Source of the DNA: Argopecten irradians
Taxonomy: Eukaryota > Mollusca > Bivalvia > Pectinida > Pectinidae
Assembly (NCBI RefSeq): GCF_041381155.1
Contig: NC_091134.1
Span: 41,871,338 to 41,935,337 of the forward strand
DNA length: 64,000 bases
Reading direction: 5' to 3'
Part shown: piece by piece, positions 1 through 64,000 of the stretch
Layout of the letters: the number at the start of each line of letters is the position of its first letter
Numbering within the stretch: position 1 is the first letter of the stretch
Made by a program: the position numbers and the translations under genes
The notes under the pieces: model-generated
What the model saw: the letters and a program-made list of their open reading frames with translations, nothing else
What the model was told of the DNA's origin: nothing
Databases searched by the model: none

Positions 1-1544
1 GGTCAAATACGGTGTTATGTTTGTAACTTTCTAAAATATGAAGAATGTCTTTTTACTGGATATATCATTGTGAGACAGAATGGTTCAAACTTTGATATCA
101 AATGACAGTATAAAAGGTCAGGTCACTGAGTAAGAGGTCAAGGTCAAAAGCAGTCATCTAGTGAAAGGTCTAGGTCTTTATTTACTAGCTGATGAATAAA
201 TCAATCTTTACATAATGTATGTTTGAAAAGTTGCATGCATATATTTACATATTGCTGCATATAATTAATCATCTGAATATCAAAATGCATGTACACATTA
301 TATTACCAGTACTACAAGACTTAAGGGACGTAAAATAACAAACACTCAATTTTTAATCAAAATGAATTTATTAGTTCTTCAACACATCACTATAAACGTA
401 TACAGATCAAACCTTCCACACTTTATAAAGTCAATATATATGTTTTTGAAGCTGGTTAATTTCTTTTTATATCACAGAATAAATGTCCTCTTTTTCACTC
501 ATTTGTTTTAATTCTGTTTGAACATACACGATTCTGATTTTTTTGTGTGATGAACATGACTTCTGTGTTCATTGTTCCGAAATATTACATAAAATATGGC
601 AGACAATAGTGTAATGTTATATTGATATATAATTTTCCAAGTTGCATTTTTTTTCTCTTCTCCACTACCAAGGTAATACCAGGTATGTGAAGGTTAGGTT
701 ATAACTGTAAAGGTTTATGACTATCTCCCCTTTCATACAGCTTTGTTACCACAGTTGATTACACACATATATACATACAGCCCCCTACATGGCCATGTAA
801 TCCTCATTAGCCATGTAAAGAGGATTATGTGTGGACTCGCCTGTAATAGCAAGCTATTTATGAGAGGTTGGGTGTATATGGTACAGAATTACAGCATGTT
901 CAGTACATCTTGAATTAAAATATGAAAGACAATAATATTTGGTTCATACCACATACATCTTGGACCCACAAAACGAAGCACCAAATATGTAAATACACTT
1001 GTAAGTCCCACTTATCTACGGACATATACATGTAGCATCGACTATTGTACCCAGCAATCAATTAAACTGATTGTTATTTTTAAAGTAGAAACTAAATGTT
1101 CTATTACTAACACTACACTTTACATCCGATAAGTTACTGATCCTGAATGCCATTTCGAATATTACCAAATGACCATGAACCATGTATCATGAAATAATGA
1201 GCGATATGTGATGTTGTAAACAAACTTGTTTTAGCGGTAGTCTTATTTTAGCATTGTTCATGCCGTCTTTGAAGAGCTAATTCATTATGAAATACTGAAA
1301 AACATTATTTACGGTATTGAACCTTTGAGTTGTGCTAATTCATATCCACACTAAATATTCATAATTAACATTTTTTTCGCATTTCTGCTAAAATTAGTAT
1401 ATTTACAGTACTTTAAACTCTTACTATTGATCAAAAAGTATACTGTACAGTAACGTTATGGTATCAAATTAGTACAATCTCATCTGCCAGTTAGATTTTG
1501 TCTTAGCAAATATTTTTTTTTTATATTTTCAGTGACATAAAAAA

Positions 1545-1690
1545 ATGGTTAGGATGCTCCATCATATATGATCACTAGTCCTACACACTTTTCAGTTGCA
1601 AGTTCAAAACTCTCATAAGGCAGTTGCCAGGTATCAACAGGACGCCAGTAAGTTTTTCTCTGGTTACTCTGGCTTTCCTCCGCTTTTAAA
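1545..1690 (+). repeat. Degraded tRNA-derived SINE fragment
   Basis: This stretch keeps the words of the better copy at 8413: AATGGTTAGGATG (A-box side), AAGTTCAAAAC in the B-box position, GGCAGTTGCCAGGTA, and a body reading TTTTTCTCTGGTTACTCT. The match between the two copies is seen directly; calling it a SINE follows from the tRNA-like promoter boxes. It is too decayed to be active. Confidence 0.55.
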
Positions 1691-3199
1691 TCTTTAACTC
1701 ACCCATGCTGTTCATAAACAACTCAATAAACACTAATACCCATGCATCATGTGTTTAAATGATTCTACTGACAGAAAATGTCATGCTTAAAACTTTAGAA
1801 GATGAAATATATGTTAAAATGTCTCTTTTCTGACAGTAAATGTTTGACAATATTAGATATATATTACATACACTTGGACCTCTTCTATTGTATTACAATA
1901 TGTAAGAGATCTAACAAGTACATTGTACATTAAGAGCTGATTTATCATTTAATCATTTAAGTACAATCAGCACCAGATTATCAGTATGTAAAGATACAAT
2001 ATTTTCTTATTAAAAAAGAATTGCATAATGCACATGCATCAGGAAAATCTCAATAATTCAATCTGTCACACAGATATATAGTATACACATGTAAAGGAAA
2101 TAAATCTGTAAAAAAAACAATAATAAAAGTATCACATATACACCTTTTGAACACTATATATCATTGCTGTACTTATAAATGATTGCTTTACTTTAAGATT
2201 TTTTCAAAATTGTACATATACCATATAAAATATTCATAATTACCCAGGTAACATTCTCATTTCCAGAATACGATAATTCTAACTCCATAGCTAGAAAAAT
2301 GGCCAAGGTATCATATACATTGTAGATTATATTGATAATTTGTGAAAAGAAGAAAAATATTGGAGCAAGAATGTTTAACCTTGAATAGCATTTACTGTGA
2401 TTTAGGATTTTATTAATTTTATGCAAACTTATAATCATTATTAGGCCTGAATGCTGAGTGACTGAACTTGCATGGACGAATTTGACGATATCCATATACA
2501 GGTACGAACTGCTACTATAGACATGTTTATAGACTATGAACATAACATTAAGGGAAGAACAGATACGTCAAATATCTACAAATCATTTATGAATGCAACA
2601 TTTTGTAAAATTCATGTAGATAGCTTTTAAAATTTAAAACTTACTAAAAGATATACAATACATATATGTATCACCATACATGCAACAGGTACAAACTACA
2701 TAACAACAATGCAAACACTATCACATCGTAAAGCACTAGTTGGAAACATAGTTTTATGCTTTAAACAATAACAATTTGTAACAAACAATTGCATATCCAT
2801 ATCCTCTTGACCCACTTGATCATGGACATGTATTTTTTTAAGCATATAACGACATGGATATGTACATAACTTAAGACACCAAAAATAAAAACTAACGGTG
2901 AGCTGACCTATCTAGGACACATGGTATCAACATATAATGGCACTTAAAATTTGTAAATAAATTACATTTATAAATAGAAGTAAATTATATAATACCACAG
3001 ATTTTATACACATTCAAAACAATCCAATGAACCAATAGTTCATGAAAGTAACTCGTGATTGTCAGGGCAATATTTAAACACTTTGATTGATAAGAATACA
3101 ATTTGTATATAAGGGACTACTATATACATGTCTGTATTGTTTGGGCCATAGGGACTTGGTAGGAATTTCCAACCAATGGTCAATCAATATATCCTATAA

Positions 3200-3480
3200 T
3201 ACATATATTGACCGTTAATTGGACATTTGTCCCATGTCCCTGTGGTTTATGGGTCCATTTTGACCCCCAAATCCATTGATTTTTTTAAACTAAAACTTTT
3301 GTATTTGAAATACCTGATTCAATTGTAATTGAAGTTTTCTAATTTTGTATTTTCAGTTACCATTATAGTAACCATGCAAATTATTCATATAACTTGAGTG
3401 AATGAATTCAACAAATTTGTCATTTTTAGTCTATTTTTTGATAGTTTTGTAAAAAAAAAAAAAAAAAAAAAAGGGACACA
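3200..3480. repeat. Dispersed repeat fragment with A22 tract
   Basis: The words GACCCCCAAATCCATTGATTT, CTAATTTTGTATTTTCAGTTACCAT and AGTAACCATGCAAATTA recur in the same order in a longer, better preserved copy at 34900-35190. A run of 22 A lies at 3451-3472. No coding sequence is seen. It is most likely an old copy of a mollusc repeat family of unknown type. Confidence 0.5.
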
Positions 3481-3670
3481 ATCTTGAACAAACTGCAATG
3501 ACACATAACCACCATACCCACTGACCATACCTGTTAAATCAGAGATGTACTCAATATACTTGAAATTTAACAATACTACTAAATAACAGATTTTAAAATT
3601 TTACAGATTTGGGGGCCAAAACAGCCACAACCTATGCATTAACCAAAGGTAGTCCAAATAAAACATTTAC

Positions 3671-3755
3671 CTTCAATATCATTCAGGCATAATATGTCCA
3701 TGCATACAGACACATGTTGTAGCCATTGTTTGAGAGCACTTTCAAAATCTCCATT
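3671..3755 (-). CDS. Weak candidate exon resembling a TPR helix pair
   Basis: On the minus strand an AG acceptor (GGTAG) is followed by 85 nt open in one frame, starting NGDFESALKQW and ending LNDIE, then a GTAAAT donor. The spacing of G-D-F-x-x-A-L resembles a tetratricopeptide repeat, in which small residues and A-L pack two helices. No partner exons were found nearby, and the frame is closed by a TAG just upstream. It may be an exon of a gene running out of the window, or chance. Confidence 0.2.
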
Positions 3756-4816
3756 CTACCGATATGCTTGAGCAAGTTCAATATCAGAAAATAAATTTGA
3801 CACGAGTTAAATAAATCTGCAGTGCAATTTTGAATTTAGTGTTTGCAATCATTCAATACATGTACTACACATACATGTTTTAGAATAGGAATTAAGAAAA
3901 TAGTAATAACATTAATGAATTAAGTAAACTACATTTGCGTCGAGTGGTAAGATATATAAAGGCAAGAAGAGAATCTGATCTATATATATACCAATGGTAA
4001 TCATCAATATCATAATATTATATTTATGTATAATATATATACCTTTCATATTACAATAACTCTAATATGGACACAAAATACCATTGATTTATTCTGTAAC
4101 CTGATCGGGAGAATTCTTACTTTGATGAAGCGCATGAAAGTAGAGTAAAAGGTAAAACCAAAAATATTTTCTTCTCTAAAAATTAAAGCCCTATCATACA
4201 TTTAATATCAAATGTTTTTATTTTGTAATTGTTATGATTATATGTGTTTAAAAATATGAAAAATAAAAGTCTATGTACAATCATCACAATGAAATACACA
4301 ATTATTGTGTGGTAATGAAACTTTTTTTTAAAGTACAGTACATAAAATCAAACAATCTCAAACAATTGATAGCTATCCTTGATGAAAGGAATGATTTATC
4401 AAAGGAGGTATTCATTCACCCGTTTTTAAATTCTGCTAAACATTTTCATTTTTATAAAAAATGATAATGGCAAATTAGTTACATGACCAAACATTCTTAG
4501 TGACTTCTAAATACAGTGCACCTGACATTGTATTCATAAATTCTTACATAAACTGAATGCAAAAAGACGGAAATCTGATTCATAGCCTCTTTTTATCAAC
4601 TCTATTAGAAAACTAATGTATTGATACATATTTTACTCCAACCAGTATGTTGTCTCTGTAAAGTTGAAAATCATTTGAAAGAACAGAATTCATATGGAAT
4701 TTGTAAACAGGCATCTGATTCTTATCCATGGTGATTTTTTAAGTGAAACTATAGTAAGTTTTTGAAAACATTAGAAAAATTATATTATCCTAATATTCAT
4801 TCCTCTATCTCTCTCC

Positions 4817-4844
4817 CTCCATCCATCCATCCATCCATCCATCC
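4817..4844 (+). repeat. (CCAT)n microsatellite
   Basis: A perfect run of ATCC/CCAT units of about 28 bases, preceded by a CT-rich stretch. It is a simple repeat with no associated gene. Confidence 0.9.
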
Positions 4845-4954
4845 AACAACTTATTCTCAACCAAAATTCTAGCATTTTAAAATTTTGACAAACCAAGAAT
4901 TATTATGGCTAGCGTATTCACACATTTCAAATAAAACTTATTAATGATTAACTA

Positions 4955-7900
4955 TCATAATATTACACACGTTTTTGACTCTTTTATCTCTACCCGTTTT
5001 CTCTCTATCGCTGATGCTGCCATGGCAACTTTTGCAAATCTGGCAGTTTCAATTTTGGAATTAGTTTCTGATTTGGTGTCATCCCACACAATGAACAGTT
5101 TTGATTTGTCTATTTCTAGATCCAGTGGGTCCCTGCCATTAGCTAGTTCCTCTTTCTCTTTGGCAATAACTTCCTGAGCTTGGTGGATAAGTTGTTGCTG
5201 TATTTTTGAAGTAATTGGGTGTTCCGCAATATGTATTGTGTGCGTCAGTTTTACTCTGTTTACTGGAAATACAAAAGAAATTATATGAGGCCCATGATAT
5301 GAGTGATACATGATGGTAGAAAGAGGTTAAAGATTTTAATGACTCACATTGAATAAATTTTCCTATTTAGTTATCGGACAATTGATTTCAAGGCAATGCG
5401 AAAAATACGTAGAAACCTCTCTGGGTAATAGGGTCACAATATGAAGGGGAAGAACACTCCCTGGGGAGGTACATGACCCAGGTGATGAGGTCTGTATAGT
5501 ACCTTACCTGAGTGAGGCAGTATAATAAAGGGGTAGAACCCTCCCTGGGGAGGTACATGATCTGGGTGATGGGGTCTGTATAGTACCTTACCTGAGTGAG
5601 GCAGTGTAATGAAGGGGTAGAAGCCTCCTTAGAGGAGGTACATGAACCGGGTGATGGGGTCTGTATAGAACCTTACCTGAGTGAGGCAGTGTAATGAAGG
5701 GGTAGAACCCTCCCTGGGGAGGTACATGATCTGGGTGATGTGGTCTGTAAACTGAAAAATAGGTGGGGGGTCTTATTTGCAGACATCCCCCCTAAGTCTG
5801 AAAATGTGTCAAAATAGGTGGGGGGTCTTATTTGCGGGAGGGGTCTTATTTGTGGTGAAATACGGTACCTAAGTGAGGCAGTGTAATGAAGGGGTAGAAT
5901 CCTCCCTGGGGAGGTACATGATCTGGGTGATGGGGTCTGTATAGTACCTTACCTGAGTGAGGCAGTGTAATGAAGGGGTAGAACTCTCCCTGGGGAGGTA
6001 CATGACCCAGGTGATGGGGTCTGTATAGTACCTTACCTGAGTGAGGCAGTGTAATGAAGGAGTAGAACCCTCCCTGAGGAGGTACATGATCTGGGTGATG
6101 GGGTCTGTATAGTACCTTAACTGAGAGAGGCAGTGTAATGAAGGAGTAGAACCCTCCCTGGGGAGGAACATGACCCCGGTGATGGGGTCTGTATAGTACC
6201 TTACCTGAGTGAGGCAGTGTAATAAAGGGGTATAAAACTCCCTGGGGGAGGTACATGATCTGGGTGATGGGGTCTGTATAGTACCTTACCTGAGTGAGGC
6301 AGTGTAATGAAGGGGTAGAACACTCCCTGGGGGAGGTACATGATCTGGGTGATGGGGTCTGTATAGTACCTTACCTGAGCGAGGTAGTATAATGAAGGGG
6401 TATAACCCTCACTGGGGAGGTACATAACCCGGGTGATGGGGTCTGTATAGTACCTTACCTGAGCGTGGCAGTATAATGAAGGGGTATAACCCTCACTGGG
6501 GAGGTACATAACCCGGGTGATGGGGTCTGTATAGTACCTTACCTGAGTGAGGCAGTGTAATGAAAGGGTATAACCCTCCCTAGAGGAGGTACATGACCCG
6601 GGTGATGGGGTCTGTATAGTACCTAACCTGAGTGAGGCAGTGTAATGAAGGGGTAGAACCCTCCCTGGGGAGTTACATGACACGGGTTATGGGGTCTGTA
6701 TAGTACCTTACCTGAGTGAGGCAGTGTAATGAAGGGGTAGAACCATCCCTAGAGGAGGTACATGACCCGAGTGATGGGGTCTGTATAGTACCTTACCTGA
6801 GTGAGGCAGTGTAATGAAGGGGTAGAACCCTCTCTGGGGAGGTACCTGACCCAGGTGATGGGGTCTGTATAGTACCTTACCTGAGTGAGGCAGTGTAAAG
6901 AAGGGGTAGCCTTACTTGAGTGAGGCAGTGTAATGAAGGGGTAGCCTTACCTGAGTGAGGCAGTGTAATGAAGGGGTAGAAGCCTCCCTAGAGGAGGTAC
7001 ATGACCCGGGTGATGGGGTCTGTATAGTAGCTTACCTGAGTGAGTCAGTGTAATGAAGGAGTAGAACCCTCCCTGGGGAGGTACATGATCTGGGTGATGA
7101 GTCTGTATAGTACCTTACCTGAGTGAGGCAGTGTAATGAAGGAGTAGAACCCTCCCACGGGAGGTACATGTCCCGGGTGATGGGGTCTGTATAGTACCTT
7201 ACCTGAGTGAGGCAGTGTAATGAAGGAGTAGAACCCTCCCTGGGGAGGTACATGATCTGGGTGATGGGGTCTGTATAGTACCTTACCTGAGTGAAGCAGT
7301 GTAATGAAGGGGTAGAAGCCTGCCTAGAGGAGGCACATGATCTGGGTGATGGGGTCTGTATAGAACCTTACCTGAGTGAGGCAGTATAATGAAGGGGTAG
7401 AATCCTCCCTGGGGAGGTACATGACCCGGGTGATGGGGTCTGTATAGTACCTTACCTGAGCGAGGCAGTATAATGAAGGGGTAGAACCCTCCCTGGGGGA
7501 GGTACATGACCCGGGTTATGGCGATGCTCCTGTCTATACAAAGGTACAGGACCACCAGTTTATCCTCCTTGTCTAGCTCCGATTCTGGGATAATCATTCC
7601 CCATCCAATCTTTTGTCCCTTAGATACAGCTTCCAAGGCTTCAACAGAAACATATATGGTTCACAATCTAGTAACCATATGTAATATAAAGCTAACAAGT
7701 TATTTCAGGTAAAGTACTGAGCATACTCTCAATATGGCCTATACTCTACCTATATATATAACACTGTTAACCAACTTATTTTCATGTGGTATTGAATTTT
7801 GTGTATTTTGTGAGTACATGTAATTAAAAATCACCAGGATTGATCACTGCAAAAATGTTTCAAGCACACAGTAGTAGAATAACATGAGTCTAAACCCAGA

Positions 7901-10900
7901 AATTAAATCGCTACAAATAAAGTTGCCATGGAATTAATTTGGTTTTACAAATAATCCTTTATCTAGCATGGACTTTATAAGATATTAGCAGGTATATGAA
8001 TAATGGTTGAAATTAAATATACTGACCTACATTGTAAATGTATAAAAGTTACGAGTTTTAACATTTAATTTTTTTTTTTTTTTTTGCAGACCGATAAACA
8101 CATAAGAAATAAGCATTGTATAATTACATCTATAGGTATAATTATAGCATTAATTTAAGAATACCTAGGTATCAACTTAAAGAAGTGTCAATACACCTAC
8201 CTTCTTGCTGAGCCAGGAATTGGACAACATCTTGTCTGTAGACAGAGGAGGTTGTTATCTCAAAATCCTGAAAACATGGGGTGATTACAGCTATCCCAGC
8301 TGGAATGTTTTCAGCATCAAAGTCATCTATAAGCTCTATCTCAAAGAAGTCATAAGCTGAAACAAAAGTATGGTAGAGTTTTATATATACAAACAAATAT
8401 TAATTTTATCTTGTTGGTCCAAGGGGCTGTGGTGGCAGAATGGTTAAGATGTCCCAACATATTACCACAAACCCTCCACCCATATGGTAGTGAGTTTGAA
8501 TCCCATGTGGGGCAGTTGCCAAGTACTGACTGCTAGTCAGTGGTTTTCTCTGGGTACTAATGTTTTCATCCACCATCAAACCTGGCACGTCCTTACATGG
8601 CCCTCCATGGCTGTTAATTGGACGTAAAACTAAACAAACCAAATTGTTGATCCACCACATTTCATTGCATGTCCTGCTCCATCCTGTCCTACATGTATCA
8701 TCCTGTCCAACTCCTATTTTATATTCATACAGAGACAGCTATATAGAAATAGGGACAGTTATATCTAGTCTTATACTCTGCTACATACATAAAGGGTCAC
8801 ATTACTTCTTTGAGAATCTTAGTAGAACTCTTTACTATGTTTATGACGTACTGAAGCTGACATTTCCAATTATAACCTCATTGAATATTCAGGGCCCGAC
8901 AATGTCAGATCTCCTTTAGACAACAATGTTGGGATATAAGGTCAGATTGTTATACTTCAAAACATAAACATTTTAAACTACACACTTTGATATTTTAGAC
9001 TGATGTATCTATATAGCAGCAGGTTGTACCTTCTTCTGGCTTGAAGGGATGCGGTGACTGTAACATGATGGACTCCATATGGTCTGGTACCATGGCGATA
9101 TTGTTGTCTTCGTCTACCTCAGATCCAGTAGGAAGTACCCAATTCTTTATCTGGTTCTGAAAATTAAATTATGAAACTATCTAAAACCATGTGCTTCTTA
9201 ATAACCACATATAAACCCAAGCATGTGTTTAGCCATATGGTTTTATACCTAAAATTGTACTTGTAACATAGTATTAAATGGTTTTCCATTATACGTACTT
9301 GTTATTGCTGATGGATTTGGATCAAATTAGGAAGGGGAAAATTGCGGATACCTAGTAATTAGACAAAGCAGATGAAAAGACAGTCCTGAAGAGTAGAGAG
9401 CAAACTTACCACTGCTATACACGTAGTCTTGAAGATCTTAGTCTGCCAGAACACACGCACCTCTACCTCATAGCCATTACCACACAGAGATACCGTGGGC
9501 AGCATCTGGGCAGGGTCTAAAACGGTGTAGTGCCGAGTCCCAATAGCCTTAGTGTTCTTACGAAACATTGCTACCGGCCATTTGTGTCCAATGTTACTCA
9601 ACTCCACCTCAACTGTATCACCTTCATGGAAAATTATACTCTTAAATGAGTTTACATACATTGTACCTACAAGGTATAGTACAATAACGTAAACATTTCA
9701 CATGGTGACTTATCTCGTTTTATACCCAAAGTTCATGCTTTTGAATGTACAGTGTGTCTGTAATTTATTACAGATTTACAATGTATTTGTAATGCAATCA
9801 ATAAACAATGTACAGTTTAGCTCAACAAAAGTTTTTGAGATTTATTAAGGATTCTACTTTAACTTTGGAGGTACATTTTGTGTATATTACAGAAACGTTT
9901 CATTTGATAAATTTTATTCGTTTGATTCTGAGATTGGATTCCAACTTAATATTAACTGACCTTCTTCGTACCGCTCCCCCATTGTGTAGCCTTGTGAGTT
10001 ACCATTGTAGTACATACGACCACCACGTGAGGACCAGCCTGTAGAGTTTGGTACCTTCCCTAGGTGTTTGTTTAGTGCAAACTGATCTGTTGCCAAACCA
10101 ATAGTAACTACTGAATCTTCATCTGAAAAAAATGAAAATCTATAATTATGATAAACAGTATCCCCTAAACTCCCTGTAAAGCAATTTCCGATCCAGGGGC
10201 CCTACCTAATTCAGTCATTCTTTTTTTTTCTTTTTCATTTATCAGATTTGAGCAATACCACAATATGGACAAATAAAATCTTACATTGCTCTGTCAGGTG
10301 AGCAAGGATATACACTTATAAAATACCTGAGCCTAACTCGATTTGTCCTCTTCTAGAAGTGCTTCTAAAATATAACATCCAACCACTTAATTCTGCTTCT
10401 GGAAGCTCAAGCTTCTACCTACGAGCTGGAAGGTATTCTGAGAAGACTTCTCTCCTTGGAAGAGCACAAATCAAGTTGGTCTCAAGTATGTGTATACTTA
10501 CTTAGAGTCTTGATTTCCATATAGTAGTGGTTCTCCTCCTCTGTCATTGGCTTAAGCAACTGTACCACATGTATACCCATTTGTCCTGCTGGCAGACGGA
10601 TGGTGCAGTGCTGCTTACTCATATCTGGAGGCTGTACTCTGTGTATATCATACACTGGGATGTCAATGTCTAACACATCCGACTTTCTGAACACAAATGG
10701 TCGCAATACTGTAAACATATTGTGAATATATCATTAGAGAATTACAAGCGTGAATATATCGTTAGAGAAAAACAAGCGTGAATTTCTTCCCTGAGATTTC
10801 CAGTTTTGGTATTGAATGATATCACACTAAACCACATCAAACTACAAATGTGTTGCTATCAAAATACAATTTTAACATATTGCTTAATACTTAAAGTCAC

Positions 10901-13900
10901 TTAAAATATGCTGCATCTATCCTTTTAAGTATACTCTAGCACATCCATATTGTTTTTTATAAATACAAGAAACATTTAATTGCTAAAAAATTTTGAATTA
11001 TTTTTTATTTTTTTTGTAATTGTTTTTATTTTATTTTTATTTGAAATCATTTTCAATTTTACAGACAATGACAAAGATAGAGAACAATTCACCATAATAG
11101 TTTAAAAAAAAAGTATTTCATTTAATTGTAACAATTTTACATAACATTCAAATTTATACTTTTACACCCCCTCATGTACACACACCCTTACTCATATATA
11201 CCTAAGAGTTTACTTTCATTATTACATACATTCAGAGATTTCCCTACACCCACATTCATGAAATGATTTCTTGGACAAAAACCCAGTACATATCATTTGA
11301 ACCCATGACAGATCAAGAGTTAAAGATACTTGGGACTGATCCTTACAATCACTGTCACCACTGACCGCAGTGACCAACACTCACCATAGTGACCAAAACT
11401 GACCACAGTGCCTTACACTGACATCAGTGACCAACACAGACATCAATGATCAACAATGACCACAGTGACCACAAGGATAATTAATGAGATTCATGAACCA
11501 CAATTGTTAAACATTGTATGGTGCAATGAATGATTGCTCAGAAATACCTCTTTTGAGTGTGTCTTCCATTATCTGATTCTGAGTCTCCTCATAAGATTTC
11601 CAAAACAGTTCATTGTAGCTATGATACTCTGTGATGGGTATTGTCCGGTATGACTGTGTATCAATCTTCACTTTGGCACCTGTCAAATAGAAAAATAGAT
11701 ACATACTGGTACATTGGTACTGTAATCAGCCATGTAGGATCGGGAACTATTCTGTACATGTATGTCAAAGAAGAATTACAAAAAAGGTTATTACATAAAA
11801 ACACATGGATGGAAAAGAATAATGTCATGGTTTAAATCATCTTACCTTTTTTGTGAGAGTAAAATACCATTTCTATAGTTTCAAGTTCCAACACATAACC
11901 TACTGTTGTTGCAATTTTTTCTATCCATTCTATCCATGATATGATTTCATACCAACCACAAATTTAAGTCACTTTGCGATGCTTCATTTGATATATTTGC
12001 AGTATAAAATGAAATCAAATTAGAACTGTCGTCAGAGTAGACGGCTAATATCCTCTGTTGCACAAAATAAGTGATGAACAACCTGCTTCCAGTATATCCC
12101 CCCTCTTAACTTTATATTGGGGGGGGGGGGTGTATAATAACTGATAATTATAAACGATGTACATTTAACTTACATTCACTTCTTAGTACCACAAGAGGAA
12201 AGAAGCCACCTTCTGGCTGGATCATGTGACGGGCCAGTGACACCTCTTTGTCAAACGTAAGGAAGACCATGACTAGTTGTTGTGACTTGTGATCAAAATC
12301 AGGTTTGTTACTCTCATCAGGATTGTAGTATACACCAATTCCCACCACTGTACCAGGTTCAACACTAGTCACTGTACAGGCACAAATGTATTACAGTCTT
12401 TATACTTTAATGCAAATAAAGCTATGATGATATCAAAACTGGATAAAGGTCACTACATGAAAATCATATTAAATATGGCTTTTTTATCCCCTCCCTAAAA
12501 AGAATATCTTAACAGAACTAGCCTATGTTTTAATCTACTCAGATCAAAGTGGATTTAAAAGTATATTAAGTACTTGTGTACATACCGGAGTACACAAGTA
12601 AATTATTTACTTCAGACAGAATCCTCTTATTTGTTTAAAAATGTTTATATAAATTATACTGCATCAATATGACACATGTCAATCTTACACAGTATCAGTT
12701 GATAGCACATTCATTTATTCAATAATTCATTTATACTGCATTTATTTCACCATCTTTTGATATTTAAAACAAAACATTTTAGGTTTGGGACAGTGGATCG
12801 AGTTTATTAATGTAATGTAATGACTACAAGTCTCAGACATTACCTTTTCCATCTGCCATCCACCTGAAGTAGTCCCTGAGGAACTCACAAGTAGGAATCG
12901 GTGACATAGGACTACAGGTAGCAACACCTATGGCTGGGCTAACACCAGGGCTATCCACATCCTGTACAATTATCTCAAAATGCTGAAAATCTAAAAAAAA
13001 CATGAATGGATGAAAAAATCAATCATTGCATGCATTCAAATACCATTCTATGTGATTTTTTATTTAAATAATCACAGGGGGGAAGGGCCAGATAAGGGTA
13101 ACTGCAGTTACCCAAATCTAACATGGCGGCGGTACAAAAATACGAGATAATCGTACTGTCTGTTCACAGAATAGATGGGTCTTTTTCTTGCATAACCGCT
13201 GTAGATCGTGTCTTTTAACAATATTAGCAAAATTTGAAGCGCAGGTCATATGCACAGAGATCTTGCAGATTTTGCTACATAGTTAAAATAAGTTACAATT
13301 CATCCTTGTAGTTTACCTTGTTGTTGGTATATAATTACTAGCAAAGTAAAAGTTTTACTAACAAAATATATCTGCATATCCAGGTTAGTATCGCACACTC
13401 TCAACAAATTTGACTGGAAACCAGAATATTGCCAAAATTAGTTTTGTACAGTTTGATTGTTAACCATTCTACAATTCTACTGCTGTTTTTTTTTGTTAAC
13501 ATATCTGGACCGAAAAGTTGCAGGTCAAAGGATCAGCTATACATGAAAAAAATTGTCTGCCCAACTATAAAGTTGCTGGTTGGGAGAGGGCTTTTATCAG
13601 TTGTGATAACTTGTGGCCAATCCTGTAATTGTTTTTGCAATAAAATACGTTTAAACTTAAGTTGGCGATAGCGGGCAGACAAATAGGCGTTAATTTTGAA
13701 CACTGCTAATATCTTACTTTTATCTAATGGCTGTGGACTTTGTATGGGAACAGTGTTGTTTTGCTGCCCAGTAGCATCAGTGTATGTAAATATCTCTTTT
13801 TCAAGGTCATACTTAATGGTGTTTGGGTACAACCATTGAGTCATGTTTCTCTGTCAAAAAAGAGAAACAATAGTAATTTTACAGTATGAGAATATCTATT

Positions 13901-16470
13901 TAAACAAAGATTACAATAGCTTTCATAATAGAATAAACAAATATGACACATAGAGAAGCCTTTATTTTCACAATATTCAGCACATATGAAATTAGAATCA
14001 GCTTCGGAGTGTAAAAAATGAAAACTTTAAGAAAAAGCTCATAAAATCCTAAAAATGATAAAACTTAAATCTTTATTACATACATGTATATGTAATTAAA
14101 ACCATGCACTTTAATGAATATAAAGTCAAAGATTATCTAGACTTTTCAAGTTTTTAAAAAAATTCACAACATTTAAAGATGCTCCACCGCCAACAGAGCA
14201 TAAACGATATATTTCAATTTAACAATAATTGGTGTTTAATGGTGTATATATATGTCTAATTAACACCAAAAATAAATTAAATAATTCATTTTGCTTTTGG
14301 TGCATGCGCAATCAATACTTCATTCCATATAGGACATAGTGCCATAGGTTCATAAATCCAATGGAAACAAATATTTAAGATTCTATATACATTGCACATT
14401 TACTACTGTATACATTTACAAAGTAAGCTGTTTGGTTAGCCATGCTTAATGTCTACTCACATCGTCATACTTGGGAACCCCTATAGCAGCCTCGGGCCAC
14501 ATAATGCCCATATCTATAGGACCATTCTCAAGTGTAATTGTCGGAAGATAGTCCTCATGGTTTGTTTCATAATGGTACCTGAAATTATTCAATCAACCAA
14601 AGGTACAGTTTCATAGCGACATCTGAAAATATGGTTTGACCTGTGTTACAGACAAACTTGCCATAATTTTTGTTTTTTTGTTTTTGGTAGGTTTCTTGTG
14701 TAAAACAACAAAGTACATTCAATAGAAAAGTCTTTATGTGTCTGTTCCTTAGACAGCAGTGATAAATCTATGTGCAAGGGCCATAGACTCAAAAAATTCA
14801 GAAATGTCCCATAGAAATTTCAGAATTATTTAAATTTTACATAGAGGGACCCATTGTTTTGAACAAATCAACCAATAGTGTCCCATAGTTTTCAAAACGT
14901 AGATTTATCACCGAGACAGACCATGATAATTTAACCCTTGTGAATGATTTTAACTAGCACAAGGCTCGCCAAATACTGACCACCCAAAAATCTTACAAAA
15001 GGGTTAACATATCACTATCTACACATGTATTGTGTCAGACCCATGTATGATTACTTTTCTCCTAAACTTAGATTAAAATGATAAAATGTATGTTCTTTAG
15101 AAACATTTTCTCTGTTCAATCAAGTTTGATCCTTCTAACTCCCAGCAGCCCCATCCAATCAAATCAAAAGGATGAAGAGCTGCAAAATTGAGGACATTAT
15201 CATATAGTAACATACCAGTAACATAAAATGAAGCCATATTACATATTTGTAAAAAGTATCATATTGAATGTCAAATGTCTTCCCTCATTCCATGTGAGAT
15301 ACATATACATTTTCCTTGAACTGAGAGACAGTCCTATATTAGCGGTGCATGAGAACAAATTTTACCGATATAGCCTAACTTAAACAACTTGAAGGTTTAC
15401 CTTGTGGCTACTGGTTGTCCATTCTTCAGAAACATTACAGTAGACATGGTCTCACCAAAGTATGTGATCATCACTCCAAAGGTATCACCTGTAAGCAGTG
15501 GTAATATATATACAGGGACTAACATTTCTTTACATAGCAAACTTATTGAACTAAACTAACAAACTTTCAGCAAAATATTCAGCCTCAATATTCAACAGGA
15601 ACACTCAAATTATTCAAAGCTCATTGCCATTTCTTTAACTTTGAGACTCTTAACAATTTTGTTAAATTTAATACAGTAGGCCTATTAGTGTAAAACAGTC
15701 AAAACCAGTCCTTCTCTATACTTTCATACGGATGCCTGTTTACCCAGACACAATTGCATGACAATTTCCTTCTTAATTTTTAACCTGGCTTTACTGGCCA
15801 TTTATAATCTGGCCCCTGTGATATTTGGTTTAGACACAAGTTGAACAGTTAACTTTATATAACCTACCTATTCTGAACTTTTCTCCTTCACTATTAGCTA
15901 CATCACTATGACAAGTATAACATTTGCCATTATAACTATTGTATCCAACAGTCCTGTTCCATCTTCCAGGGTGGGCATCCTCAGCGATGTTGGGCCCAGC
16001 GATCCCTATGGTTATTTTGCTCTTTGATGCTATAAATCACGAAGATTATTCATTCTAAAATTTTCTGTCCTTAGGAATGATCTTTCCAAAGGTAGAAAGT
16101 AAACAAATAAAAGCTTTTGTTATCGTTTTATTGACCTTTGATAATGTTTTTATGAAGACATATTAGTTGCATCTTATTTCCATGGTAACTCTACTTTCCA
16201 TCTTGATTTCCACACAAGCCACATTTTAGGATATAAAATATATACAGTGTGTTATTACAGAGCGATGATCTAGAATAATACAGTGTTATACTTACATAGA
16301 GCACGGATTTGGCCAAAGAAATAGGGAAAGCGTGGAGTTAGAGGTTTCATGCATTGTAGAAAGTTACTGGTTTCAGAAAATTGTTTGAGCTGGACATCTG
16401 TAATTTGACCAGGAAATGGTGCATGACCATCAAACACTATGTCTCCAGTGTAGCGGAACAAGTCCGCCAT
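4955..16470 (-). CDS. Multi-SPRY-domain protein with C-terminal CaaX box (15 exons)
   Basis: Exons, 5' to 3': 16470-16296, 16029-15868, 15488-15401, 14578-14461, 13850-13718, 12990-12844, 12371-12174, 11679-11548, 10708-10502, 10122-9961, 9621-9410, 9156-9030, 8356-8201, 7638-7456, 5262-4955. They sum to 2508 nt (835 residues plus stop), with GT-AG sites and consistent phase throughout. Two SPRY-type segments are clear (about residues 58-180 and 454-578: GRWNRTVGYNSYNGKCY and SSRGGRMYYNGNSQGY, each followed by GDT...V.FLKNG-type strands). Two more divergent ones lie at about 225-345 and 620-734 (AIGVATCSP, AGIAVITPC; EGGFFPLVVL, QGGFYPFIILP). The tail, 735-835, is charged, probably helical, and ends CVIL, a CaaX sequence whose final L favours geranylgeranylation; a membrane-anchored SPRY scaffold is therefore inferred. 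SPRY domains bind protein partners; the partner is unknown. The start of exon 14 could instead be 9 nt later. I do not recognise an established gene name. Confidence 0.85.
5436..7516 (-). repeat. ~84-bp minisatellite (about 22 units) derived from the exon 14/intron boundary
   Basis: About 22 units of 80-85 bp fill most of the last intron of the SPRY gene. On the gene's strand each unit holds a copy of the last ~57 nt of exon 14 (reading like MYLPQGGFYPF..LP), then CACTCAG|GTAAGG, a strong splice donor, then intron bases ACTATACAGACCCC. The first unit is the real exon end; the donor at 7456 keeps the reading frame into the last exon. Most units keep GTAAGG. One is broken (CAGTTAAGG near 6116), and a few vary (GTTAGG near 6621, GTAAGC near 7028). 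Units near 6898-6960 are truncated, and one is interrupted by a 120-bp insert. Confidence 0.9.
5746..5868. mobile_element. Small insert within the minisatellite, MITE-like
   Basis: The minisatellite pattern stops after GTCTGTA and resumes at TACCTAAGTGAGG. Between them are two copies of AGGTGGGGGGTCTTATTTGC, a third GGGGTCTTATTTG and the end AAATACGG. The host unit is disrupted at a TA. This could be a short non-autonomous DNA transposon; no clear terminal inverted repeat or target duplication is readable. Confidence 0.45.
8413..8641 (+). mobile_element. tRNA-derived SINE in an intron of the SPRY gene
   Basis: The head reads like a tRNA gene: an A box in TGGCAGAATGGTTAAGATG (from 8433) and a B box GAGTTTGAATCCC (8492-8504), spaced as in RNA polymerase III promoters. 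A body with GTTTTCTCTGGGTACT follows, then a tail GGACGTAAAACTAAACAAACC. The length, about 230 bp, fits a SINE. It lies in intron 12, antisense to the gene. A degraded relative lies at 1545, and the tail words recur inverted at 62005. Confidence 0.7.
11345..11475 (+). repeat. Imperfect short tandem repeat (CAGTGACCAACACTGAC-like)
   Basis: Words such as CACTGACC, CAGTGACCAACAC and CCACAGTGACCA recur about every 18-20 bases over 130 bp, inside intron 8 of the SPRY gene. Units are diverged. No open frame or RNA structure is evident. Confidence 0.7.
12018..12130. repeat. Dispersed repeat fragment ending in a G12 run
   Basis: The opening TAGAACTGTCGTCAGAGTAG, then GACGGCTAATA, matches the start of the repeat at 34776 (TAGAACTGTCGCCAGAGTGG, GACGACTAATA). 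A run of 12 G at 12119-12130 follows. It lies within intron 7 of the SPRY gene, just below exon 7's donor. Confidence 0.55.
14174..14295 (+). repeat. Dispersed repeat (AAAGATGCTCCACCGCC family)
   Basis: It begins AAAGATGCTCCACCGCCAAC, continues AGAGCATAAACGATA and AATTGGTGTTTAATGG, and a second copy with the same words is at 63553 (AAAGATGCTTCACCGCTGAC). It sits in intron 4 of the SPRY gene. The type of element cannot be told. Confidence 0.6.
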
Positions 16471-17170
16471 TTTGATGTGTCAGTTCACCTACCAACAAAA
16501 TCTGGAAAAGAAAACAAAGACAGATATCAGAGATGTAATTTGTATTTTAAAAACAAATACTTTATTCACATAAATTTTCCTACTATTGATGATAATATTG
16601 GTGATCAAATTGTGAGGATGTATATAATATAGCCCAAAATCTTTCTGAAAAATTTAATATTTAAGCCTAGTTTATTTTTAACTTATAGGCATAATTACAG
16701 TATCTCAATATTTTATTTATTATCTCAATTATCTCAATTTATTATCTGCCAATATGTGATTATCTCCCCTTGATTTTCAGTTTTAACCCACATTTTTCAT
16801 TCCAAGAAAATGTCTTCTTTATCTTTATACAATTCATTATGCCAGAAACAATATCTATGCGTGAAGACACAGAACAGTACATTAAACAAGTGTTTTAGCA
16901 TCCATTCAACCGTGCTATTCAATTTACAATTCTCGTGGATTCTGCAAAAGGCTTTATGCAGCGAGATACCGAATCCGCGAAAACACATCATATTCAACAA
17001 CTAGAAGAACGTCTTTTGATTTAAAGACAAAACAAAAACAAGTACAGAAGATTAAATATTCACTTACATATATTTTGTGAGTTTAAACATGTTCCATTCA
17101 TAAAACAATACATTTTCTTCCCTTCGAGGAGCGTGTTTACATTGTTGCTAAACACCGGAAGCACGCAATT
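16471..17170 (-). promoter_or_regulatory. Probable 5' UTR and promoter region of the SPRY gene
   Basis: Above the ATG at 16470 the minus strand has a possible acceptor (CTTTTCCAG near 16503). Further up, near 17065, is a donor-like GTAAGTG, so a non-coding first exon may lie near 17070-17160. That area is the first CpG-bearing stretch upstream and contains CCGGAAGC (17155-17162), an ETS-family site, next to GTTGCTAAACA. No TATA box is placed convincingly. The exon and promoter are inferred from position and motifs only. Confidence 0.4.
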
Positions 17171-17215
17171 TAATGTAAAATTCCGAGGTCATCCGAATGT
17201 ACGTTGTACTAATAT

Positions 17216-20200
17216 CTGCCAGGTACGTTACCACATGTAAAGTAGGCCTAAGGGATCGATAGCGTCTGGACTGGATTTATAAAATATTGCCTTTTCGAAA
17301 CAAGAGGTCCATTAGCCTTAATGGCCATCTGAAAATTATTTCAACAAATTATAACAGGAGGGAGGGAAAACAAAAATGTGATATAGAAAACGAAACAATG
17401 GTGTTGGACTAGAGTTATTAGGCAAAAAAAAAAATAATATAGGCAATGGTTTGTGATAATAGAAAACGAAACAATGGTGTTGGACAGAGTCACTAATAAA
17501 CTGTTACACAAAATCTTTTCCAATTTATTAGTGACTCTGTCCAAAAGAACGTTTGATAAAATCAAGGATTTATGAGTGAGAAGGATTCGTGACTGTCTCT
17601 TTACGCTACTAAACACCACGCAAGACGCGCTAAGAGTGACCTCCCCCTCTCTCATATACGACCTTGATAAAATGTGGCAAAAATTTATTGATGCGTTTAT
17701 GACTACTAGATTTTTCAAACAAATTCCTCAACTTCTACCCCACGCCTCCTGTTCCAGGGGTATCATATATCAAGAGCCATGATTTATACAAAATCTGTTC
17801 CCCTTCCCATAAAGATATTTTAGACCAAATATGGTTGAAATTCTTTCGAAACTTAATGACAAGTAGGATTTTGAAGGAATTTTTCCTCTATTTCCCTTAT
17901 TGGGCCCCGCTTCTCCTGCTCCGGGGAGGGGGATCCCCCCCCCCGGAGTAAGAGCCAAAATATATACAAACACATTTCCAAAAGATGTTTCTGACCAAAT
18001 TTAATTCAGTTGATGTAACTTTAATTTTTACTGCTCTACCTGTCTTCAAGAGTAGTAGCTGGTTTACTATAATCAGAAACATATACATGTACATATAGAT
18101 TGAAAACTCCTTTTTTGTCTTTGTTGACAAGCAGCATCTCTAGTTTATAGATATTTTCCCTTGGCTAACATACTTTTAAGTGTATTCACTTAAACATGAT
18201 ATTTTTGCATCAACACAATGAAAAAATTGTTAACAGTCAACCATCATATTTTGGTAAAGAACAGATACGTGACTTTGTTAAAATGAACTAAATTGGGGTT
18301 TGTCATTAGAAATGCCACAAAATATACACTTTAACTGAATTTTTGCTTTGGTTTTGGACTTTTCTTTCCATTCAAAGCCATTTTTCCGTCTCAAAAGCAA
18401 CTTGTCTTTATCAATTGCAGTTATGAAAAGTTCATTTGTGAATATTGGTTTGTATGATTCATAAGTGTGTTCGAATAGTTTCATATAAAAATAGTACCAA
18501 AGTATTTTGTTTCTATATTTTTCCTTATTATCAAACTGTACCTTTATCTGCATCAGTACATGTCAGTAATTTTGTACTCGTATAAATCACAAATTACTGT
18601 ATAGGACATTAAAATCCTGCTTTAAACAGTAACGTATATGTTACAACATACTTAATATATGACTGTAGAAATCTGACAGGATTATTATGTTTTTCTATTT
18701 CATAAATTCGTCAAAATGCATCAAAGAAAACGTACTTATCAGCGGTTTCACTTCTCTGCAATACTTTAGATGATTTTTGCCAAAATTAGCAGCGATAACG
18801 TATCTGTTCTCTTGGTATATGTCTTTATGAAGTATTAGAAAATAAATGAATTCAATAACACGAATCTGCTTCAAAACTTGTAGTCAAAACTACAACATCG
18901 AAATTATCAAACGATAGATCAAAACTATTGAAAGTGGCGTCGATGAAGGGATGATTATGTTTGTACCATATTGGTAACGTATCTGTCTACACCGATTCCC
19001 ATTGACTGCGGATGGTTTCAGCGTTCTTGTCATTTAATTGGGAAAAAACGACCCGCACGGCTGACAGGTAGATGTGATAACTCAGGATAAACAGTTCGTC
19101 TGATATTATTGGCCAACGAAACCTCACTTGTCCTTTGTTGATGTTTTGTGACATGAGGAAAAGGAATAATTCATTCTCATTGTCCTCGCCTTCCTTCACC
19201 TGAGAAACGTATCAGTCTCCGTCATACTTGAGTGCCACAAACTACCCTAAACTTACATTTTCTGACCATATTTAGTCTGAAACAAATTGCTATAAATGAA
19301 ACCAAGTTCACTCAAATTAGGTTTACGTACAAAAGTACAGATCCGTTACCAAATATGACAGGTACGTTACCAAAATAAACAGATACGTTATTTCATGTTT
19401 ATATATCACATTACCGAATCATTAGTATAACAAACATTCTAATAATATCTGGCTATAAAATGTATTTGAATTAGTCGATGTAACAGTATTTTTATTGGTT
19501 TTACACTAAATATTAGAGTTAACGGTACATCTTTCATCAAACAGATACGTGATCTTTTATACCAGATACGTTATTATTTTGATATGTGATTTATACATTT
19601 AACAATTAATTATATACCTAATAGCTTAATCAATACAGCTAACTAGTGTTAGAAATCACGTGATTATTATCAGAAATGTATATATATGTTACTATGTACA
19701 GGTATATACTAAAGGAAAGTAAAGGTTTTTCTTATTTCGAGTTTCCCAACACTGGAAACACAACGAATCTTCCCGCTTGTAAACTATTGACAAACTCTCA
19801 GACACTTGCCACGTGGTTAAGCTAATTTCGAATGTTTTATGACAAGCGTGAGAATTTCTGTCGATATGGGTATTTTTCCATAACGTATCTGTCGGTAACG
19901 TACTGACCGACACTAACCCCTCTCATCATTTAAATGACACCGTGTGACTTTTCGACCAAACCACAAACATTGTAACACTTAATATCATATACTTTTCAAA
20001 CTGTGATGTGAATTTATCTCTGTGGGAAAGTGGCATCTTAGGTAATCAAGTACATAGTAGTAACGTATCTGTTGATGTCGTTGCGTAACATGTATATTTT
20101 CAAGATTAGATCGCACCTGTCCATTTAATTGTTAATGGATGTGTCCTTGTCATGAAGGTAAAAGTTAGTATACATATTAAAGTTCATTATCACGAAAAAA

Positions 20201-20265
20201 ACGTGGACATTTAATAATACATTAATTGTGTACATGATTTTATTTGTTTGTAACGTATCTGCCAG
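17216..20265. promoter_or_regulatory. Cluster of ACAGATACGTTA motifs in both orientations
   Basis: The 8-mer AGATACGT or its reverse ACGTATCT occurs at about 18263, 18799, 18978, 19379, 19543, 19564, 19883, 20063 and 20253, nine times in 2 kb, usually within ACAGATACGTTAC. Near matches lie at 17219, 18630, 19205, 19340, 19360 and 19897. Elsewhere in the window the exact word was found only at 2561. Chance would give about 0.06 copies in 2 kb. The sequence between copies is not itself repeated, so this is not a tandem array. A homotypic cluster of protein-binding sites upstream of the SPRY gene is inferred; no factor is assigned. Confidence 0.6.
17285..18010. repeat. Dispersed repeat block
   Basis: It starts with AAACAAGAGGTCCATTAGCC, then TTAATGGCCATCTGA, a word order common in mollusc repeats. 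It contains a near copy of itself in two parts (GTGATATAGAAAACGAAACAATGGTGTTGGAC at 17378 and again from 17453, split by a short segment) and an inverted match around 17485-17545 (AGAGTCACTAATAAA against TTTATTAGTGACTCT). C- and G-rich words near 17920-17945 form a possible hairpin. Open frames here show no domain. Confidence 0.5.
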
Positions 20266-20269
20266 CATA

Positions 20270-21184
20270 GTTTGTGACAATGATAAAATGAGTTATATAA
20301 AAATATCTAAGCATTTTGTGTGCCAATACTTGTCTATTCTCATTGCGTATGATAATATCTATGATATGATTGAAAAAAATGTAACATTTACCCATTTCCT
20401 TAGTCCCAGTTGATTTATGAAATACATTATAGCTTAAGAGGACAGTCGAAATTCGTCACGAGAGCCATATTTAATGTGATGATGAGAAAAATCTTAATTG
20501 GTCAGAGGAACAACACTTGATTATTTTCGAAGATCAATCAAAACATTTCACGTGTGAAACAAACATGATATACTAACATGGTTTTTAAGTCCCAATATTG
20601 ATAGAGGACACTTAATAATGGAATTTGTACATTTAGTGGAGAATGAACGTAAAGATTGATGTTTTGCACTGTTTTTACATGATCTGCTCCAGATGATTAC
20701 ATCCTAGGTCTAGACGTTCCCCTCATCAACAAGTGACTTAAAACTGAGACTTAAAATTGGTCAAAATAGAAACACTTTCATTGATTACGCTGCTTGTATC
20801 ACACCCACAGACGCAAATGACATTTTTTTTAATTAGTAATAACTAATTCTTTTAATTGGTATTAGTCGTTCATTACTGCCTGTTCTATGGTCAAATTTCG
20901 TATTCCCGGATTAGAAACATATTTGATATATATGATTAATCTGTCTTTAACTGGCTAGAAGAGAGGGACCAGCATTGGCAACCATGGTAATTATTTCAAA
21001 CTAGTGTCTATTCAAACAATACAGGATAGATTGTATTTTATTTTCAAAAGATCCGTTTCAGATTTTTCTTTCCATAAACAATAGCTCAGTTGAGGACACA
21101 AGGTGGGCTAATTAAGGTAGATATATATAAGTCTATATAGTGAATGAAATATCCAGGTGAGCAATGCAAAGAAGATTAGCCCTC
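20270..21184. other. Unassigned AT-rich DNA left of the retrotransposon
   Basis: No gene, repeat family or strong motif was recognised. The last bases, GATTAGCCCTC, form the left flank of the first LTR. Confidence 0.4.
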
Positions 21185-21891
21185 TGTTACATTAACGAAT
21201 AACAGAAAGGAGAAACCAGCAGCTAAATTCAAAACACAATTTAATTATATATACAATATTATACAGAGATGGTTTACAATATCTAAAGTAATTGGTGGTG
21301 GTACAAGACTAGTACGATGATTTAAAGTGTTACTTATCTGTATGCGAATGTCCTGGTATAATCCTTGATCCTTCCAGGTTTCAAATTAACAATAATCACA
21401 AATCCACAAGGAAATTGAATGTCCACCGAAGATTTGTAAAGTTCCAGGCAATATGAATAAATCCACACAAAGTGTTGTAATAATCCACAGATAAAGTCAC
21501 AATAGCTCTCCCAATAGAATCTTATATGGCGCTGTACAATTCTTGGTATGTCTTATTACAGGTCTCATTACAGTTCTGATTAGCCTTGGACAGCTGGAGT
21601 ATATATAGCTAAACCGTAATTCAAGAATATTGGAGAACCTTCTACTTCTAGAAATATCTAACTAAAAACAGTAAACAAGTAAACACACAAAACTTTCTGG
21701 AAATAGATCATTCTAGATCTCTACTTAAAATCAACATGTTTACAAACATATTTGTTTATACATGATTATATTCTAGAAAGTTCTATAACCTAGACTAATG
21801 ATATGACCTTTATAGAATGTATTGATAAAGAAAGCTATAGGAGTTATCTCCCTTATATCATAACTACATGTATTTAGTGTCATACATAACA
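21185..21891 (-). repeat. LTR 1 (3' LTR of copy A)
   Basis: 707 bp from TGTTACATTAACG to GTCATACATAACA. A TATATATA box lies at about 21600-21608 on the minus strand. It differs from LTRs 2 and 3 at several shared places (for example GAAGATTTG where both others have GATGATTTG, and CTTGGTATG where both have CTTGATATG), so LTRs 2 and 3 are closer to each other. Confidence 0.93.
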
Positions 21892-21902
21892 CACCCCTCC
21901 TT
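21892..21902 (-). other. Polypurine tract, copy A
   Basis: AAGGAGGGGTG on the minus strand, directly before the 3' LTR. This is the expected primer site for second-strand DNA synthesis. Confidence 0.75.
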
Positions 21903-21956
21903 AAAGAAAAGAAAGTTTTCTTGAAAAGGAAACTTTCTTGACATAATAAGTCATAT

Positions 21957-24900
21957 TTAAATCCTTGATAAAGCATCAGCTAGAATATTGTCTTTCCCTT
22001 TGATATGTTTGATGTCAAGATTGTATTCTTGCAAAGTCAAACTCCACATGAGAATTCTTTGGTTTTTGTTTTTCATTTTCCCAATGAATGTCAAAGGGTT
22101 GTGGTCGGTGAAGACCAACACAGGCACAACTGTAGTGCAGAGATACACATCAAATTGGTTCAAGGCCAAAATCAATGCTAAACATTCTTTCTCAATGGTA
22201 GAAAAATTTCTCTGGTGTTTGTCAAATTTATTCGAGAAGTAACAAATTGGATGGTCAATTTGTTCAGTACCTTCTTGCATCAAAACAGCACCAACACCTA
22301 CATCACTGGCGTCGACAAACAGTTTAAACTGTTTATTAAAATCTGGAGCAGTCAGAACTGGTGAGTTTGATAGTATGGCTTTCAATTTCTCAAATGCAGA
22401 CTTACATTCGTCTGACCAAACAAATTTGACATTTTTCTTTAACAAAGCAGTTAGTGGAGCTGCTATAACAGAGAAATTTTGACAAAATTTTCTGTAGTAT
22501 CCAGCCATACCAAGAAACCTCATCAGCTCTCTCTTGCCTCCAGGAGCTGGAAAATCTATAATTGATTCTACTTTGGCCTGAACAGGTTTAACCTGCCCCT
22601 GTCCTACAACATGGCCTAAAAATTCAACAGTTGCATGACAAAATTCACATTTCAATAAGTTTACAGTCAATTTCATGGTAGTGAGTCTTTCGAAGAATTC
22701 ACGAATCCCGCGTAGATGGTCTTCCCACGTGTCGTGGTAGTTGATGACGTCATCAATGTATCCATCACAGCCTTCCAGGTCTGATATCACGCTGTTAAGA
22801 AGACGTTGAAATGTTGCCGGGGCATTCTTCATACCAAATGGCATAACTTTGTACTGGTACAAACCTTGCGAGGTTACAAATGCCGACACTTCTTTAGCTC
22901 TTTCTGATGGCACCTGCCAATATCCTTTCAACAGGTCAAACTTGCTAACATACTTGGCTTTGCCAACTTTGTCAATACAAGAGTCAATCCTTGGAATTGG
23001 ATAAGAGTCTGTTTTACTGACAGAGTTTACTTTTCTGAAGTCAGAACCGGTATGTCTTGTCTGGCTTTGGTACCAGAACACATGGAGAGCTCCATTCACT
23101 TTTGCTTGGTTCAATAATATCATTGTCCAACATGTATTGAATTTCTTTCTTTAAGTGTTCTTCTTTCAAAGGATTGACACGGTAAGGATGTTGCTTGACA
23201 GGTGGCGCATCGCCTACATCCACGTCATGATAGATAGCATCTGTTTTACCTGGTGCATCCGGAAACAAATGCTTAAACTCAAGTATCAAATCTTTCAGTT
23301 CATTGCGTTCCTTTTCTGATAGATGACATAGTTTCTTGTCCAAGTTCGCGAGCACATCTGAGTTCCGTAACTTAAGACCACAGTCTAAACCTACATCTTG
23401 TACACCACCATCTAAGTCTAATTTACAAATATCAGCTGTACTTTCACTTTGTGATGGTACAGAGGCCAAAGTAGCAATAGGTTGAGAGGTCTTGCTCTCT
23501 TCTCTATCTACATATTTCTTAAGCATATTAACATGACATAACTGAGTTTTCTTGCGCCTCCCTGGAGTTTGTACAATGTAGTTAACATCATCAACCTTTT
23601 TCTCAACAACATAAGGTCCAAAATATCTAGCTTGCAAAGGCTGACCCGGTATTGGTAATAGAGCCAAAATTTTGTCACCTGGATCAAAACTTCTTGCACG
23701 GGCATCTTTATCATACCATGTTTTCATTTTGGTTTGAGTAACGGCCAAATTTTCTTTTGCCAGTTCACATGCCCTTGTCAACCTTTGCTTAAAGTTAGAC
23801 ACATACTCTAAGAGATTCACTTTAGAATCTTCGTCCAAAATTTTGTCTTTCAAAATTTTCAAAGGACCACGTACAGTATGTCCAAACACAAGTTCAAAGG
23901 GACTGAAGCCAAGAGATTCTTGTATAGATTCTCTAACGCCAAACAACAACATGTGTATACCTTCGTCCCAATCTCGTTTGTTTTCAAAACAATAAGATCT
24001 CATCATATTCTTCAATGTCTGATGAAAACGTTCTAAAGCACCCTGAGACTCTGGATGATAAGCACTAGACTTATATTGCTTGATCTGGAGCTGGTACATG
24101 ACTTGTTGAAAAATACCAGACATGAAATTCGAACCTTGGTCCGATTGGACAGCTTTTGGAAGACCAACCAATGTAAAGAATTTAACCAAAGCCTTGACTA
24201 TGTTAGGGGCTTTAATATTCCTTAGTGGAATGACTTCAGGAAAGCGTGTGGAAGCACACATAATAGTTAAAAGATACTCATTCCCAGACTTAGTTTTGGG
24301 TAGAGGACCTACACAGTCTATAATAACTCTACTAAATGGTTCCTCAAATGCTGGAATGGGGTGCAAAGGTGCAACAGGGATTTTCTGATTAGGTTTCCCT
24401 ACCACCTGACAAGTATGACAAGACCTACAAAAATCAGCCACATCCCGTTTCAACTTGGGCCAAAAGAAGTGATCTAAGATCCTGTTATAAGTCTTGGTCA
24501 CACCTAGATGCCCTGCCATAGGTACGTCATGAGACAAACTTAGAATATCTTGCCTATACCTCGGTGGGACAACTATTTGATTGACAACCTTCCAGTCTTC
24601 CTCGGGAGACACATCAGGGGGACGCCACTTGCGCATCAACACACCTGACTGACGGAAGTAACAAACCGGGACTTTCTCAGCCTCTTCCTCACTCAAAGCC
24701 CGATTACACAATAAGGAGATTTCAGGATCTTTCTCCTGTTCTACTATAAGCTCCTCTCTAGACAAAGATGATTTACTCATCATGTCAGACAAAGAAGTAC
24801 CCTTGTTAGGAACAACTCTATTACTATCAAAGTCTACAGGATTGCTCAAAAGATCACACTTGCCCCCGATATCCTCTATATCATGAGCCAAGAAAGTGTC

Positions 24901-26772
24901 ACCTAACCCTGGACTATAATGATCCTCAACTACTGCAACATCAGAAACCTTCTTACCCATTGAACGAGTTACAGCACAAGAAGGGAAAATACCAGGAAAT
25001 TCCTGTTGAATAGTCTCAGCATCACCTGTTTTATCTGGAATACTGGACACTAAGGGATCTACCCTAACTTTCTCTCCAGCCAAGTCATTGCCTAAAATGA
25101 GCGACACGCCCTCTATGGGAAGTTCCGGTCTAACACCAATGGTGACAGGCCCAGTAACCAAGTCTGACTTTAAATAAACAGAATGGAGAGGCACATTAAC
25201 AAAACCTAACTCTACACCCTGAAGCAAAACACTACTACCACATGAGGTCTCCTCAGACAAAGGCACTACGCCATCTAATATCAAAGAATGAGAAGCCCCA
25301 GTATCTCGCAAAATCTTCACAGGTTTCAAGTTGGTAATATCACTAGTAAGTGAAACAAAACCTTCAGAAATGAAGGGAGAGTACTTCTCCAAGACACTAT
25401 CAGACTCTGAGCTCTTAATCTCAACAGACACTTTAGAATCTTCCACAATATCACTAAGTTTCTGACTAGGCTTTGACATAGCTAACACAGAAGGAACTGA
25501 CTGTTTACGCCTTTGCTCCTTACGCTGGAGAGAATAACATTCAGACATAGTATGCCCTACTTTCTTGCAGTAATTACAAACAGGACCAGAAGGAGACCCC
25601 AACACCTGCCCTATGATCTGTTTTAGAATCAGACTTAGTCTTATCACCTAATTTAGGTTTGTTGTTAGAAGGGCCACTAAAGGTTGGGTTCCTAGGCTGA
25701 CCAAATTTACTAGTACCTGTGGTACTGTTTTTGTCTTGAGAACTGTTTTTAACAAATGAGCCTTTGTGGGTGAGAGCGTAATCATCAGCCATTGTAGCTG
25801 CTTCACTAAGTGTTTCAACTTTTCTCTCATCTAAATGAGTTTTTATGTTTGTGTGGACACAACGTTTAAACTCATCTATCAACAATAATTGCCTCAATTT
25901 ACCGAAATCCTCATCAATTTCTTTAGAATCACACCACCTATTAAATAATTGTTCCTTTTCTCTGGCAAATTCTACATGAGTTTGTTCATCTCTCTTTCTC
26001 GAGTTTCGAAATTTCTGGCGGTAAGCCTCAGGAACTAACTCATAAGCTTTCAAAATAGCTTTCTTGACTACTTGGTAATTTGAAATGTCATCTAGAGATA
26101 AAGAAGAATAAATGTCTCTAGCTTTACCTATCAAGACACTTTGAAGAAGCATTGTAAGCTTATCTTCAGGCCATTTCATACTGTCAGCTATTTTCTCAAA
26201 ATGTAGAAAATACTTGTCAACTTCTTTCTCTTGAAAAGGAGGAACTAACCTAATGTTTCTACTGACATCAAAACCTCTGTTTCCTTGTAAACCCCTAAAA
26301 GTTAGATTACTTGAACTGTCTTGAGAAGCTAGCTCTAATTCTTTCATTCTAAGTTCTGTTTCAGCTTGAATTTTTCTGCTTCTCTAGCTCTAACATCTGA
26401 TCTCTCTCAATTTCTTTTTCTCTTAACTCTCTTTCTTTGTCTATTTCTTTTTTCTCTTAACTCCTTTTCTATTTCTCTTTCTCTCATTTCTTTCTCTATT
26501 TGTTTCATTTTCATTTCATGTTCAAGTTCCATTTGTCTAATTTGGATTTCTGAAGTGACTGTTTCCTCTATACTATCTAATGCACTAGAGTCAAATTTGC
26601 CATGGTCAACAAAATATCTTATAATTACATTCCTAATTTCAGCTTTCCTCAAATTAGTTTTGATAGTAAGGCCTAAATGTTTACCCAATAACAGTAAATC
26701 CTTCTTACTAACTTGCAAAAGAACTTCCAGGGATGGCGCTTTAACAAACTGTTCTACCTGCATAGTAGTCAT
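21957..26772 (-). pseudogene. Broken gag-pol of copy A
   Basis: Gag begins MTTMQVEQF with a SAP-like helix pair, then a K/E-rich coiled coil. Next is a capsid segment (from VPPFQEKEVDKYF to SEAATMADDY) resembling the SCAN/Gmr1 capsid fold, and a CCHC knuckle CNYCKKVGHTMSEC. Pol follows with protease DTGA, integrase HHCC and D-D-E (IIDCVGPL, SDQGSNF, LERFHQ), a FGPY module, RT (PFGMKNAP, YIDD near 22750) and RNase H (FVDAS, EKECLAL, FTDHNPL). Against copy B it has single-base gains near 26371, 26452 and 25604, loss of a coiled-coil repeat near 26410, a 5-base loss near 23045 inside RT, and a 3-base loss near 22908. The intact ancestor seems to have had one gag-pol frame. Confidence 0.9.
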
Positions 26773-26876
26773 ACTTATCTAGCTGTTGGTTTCAAATGTA
26801 AACTCAAAGTTTGTACACAAATTTTGAAAATTTCTTAATTAATTTTTCAAAGTTAGATTTCACACATTGAATATCG

Positions 26877-26896
26877 ATCTCGGACACGAGCCCCCA
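26877..26896 (-). other. Primer binding site, copy A
   Basis: Four bases after LTR 2 the minus strand reads TGGGGGCTCGTGTCCGAGAT. The TGG pairs with a tRNA CCA end, and TGGGGGCTCGT is the start of known tRNA-Pro primer sites, so a proline tRNA primer is likely. Confidence 0.65.
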
Positions 26897-26900
26897 ATTC

Positions 26901-27608
26901 TGTTACATTAACGAATAACAGAAAGGAGAAACCAGCAGCTAAATTCAAAACACAATTTAATTATATATACAATATTATACAGAGATGGTTTACAATATCT
27001 AAAGTAATTGGTGGTGGTACAAGACTAGTACGATGATTTAAAGTGTTACTTATCTGTATGCGAATGTCCTGGTATAATCCTTGATCCTTCCAGGTTTCAA
27101 ATTAACAATAATCACAAATCCACAAGGAAATTGAATGTCCACCGATGATTTGTAAAGTTCCAGGCAATATGAATAAATCCACACAAAGTGTTGTAATAAT
27201 CCACAGATAAAGTCACAATAGCTCTCCCAATAGAATCTTATATGGCGCTGTACAATTCTTGATATGTCTTATTACAGGTCTCATTACAGTTCTGATTAGC
27301 CTTGGACAGCTGGAGTATATATAGCTAAACCGTAATTCAAGAATATTGGAGAACCTTCTACTTCTAGAAATATCTAACTAAAAACAGTAAACAAGTAAAC
27401 ACACATAACTTTCTGGAAATAGATCATTCTAGATCTCTACTTAAAATCAACATGTTTACAAACATATTTGTTTATACATGATTATATTCTAGAAAGTTCT
27501 ATAACCTAAATCAATGATATGACCTTTCATAGGATGTATTGATAAAAAAAGCTATAGGAGTTATCTCCCTTATATCATAACTACATGTATTTAGTGTCAT
27601 ACATAACA
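26901..27608 (-). repeat. LTR 2 (shared: 5' LTR of copy A, 3' LTR of copy B)
   Basis: 708 bp, same ends as LTR 1 (TGTTA...TAACA). It is preceded on the plus strand by the copy A primer site and followed by the copy B polypurine tract, so it serves both elements. Confidence 0.93.
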
Positions 27609-27619
27609 CACCCCTCCTT
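27609..27619 (-). other. Polypurine tract, copy B
   Basis: AAGGAGGGGTG, identical to that of copy A, next to the middle LTR on the minus strand. Confidence 0.75.
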
Positions 27620-27696
27620 AAAGAAAAGAAAGTTTTCTTGAAAAGGAAACTTTCTTGACATAATAAGTCATATTTAAATCCTTGATAAAGCATCTG

Positions 27697-30600
27697 CTAG
27701 AATATTGTCTTTCCCTTTGATATATGTTTGATGTCAAGATTGTATTCTTGCAAAGTCAAACTCCACCTGAGAATTCTTTGGTTTTTGTTTTTCATTTTCC
27801 CAATGAATGTCAAAGGGTTGTGGTCGGTAAAGACCAACACAGGCACAACTGTAGTGCAGAGATACACATCAAATTGGTTCAAGGCCAAAATCAATGCTAA
27901 ACATTCTTTCTCAATGGTGGAATAATTTCTCTGGTGTTTGTCAAATTTATTCGAGAAATAACAAATTGGATGGTCAATTTGTTCAGTACCTTCTTGCATC
28001 AAAACAGCACCAACACCTACATCACTGGCGTCAACAAACAGTTTAAACTGTTTATTAAAATCTGGAGCAGTCAGAACTGGTGAGTTTGATAGTATGGCTT
28101 TCAATTTCTCAAATGCAGACTTACATTCGTCTGACCAAACAAATTTGACATTTTTCTTTAACAAAGCAGTTAAGTGGAGCTGCTATAACAGAGAAATTTT
28201 GACAAAATTTTCTGTAGTATCCAGCCATACCAAGAAACCTCATCAGCTCTCTCTTGCCTTCCAGGAGATGGAAAATCTATAATTGATTCTACTTTGGCCT
28301 GAACAGGTTTAACCTGCCCCTGTCCTACAACATGGCCTAAAAATTCAACAGTTGCATGACAAAATTCACATTTCAATAAGTTTACAGTCAATTTCATGGT
28401 AGTGAGTCTTTCGAAGAATTCACGAATCCCGCGTAGATGGTCTTCCCACGTTTCGTGGTAGTTGATGACGTCATCGATGTATCCACCACAGCCTTCCAGG
28501 TCTGATATCACGCTGTTAAGAAGACGTTGAAATGTTGCCGGGGCATTCTTCATACCAAACGGCATAACTTTGTACTGGTACAAACCTTGCGAGGTTACAA
28601 ATGCCGACACTTCTTTAGCTCTTTCTGTTAATGGCACCTGCCAATATCCTTTCAACAGGTCAAACTTGCTTACGTACTTGGCTTTGCCAACTTTGTCAAT
28701 ACAGAGTCAATCCTTGGAATTGGATAAGAGTCTGTTTTACTGACAGAGTTTACTTTTCTGAAGTCAGTACAGAACCGGTATGTCTTGTCTGGCTTTGGTA
28801 CCAGAACACATGGAGAGCTCCATTCACTTTTGCTTGGTTCAATAATATCATTGTCCAACATGTATTGAATTTCTTTCTTTAAGTGTTCTTCTTTCAAAGG
28901 ATTGACACGGTAAGGATGTTGCTTGACAGGTGGCGCATCGCCTACATCCACGTCATGATAGATAGCATCTGTTTTGCCTGGTGTATCCGGAAACAAATGA
29001 TTAAACTCAAGTATCAAATCTTTCAGTTCATTGCGTTCCTTTTCTGATAGATGACACAGTTTCTTGTCCAAGTTCGCGAGCACATCTGAATTCCGTAACT
29101 TAACACCACAGTCTAAACCTACATCTTTGTACACCACCATCTAAGTCTAATTTACAAATATCAGCTGTACTTTCACTTTGTGATGGTACAGAGGCCAAAG
29201 TAGCAATAGGTTGAGAGGTCTTGCTCTCTTCTCTATCTACATATTTCTTAAGCATATTAACATGACATAATTGAGTTTTCTTGCGCCTCCCTGGAGTTTG
29301 TACAATGTAGTTAACATCATCGACATTTTTCTCAACAACATAAGGTCCAAAATATCTAGCTTGCAAAGGCTGACCCGGTATTGGTAATAGAGCCAAAAAT
29401 TTTGTCACCTGGATCAAAACTTCTTGCACGGGCATCTTTATCATACCATGTTTTCATTTTGGTTTGAGTAACGGCCAAATTTTCTTTTGCCAGTTCACAT
29501 GCCCTTGTCAACCTTTGCTTAAAGTTAGACACATACTCTAAGAGATTCACTTTAGAATCTTCGTCCAAATTTTGTCTTTCAAAATTTTCAAAGGACCACG
29601 TACAGTATGTCCAAACACAAGTTCAAATGGACTGAAACCAAGAGATTCTTGTACAGATTCTCTAACGCCAAACAACAACATGTGTATGCCTTCGTCCCAA
29701 TCTCTTTTGTTTTCAAAACAATAAGATCTCATCATATTCTTCAATGTCTGATGAAAACGTTCTAACGCACCCTGAGACTCTGGATGATAAGCACTAGACT
29801 TATACTGCTTGATCTGGAGCTGGTACATGACTTGTTGAAAAATACCAGACATGAAATTCGAACCTTGGTCCGATTGGACAGCTTTTGGAAGACCAACCAA
29901 TGTAAAGAATTTAACCAAAGCCTTGACTATGTTAGGGGCTTTAATATTCCTGAGTGGAATGGCTTCAGGAAAGCGTGTGGAAGCACACATAATAGTTAAA
30001 AGATACTCATTCCCAGACTTAGTTTTGGGTAGAGGACCTACACAGTCTATAATGACTCTACTAAATGGTTCCTCAAATGCTGGAATGGGGTGCAAAGGTG
30101 CAACAGGGATTTTCTGATTAGGTTTCCCTACCACCTGACAAGTATGACAAGACCTACAAAAATCAGCCACATCCCGTTTCAACTTGGGCCAAAAGAAGTG
30201 ATCTAAGATCCTGTTATAAGTCTTGGTCACACCTAGATGCCCTGCCATAGGTACGTCATGAGACAAACTTAGAATATCTTGCCTATACCTCGGTGGGACA
30301 ACTATTTGATTGACAACCTTCCAGTCTTCCTCGGGAGACACATCAGGGGGGCGCCACTTGCGCATCAACACACCTGACTGACGGAAGTAACAAACCGGGA
30401 CTTTCTCAGCCTCTTCCTCACTCAAAGCCCGATTACACAATAAGGAGATTTCAGGATCTTTTTCCTGTTCTATTATAAGCTCCTCTCTAGACAAAGATGA
30501 TTTACTCATCATGTCAGACAAATAAGTACCCTTGTTAGGAACAACTCTATCACTATCAAAGTCTACAGGATTGCTCAAAAGATCACACTTGCTCCCGACA

Positions 30601-32553
30601 TCCTCTATATCATGAGCCAAGAAAGTGTCACCTAACCCTGGACTATAATGATCCTCAACTACTGCAACATCAGAAACCTTCTTACTCATTGAACGAGTTA
30701 CAGCACAAGAAGGGAAAATACCAGGAAATTCCTGTTGAATAGTCTCAGCATCATCTGTTTTATCTGGAATACTGGACACTAAGGGATCTACCCTAACTTT
30801 CTCTCCAGCCAAGTCATTGCCTAAAATGAGCGACACGCCCTCTATGGGAAGTTCCGGTCTAACACCAATGGTGACAGGCCCAGTAACCAAGTCTGACTTT
30901 AAATAAACAGAATGGAGAGGCACATTAACAAAACCTAACTCTACACCTTGAAGCAAAACACTACTACCACATGAGGTCTCCTCAGACAAAGGCACTACGC
31001 CATCTAATATCAAAGAATGAGAAGCCCCAGTATCTCGCAAAATCTTCACAGGTTTCAAGTTGGTAATATCACTAGTAAGTGAAACAAAACCTTCAGAAAT
31101 GAAGGGAGAGTACTTCTCCAAGACGCTATCAGACTCTGAGCTCTTAATCTCAACAGACACTTTAGAATCTTCCACAATATCACTAAGTTTCTGACTAGGC
31201 TTTGACATAGCTAACACAGAAGGAACTGACTGTTTACGCCTTTGCTCCTTACGCTGGAGAGAATAACATTCAGACATAGTATGCCCTACTTTCTTGCAGT
31301 AATTACAAACAGGACCAGAAGGAGACCCCACACCTGCCCTATGATCTGTTTTAGAATCAGACTTAGTCTTATCACCTAATTTAGGTTTGTCGTTAGAAGG
31401 GCCACTAAAGGTTGGGTTCCTAGGCTGACCAAATTTACTAGTACCTGTGGTACTGTTTTTGTCTTGAGAACTGTTTTTAACAAATGAGCCTTTGTGGGTG
31501 AGAGCGTAATCATCAGCCATTGTAGCTGCTTCACTAAGTGTTTCAACTTTTTCTCTCATCTAAATGAGTTTTTATGTTTGTGTGGACACAACGTTTAAAC
31601 TCCTCTATCAACAATAATTGCCTCAATTTACCGAAATCCTCATCAATTTCTTTAGAATCACACCACCTATTAAATAATTGTTCCTTTTCTCTGGCAAATT
31701 CTACATGAGTTTGTTCATCTCTCTTTCTCGAGTTTCGAAATTTCTGGCGGTAAGCCTCAGGAACTAACTCATAAGCTTTCAAAATAGCTTTCTTGACTAC
31801 TTGGTAATTTGAAATATCATCAACAGATAAAGAAGAATAAATGTCTCTAGCTTTACCAATCAAGACACTCTGAAGAAGCATTGTAAGCTTATCTTCAGGC
31901 CATTTCATACTATCAGCTATTTTCTCAAAATGTAGAAAATACTTGTCAACTTCTTTCTCTTGAAAAGGAGGAACTAACCTAATATTTCTACTGACATCAA
32001 AACCTCTGTTTCCGTGTAAACCCCTAAAAGTTGGATTACTTGAACCGTCTTGAGAAGCTAGCTCTAATTCTTTAATTCTAAGTTCTGTTTCAGCTTGAAT
32101 TTTCTGCTTCTCTAGTTCTAACATCTGATCTCTCTCGATCTCTTTTTCTTTTAATTTTCTTTCCATTTCTTTTTCTCTTAACTCTCTTTCTTTGTCTATT
32201 TCTTTTTCTCTTAACTCCTTTTCTATTTCTCTTTCTCTCATTTCTTTCTCTATTTGTTTCATTTTCATTTCATTCTCTATTTGTTTCATTTTCATTTCAT
32301 GTTCAAGTTCCATTTGTCTAATTTGGATTTCTGAAGTGACTGTTTCCTCTATACTATCTAATGCACTAGAGTCAAATTTGCCATTGTCAACAAAATATCT
32401 TATAATTACATTCCTAATTTCAGCTTTCCTCAAATTAGTTTTGATAGTAAGGCCTAAATGTTTACCCAATAATAGTAAATCCTTCTTACTAACTTGCAAA
32501 AGAACTTCCAGGGATGGCGCTTTAACAAACTGTTCTACCTGCATAGTAGTCAT
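27697..32553 (-). pseudogene. Broken gag-pol of copy B
   Basis: Same domain order as copy A. Gag is open from 32553 to 31543 with a longer coiled coil; a one-base gain near 31552 ends it. The next frame, 31559-29547, runs without a break from the end of gag through the CCHC knuckle, protease DTGA and integrase core. Pol is then cut by one- or two-base changes near 29571, 29396, 29127, 28704, 28258, 28171 and 27724. The RT still shows VPLTERAKE, PFGMKNAP and YIDD (near 28475). Because the breaks fall in different places in A and B, most arose after the two copies separated. This copy is more decayed in pol than A. Confidence 0.9.
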
Positions 32554-32659
32554 ATTTATCTAGCTGTTGGTTTCAAATGTAAACTCAAAGTTTGTACACA
32601 AATTTTGAAAATTTCTTAATTAATTTTTCAAAGTTAGATTTCACAAATTGAATATCGAT

Positions 32660-32677
32660 CCCGGACACGAGCCCCCA
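32660..32677 (-). other. Primer binding site, copy B
   Basis: TGGGGGCTCGTGTCCGGG starts four bases after LTR 3 on the minus strand, differing from copy A by one base at the end. A tRNA-Pro-type primer is likely. Confidence 0.65.
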
Positions 32678-32681
32678 ATTC

Positions 32682-33387
32682 TGTTACATTAACGAATAAC
32701 AGAAAGGAGAAACCAGCAGCTAAATTCAAAACACAATTTAATTATATATACAATATTATACAGAGATGGTTTACAATATCTAGAGTAATTGGTGGTGGTA
32801 CAAGAGTAATACGATGATTTAAAGTGTTACTTATCTGTATGCGAATGTCCTGGTATAATCCTTGATCCTTCTAGGTTTCAAATTAACAATAATCACAAAT
32901 CCACAAGGAAATTGAATTCCACCGATGATTTGTAAAGTTCCAGGCAATATGAATAAATCCACACAAAGTGTTGTAATAATCCACAGATAAAGTCACAATA
33001 GCTCTCCCAATAGAATCTTATATGGCGCTGTACAATTCTTGATATGTCTTATTACAGGTCTCATTACAGTTCTGATTAGCCTTGGACAGCTGGAGTATAT
33101 ATAGCTAAACCGTAATTCAAGAATATTGGAGAACCTTCTACTTCTAGAAATATCTAACTAAAAACAGTAAACAAGTAAACACACATAACTTTCTGGAAAT
33201 AGATCATTCTAGATCTCTACTTAAAATCAACATGTTTACAAACATATTTGTTTATACATGATTATATTCTAGAAAGTTCTATAACCTAAATCAATGATAT
33301 GACCTTCATAGGATGTATTGATAAAAAAAGCTATAGGAGTTATCTCCCTTATCTCATAACTACATGTATTTAGTGTCATACATAACA
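32682..33387 (-). repeat. LTR 3 (5' LTR of copy B)
   Basis: 706 bp, ends TGTTA and TAACA. It shares CTTGATATG and AATCAATGATATG with LTR 2, and has its own changes (CAAGAGTAATACG). The next base starts the minisatellite at 33388. Confidence 0.93.
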
Positions 33388-34500
33388 CCTTCACTTTGAC
33401 CTTTACCTTACTGTCCCTTACACTTTGACCTTTACCTCACAGTGCCCTAAACTTTGACTTATACCTTAAAGTGCCCTACACTTTGACCTTTACCTTGCAG
33501 TTCCCTACTCTTTGACCATTACCTTACTGTCCCCTACACTTTGACTATAATGTTACTGTCCCCTACACTATACTTTGACCTAAACCTTACCGTGCCCTAC
33601 ACTTTGACCTTAACCTTACAGTGCCCTACACTTTGACGGTTACCTTACTGTCCCCTACATTTTGACCTTTACCTTGCAGTTCCCTACACTTTGACCGTTA
33701 CGTTACTGACCCCTATACTTTGACCTGAACCTTACCGTGCCCTACACTTTGACCTTAACCTTACAGTGCCCTACACTTTGACCTTAACCTTACAGTGCCC
33801 TACACTTTGACCTTTACCTTGCAGTTCCCTACACTTTGACCGTTACCTTATTGTCCCCTACACTTTGAACTTTACCTTACTGTCCCCTTCACTTTGACCT
33901 TTACCTTACTGTCCCTTACACTTTGACCTTTACCTCACAGTGCCCTAAACTTTGACTTATACCTTAAAGTGCCCTACACTTTGACCTTTACCTTGCAGTT
34001 CCCTACTCTTTGACCATTACCTTACTGTCCCCTACACTTTGACTATAATGTTACTGTCCCCTACACTATACTTTGACCTAAACCTTACCGTGCCCTACAC
34101 TTTGACCTTAACCTTACAGTGCCCTACACTTTGACGGTTACCTTACTGTCCCCTACATTTTGACCTTTACCTTGCAGTTCCCTACACTTTGACTTTTACC
34201 TTGCAGTTCCCTACACTTTGACCTTAACCTTACAGTTCCCTACACTTTGACTGTTACCTTACTGTCCCCTACATTTTGACCTTTATCTTACAGTCTCCTT
34301 CACTTTGATCTTTACCTTACTGTCCCCTACACTTTGACCTTTACCTTACAGTCCCCTACTCTTTGACCTTTATCTTACAGTCTCCTTCACTTTAACCTTT
34401 ACCTTACTGTCCCCTACACTTCGACCTTTACCTTACAATCTCCTTCACTTTGACCTTTACCTTATGGTCTCCTACACTTTGTCCTTTACCTTACTGTCTC
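33388..34500. repeat. ~30-bp minisatellite, about 36 units, with a 498-bp higher-order repeat
   Basis: Units read like CTACACTTTGACCTTTACC followed by TTACTGTCCC. The block starting CCTTCACTTTGACC at 33388 recurs at 33886, with the same series of unit variants for about 280 bp (including ACTATACTTTGACC), so a 498-bp segment was duplicated whole. On the minus strand units read TAGGGGACAGTAAGGTAAAG, which contains a splice-donor-like AGTAAGG or GGTAAAG. The array runs from the retrotransposon edge to the candidate exon at 34495. Confidence 0.9.
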
Positions 34501-34603
34501 CTAGACAACTGATGAAAGCTGGACCGATGACATTGATGTGATGTTTACAGTGTGGTTCCATATTTTTGGCCGAAGTTAAACAAATGGCTATTGTCATGTT
34601 CAC
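34495..34603 (-). CDS. Candidate orphan exon abutting the minisatellite
   Basis: The minus strand shows a good acceptor (CTTTGTTTGCAG) and then 109 nt open in only one of three frames, beginning VNMTIAICLTSAK and ending FISCLGD, before GACA|GTAAGG. Helical, HEAT-like spacing is possible but no family was recognised. Any further exons of the gene would lie beyond 12 kb of retrotransposon, or may be lost. It could be part of a gene starting at the promoter-like region near 37.9 kb. The final CTAGGAGACAGTAAGG matches the repeat unit next to it. Confidence 0.35.
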
Positions 34604-34774
34604 CTGCAAACAAAGAAATATACACTTCAATGTGATTTTTGCTGGGAATAAAATTGTATTTTCTTTCCACAAAACACATTTTCTAGCCATTTAAATGTTC
34701 AAATTTCACAAAATTTAATTTTATAAAGTGTATCTAACAGAAACACATTATCAGGCTTAATTTACTTACAACAA

Positions 34775-35215
34775 CTAGAACTGTCGCCAGAGTGGACGAC
34801 TAATACCCCCTGCTACACAAATTTAGTAATAACTCCATTTAACAGGGGACATTGCAGAACCCTATATAGTTTGCTCAACTCCCCTTTATGTCAGGATTCT
34901 GGGTATCAAAGGACTATGTATGGTTTGGGCCCTTTTTGGCCCCCAAATCCATCAAATTTTCAAACCTGTTCATTTGTTGTATTCTAAATATTTAGTATAT
35001 CCCTAATTCATCTATGATGACTGTTTTCTAATTTTGCAGATGAAGTTACCATGGTAACCATTAATTATGCAAATGTGGAAATTTTGACAATTTTTGCTAT
35101 TTTCTATAGGTATCTAATTTTGCAGCTTCAGTTGCCATGGTAACCACTCAAAATATGCATAAATTATGAAAATGTGGAAATTTTTGACAATTTTTGCGAT
35201 TTTTTATAGGTTGTT
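34775..35215. repeat. Dispersed repeat with two X-box-like words
   Basis: Related to 12018 (first part) and to 3200-3480 (second part). It contains GTTACCATGGTAAC at 35045-35058 and GTTGCCATGGTAAC at about 35130-35143, each followed by ATGCA-containing words, in two tandem half-units (ATTTTGCAG..., AATGTGGAAATTTTTGACAA repeated). Both words fit the RFX X-box consensus GTNRCC-AT-RGYAAC. No coding sequence. Confidence 0.6.
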
Positions 35216-35218
35216 GTT

Positions 35219-35335
35219 TTAGAAACCATAGAGCGCATCCTTGAACAAACTTTATACTTCTCCTAAAGTATAGGAAGTGCAGACATATTCTCAGTCAATA
35301 TTAAGTTTGTTCGATGATGCTCGATAGTTTCATAG
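35219..35335. repeat. Small foldback element
   Basis: AAACCATAGAGCGCATCCTT, followed by GAACAAACTT, is matched in reverse complement by AAGTTTGTTCGATGATGC, followed by TCGATAGTTT, about 85 bp later. The arms are about 28 bp with several mismatches. Probably a decayed MITE or the end of the repeat before it. Confidence 0.5.
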
Positions 35336-35519
35336 ACATAAACAGTCTATACAATTAAGTTAGGGATATACTAAATATGAAAACTACAACAATTTAGATA
35401 CCAAATTACAGAAGATACTGGTGTCCTTCTTCATCCACACCCCGCATGAAGATCGTTCTGCTGCCTTAGCATAGCACTGCACTGCTGTCCTTCTGGTCCT
35501 GCCCAACAACCCTAAAGCA

Positions 35520-35660
35520 GATAGCAACGATTTAATAATGATTTGCATAATCATTACTTGCTCCATTAGCAGTAATAGGCACCAATCGTAGCTCTAAAGA
35601 CGACACTATTATCTATCTAAAAGTCTTTTGAGCTACAATATTGCAGCTACATCCGGCTAG
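35520..35660 (-). repeat. Inverted copy of a ~130-bp repeat (partner at 39127)
   Basis: Read on the minus strand it gives GTAGCTGCAATATTGTAGCT, CTCAAAAG, GTCGTCTTTAGAGCTAC, CCTATTACTGCTAATGGAGC and AGTAATGATTATGCAAA. These occur in the same order on the plus strand at 39130-39245. The two copies are 3.6 kb apart in opposite orientation; the other lies inside the transposon-like element at 38062. Confidence 0.75.
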
Positions 35661-35839
35661 GTCCTGGACGGTACATTTTCACCTTTCCTCAATCCTGTTA
35701 AGTAATATTTCATGATTATAATCAGATTCACAATGTAGCCTACAGTAGGTCTACTCTGATGTGAAAAAAATCATAGTTAAGATTAGTAACGTTATTAAAG
35801 GGAAAACAAGTATACTTGTATTTCAAGAATCGTTTGAGA

Positions 35840-35945
35840 CATTCCCCATTCAAGGGCAGCCATATTTGTTTTACATTCCGACGCGCTCACTGACCCCTAT
35901 ATAAAGCGTGTGAATTGACACACGTGCGCTCATGATCAGTCTATA
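35840..35945 (+). repeat. Left copy of an inverted promoter-like segment with TATA box
   Basis: It holds GGGCAGCCATATTTG, CACTGACCCCTATATAAAGC and TTGACACACGTGCG. The same words in the same order lie on the minus strand at 37475-37365. CTATATAAAG (35898) is a good TATA box on the plus strand. Downstream, the plus frame at 36049-36237 (62 residues, starting MSTPLSFYLDV) could be a transcript from it, but it has no recognisable domain. Confidence 0.45.
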
Positions 35946-36416
35946 CATGTACATATACACCTAGCAGTTGTCCACTGTGTATCGCCTACTAATACGTAAA
36001 CAAAGTCATTAGCTATAATTCTGTATAGGGCTTGTTTTAGCAAAAAACATGTCAACTCCTCTAAGCTTTTATTTAGATGTTTGTCAAAATCAAAATTTCA
36101 CACGTTGTCAAGTGAATAGAAATCCAAATAATAATCCGTCCACATATGCACTCAACTGGCCATGTGCACGTGACTACTTGTCCCGAACGAGCGACAACTT
36201 AGCTACCAATTACACACACGTGTCAATGTACGCGTAAATGCCGTAAAACCTATAAATAGTGTATATTGAAGTGTTATGTTTAAGCATTGAAGTCACTATT
36301 TTTTAATTTCATCGGGGTATGAAAGAAATTGTGTTTGCAAACTGTGTGAATCCGCGTAGCGGATTCTCACAAATGTTTGCAAACAAAATTTATTGAGAAA
36401 GTTTTATGGTGCCGGG

Positions 36417-36573
36417 CCCCGATAACGTTTGTGCAGTACTATTGTTTCTATTGGTAATGGAATGACGTCAAAAGATGATATCCTGTGCTAACGTCATTTC
36501 AGCAGGAAGATTACAACGAGTGACATTCCATCACCACTGGAAATGCTAGTCCCGCACAAACGTTATCGGGTAT
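36417..36573. repeat. Foldback element with ~50-bp arms
   Basis: CCCGATAACGTTTGTGC (from 36418) pairs with GCACAAACGTTATCGGG (ending 36572). The pairing continues inward through TTTCTATTGGTAATGGAATG against CATTCCATCACCACTGGAAA. The total length is about 157 bp, typical of a MITE. Confidence 0.7.
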
Positions 36574-36620
36574 CACGTGGGTTATCGGGTATCACGTGCG
36601 TTATCAGGTATCACATGGTA
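36562..36620 (+). repeat. Three tandem copies of GTTATCGGGTATCACGTG
   Basis: Units GTTATCGGGTATCACGTGG, GTTATCGGGTATCACGTGC and GTTATCAGGTATCACATGG follow one another at 19-bp spacing. Two carry the E-box core CACGTG. They overlap the right arm of the foldback element before them. Confidence 0.75.
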
Positions 36621-36788
36621 TGTGAATATGGCCCATTTGAGATCTAGCTGACAACACATTCATGTATTACTTCACTATATGATTAAACCTTGCCAGGTGA
36701 GTGCAGTGTTTATTTTCAGTTTGACATTGTTATTTGCAATATAGGGGCATGTGTACCTGAGACAAGATATGTTTAGAATGACGCACGT

Positions 36789-37365
36789 AATAGCCCGAGA
36801 TACTCTGGCCCTGACATCAGATTTAGACATTATGACAGATAGATGTCTGGCGTAGGGCCAGAGCGCAGTAGTACTCGAAAACCTGGAATAAGCCCATCTC
36901 CGATTCAGACTGCTTACAAAACATTACCGCCGAGACGCGTCCATTTCCTTCGTCTTTTCAACAAATGAATATTTTTTCTATCCATACCAATCCATTTTAC
37001 CATGCATGCATCTCATATCATCTCAATACAGTAGCTTTGCATAATATGAGAAAATGGCAATGGCGAGGAGGGATATTTCAAACTGCGGAAAAGAAGCTAC
37101 TGTATTGAGATAATATGAGGTGCATGCGTGGTAAAATGGATTGGTACGGGTAGAAAAAATATTCATTTGTTGAAAAGACCAAAGTAAGGGACGCTTCTCG
37201 GCGGTAATGTTTACAAAACTGTCTGAATCGGAGATGACCTGACCCGATACCAAACGGTGTCGGCTTATTCCAGGTTTTCGAGTACTACTGTGCTCTGGCC
37301 CTACGCCAGACATCTATCTGCCATAATGTCCAAGTCTGGTGTTGGGGCCAGAGTCTCTCGGGCTA
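36789..37365. mobile_element. Foldback transposon with ~240-270-bp arms, MULE-like
   Basis: Left arm 36791-37037 and right arm 37094-37365 are reverse complements over nearly their whole length (for example TAGCCCGAGA against TCTCGGGCTA, CCAGAGCGCAGTAGTACTCG, ACATTACCGCCGAGA, AATACAGTAGCTT), around a 56-bp loop. The right arm has about 26 extra bases (with CGATACCAAACGGTG) lacking in the left. Both sides are flanked by GACGCACGT (36780-36788 and 37366-37374). A 9-bp target duplication with long inverted ends is typical of Mutator-like elements. No transposase is present, so it is non-autonomous. Confidence 0.8.
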
Positions 37366-37475
37366 GACGCACGTGTGTCAAGTCCCGTGCTTTATATAGT
37401 GGGTTGGCCAGTGAAGGTAACTAATTTAAGCAGAGCAAAAAGAAAATGGCTGCCACTACCTTGGATTGGACACTC
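37365..37475 (-). repeat. Right, inverted copy of the promoter-like segment
   Basis: On the minus strand it reads GGCAGCCATTTTC, CACTGGCCAACCCACTATATAAAGCAC split over the TATA box, then TTGACACACGTGCGTC. It mirrors 35840-35945. It ends against the right target duplication of the foldback element at 36789-37365. Confidence 0.45.
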
Positions 37476-37773
37476 TCAGAAATAATTTTCGAAAAGTATT
37501 TCATGAATCATTAGATATATATATATTTTTTAATTTCAAATGCTTGGTTTTTAACTTGCATTGTCAGTTTTAAGGCTTACATAGACATGAGACCTACTTG
37601 GTATACATGTAGCAGTGTCATTAAACATTGATATTCAACATCTTTCATAGGTAAATTTTCGTCCATTTTATTTTTTTGAGGAAAACAACAGTATAGAGAC
37701 AGGTACATTTGTACTTGTCCCTTAACTGTACAGTACATCGCAGGGATTTCGAAATACTGTTTCATTCGCTTAC

Positions 37774-37956
37774 CTCTGTTCAACGGCTTAATGTCTGGCT
37801 AGCTGTTGATACAGGCATGGCTTCTGGCATAACGTAAGACGTTATGATGCTATCCTCAGTCTAGGCATACTACGAAGAGTAGGCAATATGGCGGCGATCG
37901 ATGTTATTCAAAACCGGAAGCGGGTACTGTAGTTTTTTGATTGGTCCACCAATGAG
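37774..37956 (-). promoter_or_regulatory. Candidate housekeeping-type promoter and first exon
   Basis: Motifs sit close together: a paired ATTGG/CCAAT (37940-37953, NF-Y type), CCGGAAG (37914-37920, ETS) and AATATGGCGGC (37885-37895, YY1 type). On the minus strand the order NF-Y, ETS, YY1, then a donor GAG|GTAAGCG at 37774, fits a promoter with a short non-coding first exon. No reading frame passes through the exon. A minus-strand transcript from here could include the orphan exon at 34603. Direction and exon are inferred. Confidence 0.4.
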
Positions 37957-38060
37957 ATACAGTCTCTCAAATACTCATTTAAATACTTTTACAAATATGG
38001 TCATCCGTGGTTTGGGACCATCGTCCCTCTGACTATATCATACTATATAAACACTGTACG

Positions 38061-40190
38061 GCAGGCGCGGATCCAAGGGGGGGCGGACCCGGCGTACGCC
38101 CCCCCTAAAATAGGAGAGAGAAAAAAAAGAAAAGGGAAAAAGAAGGGAAAAAGAAAGAGGGGAGGGAAGGAAAAGAAGGAAGAAAGAAAAAAATTGAGGG
38201 AGAAAGGAAAAGGGAAAAAAATAAGGAATTAGATAAAGAGTGAGAATTAGACAGAAAGCTCCATTCCCTACCTTTACCGTTTAATGTTATCATTTTAAAA
38301 TTTAAATGTATTCGACTTTGTGGTACATACATGCATGAACATAAGGTTTTATCTCCATCGCTAAAAGGTACAATGTAAATCCCTTCAAGTAGTATTGTCA
38401 TTAATATTCAATATTGACAGGTTATATCTCGATATCCTTAGCAATAAAAGAAAAGAAAAGGGGGAGGGGGTGGGTGGTGGAAGGAATTGTAGCTGGCCAT
38501 GAGTCTTCGCTGGTTGACTATATGTCATGCCCTTCGTTTTCCAGGTTGTAAATGATATATTACACATTTTTGAATCAGCATTAAAGTCCTGTATTAAATC
38601 CGACTATCAATTCACAAATGCGTGCGTACTTTCAAAACGCCAGTTACAAGATCACTACTGACGTCGAATGCTTCTAGAAGCTTTTTATTTGTCCTAAGAA
38701 AATGTGTGTAAAGAAAAAGGTGGAAAATCAAACCAAATGGAGAACCAAATGCAACAGAAAATGAGAGCTTCTAGGGGTCTGGGTGCACCCCATGGCCAGA
38801 TGCCTTCCTTTTTTGTTTCAACAAAAACATATCTTAACGATAATGTTATAAGATGGGACAAACGATGTTAAAAAAATTAATGCACATGACAAAAGGCTCC
38901 CCATTAGAAAACAGGATGATATTAATAATTCCAGGCAGCGTCTGGCCATAGACAGACCACTAGCCTACTTTTCATTCATTGTCCAATACACGAATTATGA
39001 AGATTGTGTATGTTAGGGCAAATAAATTATCTAATCTGACAGATAATATATAAAAGTAAAAGCTTATATCGTTAAAAAAGTTCACATACATTTTTATTAG
39101 TCCTATAAAAACCTTCAATAGGCGACCCCTAGCTGCAATATTGTAGCTCAAAAGTATTTTAGACTGAAAATGGTATCGTCTTTAGAGCTACAATTGTTCC
39201 CTATTACTGCTAATGGAGCAAAGTAATGATGATGCAAACCATTATAAAACGTTTCTTTGCATTTCATCGTACTTAATTGATAAAGCTTACCTACTTGGCA
39301 ATAAAACTGAACCACATAAAATATCAAATTCTCATCGAGGCATTATTTTTTACACTATACATATAAAGGTCTTTCAGAAGGGAATTTATACGGCAAGTTC
39401 ACAAAATGTTATTTTGACGTCTTGTGAGCGGTACGGTAGATAGTCAGCATGGTATTCATGTTTATTTTTTACAAAAATAATATGTAAATGCATTTATATG
39501 CATAAAATAATCTTAAATCTTCAAAAACGTATGAAAAACTGTGCCCGAGTGATTTTCGGAGGCAGTGCTCCACTACGATACATAGGGACCAATTCGTACC
39601 CGGCCTAAAGGCATAATAGGCCGGGTACGTACATTGTATATTCGTTCTAGGCGGCCCCAGACCCCTATTCTTTTCTTTGCTTCGTGCCTTTATAAATATT
39701 CAGATTTTAGGTAGTGCAATTCTGTAACTTTATATTCAAAATATGACATTAGACGTCAAAAATAATAAACGAACATGTTTACATGGCTTCAATTATTTTT
39801 TGGAAAAAGTGTACATGAAGTCCTCAGAAAGCAGGATTTATTAGCATTTATTCGAGGGCTTCTGGGGGCCTAGGCGGCCCCCAGACCCCCACCCTTCTTC
39901 GCTTTATGTCCATATAAATATTAAGATTTTGATATTGCAATTCTGTAAGTAAAAAAAATGAAATCAAAACTTCAAATAAAAAAATATGACACTTGACACG
40001 AAAACCATATATAAACATCCTTAAAATGGCTTCAATTATTTTCTGGAAAATGTGTTCATGAAATCCTCAGAATGCAGGATTTTGCACCATTTATTCTAGA
40101 GCTTCTGGGGGCCTAGGCGGCCCCCAGACCCCTCGCCTGATTTGCTTGGTCACACGCCCCCTCTAACCTCAAAACCTGAATCCGCCCCTG
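38061..40190. mobile_element. Non-autonomous DNA transposon, termini CAGG(C/G)GCGGAT
   Basis: The left end CAGGCGCGGATCC (38062) is matched in reverse by CCTGAATCCGCCCCTG (ending 40190). GTACG stands outside both ends (38056-38060, with one extra G on the left, and 40191-40195). Inside are a purine-rich tract (38110-38240), the inverted-repeat partner of 35520 at 39127, and two ~230-bp tandem units with GCTTCTGGGGGCCTAGGCGG (39860 and 40103; a weaker one near 39645). No transposase is seen. The ends resemble hAT-type elements, but the 5-bp duplication does not fit the usual 8 bp. Confidence 0.6.
39127..39245 (+). repeat. Plus-strand copy of the ~130-bp repeat
   Basis: Partner of 35520-35660 in opposite orientation, with AGCTGCAATATTGTAGCTC, TCGTCTTTAGAGCTACAA and CTATTACTGCTAATGGAGC. 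It ends near the start of the plus-strand frame at 39213, which has no recognisable domain. Confidence 0.75.
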
Positions 40191-40275
40191 GTACGTATAT
40201 ACAATTGTAGTACTATGTACATTATGATTTTTACCGGGTTTTAAAAAATCTTTTTATAATCATAACAGGGGCGTA

Positions 40276-40384
40276 GGAAGCGGGGGGCAGGGGGGGGGCA
40301 ACTGCCCCCCAGTTCCCCAGGACGGGGGGGGGGGGGGGTGGGGGGGGGGGGGCAAACATGTCTTCCCCCCCCCCCCCCCCCATT
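40276..40384 (+). repeat. Long G and C homopolymer runs
   Basis: Runs of G up to 16 and C up to 19 stand close together, with ATGTCTT between the largest. They could form G-quadruplexes on either strand or a G:C hairpin. Run lengths this long are also likely assembly errors. Confidence 0.8.
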
Positions 40385-40724
40385 TTCGCCGACTGAAATT
40401 TTCTAAAAATGCTTATTTGAAAGAACAAAGGGTCCTCCTGCACATTTTTCGTACTACATTGTAGAAAATTTTCCGCTATCGGCGCATTTCCTAAAACGTT
40501 CAAGCACATAATGTCAAACCTTAAATAGTAAAAATTCAATACACACAAACTAGACTACTATTTAGCATTTTATTCATTTTGTATGCTACACACAACAATG
40601 TGCCGATGGTGTGAAGCCGGTGTATTCAGATCGAGTAGGGGTTCATAATTTGCAGGTAGCTTTAAATCGAAAAACTACCATGTTAAGAACGCTTTATAAT
40701 CATTAAAATACATCGTAAAACTCT

Positions 40725-41165
40725 CAGCCATTCTAAATCGTAATTTTTTTTCTTGGGGAGACCCCCGGATCCCATAACACCAAATTCTCGCGCCTTTGGG
40801 CGCTCGCAAATTCATCGAAATACATCGTAAAACTCATCTAAGCCATTCTAAATAGTTTTTTTTTTACGGGGAGACCCCCGGACCCCCCAAACACCAAAAT
40901 CTCGCGCTTTCGGGCGCTCGCAAATTCATCAAAACTTATTTAAGCTATTCTTAATCATAATATTTTTCCCGGGGGAGGCCCCAGAACGCCTAAACACCAA
41001 AATCTCGCGCTTTCGGGCACTCGCAAAATCATCAAAATACATTGTAAAACTCATCTCAGCCAAGGACGTACTCACTTATAAATCCTTGTCTCAGCCATTC
41101 TCAATATTTTTCCCCGGGGGTCACCCTCAGACCCCTAAAACACCAAAATTTCGCGTCTTCGGCGC
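40725..41165 (+). repeat. Four degenerate ~100-120-bp tandem units
   Basis: Each unit has GCCATTCTAAAT, a T-rich tract, GGGGAGACCCCCGGA, ACACCAAAATCTCGCGC, TTTCGGGCGCTCGCAAA and ATCGTAAAACTCATCTAAGC. Units begin near 40732, 40850, 40948 and 41095; the third is shortened. Confidence 0.75.
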
Positions 41166-41173
41166 TCATTCTA

Positions 41174-41312
41174 CCCCCGTTGAAAACTGACCTCAGGTCA
41201 TTTTTCAACGTTGAATAATGACCCCGAAAACCGTTGAAAACTGAACTATAGCGCACTTTTCACACCGACCTGTTGAAAATGGACCCCGTTGAAAAGTGAC
41301 CCTTCTCAGAAG
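41174..41312 (+). repeat. CGTTGAAAACTGACC block, left arm
   Basis: Repeated words CGTTGAAAACTGACC, TCATTTTTCAACGTTG, CCGTTGAAAACTGAAC and CCGTTGAAAAGTGACCC. The block pairs in reverse complement with 42285-42475, so it forms a large inverted repeat around the AC-rich tract. Confidence 0.75.
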
Positions 41313-41368
41313 AAGACTAAGACAGGCTATGCCTGATTTTAATCCTGTTGACGCATTACATCTTTTGT

Positions 41369-42125
41369 ACAACACAACCACACAACACAACATCACATAA
41401 CAACACACAACACAACAACACACAACACAACATCACACAACAACACACAACACAACAACACACAACACAACATCACACAACACAACATCACACAACACAA
41501 CATCACACAACAACACACAACACAACGTCACACAACAACACAACACACACAACACACAACAACACACAACACAAAACAAAACAAAATACCACAACATAAC
41601 ATAACACAACACATTTCACACAATATCACACTACACACAACACAACCACACCACAACACACAACCACGCAACAACAACACAACACCACCTAACAACAACA
41701 CAACAAAACACAACCACACAACACAACATCACAACACAACATCACAACAAAACATCACACAACAACACATCACACAATACAACAACACACAACACAACCA
41801 CACCACAACACACAACCACAACACAACACACCACCACACAACAACAATACAACACCACCCAACAACAACACAACGCAACAACAACACAACACACGACACC
41901 ACCACACAACACATCACACAACACAACATCACACAACACAACATTACACAACACAACATCACACAACATATCACACAACAACACGACACACAACAACACA
42001 TCACAACCACACAACAAAAACACAACACAACACCACACAAAACACAGCCACACAGAATCCAACAACACACATCACAACACATCAATAACACACAACATAA
42101 CACAACAACACAAAACACAACGATG
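41369..42125 (+). repeat. ~750-bp AC-rich simple sequence (CACAACA-type)
   Basis: Almost only A and C on the plus strand, as ACACAACATCACACAACAAC-type units with slow variation and no clean period. Long open frames on both strands here are a result of composition and are not genes. Confidence 0.9.
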
Positions 42126-42284
42126 ATAACAATACAAAATTTCAATTCAAATCGCGATGATTACGTAATTTAGATACCAGCACAGAAGGGGGGCTTATAT
42201 TAGGAATGGCGATAACAGAATTCGAGAATTATGTTTGTGCAACAGCTACATATATGAATGCACTAAGGTCATTTTCAAGAGACC

Positions 42285-42475
42285 ATCCGTTGAGAGTTTG
42301 CCAAGGTCATTTCTCAACAGTCAATTTTCAACAGACCTGCCGTTGAGAATTGACCCTAGACGTTGTCAATTTTCAACGGCATGTTCAATTTTCAACGGCA
42401 TTTGGGGTCCGTTTTCAACGTTGAAAAATGACCCGAGGTCAATTTTCAACGAAGGTCCATTTTCAACGTTACACC
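42285..42475 (-). repeat. CGTTGAAAATTGACC block, right arm
   Basis: On the plus strand it reads TCAATTTTCAACGGCATGTT, GGGGTCCGTTTTCAACGTTG and AAAAATGACCCGAGGTCAAT. The block from 42400 is the reverse complement of 41177 onwards, at many positions. A shortened relative is at 42930. Confidence 0.75.
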
Positions 42476-42927
42476 CCCCTCCCCCCCCCCCATTCCGTTT
42501 CATCTTCCTACGCCACTGCATAATTTATAAATACATGTTCTATTTTCGTTAAGGTTGGACATGCAAGTTACATTTTAAGAATGTTAAGCAATACATTTTG
42601 TCTTTTGATTTTTTTCTGTATTTTGCGACGTTAAAACATCTTGACAATGTTAATGTCAGTCAATCGATATCTAGATAAATATGTAATGCTTAGTTTGAAC
42701 ATTTCTCCACATTTTTGCTTCATACTATCGTAACAAAATCGATGAAAATGTACAAAATGAATATTGGCCATTAAAAATAATGATCTTGAATTTTGACATT
42801 CATTTTTCTTTTCTTTTTTTTCCCCAATGTTAGATCGAGTCATTGGGGAAGTGTTTGTCGAGATCTTGTTTGTAGCGTTGGGTTACGTAATGATAAACGA
42901 GTTCGTATGTGTGAAAAGTGCACTTAA

Positions 42928-43005
42928 AGTTTTCAATGGCATTTGGAGTTATTTTTCAACGTTGAAAAATGATCCGAGATCAGTTTTCAACGGGGTTACA
43001 CCTGT
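42928..43005 (+). repeat. Fragment related to the block at 42285
   Basis: GTTTTCAATGGCATTTGGAG, TTTTTCAACGTTGAAAAATG and ATCCGAGATCAGTTTTCAAC keep the word order of 42385-42475. It lies outside the element's terminal repeat and is probably the remains of a second copy. Confidence 0.65.
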
Positions 43006-43163
43006 ACCATTCGTGATATTCTAGCCGGCCCGTAGTCTTGGTAGTATTCTTATATCCGTGGCAAATTTTGGAAAATTTGACTACGGTTCAAACAATCGTA
43101 TAGTATGTCCAAACGAAGCCGCTTTAAAATGTATTGAGCCGTGTTACCCTATCACAACCACAG

Positions 43164-43373
43164 GGATCTGAGAATTACTTATAGATTATATAATCATAGG
43201 CCCACCAGAGCGCCCTAAGACCATTTTTATATGTTATATGTTTTAGAGTATATAGTAACGTGTAGAGTATGATTTTGATCGTTTTTTATCTAGACCTCCA
43301 AAACGTTTAAAAATGGTCTTAGGGCAATCTGGTGGGTCCATTATTATATAATCTGTAACTTATTCTCAGATCC
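43164..43373. mobile_element. 210-bp foldback MITE
   Basis: GGATCTGAGAAT at the left pairs with ATTCTCAGATCC at the right. Further in, AGATTATATAAT, GCCCACCAGA and GCCCTAAGACCATTTTTA pair with ATTATATAATCT, CTGGTGGGTC and TAAAAATGGTCTTAGGGC. The arms are about 75 bp with short mismatches. No target duplication is clear. Confidence 0.8.
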
Positions 43374-44775
43374 ATGTGACGGTGAATACAGTTTGGTGCA
43401 AAATAGTTGCGGCGCAACACGATGTAGTTGCGTTACTTTACGGATAGGTCAGAATCAACCAGGATTGTCAAGGATGATAACGGTAAACTACGTAAAATCA
43501 CACAAAAATACGGGATATTAAGATCTTCCACGTTATGAATACTGTCTAAGATTAACAAGTACAAAACTAACATGATACATAATTAAAAGACCTCGTATTT
43601 GTAGGGCCCATCGTATTATGTGTCATGGCGAAGAGATGGTCAATACGGTGCTTGCCATTAAACATGTCTAATAGATGCAGCCAAAATGTTTGAGACTTGA
43701 AAGTGACTGGAAGCTGAAAATAGGGACTAACTAATGACTTATCTGAATACACTTCCACGACATTTGTGCTGAGATTATGAAGTACAAGTTCTTATGCCGA
43801 GTCTGCCGACAGTTTTCCTACCCGAAATTGCATTACATGGCTGCAGGAGATGGCTACCATGTAATGATGCATAATTTCCAGTTTGTATATAGTGATATTC
43901 ATACTTTACTGAACCCGAACAGTTGCAATATGTACTTTGTAGTTAAATAACAAGTCTCGTTTTCGTTTGGTGCTCGAAATGGCAAACCTGTAGTCATAAG
44001 GTGCTCCAAGAACGGATACATAATATACCAACATTACAAAAGTGATCAAATCAACTTTACAAGAATACTATATCAAAATTCTCTTTCAGTTCTAAACACA
44101 TATGGAATTAATTTAGTCCTTGCTTTTGGACATTTTAATGTTCTTTCCCTCGTTCAGATTTCAGTATTGTGATTACTAATAGAAACGATTATCCGTGCAC
44201 CTTAACAATATGTTTCATAGATGTTGTCATACTTGGCAAAAAGTTAGACGAGTCTTTGACTCATTTTTTCATCAAGTATAATTAAAGACATATACAATCA
44301 TTAGATTTTTAAATAGTCTTACATTAAACCCTCGCTTAGAACCATGTGCCCCTGTGACCCAGTCTTGCAATGTAACAAGCCCCTGTGGTCTCGGTCATGT
44401 ACTATCATATAGCTATGCACGGACTCGCGCACGTGCTCCAAACTGGTTAGTATTCTGGTTACTAACCCATGCGCGTGCGTTGAAATGGGTAATACATTTA
44501 GTATTAATTCCAATCAAACAAAGATGTTACATGTAGCCTGATTTGGTACAAACGTTTACGAGTGGGGTTGTACAGTTCAGGAGTTGGTGTACATGCAGGT
44601 ATGTGGTTTTTGAGATGTTATTCTTTATTTAACATAATTATGTACAACTGATATGATCCCTGGTTCGATATCCGTTAATGCACAATGTTACACATACTTC
44701 ATTCTGAGTTATATGGATATATATACATATATACTGTATGACACGGAGTTCCCTAAACGATAATGGTGGCCAACG
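43374..44775. other. Unassigned DNA between MITE and minisatellite
   Basis: No gene or repeat family recognised. Short open frames at 43567-43758 and 44319-44536 on either strand lack domains. A near-palindromic CATTACATGGCTGCAGG...CCATGTAATG occurs near 43832-43866. Confidence 0.35.
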
Positions 44776-45535
44776 TAAGCAGTATTAATTCTAAAATGAT
44801 GTGGATACACGGCAGTACCGGAGTCTATGGTAGCTACATAATCAGTATTAATTCTAAAATGATGTGGATACACGGCAGTACCGGAGTCTATGGTAGCTAC
44901 ATAATCAGTATTATTCTAAAATGATGTGGATACACGGCAGTACCGGAGTCTATGGTAGCTACATAATCAGTATTAATTCTAAAATGATGTGGATACACGG
45001 CAGTACCGGAGTCTATGGTGGCTACATAATCAGTATTAATTCTAAAATGATGTGGATACACGGCAGTACCGGAGTCTATGGTGGCTACATAATCAGTATT
45101 ATTCTAAAATGATGTGGATACACGGCAGTACCGGAGTCTATGGTAGCTACATAATCAGTATTAATTCTAAAATGATGTGGATACACGGCAGTACCGGAGT
45201 CTATGGTGGCTACATAATCAGTATTAATTCTAAAATGATGTGGATACACGGCAGTACCGGAGTCTATGGTGGCTACATAATCAATATTAATTCTAAAATG
45301 ATGTGGATACACGGCAGTACCGGAGTCTACTCAGTATGGTGGCTACATAATCAGTATTAATTCTAAAATGATGTGGATACACGGCAGTACCGGAGTCTAT
45401 GGTGGCTACATAATCAGTATTAATTCTAAAATGATGTGATACACGGCAGTACCGGAGTCTATGGTGGCTACATAATCAATATTAATTCTAAAATGATGTG
45501 AATACACGGCAGTACCGAAGTTTACGATAGCTACA
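44776..45535 (+). repeat. 63-bp minisatellite, 12 units
   Basis: Units contain ATTCTAAAATGATGTGGATA, CACGGCAGTACCGGAGTC and TATGGTGGCTACATAATCAG. Most are 63 bp, some 61 by loss of AA in TATTAATTC; one unit carries a 9-base insertion (CTACTCAGTATGG, near 45330). Because 63 is divisible by three, open frames MMWIHGSTGVYG appear on the plus strand, with frame breaks at the 61-bp units. These frames are not taken as a gene. Confidence 0.93.
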
Positions 45536-46346
45536 TCATAATGTTGTATGAATTAATTAACTTGACATAAATTGTCCCTGACACATTATATCTTTACATA
45601 GACACAAATGTTTGAAGTTTTATGTTTGAATCTTTTAATACTAAAGCCGTTCTCGGTGTTTATATCTTGAAATATTTGACCAAACTGTCAGTAAGCGGCA
45701 TGGTACCGTCACTTTCAGAGATATACGTAGTAATAATATCTAAATTTCTGCTTTAATAAATAAACATTGTTTAAGCAAGGTTCGATCAGAAATTATGATA
45801 TAAACCTTCCTATCAAGGAGAACTTTCCGTTGCAATCAATAATCAATTCTTTCATTCCTCAAAGATGATATTTACACATCAAAATTGATTAAAGTTCTGT
45901 TTGAAAAGGTTTTATTTTTTGTTCTTCTACATTATATTCGTTGAACGTTGTAAATATGTTTCTCTATACAATGTTCTTTGTAAAGAGATAGAACTAATTT
46001 TGAAGTTTTAAGGCAATTGCAAGATACATGAAATTTTATTTTTACGCTTTGTGCTATTTCTGCGACATACAGTTGTAGAACTAATAAACAAAGAGGCAAG
46101 TAAACACGACAGTGAAAGGAAGTATATAAGCAACAATACATATATCACAGACGCATACATAATTAATTGAGTTAGACTTAGCTCAAGTCATATTAGTTAT
46201 AACATGAGCAAAATATTAGAAACCAGAACATACCCTCCACGAGCCCCATATTTGATGATAATCTAAATAATCGTTTGTTTGACGAATAGTTATAATTACC
46301 GACAGTTTATGTATACATTTGTATTTGGATATATCCTAGTGACCTC
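45536..46346. other. Unassigned AT-rich DNA
   Basis: No gene, repeat or strong motif recognised in this stretch. Confidence 0.35.
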
Positions 46347-46446
46347 CATCCTCAATACTTCAGGGGTTACTATATATAGCTAGCTTTCATTGGTGTGAAT
46401 ATATATTATAACGACTGTGATAGTAACCCTTGGAATATCGAGGATG
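46347..46446. repeat. 100-bp foldback element
   Basis: CATCCTCAATACTTCAGGGG then TTACT pairs with AGTAACCCTTGGAATATCGA then GGATG in reverse complement, about 20 of 25 positions. The centre is AT-rich. A small MITE is likely. Confidence 0.65.
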
Positions 46447-46736
46447 TATGTATATAAATGTAAGTAGGTTTATTAGTGGTGTAGTGCGGAGTTGATTACT
46501 TTTCACCTAGTTGGAAGTTGCCCCTATTGGCTGACACGACTATGCTGGTCACGTGACAGAAACGAAGACTATTATTGGTTCAGAAAATTTTCTTCAGCTC
46601 TCGGCCCAGATCTCAGAAACCTTCTCAGCCATACGCACGCTTTTGCATCGATCCAAGAATGGAATCCTTTCTCCGTTTTGTCATTGCCATGGAACTTGTG
46701 TTTCATTGCTTAAGCGAGGCTATTGCTCGCGGACAG
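46447..46736 (+). promoter_or_regulatory. Candidate plus-strand promoter and signal-peptide-like first exon
   Basis: A TATATAAA word (46449) is followed by two inverted CCAAT boxes (ATTGG at 46526 and 46574) and GTCACGTGAC (46548-46557), the CLEAR-type E-box bound by TFEB-like factors. Then an ATG at 46659 opens 26 codons (MESFLRFVIAMELVFHCLSE, then AIARGQ) up to a splice donor CAG|GTATGT at 46736. The peptide has a hydrophobic core as in a signal peptide. No downstream exon was recognised, so the gene is unproven. Confidence 0.3.
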
Positions 46737-48425
46737 GTATGTAACCTAAGGTTTGTTCCTAGTCCAGAGTAATTAATTCAGTTAATTTAAGTTACTATTG
46801 ACTTTAAAACATAATTTATTATCTTTAAAAAAAATCACGGGATTAGCCACAAGTTATTACAACTGATGAGGTTTTCCCCAATCAATATGTTAATTAATAA
46901 TAACTGGGATTGAGAAAAATATCTTTCTGGGGTGAAAATCCCAGAATTTGAGGTTTAATACTCTTTGAATCAGTCGGAACAATACTTAGTAAACGAGGCC
47001 GCGATGCCATGGACAGACGATTAAATAAGATTAATTGGTAGCATGTTTGTATGAAGGACTCCCTCAAACTATCAAATGAATGACCTTAATATTCACTGAA
47101 GGTCACAAGGGTAAAATAGAAAACCCTTTTAGCATACCTCTATAGTCGCCACATTTTCCGAAAATGGCGGGAAAACTAGGACGTCACTCATAAAATGTAG
47201 AAAATTTATTAATGCACAGTGACTAGATCAGAGAGTGCCTTCTGAAGTATAATACACGTTTCTATGGGTAGTATTCATAAATCCCCCTTTTTCATAGATC
47301 TCTCTACAGGGGAATAACTCGCACAAGATTTTTGTCTCTTCCTTATATGGTAATTCAGTCCATCTGATAATCCTTACACATTCAATTCCAAATCATTGAC
47401 TTTCTACTGCAACAAAATCCTACTTTCCCAACTTAGATGGTAATGTTAAATTCCTACCTTTTTCTTCTTTGAAACGATATCTCGTCCCTAACCTATTTAT
47501 ACACGTGAATGTACTTAATTAAGACTTTAGTATTTGTTACCTTTTCCCTATAAATTTGGCACCAGACTATTTGTGGTAACTATGGCAACAGTTATGAAAA
47601 TGCTAACTATTTCTTTCTTGAATGTCGATCAGAATTCTGCTACTGCCCGTGCTGATATGGCCCAAATTTTTAATGACCTGAACATAAGAGTAGATCTAAA
47701 TTTGTTACATTATGGAAATGAAAAACTTGGGCAAGAACGTATATGAGAAGGATAAGTCACACAGGGTTTTGGGCATGTGCACTGACTGTGACGCTGGTCG
47801 ACCACTGATTTCCCTTTGATATCCGGCGGCGCAGCCTTTGATGTAGCTTTTGGGTGCGAGGGTTTAAACTTTATATCATGGTTTGATCTGACCAGTTTTC
47901 CCGATTGACGTTATTTAATATAATGTTTTTAAAGCATGAAAATCAGCAATTTTACCTGGTTTTTCAAAAATCAGACATTCAAAACCGGAAGTGCATTTTG
48001 TTCTATGAATATATAGGTAAAAAAAAATATTTTTTCTATCCAAAATCGTACTCAAACCATCTGAAAATTACTGAACTTTTATAACATATCAAAGTTATTC
48101 TGCTGTATTTAGCTATTTAAGAGTTTATCTAAAAATACCTAGGGACATACAGGTAATTCTACTGATCGCAAAAATGGCGGAGTTGCCAATCTCTAAGTAT
48201 ATATATCTTTCTGCTATAATAACATTCGGTATTGACGCATGCGTGTTACACATTAAAGTTATGGCTGAAAGAAGGTGTCCTCTCTTGACTGCAATTTATA
48301 GAAGATAAATCTTCTCGGGCTCTGTCGTGTACAAGCACGATACATGATTTCAGATTGGTGTTTGATGAACTTTAGATGATAAATGAAGCTACTGAATGGT
48401 GCACTGTCTCATTAAAATCGTAAAA
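46737..48425. other. Unassigned DNA, partly leader of a retroelement fragment
   Basis: No gene recognised. On the minus strand around 47855-47765 a frame reads KGCAAGYQREISGRPASQS, which may be a decayed repeat-encoded segment. The part just before 48426 may be the 5' region of the gag fragment. Confidence 0.3.
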
Positions 48426-48530
48426 ATGGGCGAAGAAAATCCCCCAGTCGTTCCCCTTCCAGCACATGCCATGCCATTCCCGCCAAAATTAGACATGAAA
48501 GGAAATTTACCAACAAACTGGCGTAGCTAG
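48426..48530 (+). pseudogene. Truncated gag N-terminus of a retrotransposon
   Basis: An ATG opens 34 codons with a proline-rich start (MGEENPPVVPLPAHAMPF) and then KLDMKGNLPTNWR, the G-N-x-x-x-N-W-(R/K) word typical of the start of gag in many invertebrate Gypsy-like elements. It stops at TAG, where the dispersed repeat begins. No pol follows, so it is a fragment cut by another insertion. Confidence 0.45.
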
Positions 48531-48534
48531 TTGA

Positions 48535-48960
48535 AGTGCGGCAGTGTGTTTTGGGAGACTGCGGTATATTCGTGTTGTGTCTTCTTGTATGGTGGAACTC
48601 TTGTCCTTTTTAAAGTGCTATATCATTGAAGCATGCCGCTGAAGACACCAAGCAACAAACTTCACCCGGTCACATTATAATTACAGCGGGCGAACCAGTC
48701 GTCCCACTCCCTGTATGTCGAGCGCTAAGCAAGAGCAGAAACTACCACTTTATAGACATTGGTATGTCTCAGCCAGAGCCTATACTTCACAGGGGCGAGC
48801 GCTCAACAGAAGACCAAAAATGAGGCGGTGTCAAGGAAGATGTTAGGAAGTATAAAGTCGGTTAGGAAGAAGAGAAAAGATAAGATTCTAAATTTAGTCG
48901 CCTTTACGATCACGCAATTTAGGGGCAGCAGGTACAGTTCTTACGCCCTACCTGCAGGGC
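48535..48960 (+). repeat. Dispersed repeat family R1, copy 1
   Basis: Words in order: TTTTGGGAGACTGCGGTATA, TTCTTGTATGGTGGAACTCT, TATATCATTGAAGCATGCCG, CCGGTCACATTAT, GAGCGCTAAGCAAGAGCAGA, CACAGGGGCGAGCGCTCAAC, and CGCCCTACCTGCAGGGC near the end. The family is found three more times in this window. Confidence 0.75.
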
Positions 48961-49559
48961 TGTGTCCTTGAGATAGGGCGTTAGAATGGTACCAGCTGCA
49001 CGCTCTACGTTACCGCAAAAGGCAACTTAATTAGGGTACCTTCGCTTCCCATTTTTCCTCATTGGTCTTCTTCTTTCCTACGTCTTCGTATCGTTTCATT
49101 GTTCGACCCAGCGAGGTAGTTCTGTCCCCATGTCTAGACACATCATACTCAATATAAAGGTAGTTTCTTCTTCTAATTAGCATTCAGCAGCACTGGAATG
49201 AGATGCCTGGTTTGCCATGTTGTGTGTTGTCTTTGGCAGTAGGCCTCTGTGAGCTATTACATGTTCTATGAAATAGTTCCGTTTTAAGAAAGAAACTTGG
49301 TACGAACATTCCGCATCCATGCGACACACTTATACCTACAGCAAGATATGATTTGACTTAAGTTTTTAAAATCGAGATTTAGGTTCTAACCACTATTTCA
49401 GACGTTACCGCCTCATTTCACTTAGGGATGACAGTTCGTTTTTTGGTTGATTGTGGCACATCCAAAGACATTTATGAATGGTCTATTCTACATGTACAGT
49501 GGTGCTTTTGTGAATATCTCTATGTTTTGGGGGCCAGTGATATATTCGTTTGGTACTTT

Positions 49560-49915
49560 GGCCCTTTTTGTAACGCTGTTTCATTGAAGCATGACGCCAA
49601 ATAGGCCGAATAACACACTTCATTCGGTCACATTATACCAGTCATCCTACTCCGTTTATACTGAACGTTATAAACCAGGTTACCAGGAGTAGAAACTACA
49701 TCAATGTACCATCTATAGATCATGATGTTTCTGCCATAGGACGGAACCCAGAGGATTTTTCACGGGGCAAGTACTCAACTAAAGTGAGGTTGTCTACAGT
49801 TCTTAGAGAAAATATGTTACCCCAAATTTAGTCGCATTTATGAGCTGTGCAACTGAGACGATAGGTATAATTCTAACATCCTACCTGCAAGACAATTAGC
49901 ATCAGTCGCGGCGGT
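49560..49915 (+). repeat. Dispersed repeat family R1, copy 2
   Basis: Diverged copy: TTTCATTGAAGCATGACGCC, TTCGGTCACATTATACC, GGAGTAGAAACTAC, GGGGCAAGTACTCAACT and CATCCTACCTGCAAGACA keep the order of copy 1. Confidence 0.65.
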
Positions 49916-50079
49916 GTTGATATGACGATAATCTTAATCACCTTATATTTTTATTAGCCAACTCTCTATACTTCATATCCACATAGACAGAATCTTATCA
50001 ATACTGTTGACTCTTCAATGTCACATAATATAAATTGGTTTTGTTTGGTTTATAAAACTATTGTTATATTATTTAAGGA

Positions 50080-50345
50080 CGGCTTCCTGTGTGTGCAACG
50101 TGTTGCGGTGTGTGTGTACGTTTAGAGAGGCTGCGGAATGTTTGATTGAAACAGTGATACTCTTGCCCTCATATTGAATAATGCCGCCAGAAACAGCACA
50201 CACCACCCGGTCACATTCCCTTCACGCTGAACGCTAATCTCAAGAAGAAACCACCACTTTCTAGACTATGATTTGTCTCGGCTAGGATACAGAACCTAGA
50301 GCCTTCCTCACAGGGGAAAGTTTTCAACTGAACCTCAACAAAAGT
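50080..50345 (+). repeat. Dispersed repeat family R1, copy 3
   Basis: Diverged copy: TGCCCTCATATTGAATAATG, CCGGTCACATTCC, AAGAAACCACCACTTT, TTTGTCTCGGCTAGGATACA and TCCTCACAGGGGAAAG. Confidence 0.6.
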
Positions 50346-50880
50346 GTGTATGCATTGTCAAGGAGATGTTATAATGTATATAGAAGAAAAGTCAGTTCGG
50401 AAGAAAAGACAAAATACAGTAGAAGGTTGCCGCTATTAGTTCCCTGTATTTATTTTATTTGTCGGACTAAAGTAGAACAACATGGATGACTGCTTATCTA
50501 AGGTTAAGGTATTGAATTCTGAAACACATGGATTTATTTTTGCAATTCCACATGTCCCTTGTAAATGGTAATACATGTTCAATCAATCATCCTTATTTTT
50601 TCACACTTCTAACTGGTGATCTCTTAAATGAATCGATTGGTAGTTTCCCGTTCAAATAGAAGAGGAAAAAATGGTTTCACGGAAAACTTTTATTTAACGC
50701 TTTGTATGTAGATACTTCAGTAGTGAAATCAATGATCCATTCAGGATCTCTTCCAGTTGATCAATCATAAACACAGGAATACTAAATCTTACAGATAAAA
50801 ACATCAAGGCATAAAAAGTATATTTGAAACATATTAGGAAAAACAATGAAGTCAACTGATGGAGATGCACGATTCATATT

Positions 50881-53800
50881 TTAAAGTTTCGTCATTTCCT
50901 TATCTGGAATATATCCATTGTTTTCATAAACCACCGGCTTGTGTTCCAGGCTTTCTTTTATTTCGTATTTATCCTTGGATATAGTGGAAGACCTGTCGAA
51001 TCGAAAGGTTTAAAATTAGCAAAACAAGTGACCAAACAAGTGAAGTGATATTATAAATATGAGAAAATATGATGAATTGCACCATCGTTTTGTTATAAAT
51101 GAATTAATTAATACAGTACAAAAACATTAAACCATTACACGACTAATGATATCTAAAAAATAATGTTAACCTATATATGTTTCCTTTTTATTTAACTTTA
51201 TTCTCTAATTGGTTCGTTAACCATTTGCATGACATTATATGGTAAACAATTCTGAAGAAGATGAAATTAGACACATACTTTCCGAATTGTTTCCCGTCTT
51301 CAATCGTCTCTGGTAACTTCCTGTTCAGCGTTTCCGGTAAATATAAAGATGACAATCCAGCGATGATGGAGACGAGTCCAAACACTCCGAGGGGAAAAAC
51401 CTTTCCGACCATTCCGCCTATTAGTGCTGCCTGAAAGCATACATCTAAATTATCTTAAAAGGAACATTGACGTTGCGAAATAATGCGGCATTACGATTGC
51501 TGGAGAATCCAAAGGAATCACTGCCTAAAATGTGTTTTGATTGTGGTAGTCAAAATCAGCCATACGCAGTTTATAAAGTTTCTATTTTTGTTTTTTTATT
51601 TGTATTCCACAGAGTTGTAAAATGTTTGCGAACTCTCCAATATGTAAATCAATAAAGTTTTCAATATGTGTTTTTTTATATATTTGTTAAAATCAAAAGA
51701 ATTTTCTGCACAACATATTATAGCGGAAAGGGAGGCGAGGGGACTGGACTGGACAGAACAAATGTAAAATATAAATTGACAAGGGCACAAAAGCATTTTG
51801 TATTTTGGTTTTAAAAAGTGGTGTGTGATATAGGTATCTGATAATCTACTTACCGAATCAGCAATGTATGGTGCTACGATTCCCCCAATCCTGGCGGCAC
51901 AGGAGCTTGCACCCATCCCAGCGTTCCTTACAACAGTAGGATATAACTCCGCCGAGTAAAAGTAGATCGTGTTAAAGGAGGCAGTCGCACCAAATTTACC
52001 AATCATCGCAAGCGCCGTGATGATTGATTGGTTTTCTGTAATGATCAATCATACAATACCAGATTTATTTGCCTTATTTGTATAGACAGTAGGTTTCAGA
52101 AAGGCAGTACTATAAAGCAGAGACCAGTTCCCGTAATCAAGAAGACAAAATACAAATGTATCCAAAACCACATGTATGACAAACGTGCTTATCGCATATA
52201 TATAAGGAATGGCGATTTTAAAATGCAAGGAATATTATTTTATAAATTGAAGGTTACATCTGTCATGGTTTTCATTTCAGATATTTAATTCGTAGCAAAG
52301 AAATAATGTTCATTTATCGAACGACTGTATTACTTTAATGGATTAAATAATACTAATAGCTATTAAAGCGGAACATTTATATGCTGACTGATGTACAACA
52401 GAATGATAAAACAGTCGAACTTCAACTAAAAAGTATGAACATTATAAATTGATTTTCTCTAAGTCGTGAAGGAGTGATGATAATTTTACCTATTTCACCA
52501 TACAGAATAGGAAATATAGTTGATGCGCATGCGCATCCTCCGAGAATCATACTGAAACAGTACATTTTCTTTCGTCCAACACGATCCACTAAAAGAAGCA
52601 CCATTGTATTTGCCGGAACTTCAACAAGTCCGGATAAAAACATGTTAAGGTAGAAATTGCCTCCCAGGTTTCCGGCATTAAGCGAAAGTCCATAGTAAAT
52701 CATGCTTACAATACACCTGAAAAATAAAAGAATTTGATATTTATAACTGCACATATTAAACTCGAGCAAAGGCACAATAGTCGTATATTTATCAGGTTGT
52801 CTGTTCGTCCGCCCGTCTGTTTGTTTGTATATATGTAACACATCTTTCCCATACCCACCTATCAAAAGAAGTAAAGACAAAGGAGGAGTGTCAAATTAAA
52901 ATAATGTATATAGCATTTTGTTTGGTATATTATGGCACCAGAATTTATTTTTTAATGATTGATATTTAACAAAAATTAAGTCACTGTGACATATTTTTTG
53001 ACACTTTTTAAGTTATATTTTCCAAAATGTTTTATTTTTAATATATAAATGCATTTTAATTCATAAAAATCATTCAAAAGTATAATTTGGTTCCAACAAA
53101 ACTGGACAAAACAGAAAATTGCCCCTCCTGTTTAACCCCCATAACAAGGGACTCCGACCTGAACTTAATCATATGTCATATCATGATGTCCTAACCCCCA
53201 AGTATCTGTAAACAAGAAATAATGCTTATCAGTCATAGCCACCAGAGGGCCCAAATTGAAACTCTTCTTTTGCTGACACCATGGTAGCCGAATCAAAAAT
53301 AAAATTACAACGATGTGCCATCAGGCTTCGCTAGCCGAATGGTTAATGGATTTTATTTTGTTATAATATTTGTTTCCTTTGTCGTCTTAATGCATTTTCT
53401 ATATTTTTTAATTCTAAATCATGACCGTGATCTTGATAAAGTGTTTGATTGCCTTGGAAAACCGACAATGTGTTTTGTCTTCACGGTAGGGATCCCTTCT
53501 TTGTCTCGTATAACAAGGTCTATGACGATATCATTAGCTAAAAGGCAATTTGGTATATACTAAAGAAAACAAAATTTTCATGCAATGCTAACTAGGCGAA
53601 TGCCGATACCTTTATTTCCTTTTGTTGCAGTAATACACTATAAAATGTTTACTATGTAAATGAAACGTCATGATGAAAGTAGACATTTTGTTTGAGATAA
53701 CTTTTAACAAAATTTTTCATATTTGCATTTTGTATGACAGAATATCATGACAATAGAATTTATCCCAAAGTCTGAAAAAGAGTGCATTTGAGCTTAGGTA

Positions 53801-56800
53801 AAAGGTATGTAAAATACTTGATCGACGGCGTGGTGGTCGTTGTCATTATAAATATAGGTCAGACGATATCACTTGACGAAGAACAAAACCCATTGCGAAT
53901 TGCGAATGAAGGTTGACATTGACAGATTGAGCAATTGACGAAAATAGAAAAGTCAACAAAGAAACACAGCCCTGTTTGAAATATCGTGCATATATATTTG
54001 AAAAAGAAATATCAAAGCAAGTTGGCTAGTACTTTAGTATTGATTATGGATAAACAATGCTGTTTACCTCTCGACATATTTTCTTGACTATGATACTTAA
54101 TGATTGTATGATCACGAAATATTGTTTGCAAAATAAAAAAAAGTTGCATTATTATTAATGCATTCATTAACTAGTAACCCCTAGTAATTTCTTTTTGCCG
54201 GTGACGAAATGGGACGGTTCTTGGAATCATTCATTTAAACATTGCATTTACCAAACTATAAGAAATACACAAAATGCAGGCGACAATAGAGAACTTATCT
54301 GTCACCAATATTTAATACATGTACATATCGACTGTACCCATGTGACATTTTGATACACATTATTTAGTTTTTACATTTCGACTCGACATATGTTTCAGAT
54401 GTAAAGCAGTTGTCGCGAAACAAAATATTGACATCAAGAGCTCGAATAATGGAGAAACCTCCGACAAAGTAATAATCTTCCTTAGAATCATCCATTTGAT
54501 GATCTGAAACAAAAATCTATCACCGGCTTTCCAATGCGTCAACTGTAGTGCCCGCCTTTTCACTTTAATGCTAATAAGTTCAGCGTCATCTGTGACTAAA
54601 AACCGGTGGTGATGCATAATTTTAACAATATAAATATATAGATATATGTACATACGTTAATGAAATATTGCGATTAGAAAACAAACACAAAGTTTATATA
54701 AATTCCTTTCCTTAGAAAGGTAATGTTTGGGAAGTATTATAAACAAAGCTTCACGAACACGTACATTCACACAGTGGCTTACCCTTTTAGTTTGTTCTAA
54801 ACAGGTTCAAGAAGTAATTTTAGTTCACTGATAGGGGGCAAATAAAAACCTCATTTAAAATACGAAGAACGAACAAGGACAAACCCTGATCCTGTATATT
54901 TAAACATCTACAGTAGTAAGCAGCAACTCTATAGACTTGCCAATTGAATAGGATGACCAGCGTCCGCAGTAACATGACCCGTGTGGAAAATAACTGCCAT
55001 ACCCTTCCCGTGGGTTCCGGGGTAGAGTTATTAATTTCCTTCTCGAAAACATTCTTTTCGATAACCACCTTGTTGACTTTGGCTGCCTTCTGCAGAATCT
55101 CGTTGGCCTCCTCGTACCTCTGTTTACTTATCAACCAACGTGGTGATTCAGGAATCAACCTTGAATGAATGAATAATAATAAATATAAATGCTGAATTGA
55201 TTTAGGAAAGACTCACAATGATTTCGCGCCTGACAAAATGAAACAATGTGTGATTGTACTGAACTTACCACCAGTAGACAACAAACAATATGGCGGGCGC
55301 TGAACATATAATGTTGATATAGAACCAATGTCTCGCAAAGTAACTAACTCCTGCTACCAGCATCAAACCCACAGAAAAGAAATACTCGATGACTATCCCA
55401 GCGTACTTCCGTTTGGATGGACCAACAAGTTCAACACCTTGAGAAAAAACAACAATATCACAACATTATGAACTGGATAGTTTATGTTATTTCGAGATAT
55501 AGTTATATTGAAAATAAAGTGCATACAATTACTTTTGATCATCAACCCTCGGCAGGCCTTGGGTTGATAAGACAAAATCTTTCACTCGGGTTGAGATAAT
55601 CATGTCCACTTGACAGACCCATGTAAGATCATATCAATCAAAAGTGGCATTAGTCATGTTGAGAAAGTATTCAACTTTGAAACGTGTTTTATATTCAGTG
55701 GTGAATCTTAGCTCCAGAAAAAGTGTAAATGACCATATAAGTAACAAATCACCCCATGGGTGCACGGGATTGGCCAAGAAGCCTTTTTTTTCTAAATCCT
55801 TTTAGGACCAAATAAAGTTCTGGAATAGGACTCGCGCTGGTGTAACAGATGACTTTTGAAAATAGACTATCTAATCGCTCAACCCAGACCCACTCTTCAT
55901 AAATATAGGGAACGCTATACCGTCCTCTACTAGTGAACGAGAGTTTGTGAGAAGTCATATATCTGCAGTTTACAGACCTACTGTCAACCAGGACAGTGGG
56001 CGCTTACATACCTATGAATTAAAGCCGCTTTGCGATCACATCATACAAACTTACTATCAAATAGAACAGGGGATTCTATTATGTATATCAGTCTGCAGTC
56101 CATCTCCTTTACAATGTTACGTTTGACCATACAACATACTTCACATATGAGTTTACTAAAGCATTTGTTCCAAAGTTCATATGGAAATAAAACATCAAGC
56201 TTAATAATAATACCAAACATTGTGATTTACCAGAATCGGTTAATGGAGTGAAACGAAGGGAGGTTACTCTGATATATAAGAATGATAACCTACTCACCAA
56301 GAACAAATCCCACCGGGAACACTCCCTGTGTGGTGGCTCCTATGGCCGTCATGATGACGGCGTACACCTCGAAGGACGAGGACCAGGACATTCCAAACGC
56401 CAGCCCCACCATCATCATCAGTGATAGATTAAATGTGAGTCTTCGTCCCAATCTGGTGGAAAAAACAATTGAGTTTTGGTTCACATAGAGACCAAAGATA
56501 TAATACAATATATATATTTTCTGTAAAATGATATCTTCCCTAAACCAGCAATTAAGATCATTTGGCATTGGTTAAAATGCTCATCAGAGAGCACCAGTAT
56601 GTCCGAAATTGGTTTTATATTAATGTCAGCTACATATCCGACGCTTATCATGCTTATTTAGGGAATATAAGTTTACTCTCATCCGTACCACTATGAGATA
56701 GGTAATATCACAGTACCAGTTGTACTCTTTATTACTCACGCATCTGAGAGAGTGCCAAAAACGATGGCGCCGACGAGCTTCCCGGCGAAGAAAAGTGACT

Positions 56801-58247
56801 TGACCAAGGACGTTAAGGGTTTGTCGCCGCAGACTATGTTAAACTGCGAATTATTGCCAAACAAAATTACATGTAATGTATATTATTTTATATTCATAGT
56901 GACATAGTACAAACAACAAAAACGCGTATCAACATTTAGTGACGACACTTTCAAATAAAAATATTTTTATATTGCACTTCAATATGCCAGTTCGTGTATT
57001 TACAAGCATTTGAAATATACTGTATCACATCTAACAGTTTTTCATATTAAAAAAAGCGAGGATATTAATCCATGTCATTAAGAGAAGAAAACACGAAAAA
57101 CACTTTTATTAAGTGTACTGTAAACCAAAGTATTTTCGTGTGTTCATATTTCTTTCACAACCTTTTCGCGCTGATTTAATTTCGCGTTTAAGATTGCGAT
57201 GGTTCTATACTGCACCTTTTACAAACATTCCTTAACTTAAAGGAATTTCTTAACTTAAAACTGCTCAAAGAAAAGCGTTATGGAAATAAAAGAAAAATAC
57301 TTAAGTTTAGGAGCTTTCAATAAAATCTGAAATGCTTTCCTATGGGAAATTTGAAGTTCATGAATTCCTTAAATTTAAGAAATGTTCGTAAAACTTGGCC
57401 TTGTACGCAAAAAAATTTCAGGGGATTTAATTTTCGCGCATTCTAACAGCTCCGTACGATACGCGAGATTAAATTGCACTCAAAGATAAGTTGCTTTACA
57501 GTATAAGCTTTCAAAAATTACTTTGGAAGTAAATGTTTCTTTAAACACAGCATCGCTGTAGACCCATTCAGAACATTCCACGAGAGAAGCGTTGATCGGT
57601 CTACTGGAGTTATCGAACTTTACATCATTCACATCAAACGAGTATAGATGGCACTGATCGTAGTCATGTGTGTCGTCATCAGATGGAGGAGGTATGTAAT
57701 GGTTGATTAGGTTCTGCTGGTAAGTACTCTGTATAGCGTAGGTATCGTTATCGATACCTGGTATTTTACACCTGTATTAAAATAAAGCAAACATTTAAAT
57801 GATATAAAATATCAATGAAATAATGTTTTATGAGGAGGCAGGCATTTTCACACCATCCACAATAATTCTGAATACAAAAAGAGATATAAGTTAAGCAAAA
57901 TATATATATAACAATCATTTCACAATAAAATCGTCAACAACCTTCAAGGAATCCTAGTGTTGAAGAAATCGAGCGGCACATCCAGCCCCATATAATACAT
58001 TGCATACAGATGACACTGTCCTTAAATAACCCTAGCTGTTAGTAGGACGTTCCACCTAATAAAACATTAAAAACCACACAATCATCGAACAATTCCATAC
58101 TGACCTGTGATTCGGAGAATTCAGAAATATCACTGACATAACCGCATACAGCCCATTAAAGAGAATACTCAAACATATCAGACAAAACAGATATTTCTGA
58201 TAAAATCCAAACTCTCCTATTTTTAACAGAACTTTGTCCAGTTTCAT
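50881..58247 (-). CDS. SLC22-family organic ion transporter (10 exons, 570 aa)
   Basis: Exons 5' to 3': 58247-58105, 57771-57522, 56843-56740, 56452-56298, 55437-55269, 55159-54941, 52716-52490, 52035-51854, 51430-51279, 50992-50881; total 1713 nt, in phase throughout. The protein starts [14 protein letters not shown], has TM1 at about 19-42, an external loop with Cys and two N-glycosylation sites (NSS, NAS), then the MFS word LGRR (167-170), IPESPRW (276-282), DRVGRKK (391-397) and [10 protein letters not shown] (451-460). This is the SLC22 signature set for polyspecific cation, anion or carnitine transport at the plasma membrane. Substrate cannot be told. Intron 6 has a GC donor (CAATTG|GCAAGT), with the AG acceptor at 52717. 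The last exon gives a polar tail ending EMTKL. A TATA-like ATAAAA lies about 65 nt above the ATG. Confidence 0.9.
57116..57503. mobile_element. ~390-bp MITE in intron 2 of the transporter
   Basis: Ends TACTGTAAA and TTTACAGTA are inverted repeats. The interior has TTTTCGCGC, AATTTCGCG and paired words (CTTAACTTAAAGGAATTTC against GAATTCCTTAAATTTAAG). TACTGTAAACC ends with TTTCGCG words are common in bivalve MITEs, recalled from general knowledge. It ends only 18 bp from the donor of exon 2. Confidence 0.65.
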
Positions 58248-59047
58248 TTTGATGTGAAGATGAAGACCCAGTTTCTATGAAATAGCTAATGTACATTGTA
58301 GAGAGTCGTTTTATCTCAAGAATGTTTACTCAGTAGATAAAAACTGTAATCAGGTAATTGCTGTGTGGTGTCATAACCTCAGATTGTTTTCTGTAAACAA
58401 AGGTTTAATTTTGATAGTGGTTATATCTTTCAATGATATACAAACATTATCGAATATTGTTATCTGTTTTCCAGTTTTGATGTACATGCAAAGGGGAAAG
58501 ACAATATGACATATCAAAGGGCTATACCATGACATTTTAAAAATAGCGGGATATATATTTTAAGAAACACATGCATTGATTACGGGTTATTGAACTAAAT
58601 GTCAAAAGAAAGAAAATAATTTAAAAGGATATATTGTAAATGTTCGTAAAACACTAAGGGTCATTTAAGTTTTATAATGTCTTACAAGGGGGTACGGAAA
58701 AAATATATCAGGTCCATAAAAATGTTGTATTAGACGAAGTGAAAGCCCAACATTGTTGATGTACACAACATCAAATATTTCTGTATCACCCCTGCAGAAC
58801 ACTTTATAACGCCATTATCACACTGATGACCTTTTTGGACTGTGATGACATTTCTGGACTGAGTTCATATAACTGATAACCTACTTACATGTAACACTGC
58901 TTCAAGTTCATTAAAATATGTGAGTTTAGTGTTTCGTTAAACTCATAACGGTGCTATAAATTCATGTCGTATGAAGTGGCATTTCAACTTTTTATTAACT
59001 CACTGACCTAATGTTTACTTCATAAGGCAGTTTTTTTTACTCATATT

Positions 59048-59260
59048 GATTATATTCGGCTCGCGAAACAAACCACCTGTCCAGTCTGCTTGTTTGCAGA
59101 TATCACGCCTGTTAAAAGTGATGTCACAATCACCGATGACGTGATGATCATCACTTTTCAACACGTAATATCAAAATCAATATTCGCTGAATAGCTACCG
59201 ATGTCGTATCCTTCTCGCCCAATTTAATTCCAAGTATTTTCCAGAGGTGGGATAATATTA
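59048..59260 (+). repeat. Direct repeat, copy 1
   Basis: Words CGAAACAAACCACCTG, TTTGCAGATATCACGCCTG, GTGATGTCACAATCA, GTATCCTTCTCGCCCAATTT, AAGTATTTTCCAGAGG, matched at 59650-59865 in the same order. The copies are about 600 bp apart. Confidence 0.65.
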
Positions 59261-59649
59261 TTCGTTATATAGTGTTTTATAAGGGTGATATGAACATATA
59301 TTGGCTCTATGAAAAATTGAGAATACGGCTTTCATCTCTCCTAATACATCAATTGTCATTTAGACTGAACGTACGTATCTCCGTATCACTACATTAAACC
59401 TATGTAAAAATCTCTATCTCACCTATGGCCTATCCCGACTCACATAACATATAGCTTACTTCACACTACTTTTCTAGTTCAAGTTCATGCAAAATATGAA
59501 GTTGGCAACTTTTCGTTTTTCTCATGAAAAAATGTGATATAATTTGGTGTCCAACCGCTTGACAATGACATTATATCTTTCTAATAAATACGCTCGCTTA
59601 CTTTATTTTTACTTCATTAGAAAAAAATATTCCCACCTAGAGTATGTCC

Positions 59650-59865
59650 TATTAGCTTTTCAAAACAAACCGCCTGTAAGTCTATATGTTTGCAATATCA
59701 CGTCTGGTATATAATGTATAATGTAAAAGCGATGTCACAATCAGGCATTACGCCATCTTCAGAAGCTATGCGTGAATATCTACACACATGTATCCTTCGC
59801 GGCCAATCAAAATTCGAGTATTTTTTTATACCAGAGGAGGGAAAATTGTCACAGCCAAACATTAT
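59650..59865 (+). repeat. Direct repeat, copy 2
   Basis: CAAAACAAACCGCCTG, TTTGCAATATCACGTCTG, GCGATGTCACAATCA, GTATCCTTCGCGGCCAATCA and ACCAGAGGAGGGA follow the order of copy 1 at 59048. Confidence 0.65.
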
Positions 59866-61622
59866 TTTATAAGTAAATAAAGGCCAATGTATAAGACTCT
59901 CAAACTTGACGGAATTAAACAGTATCAAAAGGAATAACATTTTAAAAATAATATTTTGGTTAAAAACCCAACATCGAAAGTGTCTTTGAATGGTGGAAAT
60001 GACATCATGACATCACTTTATATGTTTTCAAAAGAGTTATCCGACGGTGGTACCGACAAGCAAAAGTACCGAATCATACATAGAACACATGAGTACATGT
60101 AATTTTAGGACACAACCAACTAAACGAAAAAAAATCTTCGAAATGGCCCCTGTGTTTACAGGATTAGGCCCAAGATAGAATTTTTGACACGGCCACTATT
60201 TCAAGATTTAAAAATGTTTTCTCACAGGTCTTTATTTCTAGATACCAATTATATGAATATGGAAAACCAGATTGAAATTTACATTATGTGTTGGTTCAAA
60301 CTTTCCTTTTTTTATAATGAAAAGGAAACCACATTTGGATTTCAGGATTTTTTAGTATAAAATGCACTTTATTTCAATATGGCTACCTTGAATGGATTTT
60401 GAGTTGAAGGACCCAAACTTTTTTCTATCTAGTTTTATATGAGAAAACGTTAATTTTAAACTTTAATTATAGAGCACAATAGCTAACTAATATTCAGCTG
60501 TTTAAATAATACATTACAAAACATTAACACTGTGGTCTATGTAAAATTATTAAGTTGGGTGGTCTCTTTAAGACATGTCCAACACGAATATACTACAGTA
60601 TCATAAAATATACACACATTCGTAATTTCTCAACACAGGCTTAGCTGTTAATGTGACATTTTAGGCAGAATAAATCCCCCTCACTCCTCCTCCTTATTAT
60701 TATTTTTTAGATTTTGTCTAGAACTTAATTAATTGATTTAATTGGAAGATTTAATTGGAAGAGGAGTATCACAGAGCAAATGGAATAATTTGATCCGGTT
60801 GTCAGAAAAGATTGTTAAAATCCAAAAAGTTCTCCTCTAACTAAGATGAATCGGTTTATACAGAGTAAAAAGATTAATGAACTTAAAACTTTAACGAAGT
60901 ACATTCGAGCGCAAAATCCCTTAATAAGACATATTAGAATATCAGAGTGTGAGGTCAATGCTACAATCAATCAAGTGTCGCGAATATATATATATAGGTC
61001 AAAGAAGTAATATCAACAGGATTTTCCAGATGACACGGGATCCAATCAAAAGTAAATCTGTTGGATACGAATTACTTCAAATGGTAAATATGGGACAAGG
61101 AAGTAATTTCAACCGTGTGGACAAAATAAAATTGTCAAATTTTCGTGGCGATCTGCCCCCTTATCAAGACATACAAAACGAACACGATTACATAATAGGT
61201 TACAAACAGTAATGCGGGACAAAGACAAATATTAATCTACATGTATACAGCACTGCAATGTATTAATCTGTTCAGTGCTTTACGTCTTTTTGATAATCTA
61301 AAGTAACCAACCAATCTTATAGAAAGTGTCATATTATTTAATTGGACCAATTTCATTTAATGTTTCTTTTGCAAAATACTTCTGAACAGATATAAGATAG
61401 TATCATATAAAACAGACCTTGAAAATGTAAATGCAGATAAAAAGTAGTAATATACATGTACTCTAAGAAAACCATTCGCCATCTTATAAAAGTCTTTGTC
61501 GTCAAGACTGGTTGTATGTAATTCTCTTTTGTCATTCATGTGAGATTACGTTTTATTATCCATTCCATAATTATCTAATTATTCAAAAAGTAAATGATGT
61601 ATACCGAGTTTACGTGACGTAC

Positions 61623-61765
61623 CTGTGGTCAGGTGCGTTGAGGAATATCACGGACATCAAAGCATAAATCCCGGAGAATAGAGAAGTCCAACATATCATA
61701 GAATACAAATACTTCTGGTAGAGTCCGAATTCCCCAAGCTTTATCAAAACATCGTCTAGCTTCAT
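61623..61765 (-). CDS. Alternative first exon 1a of the SLC22 transporter (or relic)
   Basis: An ATG opens 143 nt, the same length and end phase as exon 1 at 58247-58105, and ends in CACAG|GTACGT. The peptide starts MKLDDVLIKLGEFGLYQKYL and ends FLNAPDH plus a split Arg codon. It matches the other exon 1 ([27 protein letters not shown]) at about 70 percent of positions. Splicing to 57771 would keep the frame. No other transporter exon lies between 61622 and 58248. It is thus an alternative promoter exon, or the stump of a lost tandem copy. Confidence 0.75.
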
Positions 61766-61800
61766 CTTGATGTATTGTGTTCTCCGTAAATGAACTCATG

Positions 61801-61814
61801 CTCTTATATATGTC
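61801..61814 (-). promoter_or_regulatory. Possible TATA box of exon 1a
   Basis: On the minus strand ACATATATAAGAG lies about 40 nt before the ATG at 61765. With a usual start about 30 nt downstream the 5' UTR would be very short, so the assignment is tentative. An upstream ATG at 61801-61799 could also interfere. Confidence 0.35.
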
Positions 61815-62004
61815 AGCCAAGTTTATTTAGAGGTTTTTCATGAATAATAATCTGAACTAGTCTGTACGAGAGCAAACATTTCTAAGTGAATAACAAGGAC
61901 ACTTATTAGAAATATGTTAGAGGGTGCATCAAATGAAATTCTGTTTTTATATAATGAAAAGAAAATACTATCTTTAATATTCCATACATTATGCTTGTGT
62001 GTTT

Positions 62005-62215
62005 TATTAATTAACGTCCTATTAACAGCCTGGTCATGTAAGGACGGCCTCCCATGCATGCTTGCGGTGTGTAGTGTGTTTGTAGTGTGCGATATGCCGT
62101 TTTGGGAGACTACGATATATTCTTGCTATGTCATCTTGTATAGCGGATCTCTTGTCCTTTTAATAGTGCTATATCACTGAAGCATGCTGTCGAAGACACC
62201 AAGCAACATACCCCA
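62005..62215 (+). repeat. Dispersed repeat family R1, copy 4 (5' part)
   Basis: Begins ATTAACGTCCTATTAACAGC, then GGTCATGTAAGGACGGCCTC, TTTTGGGAGACTACGATATA, TATATCACTGAAGCATGCTG and GAAGACACCAAGCAACATAC. It keeps a 5' part missing or weak in copies 1-3. That part, read in reverse, matches the tail of the SINE at 8585-8630. Confidence 0.7.
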
Positions 62216-63552
62216 ACCGCAGGCGTTTGACTCTATAGACATTTTCTCTATACATATTTAATACTGTGTCAAGGTCTAGAACTCGGCCGGCCATATAACA
62301 CTATCCAATTTCAGAAAAAAATATAATTATTAACAAACCGTATAAAATGTGGCAATGGGAAAAGTTTCAATCGACAGCCATATAAATTTTTTTCAATATG
62401 ATATATGATACAATATATATCATGCCGTATAAATGTTACTAAGTATCCAGAAACATCGTAAAACAGCCAGATTTCAACTGGTCGGACTGGTTGTTTTTTT
62501 AACCCATTGATTGAACAATAATTCCAAGAAACACAAACGTGACTTAATGCATTCACCAAGCAGAAAAATAATCAGCCAAACGTATAGTGAATGTCGGATG
62601 TATACACTGTACAACCATTTATGATTTTCGCTAATACCCTTATTGCATGACCGTAAAAGGCGACTAAACAGTATATTTATGTTTTTTCTAAACTTCCTAT
62701 ACATGTTATAAACTTCAAGTATGTGATACCCGTAGGTTGTGCTATTCGGTATACAGAATGCTTCATTCAAATAGCAGTCTATATACGTAAAATAGGCAAT
62801 GGTTTCCTTTATCACAAGAATACATAGCGGGAACATATACATGTAGCACACTTCCAAAACGCCCGCATTTCACACACGAAACACACGTTTTTTGAATTGC
62901 CTCAGATGTTGATACAAACATAAAGCAAAATTAATGATCGACAAAACAAAATCGACCACTCATTTGGATGTGTAAACATCAACGAAAATAATTGCAATGG
63001 AGTTTATCCCATCATTTTGCCATTGTCAAATATGCATAGTTATGGAACAAATGCAATTCTGAAACAAGCAAATCCGTCCAAAGTATATTGTTAAGTCGTT
63101 GTCAGTATAACATGATCAGATCAATGCGATCTTTTGTTTCTCCATGGTTCAGTTAGATAACATTCTAAAATAGACTTCCATTAATACCAGAAGACCCAAC
63201 ATGAGCATGCCACAATCTACAAAATCAAGGCTTGATACATTGTATAAATGGAGGGTAGTCTAAAGTCTCATTAAGGTACCAGAACCCAAATATTTTACAG
63301 TTGTAAACACTCGACTCAAGGCAGCGGTGGCTAGGGAGTCATACGATGATTTTATGACTGGTTCGCGTTTGATGTTTTAATTATAAGGTTTCAAAGAAAC
63401 CCAAAGTTTTGAAGTATCAAAATACTAATAATACGAAAGTAATGATTTCTAAAAACGCATGTGTTTTATTAAAGGCATGAATGTCTGCCGTTCCTGATAA
63501 AGTAATATGTTTTGAACAGTTACTCTTTAATCATTGAAAAATGAATCCTCAT
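62216..63552. other. Unassigned AT-rich DNA
   Basis: Open frames on the minus strand at 62311-62559 and 62474-62857 are hydrophobic by composition and show no family signature or splice support. Nothing else recognised. Confidence 0.35.
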
Positions 63553-63650
63553 TAAAGATGCTTCACCGCTGACAGAGCATAAATGATACTCATCATATGA
63601 ACACTAATTGGTGTTTAATATCAAATTAACTTCAAAATTAAACTTGATTC
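63553..63650 (+). repeat. Dispersed repeat, second copy of the 14174 family
   Basis: AAAGATGCTTCACCGCTGAC, AGAGCATAAATGATA, AATTGGTGTTTAATATC and AAATTAACTTCAAAA follow the order of the copy at 14174. About 80 percent of the aligned words agree by eye. Confidence 0.6.
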
Positions 63651-64000
63651 ATTTCACATCGATTGCAAAAAAGTTATACAACTTATACAAATCACTGTCG
63701 ATGGCCCGGATGAACTTTTGTAAGTGAGAAAATATACCGCAAAACGTCTTACTACCACTTTCTCAAATTTTCACGAGGTCGCGAAATAAGTAAAAGTGTA
63801 CCTTCGTTTTCTACGTTTTTTGAAATATTTATTCCCCACCAGTACTTTTAGTTACTTTTGAGTTAGTTTCACTATGCCAGGGAGAAAAATGTGAGTATAT
63901 AACAGACTTAATTCGTTTACATATATATTTGATACGCTTGCTTTGAGGAGGCCTTTAGATAGGAGCATGGCATAATATCGCATAAAATGGAATAAATATT
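63651..64000. other. Window end, nothing recognised
   Basis: No gene, repeat family or motif was recognised in the last 350 bases. Confidence 0.3.

Follow-up and report, generated by a model that had tools for sequence, protein, structure and literature searches.

Within the 64-kb stretch of Argopecten irradians DNA analysed here (the window), a gene model was built by hand on the minus strand. The product of its corrected 15-exon version, in which exon 11 starts at 9621, is identical across all 835 residues to P0001, an uncharacterized Argopecten irradians SPRY-domain protein of 835 aa that was the top match in the protein search. The Pfam, protein and PDB searches and the homologue alignment used as query an 850-aa version of the product, in which exon 11 began 45 nt upstream of 9621. 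With this query the Pfam SPRY domain was recovered at E 8.9e-14, and the only PDB match at E 0.001 was SPRYD3 (2yyo, E 2.2e-4). With the 8000 best candidates scored, 16 proteins matched the full gene product at E 0.001 or better, and the product of exons 14 and 15 alone gave no protein match at E 0.001 (48 candidates, length-limited). BLASTP of the two domain halves, in line with exon 7 being an internal paralogue of exon 14, gave 29% identity (E 4e-13). The host protein is a multi-SPRY protein whose family is uncharacterized. A C-x-x-L C terminus (CVIL, CVLL, CTIL, CNIL and similar) was also seen in the host protein, where it reads CVIL, and in all 15 aligned homologues; we take this ending to be a CAAX-like prenylation signal. 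The features of the locus are as follows.

4955..16470, minus strand: the host gene's coding part, spread over 15 exons in a GT-AG model, with P0001 as product.
12174..12371, minus strand: exon 7, the internal paralogue of exon 14, with a matching end residue and the same phase, and without an array.
7456..7638, minus strand: exon 14, 183 nt, with a phase 1 end; the final 66 nt open the array as its first unit.
7455..7456, minus strand: exon 14 donor, CTCAG/GTAAGG, the donor taken by the public protein model.
5441..7521, minus strand: 84-bp minisatellite, each unit joining 66 nt of exon end to 18 nt of intron across the splice donor.
6875..6979, minus strand: 35-bp sub-array of 3.0 copies, retaining only the pyrimidine tract, the AG/GT region and the donor.
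5750..5865, minus strand: unrelated insert of ~116 bp that splits the array, seen as the gap between two Tandem Repeats Finder blocks.
5388..5440, minus strand: candidate decayed further copy past the array, from local alignment.
4955..5262, minus strand: exon 15, the last coding exon, with the acceptor TTTCCAG immediately upstream (5263).

A reading made from the letters of the window, referred to below as the sequence-only reading, had proposed a minus-strand minisatellite of ~84 bp made of an exon end and its splice donor. Tandem Repeats Finder verified this array, with an 84-bp period and two blocks, of 19.8 copies at 5866-7521 and 3.7 copies at 5441-5749; its head-to-tail arrangement and unit length lie within what is called a minisatellite (units of roughly 10-100 bp). 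Exon 14's own unit is followed by 21 more full copies and two short copies of 35 bp, and the array closes with a truncated copy (~5441). Two details of the proposal needed correction. The unit had been divided into ~57 nt of exon and ~25 nt of intron, and the actual division is 66 and 18 nt. The array had also been said to begin exactly at exon 14; exon 14 is indeed involved, but the array starts inside it, at 7521, and overlaps its edge, the exon end at 7456 being the end of the first unit.

Beyond the last copy, the stretch 5388..5440 aligned locally to the unit with a score of 31, against a mean of 18 and a maximum of 31 in 500 shuffles, and its identification as a decayed copy is suggestive only. 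The insert motif AAATAAGACCCCC had no other occurrence in the 64-kb window at up to 1 error. In the insert region (5745-5869), acceptor-like AGs were noticed at 5752 and 5745, with generic matrix scores of 8.2 and 7.7; the donor at 5677 follows after ~70 nt, so a pseudo-exon could be defined there. Searching 4900-8400 against Rfam gave no match at the gathering score, RNA structure in four single units did not go beyond that of shuffles (z -0.89, 0.31, -0.81 and 0.50), and the 18-nt intronic part found no support for an origin in upstream exon sequence (p 0.20).

Tandem arrays are difficult to assemble, and the exact copy number of this one may be wrong in the assembly. That the assembly falsely expanded only a few real units is nevertheless highly improbable, since the full copies differ from one another (89% pairwise identity on average, with a range of 76-99%; two copies are counted including foreign ends) and the insert interrupts the array. 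This unit comparison, like the mismatch counts given below, covers the copies other than the two short ones (donors 6916 and 6881).

The repeated unit carries the donor with it. There are 24 donor positions, namely exon 14's own and 23 downstream, and the 23 spacings between them are 84 (12 times), 85 (7 times), 83 (once), 35 (twice) and 192 nt (once, spanning the insert). The exact sequence CAG/GTAAGG stands at 19 of the 24 positions, AG/GT at 22 and GT at 23. Over both strands of the 64 kb this donor sequence (CAGGTAAGG) occurs 19 times, every time inside the array, against an expected count for the window of 0.35 under a dinucleotide Markov model. The sequence-only reading had inferred about 20 competing 5' splice sites in a row. 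The number agrees with the 20 of 24 that score at least 11.9 with a generic donor matrix; competition among them is putative, and the public protein model takes the first donor only. The generic matrix ranks the exon 14 donor first in the gene (12.5, against at most 10.1 for the other 13), but a matrix made from those 13 gives it a middling 6.5 (5 of the 13 are lower and 8 higher).

Mismatches among the copies were counted by region. The donor 9-mer had 5 in 187 cells (2.7%), the intronic part 6 in 352 (1.7%) and the exonic part 88 in 1386 (6.3%), with 94 in 1738 (5.4%) overall. The donor 9-mer is thus neither purged nor specially preserved. Selection on the donors was considered, and the comparison of the exonic 5' part with the tract plus donor gave p 0.057 when mismatches were counted and p 0.024 when alleles were; we discounted it, because the intronic bases past the donor are at least as well kept (p 0.050 in favour of those bases). 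Since the donor 9-mer is no better kept than the adjacent intronic bases, the copies would be alike through recent expansion or homogenisation and not through selection on donors.

The direction of the duplication can be read from the protein. Of the 14 other aligned proteins (P0002 to P0015), 13 conserve the segment encoded by the exon 14 end. The exception, P0015 from Mya arenaria, is a shortened model that does not have this segment or several other stretches, and P0013, also from Mya arenaria, has the segment. P0015 is included in the 15-protein alignment and absent from the 14-sequence alignment; P0016 (Patiria miniata) is in neither. The three scallop proteins, P0001, P0002 and P0003, share MYLPQGGFYPFIILP.S as the sequence encoded at the exon end and continue with VNRV from exon 15; R715, V716, P720, G722 and G723 are invariant in the 14-sequence alignment. 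Of the 21 full copies that follow exon 14's own unit, 19 are non-coding in the frame of exon 14, by frameshift or stop. Since the exon 14 end is a conserved coding segment, the array is taken to derive from the exon. Amplification of the exon-intron boundary itself, with a directly readable source, is thus well supported, in line with the sequence-only reading; exon 7 also ends equivalently, without an array. That reading had named what would speak against it, namely relatives with a different exon 14 end and with a terminal coding segment unconserved outside the array. At the protein level, where this was checked, the claim was not refuted.

A different origin would have a pre-existing satellite or mobile repeat landing beside the gene and supplying the end of exon 14. 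Bivalve genomes are rich in minisatellites and mobile repeats, and the insert that splits the array may be taken as favouring such an origin. It is already contradicted at the protein level, however, by the conserved exon end, which is shared with homologues named nemertean and gastropod by their sources, and the 3' half of the unit has no copy elsewhere in the window at up to 5 errors (outside 5508-7485). We therefore give this origin hardly any credence. With an amplified boundary as the preferred origin, a conserved coding segment is the source, and the birth of the minisatellite can be followed directly.

What the array would do to the transcript depends on which donor is joined to exon 15. 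Joined straight to it, donor 1 gives a product of 835 aa and donor 2 one of 863 aa, with 28 aa added in frame. Donor 3 shifts the frame and runs into a stop inside exon 15, and the other 21 donors meet an early stop at least 80 nt before the last junction. The full reading frame is thus kept by the first two of the 24 donors only. In P0001 the first donor is the one used, exon 14 being followed at once by exon 15, and the sequence-only reading's order of exon 14 followed by exon 15 from 5262 matches the gene model identical to it. P0001 is a predicted protein, and the predictor may just have picked the conserved junction; it also represents one member sequence, in which alternative isoforms would be invisible.

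The added 28 aa raise the idea of a coding repeat, in which the gene would make and use isoforms with at least one 28-aa unit inserted behind residue 733. The full 863-aa product of donor 2 is compatible with it, as are the 17 of 276 whole-unit inserts that keep the full frame. Yet 22 of the 24 donors joined straight to exon 15 give no full product, the 28-aa insert is present in none of the 15 aligned proteins, and a search with one translation of the array returned no match at E 1 among 200 candidates. Such isoforms seem to us quite improbable.

The first donor is most probably the one used, the remainder being tolerated intronic decoys. For the fuller account, in which the exon 14 boundary was duplicated, the array grew, the first donor is used and the other donors act as decoys, we estimate a probability of roughly 0.7. 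Specifically, a tandem duplication would have captured the exon 14 boundary, from the last 66 nt of the exon through its 5' splice site to 18 nt into the intron; unequal exchange or slippage would then have grown it to some 23 units. This growth would have lengthened intron 14 to its 2193 nt, against 253-839 nt for the 13 other introns of the gene. The donor at 7456, adjoining the body of the exon, would be picked by exon definition, and the entire array would be removed within intron 14, with the downstream donors left as tolerated decoys. Transcripts using donor 4 or later would meet an early stop and would normally be degraded.

The copies of AG/GT may instead be dual-specific, acting as donor or as acceptor, with unit-to-unit splicing that removes whole units. 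A transcript spliced from a downstream donor could then be put right by a further splice from 7456 to that copy's AG, which would yield the same mRNA. AG/GT is retained at 22 of the 24 positions and at a fixed place in each unit, and human UBC operates by dual-specific sites (PMC10809524). With the generic acceptor matrix, the end of exon 14 scores 8.5 as an acceptor, above 12 of the 14 real acceptors, and the gene's 7 other exon ends in AG score between -8.4 and 0.9; the array median of 7.9 is reached by only 6 of 534 other AGs (1.1%). The exon 14 end also has 15 pyrimidines in 20 bases and 31 AG-free bases, where real acceptors have 11-16 and 15-78. The scoring models disagree, as those trained on the gene's own acceptors place the copies low. 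In matrices trained on these T-rich acceptors the copies have a median of -3.0, which 234 of 532 other AGs at least equal, and 12 of the 14 real acceptors score equal to or better than the copies. In a pooled tract model the copies' median of -2.0 lies under all 14 real acceptors and is at least equalled by 177 of 532 other AGs; exon 14's own end scores -0.9, above 1 of the 14. Furthermore, of 69421 synonymous codings of the peptide with an A/G ending, 8527 (12%) reach the score of exon 14, which indicates that the protein sequence explains much of the acceptor likeness. Dual use of the copies is, on balance, a rather unlikely reading that still deserves weight. If it were true, a dual, self-correcting array would explain the tolerance of many perfect decoys and the growth of an intron by units of this kind.

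Several known systems resemble the scallop array in part. In human UBC and VCX3A, tandem arrays of dual-specific splice sites have been described together with a model of their expansion (PMC10809524). As outlined there, AG/GT is fixed in each unit, as it is here, whole units can be removed or kept, and unit expansion is proposed as a route to introns. The UBC and VCX3A units are coding and their site use is RNA-shown, whereas the scallop array is intronic and its copies are putative acceptors (PMC10809524). Unlike UBC and VCX3A as presented in that source, the first scallop unit is the end of a constitutive exon with a real donor (PMC10809524).

Tandem repeats at human exon-intron boundaries have been described as forming new introns (PMC2812944). 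The likeness lies in a minisatellite that extends over an exon-intron boundary and may alter splicing; the human cases, as that paper summarises them, concern recent paralogues with ~30-bp units and ~4 repeats, in contrast to 84 bp and some 22 full units in the scallop, with a donor in each (PMC2812944). Intron gain through tandem duplication or repeat expansion is likewise on record (PMC4974935, PMC3629103, PMC2395259). In the cases outlined by these sources, as here, duplication over or near a splice boundary gives ready splice signals, and one potato duplication spans an intron-exon boundary; those cases created new introns, whereas the scallop array lengthened an existing one, with none newly annotated (PMC4974935, PMC3629103, PMC2395259). 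Tandem duplication that includes splice signals is present at our locus, each unit spanning the exon 14 donor, but P0001 requires no new intron, just a longer intron 14, and we do not class the array as intron gain.

Recursive splice sites offer another parallel, as an intronic AG/GT could regenerate a donor after splicing; in the accounts given by these sources they serve large introns, whereas the scallop has a short-unit array of putative sites (PMC5126111, PMC2773006). A worm minisatellite has also been linked to alternative splicing (PMC4039745). Amplification of a donor boundary to ~20 copies did not appear in the titles and abstract openings listed for open-licence PubMed Central papers. 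In this conserved animal gene, ~20 near-identical strong donors follow one another between a single exon and a single acceptor. The locus is a natural experiment that can show which of several equal donors, the first or the last, prevails, and how introns become longer.

Other repeats and genes were seen elsewhere in the 64-kb window. A 29-bp array of 38 copies occupies 33388-34503; its minus-strand unit contains GTAAGGTAAAGG, and it starts ~100 nt past an acceptor-like site at 34601. As a candidate second exon-edge donor minisatellite it was rejected, coding support not having been found and Pfam giving no match. A 63-bp tandem array (12.2 copies, 94% matches) lies at 44763-45536, and an ACAAC pentanucleotide array (149 copies, 68% matches) at 41369-42121. 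Two closely similar sets of retroelement frames lie in the same orientation at 21957-32563, and the frame at 21957-23150 has Pfam reverse transcriptase and RNase H matches. In addition, exon-like frames of a membrane transporter were observed on the minus strand at 51596-55212, where 54823-55212 matches Pfam Sugar_tr with E 9.1e-10.
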